Shown here: positions 1 through 42,132 of the stretch, one piece after another
Layout: each line of letters starts with the position of its first letter
Numbering within the stretch: the stretch's first letter is position 1
Source: Planctomycetaceae bacterium
GTDB taxonomy: Bacteria > Planctomycetota > Planctomycetia > Pirellulales > Pirellulaceae
DNA: 42,132 nt
Assembly (NCBI GenBank): GCA_005798335.1
Contig: SYJV01000355.1
Location: 1 to 42,132 of the forward strand
Direction: 5' to 3'
Position numbers and translations under genes: made by a program
Notes under the pieces: model-generated
What the model was told of the DNA's origin: nothing
Seen by the model: the letters and a program-made list of their open reading frames with translations, nothing else
Database searches by the model: none

Positions 1-2
1 AC

Positions 3-206
3 CATGACGAGTGGAATGAACAAACCCCCAACACTCACCGCGGCATCGCCAGTTTCTTGCGCCAAACAGCCAAGAATGTAGACGTCAAGAATTATAGCAA
101 AAGCGTACGTGGTCCTAAGAAAAAACAACCCCCACGAAAACGATGCAAAAATGGGAGCCACGTCTCCGTTGCTAAACTCCTAAAAAAACGAAAACAAACA
201 TGTTGA
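3..206 (+). CDS. C-terminal end of an IS4-like DDE transposase (cut by window edge)
   Basis: The reading frame is open from the first bases of the window and ends at a TGA at 204-206, giving 67 residues with no start inside the window. The end is lysine-rich and contains KSVRGPKKKQPPRK followed by HVSVAKLL. I recall this RGPKK...HVSTA-LL pattern as the usual C-terminus of IS4-family transposases in planctomycetes. The catalytic DDE residues would lie upstream and cannot be seen, so I cannot say whether the gene is intact. Its last codons overlap the start of a truncated Hint domain in another frame, which suggests an insertion boundary near 200. The family call rests on remembered similarity and should be treated as moderate. 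Confidence 0.55.
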   Translation, partial: HDEWNEQTPNTHRGIASFLRQTAKNVDVKNYSKSVRGPKKKQPPRKRCKNGSHVSVAKLLKKRKQTC

Positions 207-580
207 AAGGTCTGGCGCTTAAGGCAGTCATCCAAACTACTGTTCGGCCACCAAAATCGACGCTGAGAATTGTGCTCGATAGCGGTGAAATTCAAGCGAC
301 CGGTGGGCATCCGTGGTGGATCAGCGGACGCGGATGGCTACGCACGCGCGATTTGGAAAAGGGAATGATCCTGCGGAGCGCATCCAGCACATCGGAAATT
401 CGCGACGTAATCCATGATCCAATCGAGCGGGAGACCTACAACTTAGTTGTCGACGGATTTCACACCTATTTCGTAGGTGAGCATCGAATTCTCAGCCACG
501 ATAACACGTTGCCCCGACCAACGCTGCGCACTGTTCCAGGATACGGAACGTTGGCATCAATCCTGCCTGCAAAAGAATAG
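200..580 (+). pseudogene. 5'-truncated Hint (pretoxin) domain fragment
   Basis: The 126-residue product resembles the Hint domain of planctomycete polymorphic-toxin/Rhs-type proteins. Visible hallmarks are TTVRPP, a beta-hairpin with GEIQATGGHPWWISGRGW, then RDLEKGM, and the end of the domain YNLVVDGFHTYFVGEHRILSHDNT. The TGGHP histidine and the final H-D-N fit the autoprocessing Hint core. The N-terminal part of the Hint fold, including its usual nucleophilic Cys/Ser, and the large upstream repeat region are missing. In this frame a stop lies at 173-175, and the residues just upstream belong to a transposase in another frame. The product ends soon after DNT without a separate toxin domain. 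I read it as the 3' relic of a toxin-like gene cut by an insertion, rather than a gene starting at the ATG at 200. Confidence 0.6.
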
Positions 581-677
581 ACTCCAGCAGTTGCTGCGCG
601 GAGGAGAACCAGGCAGCCCGGCCCGTTGTTTATTGGATCGAAAACCAATCGCGTCGCTACATCACCTCTACCATCAC

Positions 678-696
678 GCTGTCCCTACGGGACAAA
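678..696 (-). repeat. GTCCCGTAGGGAC palindromic repeat, inverted copy
   Basis: Nineteen bases here are the exact reverse complement of the repeat at 1977-1995. The core GTCCC-GTA-GGGAC can form a short hairpin. It lies between the Hint relic and the membrane-anchor fragment, inside otherwise non-coding sequence (581-790) in which I see no other feature. Confidence 0.7.
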
Positions 697-790
697 GACA
701 TCGCGCCGCCAACGTTGTTTTACCAAAACAGACCATCGGGACTTTCCAATACCGAGTTCGCGTAAACAACATCGCATCGTTGGCCTAAGC

Positions 791-1030
791 TTGCGAACGT
801 CTTTGTTGTTGTTTACGGCCGTTACCGTGTGGCTTGGCCTGCGCGCCGATCGATTGCACAAAGAGACATCGATCGCGGAATTGCGAACGCTGCTAGACGA
901 ATTGCCGGTAACCGATCTGGATAAACCTGCAATGCGTTTTGTGTACCTCAGCAAGCTTCGCGATCGAGGTCTCAGGCTGGTACAAGTACGACGCGTCGCT
1001 CAATCGGAAACGCTGAGCGTTGAGCAATAG
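791..1030 (+). pseudogene. Degenerate fragment with one membrane anchor, unknown function
   Basis: The frame reads LRTSLLLFTAVTVWLGLRADR, followed by a short charged tail ending at the TAG at 1028-1030. A (F)SLRTLLLL...WLG membrane anchor followed by an arginine-rich stretch is common at the N-terminus of small planctomycete membrane and leucine-rich-repeat proteins. No ATG precedes the anchor in a plausible position; a TTG at 791 is the nearest start. The upstream sequence in the same frame runs through a palindromic repeat and carries no recognisable protein. The product is therefore probably a broken remnant, though a short gene with a rare start cannot be excluded. I do not recognise the C-terminal 50 residues. 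Confidence 0.3.
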
Positions 1031-1256
1031 GGCTCGTGCGTCAAAAATCCAACATTGGCACTGGTTGAAGTGGATCGGTCGTTGCGTGCAGAGCTATTTC
1101 TTTGTGCTATCATTGCATCAGCAGAATTTATTTCCTGGTCGGCGTGTTGGTCGGGTTGGTTATTCGAGGCTTCGCCGAGCGCCTGTAGGAGTACTATAAT
1201 CTTAAATTCATGTTTGTCGGTCAATGCGTTCATCGCGTTGTATTTGGAGTGAAACG

Positions 1257-1907
1257 ATGGTTGAGTTGACGATCTCCAGCCGCGGTGTTGAGTTGTCGCC
1301 TGGTGGTGAAGTAGTTCTACGTCACCAGACTTGGGACGATTACGAATCCATTCTCCATTCCCGTCACGGCAAAGCGGCGGTGAGAGTGAAGTACAATGCC
1401 CACACACGGGAGATCCGATTAATGGCTCCTCTGCCAAAGCATGCCAACCTCTCCCAATCACTTTCCGCTATCGCTCAAGCCTTGTTGCGACACTTTGGAA
1501 TGGACTGGCAGGGATTCGATCCCGTGACGCTCAAGCGATTTGGCGAAGTTGGATTGGAGCCGGACGCGTGCTTTTACATCGCCAATCGGCACGCAATTCT
1601 GGGGAAGGAACGGATCGATCTTGCCGAAGATCCTCCGCCCGATTTGGCAATTGAGGTCGATGAAACTTCGGCGACTCGACCAGAGGACTATGCGCCGACC
1701 CGCATCGGCGAATTGTGGATCTATGGCGACGGCCAGTTATTTATCTACGTTTTCGATGGCCACCGTTACGTCGAACGCAGCGAGAGTCCGATTTTTCCCA
1801 ATCTGCCTCTGGTTGAGTGGATACCAAAGTACCTAAGGCGCTCGTGGACTTCCGGGTCTAGCGTGGCCTTGAGGGAATTCGAACTGGAACTCAGTCAACG
1901 AAAATAA
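1257..1907 (+). CDS. Uma2-family (DUF820) PD-(D/E)XK nuclease-fold protein
   Basis: The 216-residue product shows the Uma2/DUF820 layout. A short N-terminal strand region is followed by a helix with HANLSQSLSAIAQALLRHFG, then GLEPDACFYI (E101, P102, D103) and DLAIEVDETS (D129, E133, D135). These acidic residues match the restriction-endonuclease-like core, and GELWIYGDG matches the strand that normally reads EYW-V-D. The lysine-containing helix usual just before that strand is altered here (YAPTRIGELW), so activity is uncertain. The ATG at 1257 is preferred over in-frame codons upstream because GGAG at 1246-1249 lies seven bases before it. Uma2 proteins occur in many copies in planctomycetes and cyanobacteria, and their cellular role is unsettled. 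There is no operon partner: the next gene is on the opposite strand. Confidence 0.85.
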   Translation: MVELTISSRGVELSPGGEVVLRHQTWDDYESILHSRHGKAAVRVKYNAHTREIRLMAPLPKHANLSQSLSAIAQALLRHFGMDWQGFDPVTLKRFGEVGLEPDACFYIANRHAILGKERIDLAEDPPPDLAIEVDETSATRPEDYAPTRIGELWIYGDGQLFIYVFDGHRYVERSESPIFPNLPLVEWIPKYLRRSWTSGSSVALREFELELSQRK

Positions 1908-1929
1908 GAGGGACGACCGTTTCGCAAAA

Positions 1930-2011
1930 GTCCCGTAGGGACGAAATGTCGGTAGAACAGCGTCAACATGATGTATTTTGTCCCGTAGGGACAGCCTGTC
2001 GGCAGAAAAAA
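1930..2011. repeat. Two direct copies of the GTCCCGTAGGGAC repeat, 50-bp period
   Basis: Copies starting at 1930 and 1980 share GTCCCGTAGGGAC, then four variable bases, then TGTCGG-AGAA. The near-palindromic core could form hairpins. The pair lies in the tail-to-tail gap between the Uma2 gene and the DUF1501 gene, a place where it could be transcribed from either side. A third copy lies inverted at 678-696. Confidence 0.75.
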
Positions 2012-2040
2012 CGAAGAGCATTAACGTATGCGCCCGTCGA

Positions 2041-3366
2041 TTACATCCACTCCTTGATGGGCTTGCCTTCCACCAGCCGGATTGGTCGGTCGTCTGGACT
2101 CTGTACGATCAAGTCGTGCGGAATGCCAAGTTTCATGTAGATCGTGGTCGCGATATCAGGTGTTTTGTATTCGTCGCGCACCACCATTCCACCTTCGACG
2201 TCGGTTGCGCCCAGAACATGCCCTCCAGGCACTCCGGCGCCGGCCATTATGGCAAAGCCCGCGGTGGCCCAATGATCGCGACCGCTGGCAGAATTAATCA
2301 TGGGTGTGCGACCAAAATCTGTAAACCAACAAACAAGCGTGTTGTCGAGCAGGCCGCGCTCTTCGAGATCGATCAGAAGCTGAGGCAGCCCTTGATCAAT
2401 GGGTGGTAAGCGACTCTCCTTGAGGCTCTTGAAATTATTTTGGTGAGTATCCCAACCGCCGTCGGTCACGGTCACGAATCGCACTCCCGACTCAATCAAT
2501 CGCCTGGCCAGCAGACAGCTTTGACCAAAGCGATGTCGGCCGTACGCGTCCCGTAGTTTGTCTTGCTCTTGGTCCAACGCAAAGGCGCGCTTGGTTTCGG
2601 GAGCAGTGATCATGTTTAGCGCGGTCTTGTAATGCTCGTCCAGCGCATCATAGGCAGCAGGCTGCAAATCCAATTTTCTTTGAAGCCGGTCGACGCGCGC
2701 CAAGATCGTTCGGCGACGATCGACTCGCGCTTGGGTCACGCCCGCTGGCGGCGTAATATCGCGCACGTTGAAATTTCCAGCGCTCGGATCGGCCAAGACT
2801 TCAAACGCACCGTGTTCCAGTCCCAGAACACCCGGCGAGCCGCCGCCAAAACGCTTGTCCAACCGATCACCCAGTTGCACAAACGGCGGCATCGCAGTCT
2901 TAAAGCCTTTGTGGTAGCTGACCACCGAACCATAGCATGGATAGTGGATCGCTTGCGAAAACTTGCGCCCCGACATAACGAATTGATCCGCTGTCCCGTG
3001 GCTGCCATTTTCGGGATTCCAACCGCGCAACAGCCCAAAACGCTTTTGCTCCTTAGCCATGCGCGGAACCACGTCCATGAATTGCACGCCCGAGGTAGCG
3101 GTACTGATGGCATTAAACTCGCCGCGCACACTCACCGGCGCTGTGGGTTTGGGATCAAACGTATCGTGATGGCTAGTCCCACCTTGGGTCCAAATCAGGA
3201 TACAGTTAACATCTTTGTGCGATTTGCCTTCGCTCGCGGCCAGTCGTTTGGCCTTCAATAAAGTGGGCAACGATACTCCGAACCCCGCTAATGCTCCGAC
3301 CTTCAGAAGATGCCGCCGACTAATTCCTTCACAGGTCCGATGACTTTGAGGTTGTACGTCAAACAC
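2041..3366 (-). CDS. DUF1501 family protein, Tat-exported
   Basis: The 441-residue product belongs to the planctomycete DUF1501 family, which has an alkaline-phosphatase/sulfatase-like fold. A twin-arginine signal (SRRHLLKVG, arginines 17-18) is followed by a hydrophobic stretch, predicting export by the Tat pathway. Family motifs are TQGGTSHHDTFDPKP near the N-terminus, GGWDTHQNNF in the middle, and DFGRTPMINSASGRDHW followed by GGHVLGATD near the end. His and Asp residues in these motifs are candidate metal ligands. I chose the GTG at 3366 because a perfect AAGGAG lies nine bases upstream, whereas the longer frame would start at a TTG inside that signal. It is divergent from the cytochrome/DUF1549/DUF1553 gene at 3768, the usual partner family. 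The biochemical activity of DUF1501 is not established. Confidence 0.88.
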   Translation of the reverse strand: MFDVQPQSHRTCEGISRRHLLKVGALAGFGVSLPTLLKAKRLAASEGKSHKDVNCILIWTQGGTSHHDTFDPKPTAPVSVRGEFNAISTATSGVQFMDVVPRMAKEQKRFGLLRGWNPENGSHGTADQFVMSGRKFSQAIHYPCYGSVVSYHKGFKTAMPPFVQLGDRLDKRFGGGSPGVLGLEHGAFEVLADPSAGNFNVRDITPPAGVTQARVDRRRTILARVDRLQRKLDLQPAAYDALDEHYKTALNMITAPETKRAFALDQEQDKLRDAYGRHRFGQSCLLARRLIESGVRFVTVTDGGWDTHQNNFKSLKESRLPPIDQGLPQLLIDLEERGLLDNTLVCWFTDFGRTPMINSASGRDHWATAGFAIMAGAGVPGGHVLGATDVEGGMVVRDEYKTPDIATTIYMKLGIPHDLIVQSPDDRPIRLVEGKPIKEWM

Positions 3367-3375
3367 GGAAATGCA

Positions 3376-3381
3376 CTCCTT
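3376..3381 (-). promoter_or_regulatory. Shine-Dalgarno AAGGAG that selects a GTG start
   Basis: On the minus strand AAGGAG is nine bases before the GTG at 3366-3364. It lies inside the longer frame that begins at TTG 3390, so it argues for the internal GTG start of the DUF1501 gene. Confidence 0.65.
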
Positions 3382-3450
3382 GGAAGGCAAAAATTGGAGG
3401 GGTATGGCGGGATATCGATTTCATGCAGGGGACGGTAGGCAAATCAACTT

Positions 3451-3547
3451 AGGAATAGCCGAGAAATAAGTGCCAGGTACCTTTTGTGCGAAGCACCCGA
3501 AGGGCGAGTTCCTCGCAAAAGGTACCTGACACTTAATTTCTCGAGCG
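3451..3547. repeat. Palindromic repeat family A, copy 1
   Basis: The element begins AGGAATAGCCGAGAAATAAG and ends ACACTTAATTTCTCGAGCG. Its arms carry AGGTACCTTTTG and CAAAAGGTACCT around a small CACCCGAAGGGCG inner hairpin. It lies in the 400-bp divergent gap between the DUF1501 gene and the gene at 3768. Other copies are at 15473 and 22259. No further gene was seen in this gap. Confidence 0.85.
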
Positions 3548-3767
3548 GCCCTTACCGATTCTAACAAATCAAATCGGCTGATGCAAAGTCGCAATTGAAT
3601 CTATTATGCTTTATACTATCCGTCCCACCCCACGATTTGTTTCGGTTCCAACTTTGGTGATCGCTGGCATCCCCAGAAATGAGATCGATTGCCTTTAGTT
3701 GCCTGCCCGTGCCAGTTGCCTGCCCATGTTTAGCTCTCCAAGCAAGATATTTACGGAGATCAACCTG

Positions 3768-6227
3768 ATGCGATTGCTAATTTGGTCACTTGCGTTTGTG
3801 TTCTCAATGGCAAGCTACGCGAGCGTGCCAGCCAGTGAGTTCACGGTAGCACCGTCCGAAATTCGCTTATACGGCAAACATGATCGAGTTCAAATCGTCG
3901 TCACTGAAAAACTGACGCCGGGAGTTTCAAGCGATCGACTTGAAGATGTGACCAACCAAGCTAGTTTTGCTTCCAGCGATCCGTTAGTAATTGCCAGCGA
4001 CGCGGCTGGGCGATTCGTGGCAGTGGGTGACGGAACGACGACGTTGAGTATTTCGGTGGGTGGCAGAACGCAGACGATTCCAGTAACCGTGGAAAATGCG
4101 AGCGGCACGTCTGTCGATTTCATCAAGGATGTACGCCCCATATTGAACAAGGCCGGCTGTGCCGCTGCTGCATGCCATGCATCGCAGCACGGTAAAGGCG
4201 GATTTAAACTATCGGTCTTCGGGTACGATCCGCCCGCCGATTTCGAAGCGATCGCGCGAAGCAGTCGCGGTCGTCGCATGAATTTTGGCCGACCCGAAGC
4301 TAGTTTGTTGCTCAGCAAACCAGCGATGGATGTTGCCCACGGTGGTGGCAAGAAACTGGATCATGATTCCGTCGAATATCGCATCGTGCGCGACTGGATA
4401 TCCCAAGGTGCTACTCGGCCTAACAAGCGAGAAGTTCAAGTCGAAAAACTGGAGGTCTACCCTGCCGCCCGCGTTGGCCAAATGGGCATGAAGCAACAGT
4501 TGCGAGCCATCGCTCACTACGACGATGGAACCCAGCGCGATGTTTCGGCGCTAGCGCTGTATGACGCGATCGATACGGGGATTCTAAGCGCTACCGGTTC
4601 AGGCTTGGTCCGCGCGACCGGCATGGGGCAGACCGGCGTGATGGTTCGGTACGACGGTCAAGCCGCTATCTGTACCTTTGTCATCCCCTACGGCCAGCCC
4701 GCAAAATTAGCTGGCTGGAAAAACAACAACTTCATCGACGAATTGGCCGCCGCCAAGTTCCGTGACTTGGGATTAGAACCATCTGGCGTCTGCGATGATG
4801 CCACGTTTATCAGACGAGCCTTCCTGGATGCGATTGGAACTTTGCCAACGCCAGAACTCGTGCAATCGTTCATCGGGTCTTCAGATGCCAATAAACGTCA
4901 ACGGCTGGTGCAGCGATTGCTCGGGATGACAGGCGATCCCGCGCAAGATATTTACAACGATCAATATGCCGCATTTTGGACCCTGAAATGGTCGGACCTC
5001 ATTCGGAACAACAGCAAATCGGTCGGCGAACAGGGCATGTGGTCGATGCACAATTGGATCAAAAATGCGTTCCGAGAAAATCGACCGTTTGATCAATTCG
5101 TGCGCGAACTGGTGACTGCCAAGGGATCGATCTACTCGAATGGACCAGCGAATTTCTTTAGGGTGAACGGTGATTCGTCGACGCTGACCGAAGCTACCTC
5201 GCAGCTGTTTCTCGGAGTGCGGCTGGAATGCGCGAAGTGCCACCATCATCCGTTCGAGAAGTACAGCCAAGCGGATTACTACGGTATGGCAGCGTTCTTT
5301 TCGCGAGTTGGCACCAAGAACAGCGAGGACTTTGGACTGTTCGGTCGCGAAACCGTGGTCATGGTCCGTCCCACGGGCGATGTATCTCATCCCCGCACTG
5401 GCCAGCAAATGCAACCAACTCCCCTTGGCGGAAAAATCATTGATGATCCTCTTGATCGCCGGATACCTTTCGCGCAATGGTTGACCTCTCATGAAAACGA
5501 ATTCTTTGCGAAATCGGTCGTTAATCGGTACGTCGGCTATCTTCTCGGGCACGGACTGGTTGAACCCATCGACGATATGCGCAGTACCAATCCAGCCAGC
5601 AATGGTTCGCTGCTGGATCAATTGTCGCGCGACTTTGTCGAACACCAGTTCAATCTCAAGCATTTGATGTACACGATCATGACCAGCCGACTGTATGAAC
5701 TCAGTTCGCAACCCACGGTGGACAATGTCGCCGACCGTCGCTTTCATAGCCATTTTGCGGTCAAGCGATTAAGTGCCGAACCGCTGTTGGATGCAATCGA
5801 TCAAGCAACTGGCGTGCAAACGAAGTTTAATAACCTCCCGCTGGGCACGCGCGCGATCGATTTGCCAGATGCAGAATACCCGCACTACTTTTTGACGACC
5901 TTCGCCAAGCCGCGGCGAGCGAGTGTGTGCGAATGCGAACGCTCTCCAGACGCGAGTTTGTCCCAAGCGTTGCACACGATCAACGGTGATACGCTGGCCA
6001 CGAAAATCGCCGACAAGAACGGCCGCATCGCCAAGTTGCTGGCCGAGAATCGATCGCACGACGAGATTGTAAGGCAACTTTATTTGGCCTCCCTGTGCCG
6101 AGATCCGTCCAGCGAGGAACTCGCCGCCAGTCAAGACTTGTTGAAAGAATCGCCCAATCCAGCCGAGTGTTACCAGGATCTGCTGTGGGCTTTGATCAAC
6201 TCCAAGCAATTCTTGTTCGTTCATTGA
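3768..6227 (+). CDS. Ig-like / cytochrome / DUF1549 / DUF1553 exported protein
   Basis: The 819-residue product has a signal peptide (MRLLIWSLAFVFSMASYASVPA), a bacterial Ig-like domain (about 20-111), a haem-type motif CAAAACH (C131, C136, H137) followed by GKGGFKLSVFGYDP, and a second Ig-like segment (about 225-307). DUF1549 follows with CAKCHHHPFEKY (C488, C491, H492), then C-terminal DUF1553 ending in ALINSKQFLFVH. These domains occur together mostly in planctomycetes and relatives; electron transfer is plausible from the CXXCH motifs, but the substrate is unknown. The ATG at 3768 is chosen because GGAG (3755-3758) lies nine bases upstream and the signal peptide begins there; upstream in-frame ATGs lack both. 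The PPC-domain gene starts about 15 bases downstream, so the two are probably co-transcribed. It is paralogous to the gene at 33126-35399. Confidence 0.9.
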   Translation: MRLLIWSLAFVFSMASYASVPASEFTVAPSEIRLYGKHDRVQIVVTEKLTPGVSSDRLEDVTNQASFASSDPLVIASDAAGRFVAVGDGTTTLSISVGGRTQTIPVTVENASGTSVDFIKDVRPILNKAGCAAAACHASQHGKGGFKLSVFGYDPPADFEAIARSSRGRRMNFGRPEASLLLSKPAMDVAHGGGKKLDHDSVEYRIVRDWISQGATRPNKREVQVEKLEVYPAARVGQMGMKQQLRAIAHYDDGTQRDVSALALYDAIDTGILSATGSGLVRATGMGQTGVMVRYDGQAAICTFVIPYGQPAKLAGWKNNNFIDELAAAKFRDLGLEPSGVCDDATFIRRAFLDAIGTLPTPELVQSFIGSSDANKRQRLVQRLLGMTGDPAQDIYNDQYAAFWTLKWSDLIRNNSKSVGEQGMWSMHNWIKNAFRENRPFDQFVRELVTAKGSIYSNGPANFFRVNGDSSTLTEATSQLFLGVRLECAKCHHHPFEKYSQADYYGMAAFFSRVGTKNSEDFGLFGRETVVMVRPTGDVSHPRTGQQMQPTPLGGKIIDDPLDRRIPFAQWLTSHENEFFAKSVVNRYVGYLLGHGLVEPIDDMRSTNPASNGSLLDQLSRDFVEHQFNLKHLMYTIMTSRLYELSSQPTVDNVADRRFHSHFAVKRLSAEPLLDAIDQATGVQTKFNNLPLGTRAIDLPDAEYPHYFLTTFAKPRRASVCECERSPDASLSQALHTINGDTLATKIADKNGRIAKLLAENRSHDEIVRQLYLASLCRDPSSEELAASQDLLKESPNPAECYQDLLWALINSKQFLFVH

Positions 6228-6241
6228 ATGGAGCCACAAAC

Positions 6242-8350
6242 GTGACACGAGGATCGATGTTGACTCGGTTAATTACAGCGTCCCGTATTACCATGTGGAG
6301 CGTGCTGTTGGTGTTGTCGTCTCGAACGATCGCGCAAACGTCCTATCCGATGCTGATGTCGGTAGAGCCCGTGGCCGCGAGAATTGGACAATCGTCCGAG
6401 CATATCGTCAAGTCGCGGTATAGCATGCAGAGTGCCTACGAGATCTTTGTTTCCGGCACCGGAGTTCATGGAGAAGTGGTTCCGCCAAACTCTCAAGTGG
6501 ATGAGAAATCGAAATCGAGTTCCAGCGAATCCTTACGAGTGCGTTTCAATGTCGATAACGACGCGATTTCCGGAGTGCGCGATTTTCGCATCGCAACTCC
6601 CAACGGCGTCAGCACAGTTGGACAGTTGGTAATCGTTCGTGACCCGATCATTGAAGAGACTCCAGAACAGCCAACCGATGGACAACGCGTTACGCTGCCG
6701 TCGGTTCTGTGCGGGCGCATCGAAAAAGCCGAAGACGTCGATCGTTTTCGCTTTGCGATCGAACAAGGCAAATCGCTGGCGTTTCACGTGCTGTGCATGC
6801 GGCTGCAAGATCGCATCCATGACCTGCAACAGCACTCCGACCCGATCATTGTCATTCGCAACGCGATGGGGTCCACGATCGCTTCCTCGGACAACAGCTT
6901 TCGGGGCGATCCATTCATCTTCCACACGTTTGAACAAGGCGGTGAATATACGCTAGAGATTCGCGACGTTCGTTATCAAGGTAATAACTACTGGGGCTAT
7001 GCCATCGAGATCAACGATCGTCCCTTCATTTCGTCGATCTATCCGTTCGGTTTGGCGGCTGGAACCAATACGCCCGTTCAACTAATCGGTTACGGACTGG
7101 CCGAAGACGCGAGTTCTCAAATCGCTTTGCCCAAAGAAATTGATTTTGGTTCCACATTGTGGCCGGTCGGAATCGACGTTAGCTCGCGGAGTCCGATGTC
7201 GATCGTGGTTAGTCCAACAGCGCCTCAATTGGAGTCATTGTTACCCAACGACTCGCTCGACAAGTCCGAATCAGTAGTTGCTCCCGGCGGAATCAATGGT
7301 CGATTGGAATCGAATGGGGATATCGATTATTTTCAGTTCGCTGCTCACAAAGGAAATGCATTTTCGTTCGAAGTTTTTGCTAGTCGCGCACAGTCATTGC
7401 TAGACTCCCATCTGCGACTGCTGGATGCAAAAGGCAACCAACTGCAACTCAGTGACGATATTCGCATCGGCAAGCGTAATTACGCGGATTCTGCGATCGA
7501 AAACTGGGTTGCTCCCGCAGATGGTAACTATTTCTTGGAAGTGCGCGATTTGCATTTGCGTGGCGGGCTGTCATATACCTACTTTCTGAAGATATCTAAG
7601 AGCGAACCTGGTTTCTCGTTGTTTGCGGATACCGACAAGACATTGCTGACGCCGAGCACGGCCGGTGTCGTGTTTGTTCGCGCTGAAAGACGCAGTGGCG
7701 CCGACGGAGAGATTCAGCTCGGCGTCGAAGGGTTGCCTGCTGGCGTTACCGCTTCGTGCGGTCGCATTCTCGCCGGTGCTCAGGATGGTTGCATCGTGTT
7801 TCAAGCCGCACCTGACCTTAAACCTGTTCTCTCGACGATCAAGATTAAAGGTACCATGCGGTCACCCATCAACGCTGCTGCCGAAATTTCATCTTCAGCT
7901 TTGGTATACCAAGAGACCTATCAGCCCGGTGGCGGTCGAGGTCATTGGCCTGTCGATAACCACGCACTGTCGGTTGGCGTAACAAGTGACATTAGCAAAG
8001 TCGAGCTAAGTGGACATGAAATTGTTCTCAAGCCCGGTCAATCGACCCGCTTGGAAATTAATATCGAGCGCGCCGCTGGATTCGACAAGAATGTCCTGCT
8101 CGAAGTCAGCTATATGCACCTGAACACAATCTACGGCAACTCGCTTCCAGAAGGCGTCACAGTCGATACGCCTGCCAGCAACACCCTGTTAACCGCCGGC
8201 GCTACCAAGGGACATATCGTGCTCAAGTGCGCCGACAATGCACCTCAAGTATCCAAACAACAAATTGTGGTCATGGCTAACGTATCCATCAACTTCGTGA
8301 TGAAAACGACCTATGCCAGCCGTCCCGTGTTTGTGTCCGTCGAGAAATAA
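6242..8350 (+). CDS. Exported protein with two PPC domains
   Basis: This protein of about 703 residues has a signal peptide ending near SSRTIAQ. An Ig-like N-terminal region (SVEPVAARIGQ...) is followed by two pre-peptidase C-terminal (PPC) beta-sandwich domains. The PPC signatures are GRIEKAEDVDRFRFAIEQGK...GGEYTLEIRD and, later, GRLESNGDIDYFQFAAHKG...DGNYFLEVRD. The C-terminal third carries further beta-rich repeats (GLPAGV, LPEGV). PPC domains are binding or folding modules of secreted proteins; no catalytic domain is visible. GTG 6242 is preferred because GGAG at 6230 sits about nine bases before it; ATG 6257 is the alternative. It follows the DUF1549/1553 gene by 14 bases. The same pairing recurs at 30876-35399, which supports a conserved functional couple. 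Confidence 0.82.
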   Translation: MTRGSMLTRLITASRITMWSVLLVLSSRTIAQTSYPMLMSVEPVAARIGQSSEHIVKSRYSMQSAYEIFVSGTGVHGEVVPPNSQVDEKSKSSSSESLRVRFNVDNDAISGVRDFRIATPNGVSTVGQLVIVRDPIIEETPEQPTDGQRVTLPSVLCGRIEKAEDVDRFRFAIEQGKSLAFHVLCMRLQDRIHDLQQHSDPIIVIRNAMGSTIASSDNSFRGDPFIFHTFEQGGEYTLEIRDVRYQGNNYWGYAIEINDRPFISSIYPFGLAAGTNTPVQLIGYGLAEDASSQIALPKEIDFGSTLWPVGIDVSSRSPMSIVVSPTAPQLESLLPNDSLDKSESVVAPGGINGRLESNGDIDYFQFAAHKGNAFSFEVFASRAQSLLDSHLRLLDAKGNQLQLSDDIRIGKRNYADSAIENWVAPADGNYFLEVRDLHLRGGLSYTYFLKISKSEPGFSLFADTDKTLLTPSTAGVVFVRAERRSGADGEIQLGVEGLPAGVTASCGRILAGAQDGCIVFQAAPDLKPVLSTIKIKGTMRSPINAAAEISSSALVYQETYQPGGGRGHWPVDNHALSVGVTSDISKVELSGHEIVLKPGQSTRLEINIERAAGFDKNVLLEVSYMHLNTIYGNSLPEGVTVDTPASNTLLTAGATKGHIVLKCADNAPQVSKQQIVVMANVSINFVMKTTYASRPVFVSVEK

Positions 8351-8381
8351 GGCAAGCGGCAAATGGGGGCTTACCACTACC

Positions 8382-8466
8382 AGCCCGAAGTGCAATCGCG
8401 AGTGCGTCAATCCTGGCACGCCATCGAATGCGTAGGCCCGACACGCGATCGCCGGCGCTTCGGGCT
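8382..8466. repeat. Palindromic repeat, AGCCCGAAG arms
   Basis: AGCCCGAAG at 8382-8390 is matched by CTTCGGGCT at 8458-8466, with further GC-rich partial complementarity inside. It fills most of the gap between the PPC gene and the lactonase gene. It resembles the repeat at 14389-14471, whose arms start AAGCCCGA. Confidence 0.55.
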
Positions 8467-8538
8467 TGTGTTCGCTCATGCCTTGGTAAATCCCCATCCG
8501 TCTCTCGCCTAATATGCCAACCTTCCCTAGCATTTGAA

Positions 8539-9708
8539 ATGAGTCGAGCTATGAATCTTGTCCCGCAAATTCGTCTGATGATGGTTAATACTCTTGCGCT
8601 GGTTTTCGCCATCTCAATTTGTTGCGATACGATTGGGCAAGACGTTATCGATGTTTGGATCGGGACAGCCAAGTCCGCGTTGAGCAAGGGCATCTATCAC
8701 TCGACGCTCAACACGACCACCGGCAAGCTGTCAGAGCCAGATTTGGCCGCGGAAGCAGATGGTCCTGGGTTCTTGGCGATGCACCCTGGTGGCAACAAAC
8801 TGTACGCCGTTTGCGCAGTTGCCGGCAAGCCATCGGTGGCCGCTTACGCGATTGAAAAAGGAGGCAAGAAATCGACGCTGCAGTTTCTCAATAGTGCCGA
8901 AGTTGGCGATGGTGGCGCGGCTCACCTGAGCGTCGATGCGACCGGACGCAGCATCGTGACTGCGCAATACGGCGGCGGTTCCGTTGCAGTATTTGCCTTG
9001 AACGAGGATGGAACGCTGCGCGAGCGAACTCAGTTGATCGATCACCAGGGCGCTTCGCAAGTTGTCCCGGACCGACAAACGGCTTCGCACGCCCATTGGG
9101 CCGGTTTCTCGCCCGATAATCGCTTTGTGTTCGTGCCCGACTTGGGTCTGGACAAGGTCATGATCTACCAGTTTGATGCCGCCGCCTCGCGCCTGAAATC
9201 GAACGGATTCGGCGCAACTCCTCCAGGCAGCGGACCTCGGCACATGAAGTTTCACAATAACGGCAGATTCGTCTTTGTGTTAAACGAAATCTCGTTGAGC
9301 ATCACCACCTTCGAATTTGACAGGCAAGCAGGATTTCTAACTCCCATCGATACCGTACCCACGGTCCCCGAAGCTGACAAGGCGAAAGAACAAGCGATCA
9401 GCGCATCGGAAATCCGTGTTCATCCCAGTGGCCGATTTGTATACAGCGCCAATCGCGGACACGATACTATTTCCGCTTTTCGAGTTGACGAGCAAACCGG
9501 CAAACTGACTCTCATCGAACGAGAATTCATGCGAGGCGCGACTCCACGCAATTTCAATATCGATGCGACCGGAAAATGGCTGGTCGTTGCTGGACAAGAT
9601 TCGCATACCCTAGGAGTATTTGCCATCGATCAAAAGTCCGGTGAACTGCAGTGGAATCGCAGCAGCATCATTGTCCCATCAGGAATCTGCGTTCTACTGG
9701 GCAACTGA
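8539..9708 (+). CDS. Lactonase-family beta-propeller (6-phosphogluconolactonase-like), exported
   Basis: The product of about 389 residues matches the seven-bladed lactonase family that includes YbhE-type 6-phosphogluconolactonase. Seen directly are repeating blade motifs (GPGFLAMHPGGNKLYAV, SHAHWAGFSPDNRFVFVPDLGLDKV, GPRHMKFHNNGRFVFVLNE, RVHPSGRFVYSANRGHDTISAF) and the terminal RGATPRNFNIDATGKWLVVAGQ. The conserved His/Arg/Asn residues in these blades fit the family. An N-terminal hydrophobic segment ending SICCDTIGQ looks like a signal peptide, so the protein probably acts outside the cytoplasm and may hydrolyse sugar lactones there. A glucose-dehydrogenase-like gene at 17398 could supply lactones; that link is inference. 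Starts at 8539 or 8551 are both possible, as neither has a strong ribosome site. Confidence 0.85.
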   Translation: MSRAMNLVPQIRLMMVNTLALVFAISICCDTIGQDVIDVWIGTAKSALSKGIYHSTLNTTTGKLSEPDLAAEADGPGFLAMHPGGNKLYAVCAVAGKPSVAAYAIEKGGKKSTLQFLNSAEVGDGGAAHLSVDATGRSIVTAQYGGGSVAVFALNEDGTLRERTQLIDHQGASQVVPDRQTASHAHWAGFSPDNRFVFVPDLGLDKVMIYQFDAAASRLKSNGFGATPPGSGPRHMKFHNNGRFVFVLNEISLSITTFEFDRQAGFLTPIDTVPTVPEADKAKEQAISASEIRVHPSGRFVYSANRGHDTISAFRVDEQTGKLTLIEREFMRGATPRNFNIDATGKWLVVAGQDSHTLGVFAIDQKSGELQWNRSSIIVPSGICVLLGN

Positions 9709-9941
9709 TCGCACTACGCAACGCTACTCGAGTCCTTTCCGAACCGCAAGAGTGCAGAACATCTCGTCCTGAATGTTCCGGTGTCAGTATACCTTTGAGT
9801 TTCCCGCTAGCAAATCTTTGTCGCAGAAGTGGTAAATCTTGTCATGAGGTGGCTGACTGTTGAGTTTATTCGTCATGAGTTTTCCGATCAAAAGCTCGCC
9901 TTGAGCAATATGGCGTTAAGCGGGATATTGCATTCCGTTAC

Positions 9942-11147
9942 TTAGTCGTAGTCATTCAGCAACATCGAATAATCGGTCGCGGAAGCTCGAAAGCGCTCGG
10001 CAAAGGTCTGGGCGGTTACTTGAGATTCTGGAAATGGGTTTTCAAAACCAGGGGTATCACCGAAACTGACTCCCAAGCCACGTGCGGCAATCACCGCTGA
10101 TCCACTCGGCGGGACGCGCGACAGGCGACTGACCGACGCGGTGATCGGGGTGCTTTTGATATCAGGCGGATCGTAGCAAACCATTTGGCCGAAACGCAAT
10201 TCTTCGATCAGACGCACCGCGTGGACTCCGTACTGAGTTGCCAGCACTCGGTCAAAGTACGTGGGTGAACCTCCTCGCTGCAGATGTCCCAGCACGACGC
10301 AACGAGTCTCTGTCTCGAGTCGCCTTTGAATCTCCGATGCAACGAATTGTCCGATGCCGCCCAAACGAACTTGACGATCTCTCGCTGTGGAATCCGCAGT
10401 CACCAGTTCACCACCTGGCAAGCAAGCTCCTTCGGCGACTACGACCAGCGTAAATCGTTTGCCCATCTGCGCTCGTTGGGCGATTTTCGCGCATACATTT
10501 TCGAAAGTCCAAGGAATCTCGGGGATCAATATCACGTCACCGCCGCCGGCGATTCCGGCATGCAGCGCGATCCAACCCGCGTGCCGCCCCATGACTTCAA
10601 GCACCATCACGCGCTCGTGACTGGCGGCAGTTGTGTGCAAGCGATCGAGCGCATCGGCGGCGCAGGCAACTGCACTATCAAAACCGAAACTGAACGCCGT
10701 ACAACCCAGGTCATTGTCGATTGTCTTTGGCACACCCACGACGGGCGCACCAACTTCGAACAACTGCTGCGCAATCGACAGAGAACCGTCGCCTCCGACG
10801 CAAATCAGTCCGTCGATGTTCAATTTTTTGAGGTTGCTGCACACTTGGCGCAACAATTCGGGGTTGATGGTCGCCGTTTGATCCACACCAACTTTTGCGG
10901 TAAACCGCCCTTTGTTCGTCGAGCCAAGAATGGTACCGCCGAGCGCGAGAATATTCGACGTGTTGGATACGTCCAAGGGTATTGTCTGAATCGGATCAAC
11001 CAGTCCTTCGAATCCTCGCAAAAACCCCAAGACTTCGTATCCCAGGTGGATCGCCGTTTTTACGCTGGCGCGGATGACTGCGTTCAGACCAGGACAATCG
11101 CCTCCACCGGTGAGAATACCAATCTTCTGACGCGCCGCCGAAGTCAC
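9942..11147 (-). CDS. pfkA: 6-phosphofructokinase (group III type)
   Basis: The product of about 401 residues phosphorylates fructose 6-phosphate to fructose 1,6-bisphosphate in the cytoplasm. Recognised motifs are GILTGGGDCPGLNAVIR (phosphate-donor loop), CVGGDGSLSIA, PKTIDNDLGCT with the catalytic aspartates, EVMGRHAGWIAL, and GHLQRGGSPTYFDR. GGDGS has glycine where pyrophosphate-dependent enzymes carry aspartate, but PKTID has lysine where classical ATP enzymes carry glycine. This G/K combination occurs in group III enzymes, and ATP versus pyrophosphate use cannot be decided from it. AGGAG directly abuts the ATG at 11153, leaving no spacer; the GTG two codons later (11147) lies six bases from it and is preferred. 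It is divergent from the thioredoxin pair. Confidence 0.92.
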   Translation of the reverse strand: MTSAARQKIGILTGGGDCPGLNAVIRASVKTAIHLGYEVLGFLRGFEGLVDPIQTIPLDVSNTSNILALGGTILGSTNKGRFTAKVGVDQTATINPELLRQVCSNLKKLNIDGLICVGGDGSLSIAQQLFEVGAPVVGVPKTIDNDLGCTAFSFGFDSAVACAADALDRLHTTAASHERVMVLEVMGRHAGWIALHAGIAGGGDVILIPEIPWTFENVCAKIAQRAQMGKRFTLVVVAEGACLPGGELVTADSTARDRQVRLGGIGQFVASEIQRRLETETRCVVLGHLQRGGSPTYFDRVLATQYGVHAVRLIEELRFGQMVCYDPPDIKSTPITASVSRLSRVPPSGSAVIAARGLGVSFGDTPGFENPFPESQVTAQTFAERFRASATDYSMLLNDYD

Positions 11148-11343
11148 TTTCATCTCCTAGAAATGCTTGATTTTCGGAGAAAACCTGTCGAATCGTAGCG
11201 ATATCCGCAACTGCACCTCGACCCGCGGCTTTCTACCGGTTAACCGGACGAGTAGAATCTTGGAGTTTGTCATTGGCAATAGGACTCATGCCGCACCGAC
11301 ATATCAGGGAAACAGTACTTCTTTGCCCAGATGCGAACAAGAC

Positions 11344-12483
11344 ATGCAAACACCGAAAAACCTGGACTGCCCTCTAACAGTTGGCTTGCGATATTGGCGT
11401 CCCACACTGAGCTGTATTGTTGTGTGCGTTAGTTGTTGTACTGTTGCAGCCGGCCAGGAAACACAGCCGAGTGCACCGTCACAGGCCATCTCGGCGTCAG
11501 AATTGCCGATCTTGGCGATACCAGCCGGCGCTACCGAGAAACAGCTTGAGGAAATTATTAAGCTGGCCAAGCAAGCAACTCCGCGTTCTCTGACTGAGTT
11601 GACCGCCGTACACACAGCGATTCGAGATGCCTCAAAAATGTTGGTCCAAATATTGAAGGACCCGAATTCCCCACGATCGCAAGCCGCCAAGCTGGACGAA
11701 TTAACCAGTTCCGTAACGCTGATGACTTCCAGTGGTCCGCAAGGAATCGAAAAAGCTCGTAAAGATCTCGTCCAATACCTCAACTCGCGCAAAGAATTGG
11801 CGATCAGGGATCTGCAGATGGGTTTGTTGGTGGCCACTTATTTGGAAATGCAGCCCAACAAGACGCCCGCCCGCGAAACCTACAACCTTATGATTGATTT
11901 ACTGGCTGACGACGCGCGCGATGAAATGAAATCGCTGCGTCAAAATTTGCTAGCAAACGTGCGCCGCTTGGATTTACTCGGTAATAAACTGGAGCTCAAG
12001 GCCAAGGCCCTTGATGGAACTGAAATTTCGACGGACAAATTTTCTGGCAAGTTCGTGATTGTGGATTTCTTTGCCTCTTGGTGCGACCACTGCCTGGGTG
12101 AAGTGCCTCGGCTGCGCGGACATTTGGAAAAGTACGGGCCGCGTGGATTGACGATCGTGGGAATTAGCTTGGACGAGGATCTCGACGAGTTGAAAAAGTA
12201 CCTGCAAAAATCGAAGCTACCCTGGCCTGTCATTCACGATGGTGATAGCAATCCGATGGCCACGCTGCGCATGAAGTTTGGTGTTGCCACGTTGCCGACA
12301 GTAATGCTACTAAATAAGGAAGGTGCCGTGATTTCGCTGGAAGCTCGCGGGGCCGAGCTGGACCGACTGATGCAGAGAATTTTCGAACAACCAACCGTGG
12401 CGGAACCAACTCCCGCCAACGCTGATTCCCCAAAGAAAGCCGATTCTGCAACAACAGCCTCACCAACTAAATCAAAGTCCTAA
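11344..12483 (+). CDS. Exported TlpA-like thioredoxin-fold protein (WCDHC)
   Basis: The 379-residue protein has an N-terminal hydrophobic segment (about 21-37, LSCIVVCVSCCTVAAG). A helical region of about 170 residues follows, then a TlpA/ResA-like thioredoxin domain from about 205 with FFASWCDHC (C247, C250), LTIVGISLDED and the cis-proline motif TLPTVM. The C-tail is rich in Pro, Ala, Ser and Lys. Such proteins reduce or exchange disulphides outside the cytoplasm, often in c-type cytochrome maturation, which would fit the cytochrome proteins here, but the partner is unknown. The DH dipeptide between the cysteines is less usual in TlpA proteins and would favour a more oxidising centre. It is followed after 16 bases by a second thioredoxin gene. 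The ATG at 11344 is the start that gives a signal peptide. Confidence 0.85.
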   Translation: MQTPKNLDCPLTVGLRYWRPTLSCIVVCVSCCTVAAGQETQPSAPSQAISASELPILAIPAGATEKQLEEIIKLAKQATPRSLTELTAVHTAIRDASKMLVQILKDPNSPRSQAAKLDELTSSVTLMTSSGPQGIEKARKDLVQYLNSRKELAIRDLQMGLLVATYLEMQPNKTPARETYNLMIDLLADDARDEMKSLRQNLLANVRRLDLLGNKLELKAKALDGTEISTDKFSGKFVIVDFFASWCDHCLGEVPRLRGHLEKYGPRGLTIVGISLDEDLDELKKYLQKSKLPWPVIHDGDSNPMATLRMKFGVATLPTVMLLNKEGAVISLEARGAELDRLMQRIFEQPTVAEPTPANADSPKKADSATTASPTKSKS

Positions 12484-12499
12484 ACACGGAGAGCGGGAA

Positions 12500-14284
12500 A
12501 TGCAGGTTAAACGTAGCACCCACCAGGGTATAGTACGATCCAAGCGAGCATCCACCAATCGTTTTTATTCTTGGCAGGCAACAATTGCACTGACGAGCAT
12601 TGTGTTTGCGATGAGTGGTTGTAGTAAATCTCAGCCCGATGATTTGCTCGCTGATAAGTCTAAATTCGCAGTTGCTGACGCAGAGGCGCCGGCAACGGCC
12701 GCCGAGAACTCAATCTCGGGTTCGTCAGCAAATCTTGCGCAGCAGAATACTCCCGCTCAGACGACACCGACGCGTGAATCCAGTGCGACCGCCGCGCCGA
12801 ATCCCGTCGCCGCTGATATCGTCGACGCGGACTCATTGGTTAGTGCTTCTTCGCCCACTGGACCGAATGCTGGTCAGGCGGCTCCAGGAACGGTTTCCCA
12901 ACCACCAGAAGTAGCTCGCACATTTACTTCGCTTGCACCTCATACTTCTGACGAACCTGTTGCACTGCTTGAGTATTTTGGCAAAGCCGACGAAGCCATC
13001 CGCGACTTGACGATCGCAGCACAAAATCGACAGATTGAAAAAGAACGGTTCATGGAGCTGGCCAAACATATCTGTACTATGAAGTACAACGCCGCAATCA
13101 GCCTTCACTCAAGTTCGAAGTCCAACCCCGACCAGCAAAAGGCCGGTATGTTGTGCCAACTCGAAGCCCTGTCCAACCTCACAGGTTTGCAAGATGTCGA
13201 GGCTGCCAAGAAACTGCAAGCTCTCGCGTCCCAATTGGAGAAGGAAGCCGATGCTGATCTAGCACACCAAAGCAAATTGGTAATGTTGGGCTTTCGTCTG
13301 AATGCTCTGCAGGAGGGACAGGAAAAAGACCCGACTGCTATTTTAAAGGCCGTCGATGAGCTGTTTGTCCGACCGGAAGACAAGGGTTACCCCGAGCTGA
13401 TGGCGGTGCAAAACTGCGCTCAACGTTTGATGAGCATGAATTACAAAGAAGCTGCCGCGGCATTGAGCAAGAAGCTGGCCGATGTTTACCGCGACTCGCC
13501 GGACCAAGAATTAAGCATGATGGCCTGGACCATCGAAGTGAACACATCGCCAACCTTCCAAACTTTTGTCCGCTCTTTGCAAATGTTGCTTTCGGGACAA
13601 TCTACCGACGGCAAGGAAGTCGTGGCGTCGTCGAATGAGTTGATCGAGAAATTTCCGTCGATCAACACTCTGGTTCAACTTGCTAATCATCTCGTGAACA
13701 TCGAGTACAGTGGTAACGCCGACACGAGCAAACAAATAGCCGCGTTGATTAAGGAAAAACTCCAAGCATACAATGCGTCTCCGCTTGCGGAACAGATTGC
13801 CAAGCATATTCAAACGCAGCACCAACGATTGGACATGCTGGGTAAACCGCTCGACATGTCCGGCTTTAGCACATTCACCGGCCAGGCATTTGATTGGGCA
13901 CCCTATCGCGGCAAAGTAGTGCTAGTCGACTTTTGGGCGTCGTGGTGCGTGCCTTGTTTGAACGAAATGCCCAATATTCAAAACGCTTACGATACTCTCA
14001 ATAAACAAGGCTTCGAAGTCGTTGGCGTTAATCTTGACGACAAGAATCTCCCAGACGTCGAAAACTTTATCCGCAGTAAGAATTTTCCGTGGCAAACGGT
14101 GCGCAGCAGCAACCCATCCGAACTTGGCTTTGAAACACCGATCGTAAAGAAGTTCGGCATATCTGCCATTCCATTCGTAATCTTGGTCGACCGCGAAGGC
14201 AACGTAGCAGCCATGCACGTTCGCGGCGAGAAAATCGTCAAAGCGGCTCAAGCTCTGTTGGGACCAGCGACCGCGCAGCAGTAG
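12500..14284 (+). CDS. TlpA-like thioredoxin lipoprotein (WCVPC)
   Basis: The 594-residue product has a lipoprotein signal: hydrophobic residues 27-37 and a lipobox MSGC with C41 as the lipidation site. A low-complexity Ala/Thr/Ser/Pro linker (about 45-150) is followed by an alpha-helical region. The C-terminal thioredoxin domain has FWASWCVPC (C483, C486), VVGVNLDD and the cis-proline motif AIPFVI. The WCVPC centre is typical of TlpA/ResA reductases. A GGAGAGCGGG stretch lies just before the ATG. It sits 16 bases after the preceding thioredoxin gene, so the two are probably one transcript and share a helical-plus-thioredoxin architecture, suggesting duplication followed by divergence in anchoring and active site. 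Confidence 0.87.
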   Translation: MQVKRSTHQGIVRSKRASTNRFYSWQATIALTSIVFAMSGCSKSQPDDLLADKSKFAVADAEAPATAAENSISGSSANLAQQNTPAQTTPTRESSATAAPNPVAADIVDADSLVSASSPTGPNAGQAAPGTVSQPPEVARTFTSLAPHTSDEPVALLEYFGKADEAIRDLTIAAQNRQIEKERFMELAKHICTMKYNAAISLHSSSKSNPDQQKAGMLCQLEALSNLTGLQDVEAAKKLQALASQLEKEADADLAHQSKLVMLGFRLNALQEGQEKDPTAILKAVDELFVRPEDKGYPELMAVQNCAQRLMSMNYKEAAAALSKKLADVYRDSPDQELSMMAWTIEVNTSPTFQTFVRSLQMLLSGQSTDGKEVVASSNELIEKFPSINTLVQLANHLVNIEYSGNADTSKQIAALIKEKLQAYNASPLAEQIAKHIQTQHQRLDMLGKPLDMSGFSTFTGQAFDWAPYRGKVVLVDFWASWCVPCLNEMPNIQNAYDTLNKQGFEVVGVNLDDKNLPDVENFIRSKNFPWQTVRSSNPSELGFETPIVKKFGISAIPFVILVDREGNVAAMHVRGEKIVKAAQALLGPATAQQ

Positions 14285-14388
14285 CCGTGCTGGTTTTCTG
14301 ACGGCCAATTTCGACAACTGATCCTGGCCTGATGAGTATCCAACCGGCTAAGCGGGCCGCAGATAGAAATTTAACGGGACATCCGCGC

Positions 14389-14471
14389 AAGCCCGACGCG
14401 CGAGCGAGAACCTCAATTCGCGGTACTCGCTTGCGTACGTCGATTCCGCCACTCGCATGCGCATCGGGCTT
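14389..14471. repeat. Palindromic repeat, AAGCCCGA arms
   Basis: The left arm AAGCCCGACGCGCGAGCGAG (14389-14408) pairs with the right arm CTCGCATGCGCATCGGGCTT (14452-14471) at 17 of 20 positions. It sits in the 437-base gap between the thioredoxin lipoprotein and the small membrane protein. I see no gene in the rest of that gap. Confidence 0.75.
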
Positions 14472-14721
14472 GTACAGCTAAGAACCCAACCGCCGCTCGC
14501 CATTATTTCGTTAAATCCGCGATTCAATGCACAGAAGCATTCAAGAATCGCCTATTGCCTTGATTCTCTAGGACTGTTAATAAGTAATCTCATTGGACTG
14601 CGCCACGTCCTATTGCTTCTCGGCGAAGGCGAACAGTGCCGTCGCGCCTCGTTTTCAAGCGCGCATTATGCGTCGCGTAACTTAGCAAGTTCGCTTGCCC
14701 CTGTTTCGAAAGGAATCGACA

Positions 14722-15009
14722 ATGGAGGCCCTGGTCGAGCTATTTGTAGTGTGGACAAGCGTCCTGGTACCGCTGCTAGCCATGTGGGCCATTGCTACGA
14801 TTTATATGCATAAACCCAATCATCCTGGCATCGCAGTCGAGTCGTTGTTCTTGTTCGTTTTACTGATCGTTTCAGCAGCGACATTGCGAACGGTCGTGGT
14901 CAACGATGGTTGCTGGCTGGTTCATTCAACCAGCCTCAGTGCGATGATTCTTGCTGGAGTCATGCGCCGCCCACTGGATCAGTCCAGCGATTCTCTATTG
15001 ATTGGCTGA
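14722..15009 (+). CDS. Small membrane protein of unknown function
   Basis: This 95-residue product has two clear membrane segments: about 4-27 (LVELFVVWTSVLVPLLAMWA) and about 36-57 (ESLFLFVLLIVSAATLRTVV). A shorter hydrophobic stretch (HSTSLSAMILAGVM) may be a third. I do not recognise a named family. The start is well supported: AAAGGA at 14709-14714 lies seven bases before the ATG at 14722, and a strong terminator-like hairpin follows the stop. Both signals argue for a real, separately transcribed gene despite its size. The upstream repeat-filled gap and the downstream terminator leave it without operon partners. Confidence 0.65.
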   Translation: MEALVELFVVWTSVLVPLLAMWAIATIYMHKPNHPGIAVESLFLFVLLIVSAATLRTVVVNDGCWLVHSTSLSAMILAGVMRRPLDQSSDSLLIG

Positions 15010-15043
15010 TGCGGCGCGACAGGCAACCAATCATGGGCAGCCA

Positions 15044-15078
15044 AGAGTGCCCAAATCGGGTAAGGCACTCTGATTTTT
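15044..15078 (+). terminator. Intrinsic terminator after the small membrane protein
   Basis: AGAGTGCC (15044-15051) pairs perfectly with GGCACTCT (15064-15071) across a 12-base loop and is followed by GATTTTT. It begins 35 bases after the stop codon at 15009 and is oriented to end that transcript. Confidence 0.75.
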
Positions 15079-15220
15079 AACCCTCGTGACACTGTGCGGA
15101 ATCGAGACACGATGCACACAGGTGCACGTTCGAGGGTGAGCAGAATTGCCCTTTCGATGATTTCTGACCTGGCGATGACTCGCTGATTATCAAAGAAATG
15201 CCATTTCTGTTCTAAACCTC

Positions 15221-15359
15221 GTTTAACAGCAATACCGTTCAACGAACGTGGGATAAGCTCCCAGCTTGTCAACCTGTAGCGGAGTTTCACCATTGCTTGC
15301 ACAAGATATTGACAAGCTGGAAGCTTATCCCACGTTCGTTGAACGGTATTGCGTTTAAC
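15221..15359. repeat. Long near-perfect palindrome with about 50-base arms
   Basis: The arm at 15221-15272 (starting GTTTAACAGCAATACCGTTC) is the reverse complement of 15309-15359 apart from one indel and two or three substitutions, around a 36-base loop. The ends read GTTTAAC, as in the repeats at 19373 and 42054. It lies in the 640-base gap between the small membrane protein and the universal stress gene; no protein-coding content is visible. Confidence 0.9.
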
Positions 15360-15472
15360 AGGGCTCGTAGACGAGGATCGCGTTGAGCCGAATAGCAAAC
15401 ACGCGTCGTCACTCGCTTACGGCTGACGGCAAATCGCCGAGATTGGCATGGATTTTGATACTGAACGAGATT

Positions 15473-15598
15473 AAGGAATGCCTGAGAAATAAGTGTCAGA
15501 TACTTGTCAGATACGTGTCAGATACCTTCTGTGCGCAGCACCCGAAGGGCGAATTCCTCGCAAAGGGTACATGACGCTTATCTATCGAGCGATACTAA
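15473..15598. repeat. Palindromic repeat family A, copy 2, with an expanded arm
   Basis: This copy shares the family ends (AAGGAATG-CTGAGAAATAAG and ATCGAGCGATACTAAG) and the GCGCAGCACCCGAAGGGCGA centre with copies at 3451 and 22259. Its left arm holds three tandem 11-base units ending GTCAGATAC (15493-15525), while the right arm is degraded (AAGGGTACATGACGC). It lies just upstream of the universal stress gene. Confidence 0.85.
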
Positions 15599-15651
15599 GT
15601 CAGTTTTGATATCGGAATCTCATGAGTGATTTGTGATTGGGGGAGGGAAAA

Positions 15652-16143
15652 ATGGTCTGGAAAATTGACAATGCAGTCGTGGTTCCGTTTGATTTTTCTG
15701 AACATTCTCGTGCGGCGTTGAAACGTGCGTTAAGTATCGTGGAAAGTGCTCGACTCGTGCATGTGTTGCACGTGTTACCTTACTTAGTACCGACCGAGCC
15801 CGGAGTCGTATGGGCCACCATTGACGATGCTCATCGAATTGAACATGCGCTGGAGAACTTACGAGATGCGTTAGCGGCTCCGGAGCATGCGCAGATGCAC
15901 GTGGAAGTGAGAATCGGAGACCCTGGTCAGGTTACTGTCGATCGGGCGGAAGAAATTGGCGCAGAGCTGATTGTGATTGGTTCGCATGGTCGCACTGGTA
16001 TCAGTCGTTTGTTCTTGGGGTCAGTCGCGGAGAGAGTCGTTCGTTTGGCACATTGTCCAGTGCTGGTTGAAAAACTCGCCCCAGTTGCCAAGAAGGCGAA
16101 GACTACATTGGAGAGTCCCCAACTAGTTGCCGCATTGACATAA
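15652..16143 (+). CDS. Universal stress protein (UspA family)
   Basis: The 163-residue product is a single UspA domain. It begins with VVVPFDFSEHSRAALKRAL, the usual first strand and helix, and contains HVLHVLPY. The nucleotide-binding loop GSHGRTGISRLFLGSVAERVVR shows the G-2x-G-9x-G(S/T) pattern (G110, G113, G123, S124), so ATP binding is expected. UspA proteins are cytoplasmic stress-response factors. The ATG at 1565​2 has an ideal GGGAGGG upstream. The next gene follows after 20 bases with its own AGGAG, so the two form a likely operon. No specific promoter could be recognised. Confidence 0.93.
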   Translation: MVWKIDNAVVVPFDFSEHSRAALKRALSIVESARLVHVLHVLPYLVPTEPGVVWATIDDAHRIEHALENLRDALAAPEHAQMHVEVRIGDPGQVTVDRAEEIGAELIVIGSHGRTGISRLFLGSVAERVVRLAHCPVLVEKLAPVAKKAKTTLESPQLVAALT

Positions 16144-16163
16144 CCGTTACTAGGAGAAACGAG

Positions 16164-16616
16164 ATGTTTCACCAGTCCCTTCACGCGGCTTCGTCGCGCA
16201 GCCATTTAAACTGTTCGCAAGTGCGAGTTGAGCATTGCATCTCCGACGTCCAGGTCGCAGTGGACCAGTGGCGCGAGGATCTGGGCAATCGCGCCTTGTG
16301 GAAGGAGTGTATTGCGAAAATCGATCAATTAAAAGCTGGACTGGACGATCATATCGTGCGCATCGCTGGAGAAGGCGTGTTGGAAGACGCAGTGGTCCGC
16401 TGCCCAAGTCTGTATACTTCCGTGCGAGCTGTAGAATCATGGCAAGAACGACTTGCAATTCAACTCTCATCGATCATTGACCGGCTTCGGCGGTGGAGTG
16501 GGAACGATGACGAGGCGAAACAAATCAGTAAGGATGTTCAAGAGTTTCGACACGAATTTGTGAACGAAGAACGCGAGGAACGCCACTTGATCGATCGAGG
16601 ACTTGGATCGAATTAA
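16164..16616 (+). CDS. Hemerythrin-like helical protein (tentative)
   Basis: The 150-residue product is predicted to be all helical and resembles hemerythrin-like proteins of planctomycetes. Seen are VEHCISDV (H24), LKAGLDDHIVRIAGEGVLED (H63, then acidic residues) and FRHEFVNEEREERHLIDRGLG (H130, H141 and several Glu). These spacings recall the His/Glu ligands of a di-iron helical bundle. The histidines expected in the third helix appear as Q and E in ESWQERLA, so the metal site may be incomplete. AGGAG (16152-16156) lies seven bases before the ATG. It follows the universal stress gene, and that pairing suggests an oxygen- or redox-linked stress role, which is inference. Confidence 0.5.
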   Translation: MFHQSLHAASSRSHLNCSQVRVEHCISDVQVAVDQWREDLGNRALWKECIAKIDQLKAGLDDHIVRIAGEGVLEDAVVRCPSLYTSVRAVESWQERLAIQLSSIIDRLRRWSGNDDEAKQISKDVQEFRHEFVNEEREERHLIDRGLGSN

Positions 16617-16627
16617 GACTTGCAAAA

Positions 16628-17401
16628 TCACTTGTGGCCGTGTTTGGCAGGGTCGCGGTCGTGATGCTGTTGATCGATGTGCACATGCAAGTTTGGCTTG
16701 GCGGCGAACAGCTTGCGCCAAGCATCGTCGCTCAAGTGGCAGTCATCCAAGTAGAGCGAACTGATTTCGGGCATGACGGCCACCATCTCTAAGGCCGCGT
16801 CGGTCAAGCTGGGGCCAATCAAGTGCAATGATTCTAGCTTGGGAAGCTTGGCAATTTCAACCATAGCGTGGTCGTCAATTTGTCGACCTCCCAATCGCAA
16901 CTGGCGCAATTCAGGCAGACGCAAAAGGTGGCGGATGCCCTGGGCGGTAATTGATGATTGGGGTAAGTTAAAGATGCGCAGCCTACTCAGTCCTCCAGCA
17001 ACCAATTTCTCGATCCCAGCATCTGTGATGGCCGACTCGCGCACACGTAGATGCGTCAGAGAAATCAGCGAACCGATCGTTGTCATGGACGCATCCGAGA
17101 TTTTGCCGGAGTCTAGGATCAGAGTTTCAACTGATCTGGCACTCGCGATCGATTGCAACTGCTGGTCGTCGATCGGGGTTTGTGACAATTGAACGACGGA
17201 TGTAGTGCCCGCCAGTACCGAGCGGGAAATGTCGCTCCAATTTTCGTTGGGCTCAAGTTCCTTGGCAGCCACTGTCTCGGTACGTTTTTGTGAACCCGAG
17301 CGAAAGTCGTCCATGCAACCGCTGGCCGATAACATGCCCACCACCAAGCAGAGCAATAATCCGGTGGTGCAGTGTTTCCAAACCGTGTTTCGTCGTTTCA
17401 T
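16628..17401 (-). CDS. Leucine-rich-repeat lipoprotein
   Basis: The 257-residue product has a lipoprotein signal ([16 protein letters not shown], lipidated C29) followed by about seven leucine-rich repeats (about 65-240). Repeats read like [35 protein letters not shown] and [16 protein letters not shown], the cysteine-free ribonuclease-inhibitor-like pattern common in planctomycetes. The tail is rich in His and Asp ([19 protein letters not shown]). It probably acts as a binding scaffold on the outer face of a membrane; the ligand is unknown. Its ATG overlaps the stop of the upstream dehydrogenase by four bases (ATGA), so translation is coupled. Confidence 0.87.
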
Positions 17402-18501
17402 TCGCTAGCCACGTTGACATAGACTTTGAGCGCAGAATTATCTTCAACCAGCAGACGCATCATTTCTTGATAATTGTCCAAACCGTGGACAGGATTGGTT
17501 AGGATGCGCTCAAGCACGCCAGGAAACATAACTTCGCCCAAGGCCAGGTCGCGAATACCGGCTTCGAAATGTTCCCGATTGGCGTTCACAGAGCCTAGCA
17601 ATAGCTTGTTTCCAAGCACCCATTCGAGATTGATCTTGTCCGACGGAACCTCGGTCTGCCGAATGCCGCCAGTGATACTGGTCCAAACCAGAACTCCGTT
17701 GTGTCCGAGTGCCTGCATCGCCTCGAATGCGATATGACTGCTACCAGTTGCGTCGACAATCAAATCGGCTTTACCGACTCGCTTGGCCAAATCGACCAAA
17801 CTGGTTTGTTGAGTACTGACGTAATTCGATTCGAGGCCAGCCACGATTTCGCTTTTCAGATTCGGTGCCAGACCGCGCGCCAACGTGAATACTTCGAGTC
17901 CCTTGAGCTTCAGCACCAGCGTTGAAAGCAAACCAATCTGCCCTGCGCCGAGCACAAAGGCGCGCCGCGGTTGCCAGACTTTCATTCTGCGCTGGCACTC
18001 GAACGCTTGCTGAATCGCCTTGGCTGCACAGCTCATCGGTTCCATCAATACGTGCAAGTGTTTCAGTCCTTTCGGAACACGCACGATGTAGTTTTCACCA
18101 TCGACGAATTGCTCAGTTAAGTATCCATGCAGCAAATTGATACCGCGTTCGAAGTATGTTTCCTCGCTGGTCATGTCATAGGTACCAATTTGGTCGTATA
18201 TGGAACCTCCCGGGCGCCGAACCGTCGCAGTTACGTAATCGCCGACCTTTACATTGCGGACGTTGGGCCCAATCTCTTGGACTATTCCAAAACACTCATG
18301 GCCCAATACCAAATAGTCGTCACCCGGCGGCGAGTTACCATAGAGTGCGTCATTGATCTCGCGATCGGTCGCATCCACACCCACCTTCAGTACTTTGACA
18401 CGTACTCCGCGCCCATCAATAATCGAGTTAATGTTCGGATCGGGAATATCTCGCAAGTGCACACTCCCACTCTTTCCCGGACGAACGGCAATAGCTTTCA
18501 T
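17398..18501 (-). CDS. Glucose 1-dehydrogenase-like medium-chain dehydrogenase
   Basis: The 367-residue product resembles archaeal-type glucose dehydrogenases of the medium-chain family, which oxidise glucose to gluconolactone with NAD(P)+. Seen are [22 protein letters not shown] (H68, E69), [12 protein letters not shown] (E154) and the nucleotide-binding [11 protein letters not shown] (G185-G190). D43, H68, E69 and E154 correspond to the catalytic zinc site in the variant where the usual first cysteine is aspartate, as in halophilic glucose dehydrogenase. The segment that normally holds four structural-zinc cysteines ([18 protein letters not shown]) has none. The C-terminal half, with [26 protein letters not shown], fits the glucose-dehydrogenase C-domain. 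It overlaps the LRR lipoprotein gene by ATGA. The exact sugar substrate cannot be fixed. Confidence 0.85.
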
Positions 18502-18678
18502 AATCGGTTACTTTGTTGCAATGATGGAATTTACGGCGAAGTTCAAGAACGGTATTCGTGTTGCCGAGTAATGGAAACGAATATACCTTTAGATCGACAT
18601 TGCCACGAGATGGCCGCGCACTGCAGGCGACAATTGAAGGTAACAGCAGGGCGATTATTAATGGCGCCCGCAGCATTG

Positions 18679-19176
18679 CTACTCATCTAACCAATCACAA
18701 GTAGCATCATCGTGAGGCTTGCGAGCCAGCCGAAGAAGTCGCGCGAGCTCCTTTTGCGTTGTACTTGAGAGGTGGCCAAGTTGGCTCCGGTGCATTGATT
18801 TGACTAGTTCGTGCAGCTCGACCAGCATCGACAATCCGGACGTTGTGATCGTGACTTCCACCACCCGTCGATTTTCGTCGCGGCGCTGGCGCGAGATCAA
18901 TCCTCGTCGCTCCAGTCGGTCGAGCATGCGCGTGGTATCGGGACCCCTGGAGATCAGTTTTCGACCTAGTGCTTGCGATGGAATGGCACCTGGGTGCACC
19001 GATCGTAGCAGTCGCAATGCATTATATTGCTGCGCAGACAACGCATAGCGATCAAACAATTCATCCTCCACGGATTTCAAGCAATCGTATGTTCTCCACA
19101 AATTGAGAAATACTTCTTGCTCAAGTGAATCAAATCCCGGAGAAAAATCGCGTTGGCGTTCGGAGTGCTTGGTCAT
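18679..19176 (-). CDS. MarR-family transcriptional regulator
   Basis: The 165-residue product has the MarR winged-helix layout. Residues 48-112 hold ALSAQQYNALRLL, the recognition-helix region SRGPDTTRMLDRLERRGLI and the wing RQRRDENRRVVEVTITTSG. Flanking helices would form the dimer interface. MarR proteins usually repress a nearby gene and themselves, and release DNA on binding a small ligand or after oxidation; C32 and C159 are the only cysteines. The dehydrogenase/LRR pair lies downstream on the same strand, 178 bases beyond the stop, and is a plausible target. A candidate operator overlaps its own promoter region. Confidence 0.9.
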   Translation of the reverse strand: MTKHSERQRDFSPGFDSLEQEVFLNLWRTYDCLKSVEDELFDRYALSAQQYNALRLLRSVHPGAIPSQALGRKLISRGPDTTRMLDRLERRGLISRQRRDENRRVVEVTITTSGLSMLVELHELVKSMHRSQLGHLSSTTQKELARLLRLARKPHDDATCDWLDE

Positions 19177-19182
19177 GGCCCA

Positions 19183-19231
19183 AAGTTAAAAGTCACGGCA
19201 TCAGTTGTCAATACAAGCGATGTCGATTGTA
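19183..19231 (-). promoter_or_regulatory. Candidate promoter and operator of the MarR gene
   Basis: On the minus strand a consensus -35 TTGACA (19211-19206) is followed after 17 bases by a weak -10 TAACTT (19188-19183), close to the ATG at 19176. Directly upstream, 19212-19231 is a 20-base imperfect palindrome with TACAA and TTGTA arms and inner CGA/TCG, matching at 16 of 20 positions. Such a site next to a MarR gene is a plausible autoregulatory operator; this is inference. Confidence 0.35.
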
Positions 19232-19372
19232 GTTTTCGTTGCAGAATTGATAGTGGTCGGTGCGACGAACCGACCGTTGGATCTTCAGTTCGATACCGAT
19301 AGAGTCTATATTATGGTGATATTTGGGCATGGTGATTGGTGATACGGAAGTTGTAACAGACTCGGCGCAGTG

Positions 19373-19477
19373 TTGTTTAACCCGCAGTAGTAGGCGAGGA
19401 TTGGGGCAAGTTTGACATTCAACACGAGAAATCATCGCAATCCTTGCCTACGGACCCTATGGCTGCGGTTAAACAAC
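19373..19477. repeat. Palindromic repeat family B (GTTTAACC ends), complete copy
   Basis: Ends read GTTGTTTAACC and GGTTAAACAAC, with inner arms GTAGGC-AGGATTG on one side and the complementary CAATCCT-GCCTAC on the other. A related copy is cut by the right edge of the window at 42054. It lies in the 373-base gap between the MarR gene and the gene at 19550. Apart from this and the MarR promoter region I see nothing else there. Confidence 0.85.
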
Positions 19478-19549
19478 GCTGCGGCCAAACTGAGTGTTGA
19501 AACCCGGATAAGCCATGTTCAGTTGCTTGGCTAAATGAATCGACGATAA

Positions 19550-22261
19550 ATGGATGAACAGTGTCCCATGAACGATCAGGTGATACACGACACTTCTAGT
19601 CTGCAGGCCCGCGTTGCTATGAGCGTGCTTTTGGCCATGTTGGTTTGGTTGGCGATCGGACGCTGTGGTTTGGCAATTGATGCGAACCATTACGCCGCCA
19701 AGGTGCGTCCAGTACTCCAACAACGCTGCTTTGCATGCCATGCTGTTCTCAAACGCGAAGCCGGATTGAGATTGGATACGGCTGCATTCATCAAACAGGG
19801 TGGCGATTCCGGAGCGGCAATTGCGGTGGACAAGGTCGATAGCAGTTTGTTGTTAGCTCGAATTACTTCGACCGATCAAGAGATGCGCATGCCGCCCGAG
19901 GGCGAGCCACTAACGTCCGAGCAGATTTCCGTGATTCGAGACTGGATTGCCGCAGGAGCTCCGGCGCCCGCGAACGAAGTTGCCGAAACGGACCCTCGAG
20001 AACACTGGGCCTTCAAGTCACCATTGCGGCCTGCCGTGCCCACGCTCAGTGACATGAGTTATCACAACCCAATCGATGTCTTTCTTGAACGTGCGCGACA
20101 AGCGGTAGGCGTACGACCGGTTGCACAAGTGTCCAAGGACGTATTGTTGCGTCGCGTATATTTGGATTTGATCGGACTGCCGCCAAACATTGAAGAATTG
20201 GAGGCATTTGCGGCCGACCCATCGCCGCGCGCTTTGGAAACTGTGGTCGATCGCTTACTTGACAGTCCACACTACGGAGAGCGCTGGGGAAGACATTGGA
20301 TGGACATCTGGCGCTACAGCGATTGGTGGGGACTGGGCGCGGAAGTTCGCAATTCTCAAAAGCACATTTGGCATTTCCGCGATTGGATCATCGAGTCGTT
20401 GAATGCGGACAAAGGGTACGACCAAATGTTGCGCGAGATGTTAGCGGCTGATGAACTATACCCCAACGACTTAGAAAAACTGAGGGCCACCGGATTTTTG
20501 GCTCGCCAGTATTTCAAATTCAACCGGACAAGCTGGTTGGACGAACTGATCGAACATACTTCGAAATCCATGTTGGGATTGACGTTCAATTGCGGGAAGT
20601 GCCACGATCACAAATACGATCCTTTGGAACACGTCGAATACTATCGCCTGCGAGCGATTTTCGAACCCTATCAAGTGCGCACGGACATGGTCGAAGGCGA
20701 AGTCGACTTGGAGCGAGACGGAATACCTCGTGCGTTCGACTGCAATCTGGACGCGGGCACGTACGTTCACATGCGCGGGGACGATCGCAACCCTGACAAA
20801 AATCGAGTCATCGAGCCGGCCATTCCAAAGTTTCTGGCTTTCAAAGAACTACAAATTCAGCCGATTGAATTGCCGGTCGATGCCTGCGATCCGGGCTTGC
20901 GTCCGTTTGTAGCTCACAATCACCTTAGCGCTGCCCAGCAAGCTCTCGATGATGCACAAGCGGCGCTACGAAAGATCAACGATGCTGGAAGCGTTGAAAA
21001 AAGTGACACAGAGTCAGACAAATCGCAAAGTCGAACCAAAGCGGAAATGGCCGTTGTATTTGCCGAGCATCAATGGACTGCCGTAAAAGCCCGCGCCGCC
21101 GCCGACGCAGCTCGGGCAAGTGGCGCTGCCAATGCCGGAGAGCTGGCTACAACTGCCGCCAAGTGCGAGCGTGCGGCTGCATTGCTTGCCGCCGAACAAG
21201 AGCTGAAAATCGCGCAAGCGGAATTTGATCAAGCTGGTGCGAAAAAAATGCTGGCGAAAAAGCGGTTAGAAAAAGCAAATTCGGCGATCGAAGCAGCCAA
21301 GAAAGCAGTGGAACTGACAGACGGCAATTATACGCCGCTGCTAGGCTCGTTAAAAACGCTGGAATCCAATTTAGAAACTGAGGACTCTCGCCGCAAACCA
21401 TTTCCGAGGACCAGCACCGGGCGGCGCACAGCGTTTGCCAATTGGTTGACAGACTCTCAAAACCCATTGGTTGCTCGAGTCGCCGTAAATCACATTTGGG
21501 CGAGGCATTTTGGAACTCCTTTGGTACCTACCGTATTTGATTTTGGACGCAAAGGGACTCCGCCGGTACATCCCGAACTAGTGGATTGGTTGGCCACGGA
21601 GTTGGTTGAGAACGATTGGAGCATGAAACATCTGCATCGCCTAATCGTATTGTCTGGCGCCTATCAGTTATCGTCGTCGACCTTGCACGCAACTGCTGAG
21701 AATTTGATCAAGGATTCGGAAAATCGATACTATTGGCGAGCCAATCCTCGACGCATGGAGGCTCAGATCGTGCGCGACGGACTGCTCTATCTGGCCGACG
21801 AATTGGACACGACGATGGGTGGCCCTTCGATTCCAGCAGCAGACGTGGCATCGCGCCGACGCAGTCTGTATTACGTGCATTCGCATAACGAGCACAACTC
21901 GTTCTTGTCGACATACGACGACGCCAGCGTGTTGGAATGCTACCGCCGTGCCGAGAGTATCGTACCGCAGCAGGCCTTGGCTTTGGAAAACAGTCAGTTT
22001 GCAACCGATATGGCCGCTAAAGTCGCTGCAAGAATCGAACGAATTTCGCACGCTCATTCGAATGATGTGTTTGCACGTTTGGCATTTCGAGCTGTAATTT
22101 CGGTCCAGCCCAACGACGCCGAATTACAGCTTGCGGTGAGCGCATTAGAGAAATTGACCTCAGCGGCACAAGCTAGAAATCGCGAGAATCCACAGTCGTT
22201 CGCTCGACAACAGCTCGTGCGAGCGCTGTTCAATCACAATGATTATGTCACGATCCGGTAA
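19550..22261 (+). CDS. Cytochrome (PSCyt1) / DUF1549 / DUF1553 protein with coiled-coil insert
   Basis: The 903-residue product has a signal anchor (about 24-42), a planctomycete cytochrome domain with CFACH (C60, C63, H64) and MRMPPEGEPL, where M114 is a likely axial ligand. DUF1549 (about 170-380) contains CGKCHDHKYDP (C348, C351, H352). DUF1553 lies at about 615-880 with RRTAFANWLTD, VAVNHIWARHFG and QQALALENSQF. Between the DUFs, residues about 458-590 form an Ala/Lys/Glu-rich coiled coil (AAQQALDDAQAALRK, KKMLAKKRLEKANSAI), an unusual insert in this family. The ATG at 19568 is an alternative start. The stop codon lies at the very edge of a palindromic repeat, and the DUF1501 gene follows, the standard partner. 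Electron transfer is likely; the substrate is unknown. Confidence 0.9.
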   Translation: MDEQCPMNDQVIHDTSSLQARVAMSVLLAMLVWLAIGRCGLAIDANHYAAKVRPVLQQRCFACHAVLKREAGLRLDTAAFIKQGGDSGAAIAVDKVDSSLLLARITSTDQEMRMPPEGEPLTSEQISVIRDWIAAGAPAPANEVAETDPREHWAFKSPLRPAVPTLSDMSYHNPIDVFLERARQAVGVRPVAQVSKDVLLRRVYLDLIGLPPNIEELEAFAADPSPRALETVVDRLLDSPHYGERWGRHWMDIWRYSDWWGLGAEVRNSQKHIWHFRDWIIESLNADKGYDQMLREMLAADELYPNDLEKLRATGFLARQYFKFNRTSWLDELIEHTSKSMLGLTFNCGKCHDHKYDPLEHVEYYRLRAIFEPYQVRTDMVEGEVDLERDGIPRAFDCNLDAGTYVHMRGDDRNPDKNRVIEPAIPKFLAFKELQIQPIELPVDACDPGLRPFVAHNHLSAAQQALDDAQAALRKINDAGSVEKSDTESDKSQSRTKAEMAVVFAEHQWTAVKARAAADAARASGAANAGELATTAAKCERAAALLAAEQELKIAQAEFDQAGAKKMLAKKRLEKANSAIEAAKKAVELTDGNYTPLLGSLKTLESNLETEDSRRKPFPRTSTGRRTAFANWLTDSQNPLVARVAVNHIWARHFGTPLVPTVFDFGRKGTPPVHPELVDWLATELVENDWSMKHLHRLIVLSGAYQLSSSTLHATAENLIKDSENRYYWRANPRRMEAQIVRDGLLYLADELDTTMGGPSIPAADVASRRRSLYYVHSHNEHNSFLSTYDDASVLECYRRAESIVPQQALALENSQFATDMAAKVAARIERISHAHSNDVFARLAFRAVISVQPNDAELQLAVSALEKLTSAAQARNRENPQSFARQQLVRALFNHNDYVTIR

Positions 22262-22363
22262 GGAATAGCCGAGAAATAAGTGTCAGGTACCTTTTGTGCG
22301 CAGCACCCGAAGGGCGAGTTTCTCGCAAAAGGTACCTGACACTTATTTCTCGAGCGATACTAA
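22259..22363. repeat. Palindromic repeat family A, copy 3
   Basis: TAAGGAATAGCCGAGAAATA opens the element and TTTCTCGAGCGATAC closes it; the arms contain AAGTGTCAGGTACCTTTTG and its complement with very little mismatch. Its first three bases are the TAA stop of the preceding gene. It lies between a DUF1549/1553 gene and its DUF1501 partner. Confidence 0.9.
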
Positions 22364-22449
22364 GCGTATTTTTCTGAATTCGTCTGGTGCGGGTGGTTGA
22401 ATGGTAACTGCTCCTTTTCAAGCAATCGGGTTTTTGGAAGGTGTCCAGC

Positions 22450-23925
22450 ATGAGATCCAACTGCAAGCAATGTAAAACAGCTCACGCGGTAACGCGTCGC
22501 CATTTTTTCGCGGATGCAGGCATGGGCTGCGCGGGATTGGCGTTGGGGAGCATGCTCGCTCGGGATGGAATTGTGCGCGGCAGCGATGAGGTTATTTGGC
22601 AACCGCCCGATGGCAAGCCACATTTTACTCCTCGCGCAAAGAGCGTCGTGTGGCTGTTCATGAATGGCGGCGTCTCACACATGGAGAGTTTTGACCCAAA
22701 ACCCATGTTGACCAAGTACGCTGGCAAGACGATTCGCGAGACTCCGTTTGCCGATGCGCAGAATCCTGAGAAGCTCAAATTGGCTCGCGTCACAGTGATC
22801 AACGACGCTAACGGACAGCAGCGCGATAAGCTCTATCCACTTCAAGTCGGCTCTCGCCAGTATGGTGATAGCGGTATCGAGATGAGCGATTGGGTGCCTC
22901 ACATGGGAAGCTGCGCCGACGACTTGTGTGTCTTGCGCTCGATGTGGACGACCGACGACAATCATGGCGCGCAGACTCAGTTTCATTCCGGGCGACATAT
23001 GCTGGACGGCGAATATCCAACTTTGGGCGCCTGGGTGCATTACGGGCTCGGGTCATTGAATGACAATTTCCCTCAGTTCATCTCGATGGGACGACGGGAA
23101 TATTGGAATGCCAAAGACGGGCATTATTTGGGACCGGCACACGATGCGATTCCCATTCGAGTCGATCCGAGCAATCCGCTCGATTATGGCAAGCCGACAG
23201 GAGCGATATCTTCGGAGGAACAACAAATCGGTTTTGATTTAGTTGGTCAATTCAACCGACTAAAAGGTGTCGAGTATCCAGACGATCCCGCTTTGGCGGC
23301 GCGCATCAAAGCGTACGAGCTGGCATTTCGCATGCAGTCGTCCGTACCCGAAGTGCTCGATTTGAATTCCGAAACGGAAGCAACTCACAAGTTATATGGA
23401 CTGGACGATCCGGCAACTCGCGAATTTGGTATGCAAATGTTAGCAGTTCGTCGATTTGTCGAACGCGGCGTACGGTTTATTCAAGTCCAGCACGGGGCTG
23501 GCGGCGCTGGAGTATGGGATGCGCACAGCGGGTTGCTGAAGAACCATTCCAAGAATTTTCTGGAGGTCGACAAGCCTGTCGCGGGTCTGTTGCGCGATCT
23601 GCGGCAACGGGGATTGCTTGACTCGACGATCGTCCTTTTCGCCAGTGAGTTTGGTAGAACGCCGGGGACGCAAGGTGCGGACGGTCGGGACCATCACATA
23701 TACGGATTCTCGGTGTGGATGGCTGGTGGCGGAATCCGTGGCGGTCAAGTCCACGGTGCGACCGATGAAATTGGTTTTCATGCCGTCGAGAATCGTCACT
23801 ACGTAACTGATATCCACGCCACCATTCTGCATCAGTTGGGACTGGAATCGCGGCGCATGGAGATTCCCGGTCGCAAACGTTTGGAAATTGATTTCGGCAA
23901 GCCAATTCTCGATATCCTGGCTTGA
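22450..23925 (+). CDS. DUF1501 family protein, Tat-exported
   Basis: The 491-residue product is a DUF1501 protein with a twin-arginine signal ([12 protein letters not shown], arginines 16-17) preceded by a CKQC pair. Family motifs are [52 protein letters not shown] and [20 protein letters not shown] followed by GQVHGATDE. The ATG at 22450 is preferred over a GTG three codons upstream because GGAAGG lies eight bases before it. It follows the cytochrome/DUF1549/1553 gene, separated by a palindromic repeat, in the gene order typical of planctomycetes. It is the longer DUF1501 subtype, distinct from the one at 2041. Confidence 0.9.
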
Positions 23926-23955
23926 TGACTATCCCATTATGCAAATGGGCGATTT

Positions 23956-24801
23956 CTATTTCTGTGTTGAGCCTTTGCGGCGCCTTCCCTTTGGGCTGGA
24001 CGCGTTTTCGGGTTCTCTGGCACGCAACTCGATTTCGCGCTGCAAGCGTTCTACGTGCTGGTAATACTCCTTGCGCTGCAACCAATCTGCCGCCGCGCGG
24101 TCGAGCAGAACGGTCGTCGCCGGGTGAAGCTGCAAAGCGGAAGCGGTAATCTGCGACGTTATTGGTCCTTCGATAAAGGAACGAACCGCACCAGCCTTAT
24201 TCGATCCCGTCGCGATCAACAAGATACGCCGAGCTTCCAGGATCGTGCCGACGCCCATGGTGACAGCCAATCTCGGCACTTGCTCAATCGAGTCGAAGAA
24301 CCGCGCGTTGTCGCGTACGGTTTGTTCGGTGAGCCCCTTCAATCGCGTGCGACTGCCTAGCGAAGAACCCGGTTCGTTGAAACCGATATGCCCATCGGTG
24401 CCAATGCCCAACAACTGCAAATCGATGCCGCCGGATTTGCGGAGCAGATCTTCATAGCTCGTGCAGTAACTGTCATAGTCCTCAGCCAAACCGTCAGGTA
24501 CATGACAACGGTTAGAATCTAGATCCACATGCTGAAATAAGTTAACCCCCATGAAATACCGATAAGACTGTGGGTGGTCGGCACTCAGGCCAACGTACTC
24601 ATCCAGATTAAACGTCGTAACGCGCGAGAAACTAACCGCACCTTCGCGATACATGCGGATCAATTCGCCGTACGTTCCCAGCGGCGTACCGCCTGTCGCC
24701 AAACCAAGCACACAATCGGGATTGCGCTGCACAGTCTCAGCGATCAACTCCGCCGCCCGTCGACTGACTTCCTCTGCGCTGTCCAGCATTACGATCCGCA
24801 T
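23956..24801 (-). CDS. nagB: Glucosamine-6-phosphate deaminase
   Basis: The 281-residue product converts glucosamine 6-phosphate to fructose 6-phosphate and ammonia, feeding amino sugars into glycolysis. Motifs are LGLATGGTPLGTY (phosphate loop), TFNLDEYVGL with D67, and LLGIGTDGHIGFNEPGSS with D136, H138 and E143, which match the catalytic Asp, His and Glu of the E. coli enzyme. VTMGVGTILEAR and the C-terminal HPATTVLLD also fit. The C-terminal tail is longer and basic (SPKGRRRKGSTQK). MRIVMLDSAEEV at 24801 is the natural start. A terminator-like hairpin with a U-run ends only about nine bases upstream, which raises the question of a regulated leader. The phosphofructokinase product uses fructose 6-phosphate, so the two are metabolically linked. 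Confidence 0.94.
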   Translation of the reverse strand: MRIVMLDSAEEVSRRAAELIAETVQRNPDCVLGLATGGTPLGTYGELIRMYREGAVSFSRVTTFNLDEYVGLSADHPQSYRYFMGVNLFQHVDLDSNRCHVPDGLAEDYDSYCTSYEDLLRKSGGIDLQLLGIGTDGHIGFNEPGSSLGSRTRLKGLTEQTVRDNARFFDSIEQVPRLAVTMGVGTILEARRILLIATGSNKAGAVRSFIEGPITSQITASALQLHPATTVLLDRAAADWLQRKEYYQHVERLQREIELRAREPENASSPKGRRRKGSTQK

Positions 24802-24810
24802 ACAACACCA

Positions 24811-24836
24811 AAACAAAAACCCCGAGTTTATCGGGG
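24811..24836 (-). terminator. Intrinsic-terminator-like hairpin in the nagB leader
   Basis: On the minus strand CCCCGA pairs with TCGGGG around TAAAC, followed by TTTTTGTTTT ending at 24810; nagB starts at 24801. It could terminate read-through from the operon ending at 25015 or act as an attenuator of nagB. A possible -10 TATGAT lies upstream at 24876-24871, with no good -35. Confidence 0.65.
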
Positions 24837-25014
24837 CATCACCAAACTGGAACCTTAAAAACTTTTTCAAATCATAACGTGCTGCGATCACTTAGTGGCC
24901 CAATGCCTGGCGATTCCTCGTGAATAAGCTCTTTTTCTCCACAAAATGCCGTGGGTGGAATCGCATGTTCGACAGCAGAAAGTTCGTTAGCTGAAAATTA
25001 CTTTCATCGTCCTG

Positions 25015-26979
25015 CTAATAGGGACGCAGTAGCACCTGACGGATCTCCAAGTCAGTCTCGGGATCGTGGGCCTGAATTTGCAACGTTCCGGATTCCAATC
25101 GCAAACCACTTCGCGGGTTAGTGTGGGGTGGCCGCGTATCGATCCAATCTGCAGTCTGGTAGCCATTGACCCAAGTCGCCAAATGCGGCCCCAGAGCGAC
25201 TACCGTCAAGCGAAACGGTAGGTGATCGACGGCAACTGCAGCGCGCGCCTGTAAACGATCATCGATCCCGCCGGTAGTGTATCCGTGCCGCGCACCTTTC
25301 GGATCGTACCAGGAATGGTGCAACTGAATTTCATAGCCCATCATGGTGCGCCCCGGCTCGTTGCGAATAAACAGCCCGCCATTCGTACCTGCTCGCCTGG
25401 TGCAGCCTTCCAATTGAAGTAGAAAATCTGCGAACATGTGCGGGCCATTCAGCGGCGCGTACTCAAGAGCCTCTGGGCCGCCAACGACTCGCATGGCACG
25501 ATCGGAGATGGACCACACCGCGCCCGGTTTGCTTGCAGTGGGAATTCTTCCTCTCCGTTCCCAACCGGAATAGTCGCGACCATTGAACAATGACTTGAGC
25601 TCAAGAGGTTTGAGGTTTAGACGCGAGACAGCGAATCCTTGGTTGAGTCGAATCGGTCCTCGCTTGCCTCGTGATGTTAGAGTGTGGGTGCCCGGTTGCA
25701 ACATCACAGTTCGGTCGGGCAGTACCAATTCGCCGGCTTGGGTTACACCTACACGCAACTCAAAATCTGTGAACTCGGTGGTCGTCGCGCCACCACTGAT
25801 GACGGTTTCCGGTTCAGCCGCTGACAGTTGCGCGTCCGCAAAACCGTAAGTAGTCGCGCCATCGAATAGCGCCAACCAACCATCCAGCGCTTCCTCGACG
25901 GTAATTCGGTTCGTCGGCAAACGAGAACGATTGTTCGCTTGGGCGGTTTCATTGTCGGTGGCGAGGTCATTGCCTGCTGTGAGCTGTACCGTGGCGAGCA
26001 CCAACCGAGTAACTTCGCGCGAGAACTGACTGAGCCGATTTGCGACTTGTTCGCGAGGCCGGTCGCCTGGATCGGCTTGCTCAACCATCACGACATATAC
26101 GACGGCTTCCGAGGAACCGGCTGGGTAGCACCAACCCGCCTGAACGCGCGTAAGTGGATCTGTGTCGAGCGCGCCATCCTTGAAAAAATGTTTCCCGCGC
26201 AACCCATATCGCTCGTCGGCGGTCAAAAGTGCACTCGCGGATTCCTGCAGGGAGCGACCGGGCATTTGCGGTAAAGTTGCTGAGGCAAGTTGTTGTAACA
26301 CAGATGCCATGGCAACAGTTGTCGAAGTGTTATCGCCAGTCACGTTGCGCGGTGCCAGCATATAGCGCCGCACGTGGAGATTCTTAAAAGCGGGCGAACG
26401 CGCATGAATTCGCTGAGTCAATTCCGCCGGACCGCCAAGCAGCGCGGTCGTGACATTGGCGGCCGCATTGTAAACGAGATTGGATGCCTTCTTCGAGCCC
26501 ATCATGATCATGCCGATTTGCCTAACCGTTGCCATGGACAAGCCTTGCCGAATCTCGGCGCGTTGTTCGGGCGAAAAATGAGCCACCGCTGGATGCTGGT
26601 CAGACAAAATCTCGTCGAGTCCTGCTGGCACCGCGTCGAGCGCCTGGTGATAGCGAGCGAACAGTTCTACGAGAAACGCCGTTTTAATCGCGCTGGCAGT
26701 CGGTCGAATACGGTCTGCATCGCGAGTCATCAGCGCTCGCCCGCCACTGGTGCCCAACCAAATTCCAAGTTCTAGCGGTTGACCATGTTGCAACTCGAGC
26801 TGACGAATATCCGCGGCAAGCTGCTGTTGATTGGTCGATTGGAGCCTAGCCTTGGTGATACCGTTGCTCGACGTATTGGTTTGCGCAATCGCTTGTAAAT
26901 TGCTCAGTAGAAAAACGACCCAGATCCAAGTATGCAAGGTTCTGGGCAACAGCCGAACCAGTGTCCAAAGTAGCAACAT
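25015..26979 (-). CDS. Fusion: class A beta-lactamase-like hydrolase plus DUF1080 domain, exported
   Basis: The 654-residue product has an N-terminal signal (LHTWIWVVFLLSNLQAIAQ). Residues about 50-340 resemble class A serine beta-lactamase/transpeptidase-fold proteins: SAIK (S96, K99) is the S-x-x-K nucleophile motif, ASNLVYN (about 165-171) sits where S-D-N is expected, and KDG (267-269) where K-T-G is expected. The second motif is therefore degenerate and activity is uncertain. The C-terminal ~190 residues form a DUF1080 (3-keto-disaccharide hydrolase/LamG-like) domain with SLFNGRDYSGWE, NGGLFIRNEPG, GYEIQLHHSW and WVNGYQTADW. The middle ~120 residues are beta-rich and unassigned. It is the last gene of a five-gene operon, 52 bases after the DUF1501 gene. 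The domain combination is unusual, and the joint function is unknown. Confidence 0.78.
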   Translation of the reverse strand: MLLLWTLVRLLPRTLHTWIWVVFLLSNLQAIAQTNTSSNGITKARLQSTNQQQLAADIRQLELQHGQPLELGIWLGTSGGRALMTRDADRIRPTASAIKTAFLVELFARYHQALDAVPAGLDEILSDQHPAVAHFSPEQRAEIRQGLSMATVRQIGMIMMGSKKASNLVYNAAANVTTALLGGPAELTQRIHARSPAFKNLHVRRYMLAPRNVTGDNTSTTVAMASVLQQLASATLPQMPGRSLQESASALLTADERYGLRGKHFFKDGALDTDPLTRVQAGWCYPAGSSEAVVYVVMVEQADPGDRPREQVANRLSQFSREVTRLVLATVQLTAGNDLATDNETAQANNRSRLPTNRITVEEALDGWLALFDGATTYGFADAQLSAAEPETVISGGATTTEFTDFELRVGVTQAGELVLPDRTVMLQPGTHTLTSRGKRGPIRLNQGFAVSRLNLKPLELKSLFNGRDYSGWERRGRIPTASKPGAVWSISDRAMRVVGGPEALEYAPLNGPHMFADFLLQLEGCTRRAGTNGGLFIRNEPGRTMMGYEIQLHHSWYDPKGARHGYTTGGIDDRLQARAAVAVDHLPFRLTVVALGPHLATWVNGYQTADWIDTRPPHTNPRSGLRLESGTLQIQAHDPETDLEIRQVLLRPY

Positions 26980-27031
26980 ATTCGTGATTCTGTGAAAGTC
27001 AAAAGATCGGCGCGTGTTGCGAACACAGCGC

Positions 27032-28471
27032 CTAAGCTGTCAATTCAGGAATCGGCCGACCTTCGCTGACGATCGCAGTCGGCCGGCCGTTGAAGTCGTC
27101 GATTACGACCTTGGATGCGTCAATTCCCAAATGATGATAGATCGTCGATAGAAAGTCTCCGGGACCGCAACCACGTTCGACGACATCTTCACCGCGTTTG
27201 TCGGTCGCTCCGATGAAACCACCTGTTCTCAGTCCTCCGCCAGCCCAGATGTTACTGAACGCTCTGGGCCAATGATCGCGTCCGGGTTGCAATGTGCCAG
27301 TCGCCGCGCTGGCGTTGCCAGCACCGGTACTACGATCAAAATTAATCTTAGGTGTGCGACCGAATTCTCCGGTCACGACCACCAGAATTCGCTTGTCCAA
27401 TCCTCGCTGATAGATATCCTCGATCAACGCCGAAACTGCTTGATCGTAGGCTTGCGCGCGGAATCTCAGCCCATCAAAAACATGGTGGTTGACAGCATGG
27501 TCGTCCCAATTTCCAACTCGACCACACAACTGGCCGTTGAGTTGGCTGGTTACGATCTCGACTCCCGCCTCAGCCAATCGACGCGCAAGCAACAACTGCT
27601 GTCCCCAACGATTGCGACCATACCGATCACGCGTGCGATCATCTTCCTTAGTGAGATCGAATGCGTCGCGTGTGCGAGAGTTCGTCAGCAGCGTCGCAGC
27701 TTGCGATTCAAATTCATCCAATGCACCTAGTTCACCTTCCTTGTCAAAGCGCCGTTCCAGTCGATCAAGGCTTTGGCGTAAGAATACACGGTCGCTTAAT
27801 CGTGCCGTCTCGGATCGATTCGACAAGCCGATATTGGGGACCTCAAAGTCTGGGCGATTGGGATCATTATTCACGGCGAATGGTGAATAAGCATCACCGA
27901 GATACGCCGGTCCGTTGTACTCCAGCGGCGGGTTGACGCCGACATAGTTTGGCAGCGGATTAATGCGCTTTTCGCTGTGCGATCGCAAGTAGTGCGCGAC
28001 CGACATCCAATCGGGCAGTTTGGGTTTGGGTTTGTCCCGTTCATCGGGATCGCCGGACAACAACTGCATCGAACCGGCAGGATGCCCTCCGGCGCGTTGG
28101 TGCATGGAACGTAACACCAAGAACTTGTCAGCGATCTTTGCCTGCATCGGTAATAACTCGCTGATTTGCAGGCCCGGGATCGCAGTTGGGATGGTCTTGA
28201 ATGGTCCTCGGTACTCGCTGGTGCTCTCAGGTTTGGGATCATAGGTATCGATGTGCGAACATCCACCGGGCAACCAAACCATAATCACCGACGTATTCTT
28301 GGACTGGCTGGCTGGCGCCGTTGCGGCGCGCAACCGGAGTAGACCCGGCAAGCCCAAAGTCGTGAAACCCGTCAAGCCAAGGCTCATGAATTCACGCCGC
28401 CCGATTGGGCCAGCGCACTTTGCGAAAGTGTTCATGATTTGGTTGTTTGCCATCTTTGTTTCTCTATCCAT
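27032..28471 (-). CDS. DUF1501 family protein, Tat-exported
   Basis: The 479-residue product carries a twin-arginine signal (IGRREFMSLGLTGF, arginines 25-26). DUF1501 motifs are WLPGGCSHIDTYDPKP, MHQRAGGHPAGSMQLLSG, NWDDHAVNHHVFDG, TGEFGRTPKINFDRSTGAG and GRDHWPRAFSNIWAGGG. The insert between FGRTP and GRDHW, rich in Gly/Ala/Thr, is longer than in the other two DUF1501 proteins here. The gene lies 21 bases after the cytochrome/WD40 gene and 52 bases before the hydrolase fusion, within one operon. An internal ATG at 28453 is an alternative start; both have weak ribosome sites. The activity is not known. Confidence 0.9.
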   Translation of the reverse strand: MDRETKMANNQIMNTFAKCAGPIGRREFMSLGLTGFTTLGLPGLLRLRAATAPASQSKNTSVIMVWLPGGCSHIDTYDPKPESTSEYRGPFKTIPTAIPGLQISELLPMQAKIADKFLVLRSMHQRAGGHPAGSMQLLSGDPDERDKPKPKLPDWMSVAHYLRSHSEKRINPLPNYVGVNPPLEYNGPAYLGDAYSPFAVNNDPNRPDFEVPNIGLSNRSETARLSDRVFLRQSLDRLERRFDKEGELGALDEFESQAATLLTNSRTRDAFDLTKEDDRTRDRYGRNRWGQQLLLARRLAEAGVEIVTSQLNGQLCGRVGNWDDHAVNHHVFDGLRFRAQAYDQAVSALIEDIYQRGLDKRILVVVTGEFGRTPKINFDRSTGAGNASAATGTLQPGRDHWPRAFSNIWAGGGLRTGGFIGATDKRGEDVVERGCGPGDFLSTIYHHLGIDASKVVIDDFNGRPTAIVSEGRPIPELTA

Positions 28472-28492
28472 TTGTATTATTCAAACTCTTGA

Positions 28493-30871
28493 TCAGTTCG
28501 GAGTGCTTACGCCAGTCTCGTGGGGCGGGAATGTGGCCTGTTCATTGCCTGCCACATCCCAAGTTCGTAACACACCATCGTCGCCTCCGGCAATCATGAT
28601 ACCGCCGTACGTAGATGCGGTAACGCATTGCATGAATTCGGGCAACTTTGGTATCGATCGCACCTCCCCGCCTTCGTCTTTAACGATTCGGATCAGATTG
28701 TCACCCGAAGAGCAGACAATTTGATTGGTCCCACCGATGAATTGTAATGCGGTGATTTCCTTGGCCCAACCTTCAATCTTCTTTTTTCGTTCACCCGTAT
28801 GCATATCCCAAACGACAACGACGTTGTCGGCGCCTGCGGTGGCAAGAACACGATCGTCCACGCGAAATGCCACGGACATCACATGGTGCGTGTGACCTTC
28901 GAAAACGTGGATAACCTGCCCCGACCCGATTTCGGTAACTCTCGCGATTCGGTCTGCTGCGCCAGAGGCAAGCAGTTTTCCATCGCTGGTGAAATCGAGA
29001 CTCAGGATGCTATCGCGGTGATGATCAGACCAGTGCTTGACCAGTTCTCCGTTGGCCGTATTCCACAGCGTGATGTCGCCCGAACGCGAAGGTTCCCCGC
29101 TGCCCACTGCCAGCAATCGACCGTCGGGACTGAAACTGACCGCATTGACTCGATCTGGAAATGGTTCGGAAGAATTGACACTTCCTATCGTTCGTTCCAG
29201 TTGCCAGACTTCACTGAATTCAACCAGAACTTGCGCGCCTTCATCGGATTGAACCGTGAAACTGGAACCTGAGCCTGCTTCGATGTGCGACCAGGTCAAA
29301 ACGGCATCCGAAACGTCGAGTAACGACTTTTGCATCAGCGGCGAACCGGTGCGCGCAGCCCAAGCGCTGACAATTCCTTCGCGGCTGACCGTAGCCACGA
29401 CCGAATCACGATCGACAAACGTGCCTGCGATGAACCTCACCCGATCTTTGCCAGTTGCCTCGCGAATCGATTTGAGATCGGCGCCGACTCGCTCTTCGAC
29501 CAGTTTTATTTGTGTGATCGATTCGTTCGCAGAAGTTAGTGCGAGTGCATTCTTGGCCTTGACGTTCGCGATCCGATCCACTTCGCCTTCGGCATCCTTG
29601 AGGTGATTCTCGAGTTCCATGACCATCGCCCGAGCTGCATCGTACGCGGTTTGTGCGGTAGCGAGTTTTTCTTGCGATTCTTTCTTCTGCTTCGCCAACG
29701 CTTCGTCACCGGCTCCGGCGCTGGTGCCGGCAGACACTTGACTGAGATCCTCTACAGTCTTCTTAGCAAGCGACACTGCTTCATCCGCTGATTTGAGATT
29801 GGCTTGTTTCTCGGGAAGCGTTTTCTTGACGCTCGCCAGCGTTTCGTTTGCCTTAGATAACAGTTCATCGAGCGACTTGTTTTGAGCTTCGATCCGAGCT
29901 ATTTCGCTTTTCTGATAAGCAGCCTCGACTCCGCTCTTGGCAAGCACATAATCCAACTTCGCACTCGACTGTTGCGTTTGTAGGTCGGTTTGCAGTTTAT
30001 GAAGCAATTTGCCTGTGGATTGCTCGGCAATTTCCAACGAACCGTCCGATTGGGTACGCAGCATCCAGGTGTTGGATTTCGAAGTCGCCAATACGCCATC
30101 GGCGGTCGTACTTGGTCGCAGATCGGTGTCAGGCACAGCAATTAGTCGCGACCGAACAGCTTCTGACCGTCGCCAAATTTTCACCTCGCGATAGCTGCCC
30201 GATGCCAGTCGCGATCCGTCGGGACTGAAGGCGAGACAATGCACGACCGAACGATGCGATGACGTCTGAGCAGCATTTGTCGGTAGGCTGATTGAAGAAT
30301 CGTTCAAGCTGGTAGCGAATTCCCGTTTGGCCAAATCATAGACATGAATCTGGTTTCCGCGACCACAGGCTGCGAATCGACCTCCAGGAGTAATCGCCAC
30401 CGCGTAGATCGGCTGCGTTCCCGGGGGCAGAGGAATTAAGCTCACCGGGCGATCTCGTCGCTGAGACTCTTTCGCTCCTTGCTCAATCCAAGTTCGCAAG
30501 ATGCTCAATTCACCAGTCGTCAACCGATGTGCTCCGGATTTGTTATTGGCCGGCGGCATAATCAATTCGCTTGACTGTGCCGCAGCAGTGTAGATCAAAC
30601 TGGACGCTGGCTGCCCAGCAACTACGCCCGGTCCGGAGTCGCCACCTTGGATCATCAACGTGGGCGTTTCCAGGTTTAAATCACCCTTGGTCGTCGTCTT
30701 ATTGTGGCAAGCAATACAACTCGCTTTCAGAATTGGCAGCACATCGACATAAAAGTCCACTTCCGCGCCCTGTGCCCGAGGAAAGACGCCGAAAAGAATT
30801 GCGACCCACATACACTGAAGCCGTTTGGCCAGTAGGGATCTAGTTAAAGTCGTGGTGGGCAAACAAATCAT
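28493..30871 (-). CDS. Cytochrome (PSCyt1) / WD40 protein with internal coiled coil
   Basis: The 792-residue product begins with a signal peptide (WVAILFGVFPRAQGA). A planctomycete c-type cytochrome domain follows with CIACH (C52, C55, H56), GGDSGPGVVAG and IMPPANN (M105 as likely axial ligand). WD40 repeats occupy about 155-235 and 475-785 (VHCLAFSPDGSRLASGS, VNAVSFSPDGRLLAVGS, VMSVAFRVDDRVLATAG). Splitting the propeller, residues about 315-472 are a long coiled coil rich in Ala, Lys, Glu and Gln. The protein is probably periplasmic, combining electron transfer with a binding platform. It starts four bases after the stop of the PPC gene, so the two are translationally linked. The neighbouring PPC protein also carries a coiled coil, suggesting a complex. 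Confidence 0.88.
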   Translation of the reverse strand: MICLPTTTLTRSLLAKRLQCMWVAILFGVFPRAQGAEVDFYVDVLPILKASCIACHNKTTTKGDLNLETPTLMIQGGDSGPGVVAGQPASSLIYTAAAQSSELIMPPANNKSGAHRLTTGELSILRTWIEQGAKESQRRDRPVSLIPLPPGTQPIYAVAITPGGRFAACGRGNQIHVYDLAKREFATSLNDSSISLPTNAAQTSSHRSVVHCLAFSPDGSRLASGSYREVKIWRRSEAVRSRLIAVPDTDLRPSTTADGVLATSKSNTWMLRTQSDGSLEIAEQSTGKLLHKLQTDLQTQQSSAKLDYVLAKSGVEAAYQKSEIARIEAQNKSLDELLSKANETLASVKKTLPEKQANLKSADEAVSLAKKTVEDLSQVSAGTSAGAGDEALAKQKKESQEKLATAQTAYDAARAMVMELENHLKDAEGEVDRIANVKAKNALALTSANESITQIKLVEERVGADLKSIREATGKDRVRFIAGTFVDRDSVVATVSREGIVSAWAARTGSPLMQKSLLDVSDAVLTWSHIEAGSGSSFTVQSDEGAQVLVEFSEVWQLERTIGSVNSSEPFPDRVNAVSFSPDGRLLAVGSGEPSRSGDITLWNTANGELVKHWSDHHRDSILSLDFTSDGKLLASGAADRIARVTEIGSGQVIHVFEGHTHHVMSVAFRVDDRVLATAGADNVVVVWDMHTGERKKKIEGWAKEITALQFIGGTNQIVCSSGDNLIRIVKDEGGEVRSIPKLPEFMQCVTASTYGGIMIAGGDDGVLRTWDVAGNEQATFPPHETGVSTPN

Positions 30872-30875
30872 TGGG

Positions 30876-33119
30876 TTATTTTGAACGTGGGTTGACTCGC
30901 AGGCGAATGGGTTCGGAGACGACGATGTCGACTAAGTCTTTGGGTTGAGCAACATCAGTTGCGGCTTGCACCCGTTGGTTAGCCGCCAATTTTTCGTTCT
31001 CGGCGGTCTTTAGAGCTTCCGCGGCTTGAAGTGCGGCGGCCGCCAGTTCTTGGCGTTTATCGGATGTCGCGGCAGCGGCCTCGTCCGCCAAGTGTTTGGA
31101 AGTTTCCGTCGCGGCAGCCAAGCGCTCGGTGACAAGCTTGAGATGCTCTTGGGCAGCGTTCAATTCGTGCAGTTTGTGCCGATACTTGGCGACTGCGCCG
31201 CCATAAAAAGCGATCGCGTGATCGCCAGGCTTGATCTTCATGGCCGCCAGATCGATAACCGCTTCGACTTCCGGCGCACTCAGCGGCACGTCAATAATCT
31301 TCGTCCCTTCGAAGCTGTCACCAAGTGTCTTCAGACGAACAGCGCCGGAGAATTCGCAACGCCAATTCAACTTCAACGGAATCTTCAGCGTATCTCCCTC
31401 GGTGGCTTCCCACAGCTTGTTCTCCTTCGCCAAAATGGTCAAAGGTGCCGCTTCAGACCCGCTGACCGATACGGGCACATCGGCCAGCAATCGTGGATTG
31501 GGGATCTCTTGGCTAGCATCCCGAACCGGCCATACCGTAGATGCGAGGAAGCATGTTCGCGCACGATACTCTTTGTTGATCAACGCCGAACCGACAATTT
31601 TGGCAGTCGCATGAACGCTTGCGGCATCTTGCTCGGACGAGATCAACAAGATACCTCGGTTCTTGCCGGCCGGAATACGCAAACCACACGCATTGATACC
31701 GCGAGGCAAGCCTTCCATCGCCAGCTCAATGTCTCCATCGAAACCATCTTTGCGAATGGCCACAACTTCAAAGGCTACCGTCGTTCCACCACGCAAAGCG
31801 ATTGGTTTGGAAAGAGCCGCGCGATCGCCATTGCGCAACTCCATGTGAATTGCCCAAGCAACTAGCGAAAAATCTGGCGCAGCGCGGCGTATCACCAGCG
31901 TATAGATATTGCGCGGATCGTTGCGAGTTCCGCCGAACAAATCGCGCAATTGCAATCGGTACGTGCCATCTTCCTTGATTTCGATTTTACCCAGCACGTC
32001 GGCTGAACCAGCATCGTAAACCGGGCCATCATAGGAGTAGCCATTACTGGAAATTTTCATGGGACTGGGAATGTCGTTTAGCTCGGCAACATCTACTAGT
32101 TTTTCCTGGTCGCCGTCACGAACAACTTGTTGCACCAGCAGGAATGGATCAGTCGACAACCCCAGCCGCTCGGAGGCCACTTCGATCCACCAGACCTCAC
32201 CCTTGGTAGCTTGAAACTCGAAGGTATCAACATCCGCGGCCTTGGCAAACGCACCGTCAATTCGGCAGGGGAGCGAAATTTTCTTGGTTCCCGCTCGGTC
32301 GTTACTGGGCTCGCCTTCATCCAATATCGGCAAGCTCGCGTCGGCCGCAGTCCAGGAGAATGAACTTACGCGTCGCGTGGCAGCTTGCCGAGGTGCAGGC
32401 TGTCCGCTGGGCGATTCCGATAGTGCCAATCGATAAAAGTACTCTGAGCCACCCTGAAAAGTTAGTCCGTGTACTTTAATGATGTAGCTGCCGGTCGCGG
32501 GCGGTGTAAACTCAATGAATCCGTCCACGCGGTTGGCAACTAAATCGCGTCCTTTGGAGTCGGCCACGATCAACACTGGAACTAACTTGGAATCGATACC
32601 CACCGCCGCACAGTCAATGGCGACGCGCTGGCCTGCCTTGGCTTCGAACGCATAGTAATCCACGGCTCGACTGGTAATTGTGGCGTTGCAGACCGAACCG
32701 ATGGCTAAGGGCAGCGCTGATGCGAGCGTAGTATTAGGTTGAGTGCGCGTTACCTCGGTCAATTTACTGACCGAGAAGGCGCGTGCTGACGAGACTCCCA
32801 AACGCGTCATCATGCGTGCGTCGTGAATGCTGGTCGGAGCGTCTGCAGCGATTGCGACGACAAACTTGTTCGGTACTGCTTTACCATCGGCACCGAGCTT
32901 GGGTTTAGCCGCAATGTGAGGCGTGGAGAAGAGCAATTCTTGAGAATCTTCGACGTTCTCGCCAGTTACCGTGATTTCGAATTCGGTACCCGCCTGGCCA
33001 CCCATCGGCGTCACGGTCAACAATCGAGGTGTCGGTAGCCCAACCGTCTGCCCGAGCGCGCATGTTGCAACCGTCAACAGTGCGACGTTCGTACCCAACA
33101 GCGAACAGAGTGTTCTCAT
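30876..33119 (-). CDS. Exported PPC-domain protein with C-terminal coiled coil
   Basis: The 747-residue product has a signal peptide (MRTLCSLLGTNVALLTVATCALGQ) and an IPT/Ig-like start (VTPMGGQAGTEFEITVTGEN). Two PPC-type beta-sandwich domains follow, with ATITSRAVDYYAFEAKAGQR...TGSYIIKVHG and GAFAKAADVDTFEFQATKGE...GTYRLQLRDLFGGTRND. Further beta-rich segments include GLPRGI. Residues about 650-720 form an Ala/Glu/Lys-rich coiled coil (AATETSKHLADEAAAA, ALQAAEALKTAENEK), followed by a last strand. It lies six bases after the DUF1549/1553 gene and four before the cytochrome/WD40 gene. It is the functional counterpart of the PPC gene at 6242, which lacks the coil. Confidence 0.87.
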   Translation of the reverse strand: MRTLCSLLGTNVALLTVATCALGQTVGLPTPRLLTVTPMGGQAGTEFEITVTGENVEDSQELLFSTPHIAAKPKLGADGKAVPNKFVVAIAADAPTSIHDARMMTRLGVSSARAFSVSKLTEVTRTQPNTTLASALPLAIGSVCNATITSRAVDYYAFEAKAGQRVAIDCAAVGIDSKLVPVLIVADSKGRDLVANRVDGFIEFTPPATGSYIIKVHGLTFQGGSEYFYRLALSESPSGQPAPRQAATRRVSSFSWTAADASLPILDEGEPSNDRAGTKKISLPCRIDGAFAKAADVDTFEFQATKGEVWWIEVASERLGLSTDPFLLVQQVVRDGDQEKLVDVAELNDIPSPMKISSNGYSYDGPVYDAGSADVLGKIEIKEDGTYRLQLRDLFGGTRNDPRNIYTLVIRRAAPDFSLVAWAIHMELRNGDRAALSKPIALRGGTTVAFEVVAIRKDGFDGDIELAMEGLPRGINACGLRIPAGKNRGILLISSEQDAASVHATAKIVGSALINKEYRARTCFLASTVWPVRDASQEIPNPRLLADVPVSVSGSEAAPLTILAKENKLWEATEGDTLKIPLKLNWRCEFSGAVRLKTLGDSFEGTKIIDVPLSAPEVEAVIDLAAMKIKPGDHAIAFYGGAVAKYRHKLHELNAAQEHLKLVTERLAAATETSKHLADEAAAATSDKRQELAAAALQAAEALKTAENEKLAANQRVQAATDVAQPKDLVDIVVSEPIRLRVNPRSK

Positions 33120-33125
33120 GTTGCA

Positions 33126-35399
33126 TCAGTGATTAAAAAGGAATTCTTTGGTATTCATCAACGCCCAAATCAAATCTTCATATGCCAAACGTTTGGACTG
33201 CTGTTCCTCGAGAGGAGCGCCTTGCGCGTCCAGACGCAGCTTTTTCACGTAGGCCTCTGCCAACTGCAACTCGTCTATTTTCGGCTCGCGCGAGTAGGCC
33301 GCCAGATACAACTCGCGGATATTCTCGGCGTCCGCACTGTTGGATTTCGACAATCGATCGGCGCGTCCCTCACCGGTCGCCAGCTTGGCCTTGATCTCGG
33401 CAGAATTCATCAGGAACAAACTCTGCGCCAAGCTGGATGATTGCACTCGCTCGCACTCGCAGACGCTGGCGCCTTCCGGCCGCCCAAAGACCTTTAAGAA
33501 CTTGGTGGAGTTGTTGTAACTGTTATCCGGTAGTGAAACCGCGCGCGTGCCCACGGGTAACCCAGGAAACTCGGTTCGCGCTCCGGTAAATTGATCGATC
33601 GAATCGAGAAAAACTTCGGCGGTTAAATGCTTGGGATAATAATGTGAGTAGTTCTGACGGTCGACAACGTTATAGTCGTTAGGTGCAGAGCTGAGCTGGT
33701 AAGTTGTCGACAACGTGATTGTGCGAACAAGATCTTTCAAGTCAAAATTGCTAGTGACAAAGTGCTTGGCCAGCGCGTCGAGCAATTCGGGGTTGGTGGG
33801 CGGATTGGAATCTCGCATATCGTCTTCGGGCTCGACTAACCCGCGTCGGAAGAAATGCTTCCAGTATCGGTTCACCAGCGCTTTGGCGAAAAACGGATTC
33901 GACTTGTCGCTCATCCAATCCGCCAAGCGCAAGCGAGGATCTTCGTCGGCCGAAATATCGGGAGCTGGAGACCCAAGCGCAGCGGGCCGAACGGGCTGCC
34001 GAGTTTTCTTGTTCTCAGTTTGGGCAAGGCCACGCTTGTGAAATATTACGTCCTCTCCGCGAGTCGAAGTGGGTTTGCGGCCAACTTGACTAAAGAACGC
34101 TGTCAAGCTGTAGTAATCGGTTTGGCTCCAGCGTTCGAACGGATGATGATGGCACTGCGCGCACTGCATGCGCACGCCGAGGAACAACTGAGCGATATCC
34201 TCAATCTGCTGTTGCGGTTCCTTAACGCGCTTGTACCATGCGACCGGCGGATTAGCGACGATGGTCCCCGTGGCCGCCAAGATCTCGCGGACCATTTGGT
34301 CATACGGTTTGTTTGCCAACATCCCATCGCGCAACCACGAATGGAAAGCAAAGTTTGCAGTGATGTCGCTCGTTTCATCGCGGCGATTCTTTAATAGCGC
34401 TGCCCATTTGTTTGCAAAGTAATCCGCGTAATCAGGGCCGCTCAACAGACTCTCAACCAACTGCTCGCGCTTTTTGGGATCGCCGCTGTGCAAGAAATCG
34501 CTGGTTTCTTCCACGGTCGGCAAACGTCCGCCAATGTCGAGCGTCACCCGGCGCAAAAACGTAGAGTCATCGCAGAGGTCCGATGGTGGTACACCGATTC
34601 GTCTCAAGTTAGCGAAAACGAGTTGGTCGATGAAGTTCTTCTCTGCGGGCAGTTTATCGACCGGTGCGCCCAGTGGTACGGAAACGCTGAAGACCGAAAC
34701 CAGCCCCTGATAACGAACCATAACCGCCACGTTACCGGGAACATCGTGGATGGAAACTATTCCTTCATCGCTGGCCGTGGCCATCGCTTTATCGTTCGGC
34801 TCGTACAATGAAAAGTGCGTGACATCGCGCTGGGTCCCGTTGGAGTATTTTGCAGTGACGGTTAACTGTTGCTGGGAACCCACCTGAAGAATGCCATGGC
34901 TTGGTTGAACATCCATGGCAGTCAACTGTGGATCAGAGGCCAAATTGCTAGCCGCCCCCGATTCAATCCAACGTTTCAAAGTTGTGTACGACGCGGAGTC
35001 GACTTCCATGCGTTTGCCACCGCCATGCGGCACGGTATTGGTTGCTTTCAGCAGCAGCAGACTCTGGTCAGGCGCAGCAAAAAAAATGCGTCGCCCGTGT
35101 CCTTCTTTGACGATGTGTTCAAAATCCTCTTGCGGTTCAAATCCCAGCAGCGACAGGCGAAATCCGTTCTGACCGTTTCCAGCCTTCGCATGGCAGGCCC
35201 CCGAGTTACACGAAGCTTTCGTCAAGATTGGAATTACGTCGTTGCGAAAACTCGGCACCGATGCGACCTGGTCATTCGCGACGACCGGGTATATTTGTGT
35301 TGATCCGATCGCGAATACGATCATGCCTAAGCAAGCTGGCAAGCCCGGGCACCCACCAACACTAACTGTTATCGCAGATCCGCAGCGCGCAGTCTTCAT
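33126..35399 (-). CDS. Cytochrome / Ig-like / DUF1549 / DUF1553 exported protein
   Basis: The 757-residue product opens the five-gene operon. A signal sequence (about 1-42) is followed by a planctomycete haem motif CNSGACH (C64, C69, H70) with GQNGFRLSLLGFEP. An Ig-like segment (about 160-245) precedes DUF1549 with CAQCHHHPFERW (C413, C416, H417). DUF1553 ends with ALMNTKEFLFNH. It parallels the gene at 3768 over most of its length but lacks the first Ig-like domain. Each is followed immediately by a PPC-domain gene, so this two-gene unit occurs twice in the window. No good ribosome site precedes the ATG. The family is thought to act in extracytoplasmic oxidative metabolism, but no substrate is established. 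Confidence 0.9.
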   Translation of the reverse strand: MKTARCGSAITVSVGGCPGLPACLGMIVFAIGSTQIYPVVANDQVASVPSFRNDVIPILTKASCNSGACHAKAGNGQNGFRLSLLGFEPQEDFEHIVKEGHGRRIFFAAPDQSLLLLKATNTVPHGGGKRMEVDSASYTTLKRWIESGAASNLASDPQLTAMDVQPSHGILQVGSQQQLTVTAKYSNGTQRDVTHFSLYEPNDKAMATASDEGIVSIHDVPGNVAVMVRYQGLVSVFSVSVPLGAPVDKLPAEKNFIDQLVFANLRRIGVPPSDLCDDSTFLRRVTLDIGGRLPTVEETSDFLHSGDPKKREQLVESLLSGPDYADYFANKWAALLKNRRDETSDITANFAFHSWLRDGMLANKPYDQMVREILAATGTIVANPPVAWYKRVKEPQQQIEDIAQLFLGVRMQCAQCHHHPFERWSQTDYYSLTAFFSQVGRKPTSTRGEDVIFHKRGLAQTENKKTRQPVRPAALGSPAPDISADEDPRLRLADWMSDKSNPFFAKALVNRYWKHFFRRGLVEPEDDMRDSNPPTNPELLDALAKHFVTSNFDLKDLVRTITLSTTYQLSSAPNDYNVVDRQNYSHYYPKHLTAEVFLDSIDQFTGARTEFPGLPVGTRAVSLPDNSYNNSTKFLKVFGRPEGASVCECERVQSSSLAQSLFLMNSAEIKAKLATGEGRADRLSKSNSADAENIRELYLAAYSREPKIDELQLAEAYVKKLRLDAQGAPLEEQQSKRLAYEDLIWALMNTKEFLFNH

Positions 35400-35440
35400 T
35401 TACTATCACAAGATTTTCGAGGCAGGAGTGTAAAGCAGAG

Positions 35441-35535
35441 GAGAGTAGAGCAATTGTCCTCAATTGCTCAGCAAACGCGTCTGCTCAGCAACACGTCTAA
35501 TTGCGACGAAACGATTGGACAATCGTTTTACTCTC
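35441..35535. repeat. Two opposed copies of a GAGAGTA-type palindromic repeat
   Basis: GAGAGTAGAGCAATTG begins the 29-base copy at 35441-35469. The complement of 35505-35535 starts GAGAGTAAAACGATTG and follows the same layout. Each is itself a hairpin (for example AAACGATT/AATCGTTT at 35509-35528). An identical 29-base copy lies at 41942. This occupies the first part of the 686-base gap upstream of the operon. Confidence 0.8.
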
Positions 35536-35643
35536 AATGGCCAATCTAGCAGGCGAACTCGAACGCATCAACAGAATTGTCGCTAATTTCAAAGTTGAAC
35601 CTACAGATAACTAATCGAGCGGATGGGGCCAAACCATCGAGAT

Positions 35644-35826
35644 TCATTCAATTCCGAGCACCGGTGCCAATAAATTCGCGTCTCGCGCAAGCAGCCAGCG
35701 ACCATTCTGTTTGTTAAAAACTGTCAGCGTATGTCCAGCTCTGGTATTTTTACGGCCATCGGCGTGAATCGCAACGACGCACAATCGTGACCACATGAAA
35801 GCCCTATCTCCAGCCACGTGGATTTC
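35644..35826 (-). pseudogene. 3' end of a SnoaL-like (NTF2-fold) gene, truncated
   Basis: Reading the minus strand, about 60 residues are open: EIHVAGDRAFMWSRL, then TRAGHTLTVFNKQNGRWLL and ARDANLLAPV before a TGA at 35646-35644. The pattern GHTLTVF-KQ-GRW-LARDANLL is the C-terminal part of small NTF2-fold/SnoaL-like (YybH/SgcJ-type) proteins common in planctomycetes. The N-terminal half is absent; upstream the frame runs antisense into a different gene fragment, with a junction around 35815-35826. An internal ATG at 35796 would give only about 50 residues. I read it as a relic. The family assignment is from remembered similarity. Confidence 0.5.
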
Positions 35827-36057
35827 TGGGCGAATTTCTTGGAGGCCGTGCGATCAGGGAAGAACGAGGACATGCACTGCGATATTCACGAAGGTCATTT
35901 GTCGACGACGCTGTGCCATCTCGCAAATATTTCATATCGAGTCGGTCACTCGTTGAAGTTCACCGGCTCCGAGGAGCGTTTTGAAAATGATGCACCAGCC
36001 AATGAGATGCTGACGCGCGTCTATTGCCAGCCATTCGAAGTGCCTCGTACCGCTTGA
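35791..36057 (+). pseudogene. 3' end of a Gfo/Idh/MocA-family oxidoreductase gene, truncated
   Basis: The frame is open from 35791 to the TGA at 36055-36057. FWANFLEAVRSGKNEDM, CDIHEGHLSTTLCHLANIS and YRVGHSLKF...MLTRVYCQPFEVP match the C-terminal end of planctomycete Gfo/Idh/MocA NAD(P)-dependent sugar oxidoreductases. The Rossmann domain and catalytic lysine region are missing, since a stop lies at 35788 and the upstream sequence belongs to the SnoaL-like relic on the other strand. A GTG at 35818 could start translation, but the piece has no catalytic part. It ends 28 bases before the convergent kinase/nucleotidyltransferase gene. Confidence 0.7.
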
Positions 36058-36085
36058 CAAACAATTGACTGGAACACGCAACCCG

Positions 36086-39000
36086 TTAATTCCAATCGAG
36101 TAGGGCTTCGATTTTCGCGGCGGAACCGTCGCGGAGCCAGCCGTCGAGTTGAGCTTGTTCTTTTAATTGCTGACCGCGCACCGTGGGGACGGAGATGAAT
36201 TGGCAATCGATTTCGGGAATTGCCGTCATATCGCCCCACAGTTTTTCGAATTGAGATACTGGAAAGATATCCTCCTGGCCATTGCCCCACCGTTTCTTGA
36301 CGTCCTTTAGCGTAACGTATGTTGGCATGCGCCTGCCGAGCTGCCGGATGGCTTCATCGACAACTGAAGCATTGTCAAGCATATCGCGGCGCAGACCGAA
36401 CGCGGTCAACAACCGATCGATGTCGATCCAGGTTGTCATCGAGTTATAAAATGAGAGCTTGAACTCGTCGCGCTCGCTAGGCATGGCGAGGCCCTCGACT
36501 AAACGCATGCGCCCGTCGACTTTGGCCAGTCCACCACCTCGGTCTTCGATCCGGCGCGTAATAACTTCGAACGACAGGCACGCGCCCGATGCGATATGCA
36601 GGCCGAGCACTTCTGGATCGATCGACGCGCCCAAAGTATCGACGTTATGCAGTAGCAAGTAACGCAGCTTCGGTTGTTCGGCGAGCAGTTGTTTCAGCAC
36701 GCCATTGCGCAGCAGATTGGGCACTTCGTACCAATGGCCCACCGGATGCATGCACTGCATCGGCAAGTTGTCCGTGTAATCGCTGGCTTCTCCCGCAGCG
36801 CGCGCCCAATCCAGCAAGGCTGCCCGCGCGCTTTGGCGGACTTTTTCTTGTTGTTGGTCGAGAACTTGTTGAGCCATCTCTTCCCATGCGAATAACAGAT
36901 CTCGCGTGGTTGGAATCATGCGCAGGCCGACGCTTCTGCCCGGCGATACGATAGCTTGGCCAGCGTACTCTACCGACGACATTGATTGTCGAATCGGGCG
37001 ATCGGTAAGGTAACCGGTCGTGAAGACGTGCGCGGGATACTTGCCATACTGCTTGCCTGTCCGACGGCTCTTCGCCAGATGCAGCTCAAGAAACGTGCGA
37101 TGAGTGCCTTGGAACTTGCAAAACGGATGCAACGCTTTGACGACTCCGGCGCCTTGTGTCCAGCGACTACCGACACCAGCCGCCAACGTCACCACAGCAA
37201 TCTGACCGGCTGCGATGCAGTTCTCAGCAGCTTGCGTCAGTGACTTGGGGACACCGCGCCGTGCATCGAGCAATTCGGTGACCGAAACATCTTCAATCAA
37301 AGCCGTCGGCGGTAAACGATTTTGCGATAATCCCAATCGACCGCCGATGATGTCTTCTCGAATTTGTTGATGGGCGATCCGATCGAATCCATTCTCTTTT
37401 AACAGTGAATCGAGGTTGTCCGCAGCGGATTCCTGTTTGGCGGAACCCGGCAAGATTCGATCGAGCAACTGACCAGCCAATGGACCGCCATCGGGTCCTC
37501 GGCACATCCGACCGATGCGCTCCAATTCGTTTCGAGTCTGCGGAGTCAGGCCCTGGATGTCGCGCCGCAGCCAGCCCGGCACGACCAGTGAGTAGTAGCC
37601 GCTGGGCATCTGACTATCGGTGCGCAATTCAGCTCGCGTACCGTGATCGTTGATGGTGAAGTCGTAGACAACCGGGTCCATTGCGAACGGCAGCGATGTC
37701 TCCATCCGCCTTTTTGTCGCCAGCATCGTTTGCTCAAGCCATTGGCTGGCTGCGGCCTTTTGTGGTGGAGCAAAAATAAATCCCATCCCGCCACCTGCCA
37801 TCCCGCCCAGCATCCAAAATCCCCAGAAATCATTGGCAAACTTGGCTCGACATTGCTCGATCAGCGATTCCGTATATCGATTGGAACACCACGGAATTAT
37901 TTCCTGCAATGGCTTAGCAAAATTATGGTCGGTCGCGTGTCCCAATCCGCGAATATCTCCGGCAGCCAGCGCCTCGGTGATGCGATCGAGAATGCCGATG
38001 GCCTCCTGGCGAGCGGTCCACTCTCGGTCGCTGCGTAACAAATACTTCTCAGTGACCATCTCCAAAATGGGACCGACGTTTTGTGCCATGCCACCATGCA
38101 CCAGCACTAGGCTATTTTGCAGCATCTGGCGCGTCAGCGGCGAGATTTCCTGACTCGAAAAAACGTGATGCGTCGGCAGCAGACGTCCGCGGCTGATCCC
38201 AAATTCGGGATCACTTTCCTCTGCGATACTGCCGGCGATTCGCTTGATGCCCGGCCAAATCCCACCAGAGTCCTGCCATCCGCCACCCGAACCGCCAATC
38301 CACTCGCCAAGGATCGCACGGGCCGCGACAATCCGGCGGTCGTCTTCGGTGAGAGTTCCGGTGAGCTGCGAAACTTGACCTGTTGCGCGCATGCACAATG
38401 CTATCAATGAACCGAGTAAGTTTGTCGACACAGCCAACCGTGAGCCTTTGGGAATGTCGTTAACGCGGGAGACGATTTCGAGGCCCAAGCCTGGACCAAC
38501 AAGCTGCTGCAACACAGTTTCCACGCCCACATCGCAACCTTCCATCCCCGGTGGCACCAAGCCACCAGCGATGATGGCCGCCTTGAGCAGCCCGAGATAG
38601 TCACGAGCAAAATCGTAAACCTCGCTCAGTCGTCGAATTTCGGTACTGGCTTCTAAATCGATGCTGACCAGTCGCAGTATCGGTTGATCGATCACTCGCA
38701 GCGCGGTATCAATTGGTGGTAGTGGGGCCGAGTGCCTGCCACGCACCGCCAAGTCGATCGACGCATTTATGACTCGCGCGCCTTCGGGGAAATCCATGCC
38801 GAGAAAGAAAATATCGCTCCAACCAGAATGGGAAAAGTCCATGCGCACGCTGGTTTTTTCGCTCAGCACCGGAAACGTGCCGTCGGGACCTGCGGTAAGC
38901 AATTCCCGGCGCACGCGTAGAGGTAAGTCTTGCGGATGGCCAGTGCGAAACATCCACTGATTACCTCGTACCGTTCGCACGCTTTGCCGCACTTGGTCCG

Positions 39001-39412
39001 CCAAGGTCTGAAACGCCAATCGATGATACGCGGCAGCCAGCGCGCTGGACAACGTAATGCTCGGCCCGTCGGATTCCTGCTGCGTCAAAAAGCAATCGAT
39101 TGCTTCGTGAAACCGCCGCCGCAACAAACTTTCGTAGCCTTGAAACGGAATAACTCCACACTCTCGACCGACCAGTTGCGGCGGCAAATGAAATCGATGG
39201 ATCGCATACAGAAAGAATAATGCTCGCACCCGTTGGTAAAGGTTGTCGCTGCTGCGTCGAAAGCGATCCAATTCATCACAAGCGCTGAACAAGTCTTCGC
39301 GAGTAGCCGACTGGCAGCACGAATCGAGCGAGGTATTGCGTACCTGCACGTCATGGGAGGTAATGATAGAAACAAGTTCCGCGGCGAGATGAGGTCGGGA
39401 GACTGAATTCAT
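36086..39412 (-). CDS. Fusion: fucokinase-like GHMP kinase plus sugar-1-phosphate nucleotidyltransferase
   Basis: The product of about 1108 residues (from MNSVSRPHLAAELVSII) contains an N-terminal helical region, then a GHMP kinase of the fucokinase type: SGWSDIFF (about 196-203) and NASIDL, the ATP loop region PKGSRLAVSTNLLGSL, GGSGGGWQDSGGIWPGIK (about 373-390) and GGMAGGGMGF (about 536-545). GGGWQD matches fucokinases. The C-terminal ~370 residues form a UDP-glucose-pyrophosphorylase-like domain with VTLAAGVGSRWTQGAGVVKA (about 741-760) and LLLHNVDTLGASIDPEVLG. Together they could turn a free sugar into its 1-phosphate and then a nucleotide sugar. In Bacteroides FKP and plant FKGP the transferase precedes the kinase, so the order here is reversed. 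Sugar and nucleotide are unknown. An upstream in-frame ATG at 39445 is an alternative start. Confidence 0.8.
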   Translation of the reverse strand: MNSVSRPHLAAELVSIITSHDVQVRNTSLDSCCQSATREDLFSACDELDRFRRSSDNLYQRVRALFFLYAIHRFHLPPQLVGRECGVIPFQGYESLLRRRFHEAIDCFLTQQESDGPSITLSSALAAAYHRLAFQTLADQVRQSVRTVRGNQWMFRTGHPQDLPLRVRRELLTAGPDGTFPVLSEKTSVRMDFSHSGWSDIFFLGMDFPEGARVINASIDLAVRGRHSAPLPPIDTALRVIDQPILRLVSIDLEASTEIRRLSEVYDFARDYLGLLKAAIIAGGLVPPGMEGCDVGVETVLQQLVGPGLGLEIVSRVNDIPKGSRLAVSTNLLGSLIALCMRATGQVSQLTGTLTEDDRRIVAARAILGEWIGGSGGGWQDSGGIWPGIKRIAGSIAEESDPEFGISRGRLLPTHHVFSSQEISPLTRQMLQNSLVLVHGGMAQNVGPILEMVTEKYLLRSDREWTARQEAIGILDRITEALAAGDIRGLGHATDHNFAKPLQEIIPWCSNRYTESLIEQCRAKFANDFWGFWMLGGMAGGGMGFIFAPPQKAAASQWLEQTMLATKRRMETSLPFAMDPVVYDFTINDHGTRAELRTDSQMPSGYYSLVVPGWLRRDIQGLTPQTRNELERIGRMCRGPDGGPLAGQLLDRILPGSAKQESAADNLDSLLKENGFDRIAHQQIREDIIGGRLGLSQNRLPPTALIEDVSVTELLDARRGVPKSLTQAAENCIAAGQIAVVTLAAGVGSRWTQGAGVVKALHPFCKFQGTHRTFLELHLAKSRRTGKQYGKYPAHVFTTGYLTDRPIRQSMSSVEYAGQAIVSPGRSVGLRMIPTTRDLLFAWEEMAQQVLDQQQEKVRQSARAALLDWARAAGEASDYTDNLPMQCMHPVGHWYEVPNLLRNGVLKQLLAEQPKLRYLLLHNVDTLGASIDPEVLGLHIASGACLSFEVITRRIEDRGGGLAKVDGRMRLVEGLAMPSERDEFKLSFYNSMTTWIDIDRLLTAFGLRRDMLDNASVVDEAIRQLGRRMPTYVTLKDVKKRWGNGQEDIFPVSQFEKLWGDMTAIPEIDCQFISVPTVRGQQLKEQAQLDGWLRDGSAAKIEALLDWN

Positions 39413-39610
39413 AAGAGGTATTCGATCGTCTGAACTAAGCCCCATGAGTAAGGCGGAGGTTCGGAGATAAAGGCCATTAGTTATCGTAGCATTTTCTGAT
39501 GGAAGGCCCAGGCACGTAGGTGTTCTCGATATTGAGCAACTTGGCAAACGCCGATATACTCTGTTTTGGTTGGCCTGCGGATTGCCTCAGAAATCAGGCC
39601 AGCCAAATGG

Positions 39611-39740
39611 TTTGCCAGAGCTTCATTTTAGGGTAGCGGAACTCGTCAAGAGTTTCGACGTACTCAGTAAACGGACGAATTCTTGACGACTTCCGCTACT
39701 GCCTTGACCCTAAATCTTGGCTTTGACAAACTCTGGCGCA
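39611..39740. repeat. Nested palindromic repeat
   Basis: TAGCGGAACTCGTCAAGA (39634-39651) pairs with TCTTGACGACTTCCGCTA (39681-39698) with a single mismatch. Outer arms TTTAGGG/CCCTAAA and GCCAGAG/CTCTGGC enclose it with unequal spacers. It fills the 386-base divergent gap between the fusion gene and the TPR-like gene; no other gene is visible there. Confidence 0.8.
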
Positions 39741-39798
39741 GGTCTGGCTTTGTAAAGCGATTGAACGAATTGATTAAGTAACGAATGGAACGGCGAAG

Positions 39799-40905
39799 AT
39801 GAAGAGTGAACGCAGGCACGAGCTAGAAACGAACGTTTTGGCCGAGCGGCTTGGGTCAGTGATTGAGACGGGCAAGCCGATTGGTGGACTGGTACTGGGT
39901 GGGCTCGCGCTGATCTTGGTTGTCGCTCTCGCATATGGTGCGTACTCCAGTTGGACCCATAAAGCAAACTCGGATGCCTGGACCGAATATTATTTGATGT
40001 CAGGTGAAGGCAATGGCGAGGCATTTAACTCAGTCGTCGATTTATACCCCAGTAGCACTGCCGCACCTTGGGCGAGACTAGCCATGGCAGACAGCCAACA
40101 GGCTCGCGGCATCGACTCACTGTATACCAATCGTTCGAATGGCGAACAGATGATCGGAGAAGCCATTTCCTCGTACAAAGCAGTGCTCGACGCCACCTAC
40201 GAAGAAGAGTTACGATACAAGGCATCCATCGGTCTAGCACAATGTTACGAGTCGCTTGGCAAGTTAGACGACGCGATCAAGCAATACGAAATAGTGGAAA
40301 AATCATTTGCTCCTCCGGCAGTTGCCAAGCTGGCGCGGGAACGCATTGATTGGTTGCGATCCGAATCCAGCAAGAGTTTCTACAGTTGGTTTGCTTCGCT
40401 CAAACCAGCGCCAGATACACCACCGACAATCCCAGGCAATTTGGCAATTCCTCCCTCATCACCCGATTTGGATTTTCCCGACAAAGTTGGATCGGGTGTT
40501 TCCAGTGGCGGAAGCGTCAATATCAAAGGTGAAACACCGAGCGAAACGACTCCGGCCGCCGACAGTCAGACCAAAGGGACAAGCGGTTTAGGGCTAGAGT
40601 TGCCGCCAGTTCCTGCTATCTCTACGACGCCAGCCGCCGCGCCAACTCCGGCAGCTCTGCCTCCTGTTCCAGGCATTCCTGCGCCGCACTCAGCTCCGAC
40701 AAGTTCACCGGCTCCGGCTGCAAACTCGCCTGCATCTCCCGCGGCCACAGTACCACCGGCAGCAGCAGTACCACCGGCAGCAGCAGTTCCACCGGCAGCA
40801 GCAGTTCCACCGGCTGCAGCAGTTCCACCGGCTGCAGCAGTTCCACCGGCTGCAGCCGGACCGGCAGTTGAATCGTCGCCCAATCCACCATCGCCAGTAA
40901 AATAA
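39799..40905 (+). CDS. TPR-like membrane-anchored protein with Pro/Ala-rich tail
   Basis: The 368-residue product has a short cytoplasmic N-terminus, one membrane segment (about 28-50, IGGLVLGGLALILVVALAYGA) and a soluble region with TPR-like helical repeats (about 60-195). The latter contains AAPWARLAMADSQQARG, YKAVLDATYEEELRYKASIGLAQCYESLGKLDDAIKQYE and AKLARERIDWL. This resembles the YfgM-type tetratricopeptide domain, which binds partners at the membrane. Residues about 205-368 are a disordered Pro/Ala/Ser tail including six perfect VPPAAA repeats. The pseudouridine synthase gene starts 33 bases downstream, so co-transcription is likely. No enzyme activity is expected. Confidence 0.8.
   Translation: MKSERRHELETNVLAERLGSVIETGKPIGGLVLGGLALILVVALAYGAYSSWTHKANSDAWTEYYLMSGEGNGEAFNSVVDLYPSSTAAPWARLAMADSQQARGIDSLYTNRSNGEQMIGEAISSYKAVLDATYEEELRYKASIGLAQCYESLGKLDDAIKQYEIVEKSFAPPAVAKLARERIDWLRSESSKSFYSWFASLKPAPDTPPTIPGNLAIPPSSPDLDFPDKVGSGVSSGGSVNIKGETPSETTPAADSQTKGTSGLGLELPPVPAISTTPAAAPTPAALPPVPGIPAPHSAPTSSPAPAANSPASPAATVPPAAAVPPAAAVPPAAAVPPAAAVPPAAAVPPAAAGPAVESSPNPPSPVK
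40750..40857 (+). repeat. Six 18-bp tandem repeats encoding VPPAAA
   Basis: Six in-frame 18-base units vary only at a few bases (GTACCACCGGCAGCAGCA to GTTCCACCGGCTGCAGCC). All changes but none of the residues differ, so the peptide VPPAAA is conserved while the DNA drifts. Copy number could vary by slippage without shifting the frame. Confidence 0.95.
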
Positions 40906-40938
40906 TGACTGAACTGGTGAGTAAACAGATCGTCTACT

Positions 40939-41949
40939 GTGGATGAGTCGTCGACAACACTGTTTCGCCACGAAGTCACATTGGACGAGCAAGGGCAGCG
41001 CGTCGATGCATTGCTTGCCGCGCATCTAAACAGTTATAGCCGCGTCTTCTTGCGCAAAGTCGTTCAAAACGGTGGAGCGTCGGTTGAAGGGGAAAAAGTC
41101 AAACCTAGTTTTCATGTTCGAGCTGGGCAAATCGTCGTCGTTGACTTGCCTCCGCCGCCAACGGATGGTCCGCGCCCCGAAGCGATTCCGTTGACCATAC
41201 TCTACGAAGATGAGCACTTAATCGCGATCGACAAACCTCCGGCAATGGTCGTTCATCCAGCCAAAGGACATTGGAGTGGGACGCTCACCAGCGCTTTGGC
41301 CTACCATTTCAATCAGCTCAGCGATGTCGGTGGTCCAACTCGACCAGGCGTGGTTCATCGATTGGATCGCGATACCAGCGGTGTGATTGTGATTGCCAAG
41401 ACAAACGTCGTCCACTTGGCGCTGGCGGCTCAGTTCGAATCGCGTACGATTGAGAAGGAATATTTTGCCATCGTGATCGGTAAAATCGACTTCGACCGAG
41501 ACGTCATACGACAACCCATCGGCCAGCATCCCTACCAGCGCGACAAGATGGCGATTCGTCATGATCATTCGAGCACGCGCGACGCAGAGACCATGTACGA
41601 GGTCGTGGAACGCTTCGATGGCTTCACTGCGGTACGCCTGGTTCCCAAAACAGGTCGCACCCATCAAATTCGCGTGCATCTAGCGCACTTGCGCTGTCCA
41701 GTATTGTGCGACCGACTTTACGGAGGCCATTCCCAAGTCACGCGAGGGGAGTTGATGCGCCGGCAAGCTCGCGGGCTGCCGCCGGAGGCGGGCAGTGATT
41801 GCGTTGTTTTGAATCGACAAGCACTACATTCGCGTCACCTGGCCTTTAAGCATCCAATCACTCACGCTCGAGTAGTGCTCGACAGCCCCATACCACCCGA
41901 TATCCAATCGGTAATCGATATCCTTCGCGAAGCGAGGAAAAGAGAGTAG
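40939..41949 (+). CDS. RluA-family 23S rRNA pseudouridine synthase (RluD-like)
   Basis: The 336-residue product has an N-terminal S4 RNA-binding domain (about 19-66, RVDALLAAHLNSYSRVFLRKVVQNGGASVEG) and a pseudouridine synthase domain with YEDEHLIAIDKPPAMVVHPA. The catalytic motif is HRLDRDTSG with D143. KTGRTHQIRVHLAHLRCPVLCDRLYG follows. It isomerises uridines in 23S rRNA (RluD-like) in the cytoplasm. An insertion of about 30 residues (RGELMRRQARGLPPEAGSD) follows the GRTHQIR motif, a feature I have seen in planctomycete members. The start appears to be GTG at 40939; no in-frame ATG lies nearby. Its stop codon is part of a palindromic repeat. Confidence 0.92.
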   Translation: MDESSTTLFRHEVTLDEQGQRVDALLAAHLNSYSRVFLRKVVQNGGASVEGEKVKPSFHVRAGQIVVVDLPPPPTDGPRPEAIPLTILYEDEHLIAIDKPPAMVVHPAKGHWSGTLTSALAYHFNQLSDVGGPTRPGVVHRLDRDTSGVIVIAKTNVVHLALAAQFESRTIEKEYFAIVIGKIDFDRDVIRQPIGQHPYQRDKMAIRHDHSSTRDAETMYEVVERFDGFTAVRLVPKTGRTHQIRVHLAHLRCPVLCDRLYGGHSQVTRGELMRRQARGLPPEAGSDCVVLNRQALHSRHLAFKHPITHARVVLDSPIPPDIQSVIDILREARKRE

Positions 41950-41973
41950 AGCAATTGTCCTCAATTGCTCTAC
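41942..41973. repeat. GAGAGTA-type palindrome at the synthase stop codon
   Basis: GTAGAGCAATTG (41946-41957) pairs perfectly with CAATTGCTCTAC (41962-41973) across TCCT, and the stop TAG is inside the left arm. The first 29 bases are identical to 35441-35469. There is no T-run, so a classical terminator is not supported. Confidence 0.85.
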
Positions 41974-42053
41974 GTTGTCCGCTCAATTGCTTAGTTAGTT
42001 GGACAGCGCCATTTTGTGTGCAAGGCATGGCTTTTCGCCCTAGCCATTTCGTC

Positions 42054-42132
42054 GTTTAACCCGCAGCCGCTATGCGAGGATTGGGTTGAGTTTTCGAACT
42101 GATTGCAAAGCCAAGCGCAACCCAATCCTCGC
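42054..42132. repeat. Palindromic repeat family B, cut by the window edge
   Basis: GTTTAACCCGCAGCCGCTAT opens the element. GCGAGGATTGGGTTG (42074-42088) is exactly complementary to 42118-42132, where the window ends. The continuation should restore the GGTTAAAC end seen at 19474. Confidence 0.8.

Follow-up and report, generated by a model that had tools for sequence, protein, structure and literature searches.

A terminator-like hairpin just before the nagB start codon in a Planctomycetaceae genome

NagC is a DNA-binding regulator of nagB in Escherichia coli. A hairpin placed before a start codon is known from E. coli ispU, whose 5' UTR end is assigned to a stem of 6 bp with eight U residues behind it (PMC7815308). 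A literature search over titles and the beginnings of abstracts found no paper concerning planctomycete terminators or nagB attenuation. The locus described here lies in a window of 42,132 nucleotides (contig SYJV01000355.1 of assembly GCA_005798335.1, Planctomycetaceae bacterium), in which nagB on the minus strand is preceded by a short GC-rich hairpin with a U-rich tail. The original prediction regarded this hairpin as a terminator that every nagB transcript must pass if the promoter is upstream of it, implying attenuation, unless nagB started transcription within or after the stem and was nearly leaderless.

The nagB gene and the hairpin before its start

The gene nagB (23956-24801, minus strand) encodes a glucosamine-6-phosphate deaminase of 281 aa, an identity which is firm as judged from TIGR00502 (322 bits, the cut-off being 237, with the model matching from residue 1), PF01182 and the relatives. 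Its start is placed at the ATG at 24801, because TIGR00502 begins at residue 1, the starts in 29 other nagB loci read M-R-I/V (some with GTG or TTG), and a codon-based gene caller picked this codon; the same caller, when retrained on more sequence, picked an in-frame ATG at 24789. A longer N-terminus from a GTG at 24891 (311 aa) was ruled out, as both the family model and the relatives in the alignment start at 24801.

The hairpin (24819-24837, minus strand) is built of the arms GCCCCGA (24837-24831) and TCGGGGT (24825-24819), which enclose the five-base loop TAAAC (24830-24826) and form seven pairs, six Watson-Crick and one G-U, with a dG of -11.3. A U run, read from the sequence as T5-G-T4 (24810-24819, minus strand), contains T5 at 24819-24815, a G and T4 at 24813-24810, and is separated from the ATG (24801-24799) by eight bases (24809-24802). 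As structure and position, the hairpin is confirmed: the six-base-pair GC-rich stem and the U5GU4 run of the original prediction are present, with the G-U pair in addition, and the closeness to the nagB start holds, the gap being eight bases and not about nine. A GC-rich, short-loop hairpin with a U-rich tract directly after the stem is what defines an intrinsic terminator, and the stem, dG and U run agree with the usual description of one, as had been claimed.

Thermodynamic folding from six different 5' ends gave a probability of at least 0.87 for every stem pair, with the 5' arm partly paired before the 3' arm is made and the terminator form winning once the 3' arm exists. The competing antiterminator that attenuation would call for did not appear: no mutually exclusive structure was found by this purely thermodynamic folding, and a protein, an sRNA or a ribosome might still act. 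In three folded transcripts, the nucleotides that immediately precede the nagB ATG (24808-24802, minus strand) are predicted to pair for the most part with the beginning of the coding sequence or with distant spacer sequence, a pairing that could dampen the start of nagB translation.

The spacer, the upstream genes and the relatives

A 213-nt spacer (24802-25014, minus strand) lies between the stop codon of the upstream gene and nagB, and the hairpin stands in it 177 nt after the stop. The upstream gene (25015-26979, minus strand), which has a weak Beta-lactamase2 match and a 3-keto-disaccharide hydrolase domain, is the last of five close-packed minus-strand ORFs running from 35399 down to 25015; their gaps of 4-52 nt suggest a putative operon, and the Pfam families PSCyt1, PSCyt2, PSD1 and DUF1501 occur in the neighbourhood, as would be expected of a planctomycete. 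Among the matches listed from 60 genomes, the only full-length homologue of the upstream gene is its own copy, and the best partial matches listed cover residues 351-653 (304-653 by tblastn); by these matches the upstream neighbour is lineage-specific. Its stop is placed as in 18 of 19 homologues (with 1-7 query residues left out of the alignment and the stop following 2-20 codons later), while the nineteenth (L071) runs off its locus. The frame stays open for 40 codons past the TAG (25017-25015) and closes at a TAA that precedes the stem by 54 nt (24892-25014, minus strand). A premature stop that cut off an ancestral extension was ruled out by the 18 homologues ending near the present stop, and such an extension is also disfavoured because such frames are common, 241 of 923 genes remaining open for 40 codons or more past their stop.

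In 9 of 14 congeners (G001, G002, G005, G007, G008, G009, G010, G012 and G014), a gene for ThiL, identified by TIGR01379 in the G009 copy, is divergent from nagB and adjoins it or lies within about 3 kb (loci L021, L011, L040, L042, L043, L044, L046, L048 and L050, with a gene between the two in L040 and L044). In the remaining five (G003, G004, G006, G011 and G013), the sequence examined around nagB contains no thiL, and the NagB most similar to that of the window belongs to G003. The window's genome carries its thiL on another contig, C142, where a large gene on the same strand adjoins it. As these five congeners, including G003, are also without thiL in the sequence examined, the parting of nagB from thiL is not peculiar to the window's genome and may be older. 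The window's upstream gene was seen beside nagB in none of the congener stretches examined, and the junction of the gene run with nagB would be a rearrangement of the window's lineage. In the congener G009 (L046), a shortened second nagB-like frame (6884-7438) directly follows nagB (5953-6756), apparently by tandem duplication.

A NagB match was found in 59 of the 60 genomes searched, and the leaders were read in the 29 listed loci other than the window's own (14 from the same genus), over up to 400 nt upstream of each start and over only 157 nt in L028; seven loci of named relatives, at best 57% identical, lie outside this comparison. By a rule laxer than the strict one given below, the 100 nt nearest the start contain a terminator-like hairpin in none of these 29 leaders, and weak hairpins (dG -3.6 to -7.0) occur in three of them, 118-282 nt upstream. 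The leader DNA has no match in any of the 14 congeners. Two observations had been named that would together speak against attenuation, a transcription start between the U run and the ATG and a lack of stem conservation at other nagB genes, and the latter is what the relatives sampled present. The nearest NagB sampled is 69% identical, the sampling reaching no more recent relatives, so that a young element is possible. A repeat or mobile hairpin was ruled out, as a search of the assembly gives a single occurrence of the T-tailed pattern.

Intrinsic terminators of the same genome and the role of chance

Terminator-like hairpins were counted in 121 pieces of the same genome (together 1,476,002 bases, out of roughly 8.46 Mb) with 984 called genes, whose starts are computed and not annotated, and 1402 oriented intergenic stretches. 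The strict rule demanded at least 6 pairs, at least 4 of them G-C, a dG of -8 or below, and at least 4 T in 5 plus 7 T in 10. Thirty hairpins were obtained, 14 of them between genes or where a piece ends and 16 within called genes; as 4 of these 16 have a dG of -14.5 or below, strength alone is no mark of function. Eleven lie in sense orientation behind a stop codon, and ten of them, in 691 after-stop stretches, are located 35-58 nt after the stop with a dG of -14.8 to -25.0 (two each in L096, L171 and L175, one each in L086, L135, L114 and L157). The shuffle mean for the zone of 30-60 nt after the stop, which was chosen after the sites had been seen, is 0.13, and 0 of 60 shuffles reach ten. 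Under a medium setting 17 tandem sites were counted against a shuffle mean of 8.2, and under a loose one 106 against 80.5, both outside the argument. The rarity of the strict terminators and their narrow zone of 35-58 nt may mean that transcription mostly ends in other ways, and as clear intrinsic terminators are few and narrowly placed in the sampled genome, hairpins outside that zone call for caution.

The eleventh after-stop site is the nagB hairpin, which departs in placement (177 nt) and in dG (-11.3) from the genome's own terminators, a yardstick made here and outside the usual definition. It is not one of the clear terminators and may be accidental. A chance origin, with no selected role and little effect, is possible because after-stop sites outside 30-60 nt number 1 against a shuffle mean of 1.48, with 52 of 60 shuffles reaching 1; at a dG of -11 or below, the class has 1 site against a mean of 0.50, reached by 24 of 60 shuffles, and shuffling over all 467 tandem intergenic stretches sampled (10 shuffles) leads to an expectation of 0.7 strict sites. 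The strict sites inside called genes and the absence of the hairpin from the relatives are also in keeping with such an origin. On the other side, dinucleotide shuffling of the 213-nt spacer yields a hairpin as strict in only 88 of 20000 cases, and one with a dG of -11 or below in 27 of 20000, and the hairpin is locally unusual; moreover, its physical make-up would be expected to halt polymerase to some degree whatever its origin. The fold of the 76-nt region named in the original prediction is little better than that of shuffled sequence (z -1.11, equalled by 27 of 200 shuffles), and that of the whole spacer is no better (z 0.16). Chance is regarded as a possible but less likely explanation, and the hairpin may have arisen without selection.

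Four strict hairpins in tandem gaps end within 60 nt before a called start, against 0.20 in shuffles. The three besides nagB (L096, L157 and L175) end 25, 34 and 42 nt before the start, in short spacers and 38-51 nt after the preceding stop. In L096, a strong hairpin lies 38 nt after the stop and leaves 25 nt to the called start of a gene with an Mpt_N domain (from residue 18), while the starts are less sure in L157, where the domain begins at residue 45, and in L175, which has no Pfam match. As these three occupy the ordinary post-stop place, genes right behind a terminator are not peculiar to nagB. Strict hairpins are absent from the 244 divergent leaders of the genome sample (each divergent gap counted both ways; shuffle mean 1.18), where any leader hairpin would have to be a 5' element.

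Transcription into nagB and comparison with known systems

With moderate confidence, the hairpin is best explained as a lineage-specific, terminator-competent element between the close-packed minus-strand run ending at 25015 and nagB, which would partly stop incoming transcription and would not be a dedicated, conserved switch of nagB. Polymerase would arrive from upstream, either by read-through of the gene run or after initiation in the spacer; part of this transcription would stop at T5GT4 and the remainder would enter nagB, which might be expressed by read-through, from a spacer promoter or from a promoter overlapping the hairpin. The usual terminator features and the formation of the stem from all six 5' ends support this explanation, as do the lack of such a hairpin in the last 100 nt of the other leaders, the location of thiL elsewhere, the upstream gene not being found beside nagB in congeners, and the terminators that stand near starts elsewhere in the genome in the ordinary 3' place. 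Against it are the distance after the stop and the dG, both unlike those of the ten clear terminators, and the absence of thiL near nagB in five congeners as well, G003 among them. If the hairpin acts at all, it would act on incoming transcription, and chance is the main rival to the terminator reading.

An attenuator of nagB is unlikely. Transcription would begin at a promoter in the spacer, for example at the possible -10 hexamer TATGAT (24871-24876, minus strand; 5 of 6 matches, 33 nt upstream of the stem), and the leader would end at the hairpin unless a signal permitted read-through, an arrangement which the position of the hairpin just before the ATG and the ispU precedent (PMC7815308) would suit. 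The best -35 element matches at 3 of 6, at 19 nt, and no consensus sigma-70-type promoter was found on the minus strand of the spacer. Rfam gave 0 matches at the gathering score in the window, the sub-threshold ones near the leader being rimP (21.5 against 47), RsmY (18.8 against 57, E 0.017), PsrR1 and WT1-AS_5, each falling far short of its cut-off. Together with the 29 leaders, the folding and the 244 divergent leaders, these results give no support to the attenuation proposed for nagB. The proposed choice between an attenuated and a nearly leaderless nagB also omits a third option, namely partial read-through of a moderate hairpin from upstream. A lineage-specific attenuator that came from the joining of the run and nagB, in which transcripts from TATGAT at 24876 would end at the hairpin unless a protein, a small RNA or an initiating ribosome prevented it, is considered very unlikely.

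It is highly improbable that the hairpin is the 3' end of an unannotated short spacer transcript, a small RNA or a short ORF unrelated to nagB. A 24-codon ORF (ATG at 24966 to 24892) does end 54 nt before the stem, within the 35-58 nt zone, and RsmY scores weakly over 24816-24934 (18.8 bits, E 0.017 for 401 bases), but this is far under the threshold of 57, the containing 40-codon frame codes neutrally (-0.07; 92% of gene ends and 30% of open intergenic stretches score higher), frames of this length beyond a stop are common, as noted above, and the congeners hold no DNA match. Hardly credible is a DNA operator for a repressor, to which the perfect palindrome CCCCGA-N5-TCGGGG close to the start and 20 further genomic copies with one mismatch (9 for a reversed control pattern) would lend themselves, but the exact copy is the only one in the assembly and the 29 leaders contain no T-tailed hairpin within 100 nt, in a scan covering T-tailed forms only.

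Compared with described systems, the preferred explanation, a terminator-competent hairpin acting on incoming transcription, shares with NagR/YvoA control the same target gene, nagB, but those proteins are DNA-binding regulators acting at promoters, and none of the present results points to a site in common. With 5'-UTR attenuators, of which the E. coli ispU leader (PMC7815308) is an example, it shares a short stem and a U run before the start codon, and it differs in having neither an antiterminator by folding nor conservation in the relatives sampled. The ten clear terminators of the same genome are stronger and lie 35-58 nt after the stop, unlike the nagB hairpin, for which a terminator role is predicted. 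On its own this hairpin matters little, being one more of the terminator-like kind, and the useful by-product is the placement yardstick. With its GC-rich stem, short loop and U-rich tail directly after the stem, it resembles an intrinsic (Rho-independent) terminator, and is best read as an ordinary, perhaps even accidental, stop of transcription rather than as a new regulator.

Follow-up and report, generated by a model that had tools for sequence, protein, structure and literature searches.

PBP-A of Thermosynechococcus elongatus (structure 2j7v) is a DD-peptidase of the class A beta-lactamase fold that works as DD-carboxypeptidase and endopeptidase on muropeptides and has no omega-loop glutamate; adding this Glu to it raised beta-lactamase activity, but only in part (PMC11189452). 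LRA-5 (8eo5), a soil protein described as a beta-lactamase precursor, lacks the same residue (Glu166) and shows no significant activity on beta-lactams (PMC12777564), and the glutaminases of the same superfamily carry an L-V-N loop, i.e., a hydrophobic residue at position 130, together with a KSG box and a separate catalytic tyrosine (PMC12073871). The published function of the DUF1080 family (PF06439, 3keto-disac_hyd in Pfam) is the hydrolysis of 3-keto-glycosides, e.g., 3-ketotrehalose, together with a proposed role on 3'-ketolactose (PMC9007349); its domain is also present in BT2157 and in the 3-keto-glycoside eliminase/hydratases 8rr2, 9fbe, and 8tda.

Here we describe a gene that joins relatives of both groups, located on contig SYJV01000355.1 (positions 1 to 42,132, hereafter the window) of the 8.46 Mb genome of a Planctomycetaceae bacterium (GCA_005798335.1). 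We favor, with moderate confidence, the explanation that it encodes an exported two-part protein, in which a Ser-Lys acylating hydrolase acting on a D-amino-acid amide or peptide would be joined to a sugar-directed DUF1080 module.

Domain layout and integrity of the fusion gene

The gene (P0001; positions 25015..26979, minus strand) is a single open reading frame of 654 residues, running from 26979 to 25015 with zero internal stops. The single frame, the Pfam domains, and the fold matches agree with what had been proposed in the sequence-only reading, that is, one polypeptide with a serine-hydrolase fold in its N half and DUF1080 in its C half. Pfam assigned DUF1080 to residues 462-642 (25054..25596, minus strand; E 4.8e-18, 66.3 bits vs. 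a cut-off of 26.8) and, marginally, Beta-lactamase2 (PF13354) to residues 171-241 (E 3.9e-5, 23.5 bits vs. a cut-off of 22), while the class A beta-lactamase-fold domain as a whole, based on Pfam, profile, and predicted structure, spans residues ~48-340 (25960..26838, minus strand). The two-part layout of the sequence-only reading was incomplete in that it overlooked an additional, shortened DUF1080-like segment at residues ~357-445 (25645..25911, minus strand; GWLALFDGATTYGF...), the first part of which is modeled with low confidence. Export, also proposed previously, is plausible: residues ~1-32 (26884..26979, minus strand) form a likely signal peptide, judged by eye, with the hydrophobic stretch TWIWVVFLLSNLQAIA followed by Q, that is, AIA/Q near residue 32.

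An assembly chimera was rejected on the basis of the similar GC/GC3 values of the two halves (0.559/0.586 and 0.569/0.576), which the neighboring genes match, and by clean domain borders. Specifically, the junction sits between two natural domain ends: the helix of the beta-lactamase-like domain stops near residue 340, and the free relatives of the C half start at 'TxEEAxxGW', which corresponds to residue ~357 of the fusion protein.

Fold and active site of the N-terminal half

We checked whether the N half might lack a serine-hydrolase fold, and found that the AlphaFold2 model, built from the window domain aligned with 48 relatives, has the class A alpha/beta fold (pLDDT 95.5, pTM 0.92), with Foldseek and VIA-align matches to class A beta-lactamases throughout. 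The top structural match was LRA-5 (Z 25.7, rmsd 3.0 over 253 residues, with 17% of the structurally aligned residues identical), and PBP-A matched similarly (Z 24.2, rmsd 3.0 over 249 residues). When the family profile was compared to the sequences of solved structures, PBP-A ranked first (E 1.2e-8), followed by TEM variants, and no glutaminase family was matched in the profile searches with the N half. The N half passes the gathering score of Beta-lactamase2, and all 49 members of the family alignment match this model at E <= 1; all curated class A models, in contrast, score it far below their cut-offs.

The nucleophile and base, S96-A-I-K99 (26683..26694, minus strand), and the equivalent of the KTG box, K267-D-G269 (26173..26181, minus strand; identified from the alignment of relatives), are at the positions given in the sequence-only reading. 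The same reading placed the SDN position at A165-S166-N167, which turned out to be wrong; both sequence and profile alignments place V169-Y170-N171 there, and TEM Asn132 aligns with N171 when SDN-bearing relatives (L036 and L037), TEM, and PBP-A are compared. The SDN loop that characterizes class A beta-lactamases is thus replaced by N167-L-V-Y170-N171 (26467..26481, minus strand), and the loop preceding N171 is about six residues longer in this family than in the aligned SDN proteins. Position 130 is occupied by Val, and hence the usual proton relay is altered. In the omega-loop equivalent, R205-Y-M-L-x-x-R211-x4-D216-N217 (26329..26367, minus strand; from alignments), Met207 aligns pairwise with Glu166, the second class A hallmark that the N half lacks, and is a methionine in 51 of the 53 relatives. 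Conservation across these 53 relatives is strict for A95, S96, I98, K99, N167, Y170, N171, A173, G183, P184, R205, R211, D216, and N217, and K267, G269, P275, and G282 are invariant in all 52 rows that reach these positions.

PBP-A shares with the N half the SxxK and KxG boxes and the missing omega-loop Glu. It differs in its second motif, which is Ser122-x-Asn124 (S-x-N) in PBP-A vs. x-Y-N (V-Y-N) with the longer loop here, as well as in its omega loop, which is unlike the RYML..R....DN of the N half, and PBP-A as described carries no DUF1080 fusion. LRA-5 shares the absence of Glu166, but the N-half family departs at the SDN loop too. The nearest published precedent that we found for V-Y-N is the L-V-N of glutaminases, and the K-D/S/G-G box of the family resembles the glutaminase KSG, albeit without a sequence match to the glutaminases.

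Based on these comparisons, the N half would most likely form an acyl-enzyme via Ser96, with Lys99 as the base, and Asn171 and Lys267-x-Gly269 would bind the substrate; Tyr170 could perhaps take over the proton-relay job of Ser130, although this is a guess. The bond cleaved would most likely be an amide or peptide bond adjacent to a D-amino acid rather than a beta-lactam. Because the Glu166 equivalent is absent (Met207), a DD-peptidase-like amidase appears likelier than a beta-lactamase, and we infer that the N half is an acylating hydrolase and not a beta-lactamase.

Distribution and D-amino-acid context of the N-half family

Relatives of the N half were not recovered with a single-protein query but were with an alignment query, which found 36 loci in genome contigs from Planctomycetota, Acidobacteriota, Pseudomonadota, and Verrucomicrobiota. 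The family is present in 19 of the 397 genomes of the class, and the beta-lactamase-like domain was found in none of the 14 congeneric genomes searched. Most members stand alone, with a length of about 330 residues. Partners fused at the C terminus were found in three distinct tree branches, namely Amidohydro_3 (three genomes of one genus), rhodanese (one genome), and DUF1080 (the window only); no second fusion of a beta-lactamase-like domain with DUF1080 was found among the relatives searched. Fusion with DUF1080 is a rare arrangement of known parts, perhaps confined to this species.

The Amidohydro_3 fusions (L074, L075, and L076, from one planctomycete genus) are single polypeptides of about 800 aa that combine a beta-lactamase-like domain with a D-aminoacylase-type amidohydrolase; the best solved relatives of the latter are a D-aminoacylase (3e-71) and an N-acyl-D-glutamate deacylase (4e-59). 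These proteins are 34-37% identical to the window N half, have the same catalytic set, and, as in the window protein, show an N terminus that looks exported and a catalytic partner at the C terminus; they differ in the nature of this partner (Amidohydro_3 vs. DUF1080) and fall in a separate tree branch. In five loci of Pseudomonadota (L062, L063, L064, L070, and L071), the free gene adjoins a deacylase that is 33-38% identical to the fused one, accompanied by varying subsets of D-amino acid dehydrogenase, M14 peptidases, GltP-like symporter, TonB receptor, and LysR regulator, with the genes of two of the loci (L063 and L070) arranged head to tail in one direction. Together with L065, these loci form a conserved D-amino-acid locus that includes the beta-lactamase-like gene and varies in its member genes; the dehydrogenase in the Pseudomonadota loci is DadA-like and the deacylase is of the N-acyl-D-amino-acid type.

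The fusion to a deacylase and the neighborhood, in two phyla, make a D-amino-acid amide or peptide the best guess for the substrate of the family, which falls short of certainty because the window gene and most planctomycete and acidobacterial members are without such neighbors. All-against-all BLAST of the neighbors of the stand-alone planctomycete members revealed neighbors shared among close relatives only, and we therefore derived no function from these. The window genome encodes, in other places, Amidohydro_3 proteins and a single weak relative of D-amino acid dehydrogenase, which we considered too general to count.

The DUF1080 module of the C-terminal half

The C half consists of the shortened DUF1080-like segment (residues 357-445) and the full DUF1080 domain (462-642), and is distinguished by the signature TGxIDDR vs. 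the GGIFRR of common tandem DUF1080 proteins. Both its gathering score and its jelly-roll fold place it in PF06439, although its 66 bits are under the 89-126 bits of its relatives. The structural model is of moderate quality (pLDDT 73.9) and matched 3-keto-glycoside eliminase/hydratases in Foldseek. BT2157, 8rr2, 9fbe, and 8tda share with the C half the PF06439 domain and a jelly-roll match at about 16% identity, and differ from it with respect to the TGxIDDR subfamily, the shortened extra segment, and the N-terminal partners.

Strong matches to the C half were found in 21 of the 397 class genomes. The module occurs as a free, exported protein in some genomes, is preceded by Rid (Ribonuc_L-PSP) repeats in L095/L005, L130, L132, L133, L139, and L147, and by a neutral/alkaline-ceramidase-like domain in L128 (C half 55% identical). 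The C half is hence a portable part, found free and behind Rid repeats or a ceramidase-like domain, and the window protein adds another N-terminal partner. A D-aminoacylase gene next to L095 (58% identity to the fused enzyme) was considered as a link between the C half and D-amino acids but recurred in none of 12 further C-half loci, and AAT and ceramidase genes adjoining L094 and L093, respectively, were single cases and given no weight.

The sugar role that the sequence-only reading assigned to DUF1080 is possible by family membership only: the C half may bind the sugar moiety of the N-half substrate, or of one nearby, or cleave it as a 3-keto-glycoside, and the two halves could act jointly on a sugar-peptide substrate.

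Neighboring genes

Upstream of the fusion gene and on the same (minus) strand are genes encoding a DUF1501 protein (27032..28471), a planctomycete cytochrome with PSCyt1 (CIACH at residue 52) and WD40 domains (28493..30871), a PPC-domain protein (30876..33119), and a PSCyt2/PSD1 (DUF1549/DUF1553) protein (33126..35399), all identified by Pfam. This PSCyt1/PSCyt2/PSD1/DUF1501 gene content, like the relatives recovered, points to a planctomycete. Genome comparison revealed that the PSCyt2/PSD1, PPC, and DUF1501 genes represent a family-wide cassette, the order of which is kept, with the fusion not adjoining, in all eight family genomes compared, including two congeneric ones; in none of these was the WD40-cytochrome of the window found between PPC and DUF1501. 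This cytochrome has an extended middle part with weak similarity to SMC, probably coiled, and lies inside an otherwise conserved PPC-DUF1501 pair. Downstream, a NagB-like glucosamine-6-phosphate deaminase (23956..24801, minus strand; Pfam) follows about 213 bp after the fusion, if its start is the likely ATG at 24801. No sugar dehydrogenase was found among the co-oriented neighbors. The window as a whole contains three separate DUF1501 and PSCyt2/PSD1 pairs within 42 kb (2041-6227, 19550-23925, and 27032-35399), and a 1153-aa ORF with a TTG start (36086-39547) in which the C-terminal part alone matches UTP-glucose-1-phosphate uridylyltransferase.

The DUF1501 and fusion genes are separated by 52 bp, and a hairpin of 9-10 bp followed by CUUUU (26978-27034; z -1.98) lies between the stop of the former and the start of the latter. 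The hairpin is possibly a weak terminator; a consensus terminator scan did not call it.

Discussion

Several alternative explanations should be weighed against the preferred one. A genuine class A beta-lactamase that confers antibiotic resistance would agree with the fold of the N half and with its weak matches to class A models, but the loss of both the SDN serine and Glu166, and the score obtained with the curated class A model (bla_class_A, NF033103; 16.6 vs. 200 bits), make this very improbable indeed. The same two losses could be taken to favor the idea, raised in the sequence-only reading, of a binding module devoid of catalysis. However, virtually every member, across four phyla, retains the Ser, Lys, Asn, and K-x-G box, a pattern that a non-catalytic role would hardly account for, and we regard the binding module as quite improbable; the part of that earlier proposal that holds is a specificity altered relative to beta-lactamases. 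Alternatively, the substrate could be a free amide (e.g., the side chain of D-glutamine or D-isoglutamine), the N half then being a glutaminase-like or other amidase and not a peptidase; this would fit the hydrophobic residue at position 130, the KSG-like box, and the separate tyrosine described for glutaminases, as well as the glutamate/aspartate-type symporter and the PRK09061-family deacylase that adjoin members of the family; the profile similarity, in contrast, goes to PBP-A and the class A enzymes, and we consider a free-amide substrate unlikely.

The remaining alternative concerns the whole protein, which the sequence-only reading had tentatively placed in a periplasmic sugar-oxidation unit with the neighboring cytochromes. 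The shared strand and short gaps are in its favor, and DUF1080 is tied to 3-keto sugars made by membrane dehydrogenases, e.g., LacABC (PMC9007349), but the cassette occurs widely with no such fusion gene beside it and the co-oriented genes include no dehydrogenase of this kind. Since the cassette is kept without the fusion and the hairpin separates DUF1501 from it, a functional partnership with the cytochromes is not supported, and we find the sugar-oxidation unit improbable.

Our preferred explanation thus remains an exported acylating hydrolase of D-amino-acid amides or peptides joined to a sugar-directed module. A broader extension, which we consider distinctly doubtful, is that the N-x-x-Y-N proteins are undescribed exported serine amidases feeding D-amino-acid catabolism with D-peptides or N-acyl-D-amino acids as substrates, possibly from peptidoglycan, and that the fused sugar cleaver would extend this to both sides of a glycopeptide, with NagB using the amino sugar. 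If this were true, one protein would attack the peptide as well as the sugar side.

We find the N-x-x-Y-N family, together with its link to D-amino-acid genes, more interesting than the fusion of known parts. The DUF1080 sub-type is reused downstream of unrelated enzyme domains (Rid repeats, ceramidase-like, and beta-lactamase-like), and the N half belongs to a widely spread, uncharacterized family of the beta-lactamase fold in which the Ser-Lys machinery is retained, N-x-x-Y-N stands in place of the SDN loop, and Glu166 has been lost. Its members can easily be mistaken for beta-lactamases in annotation, and the recurrent tie to D-aminoacylases, by fusion and by neighborhood in two phyla, offers a direct and testable hypothesis for their substrate.
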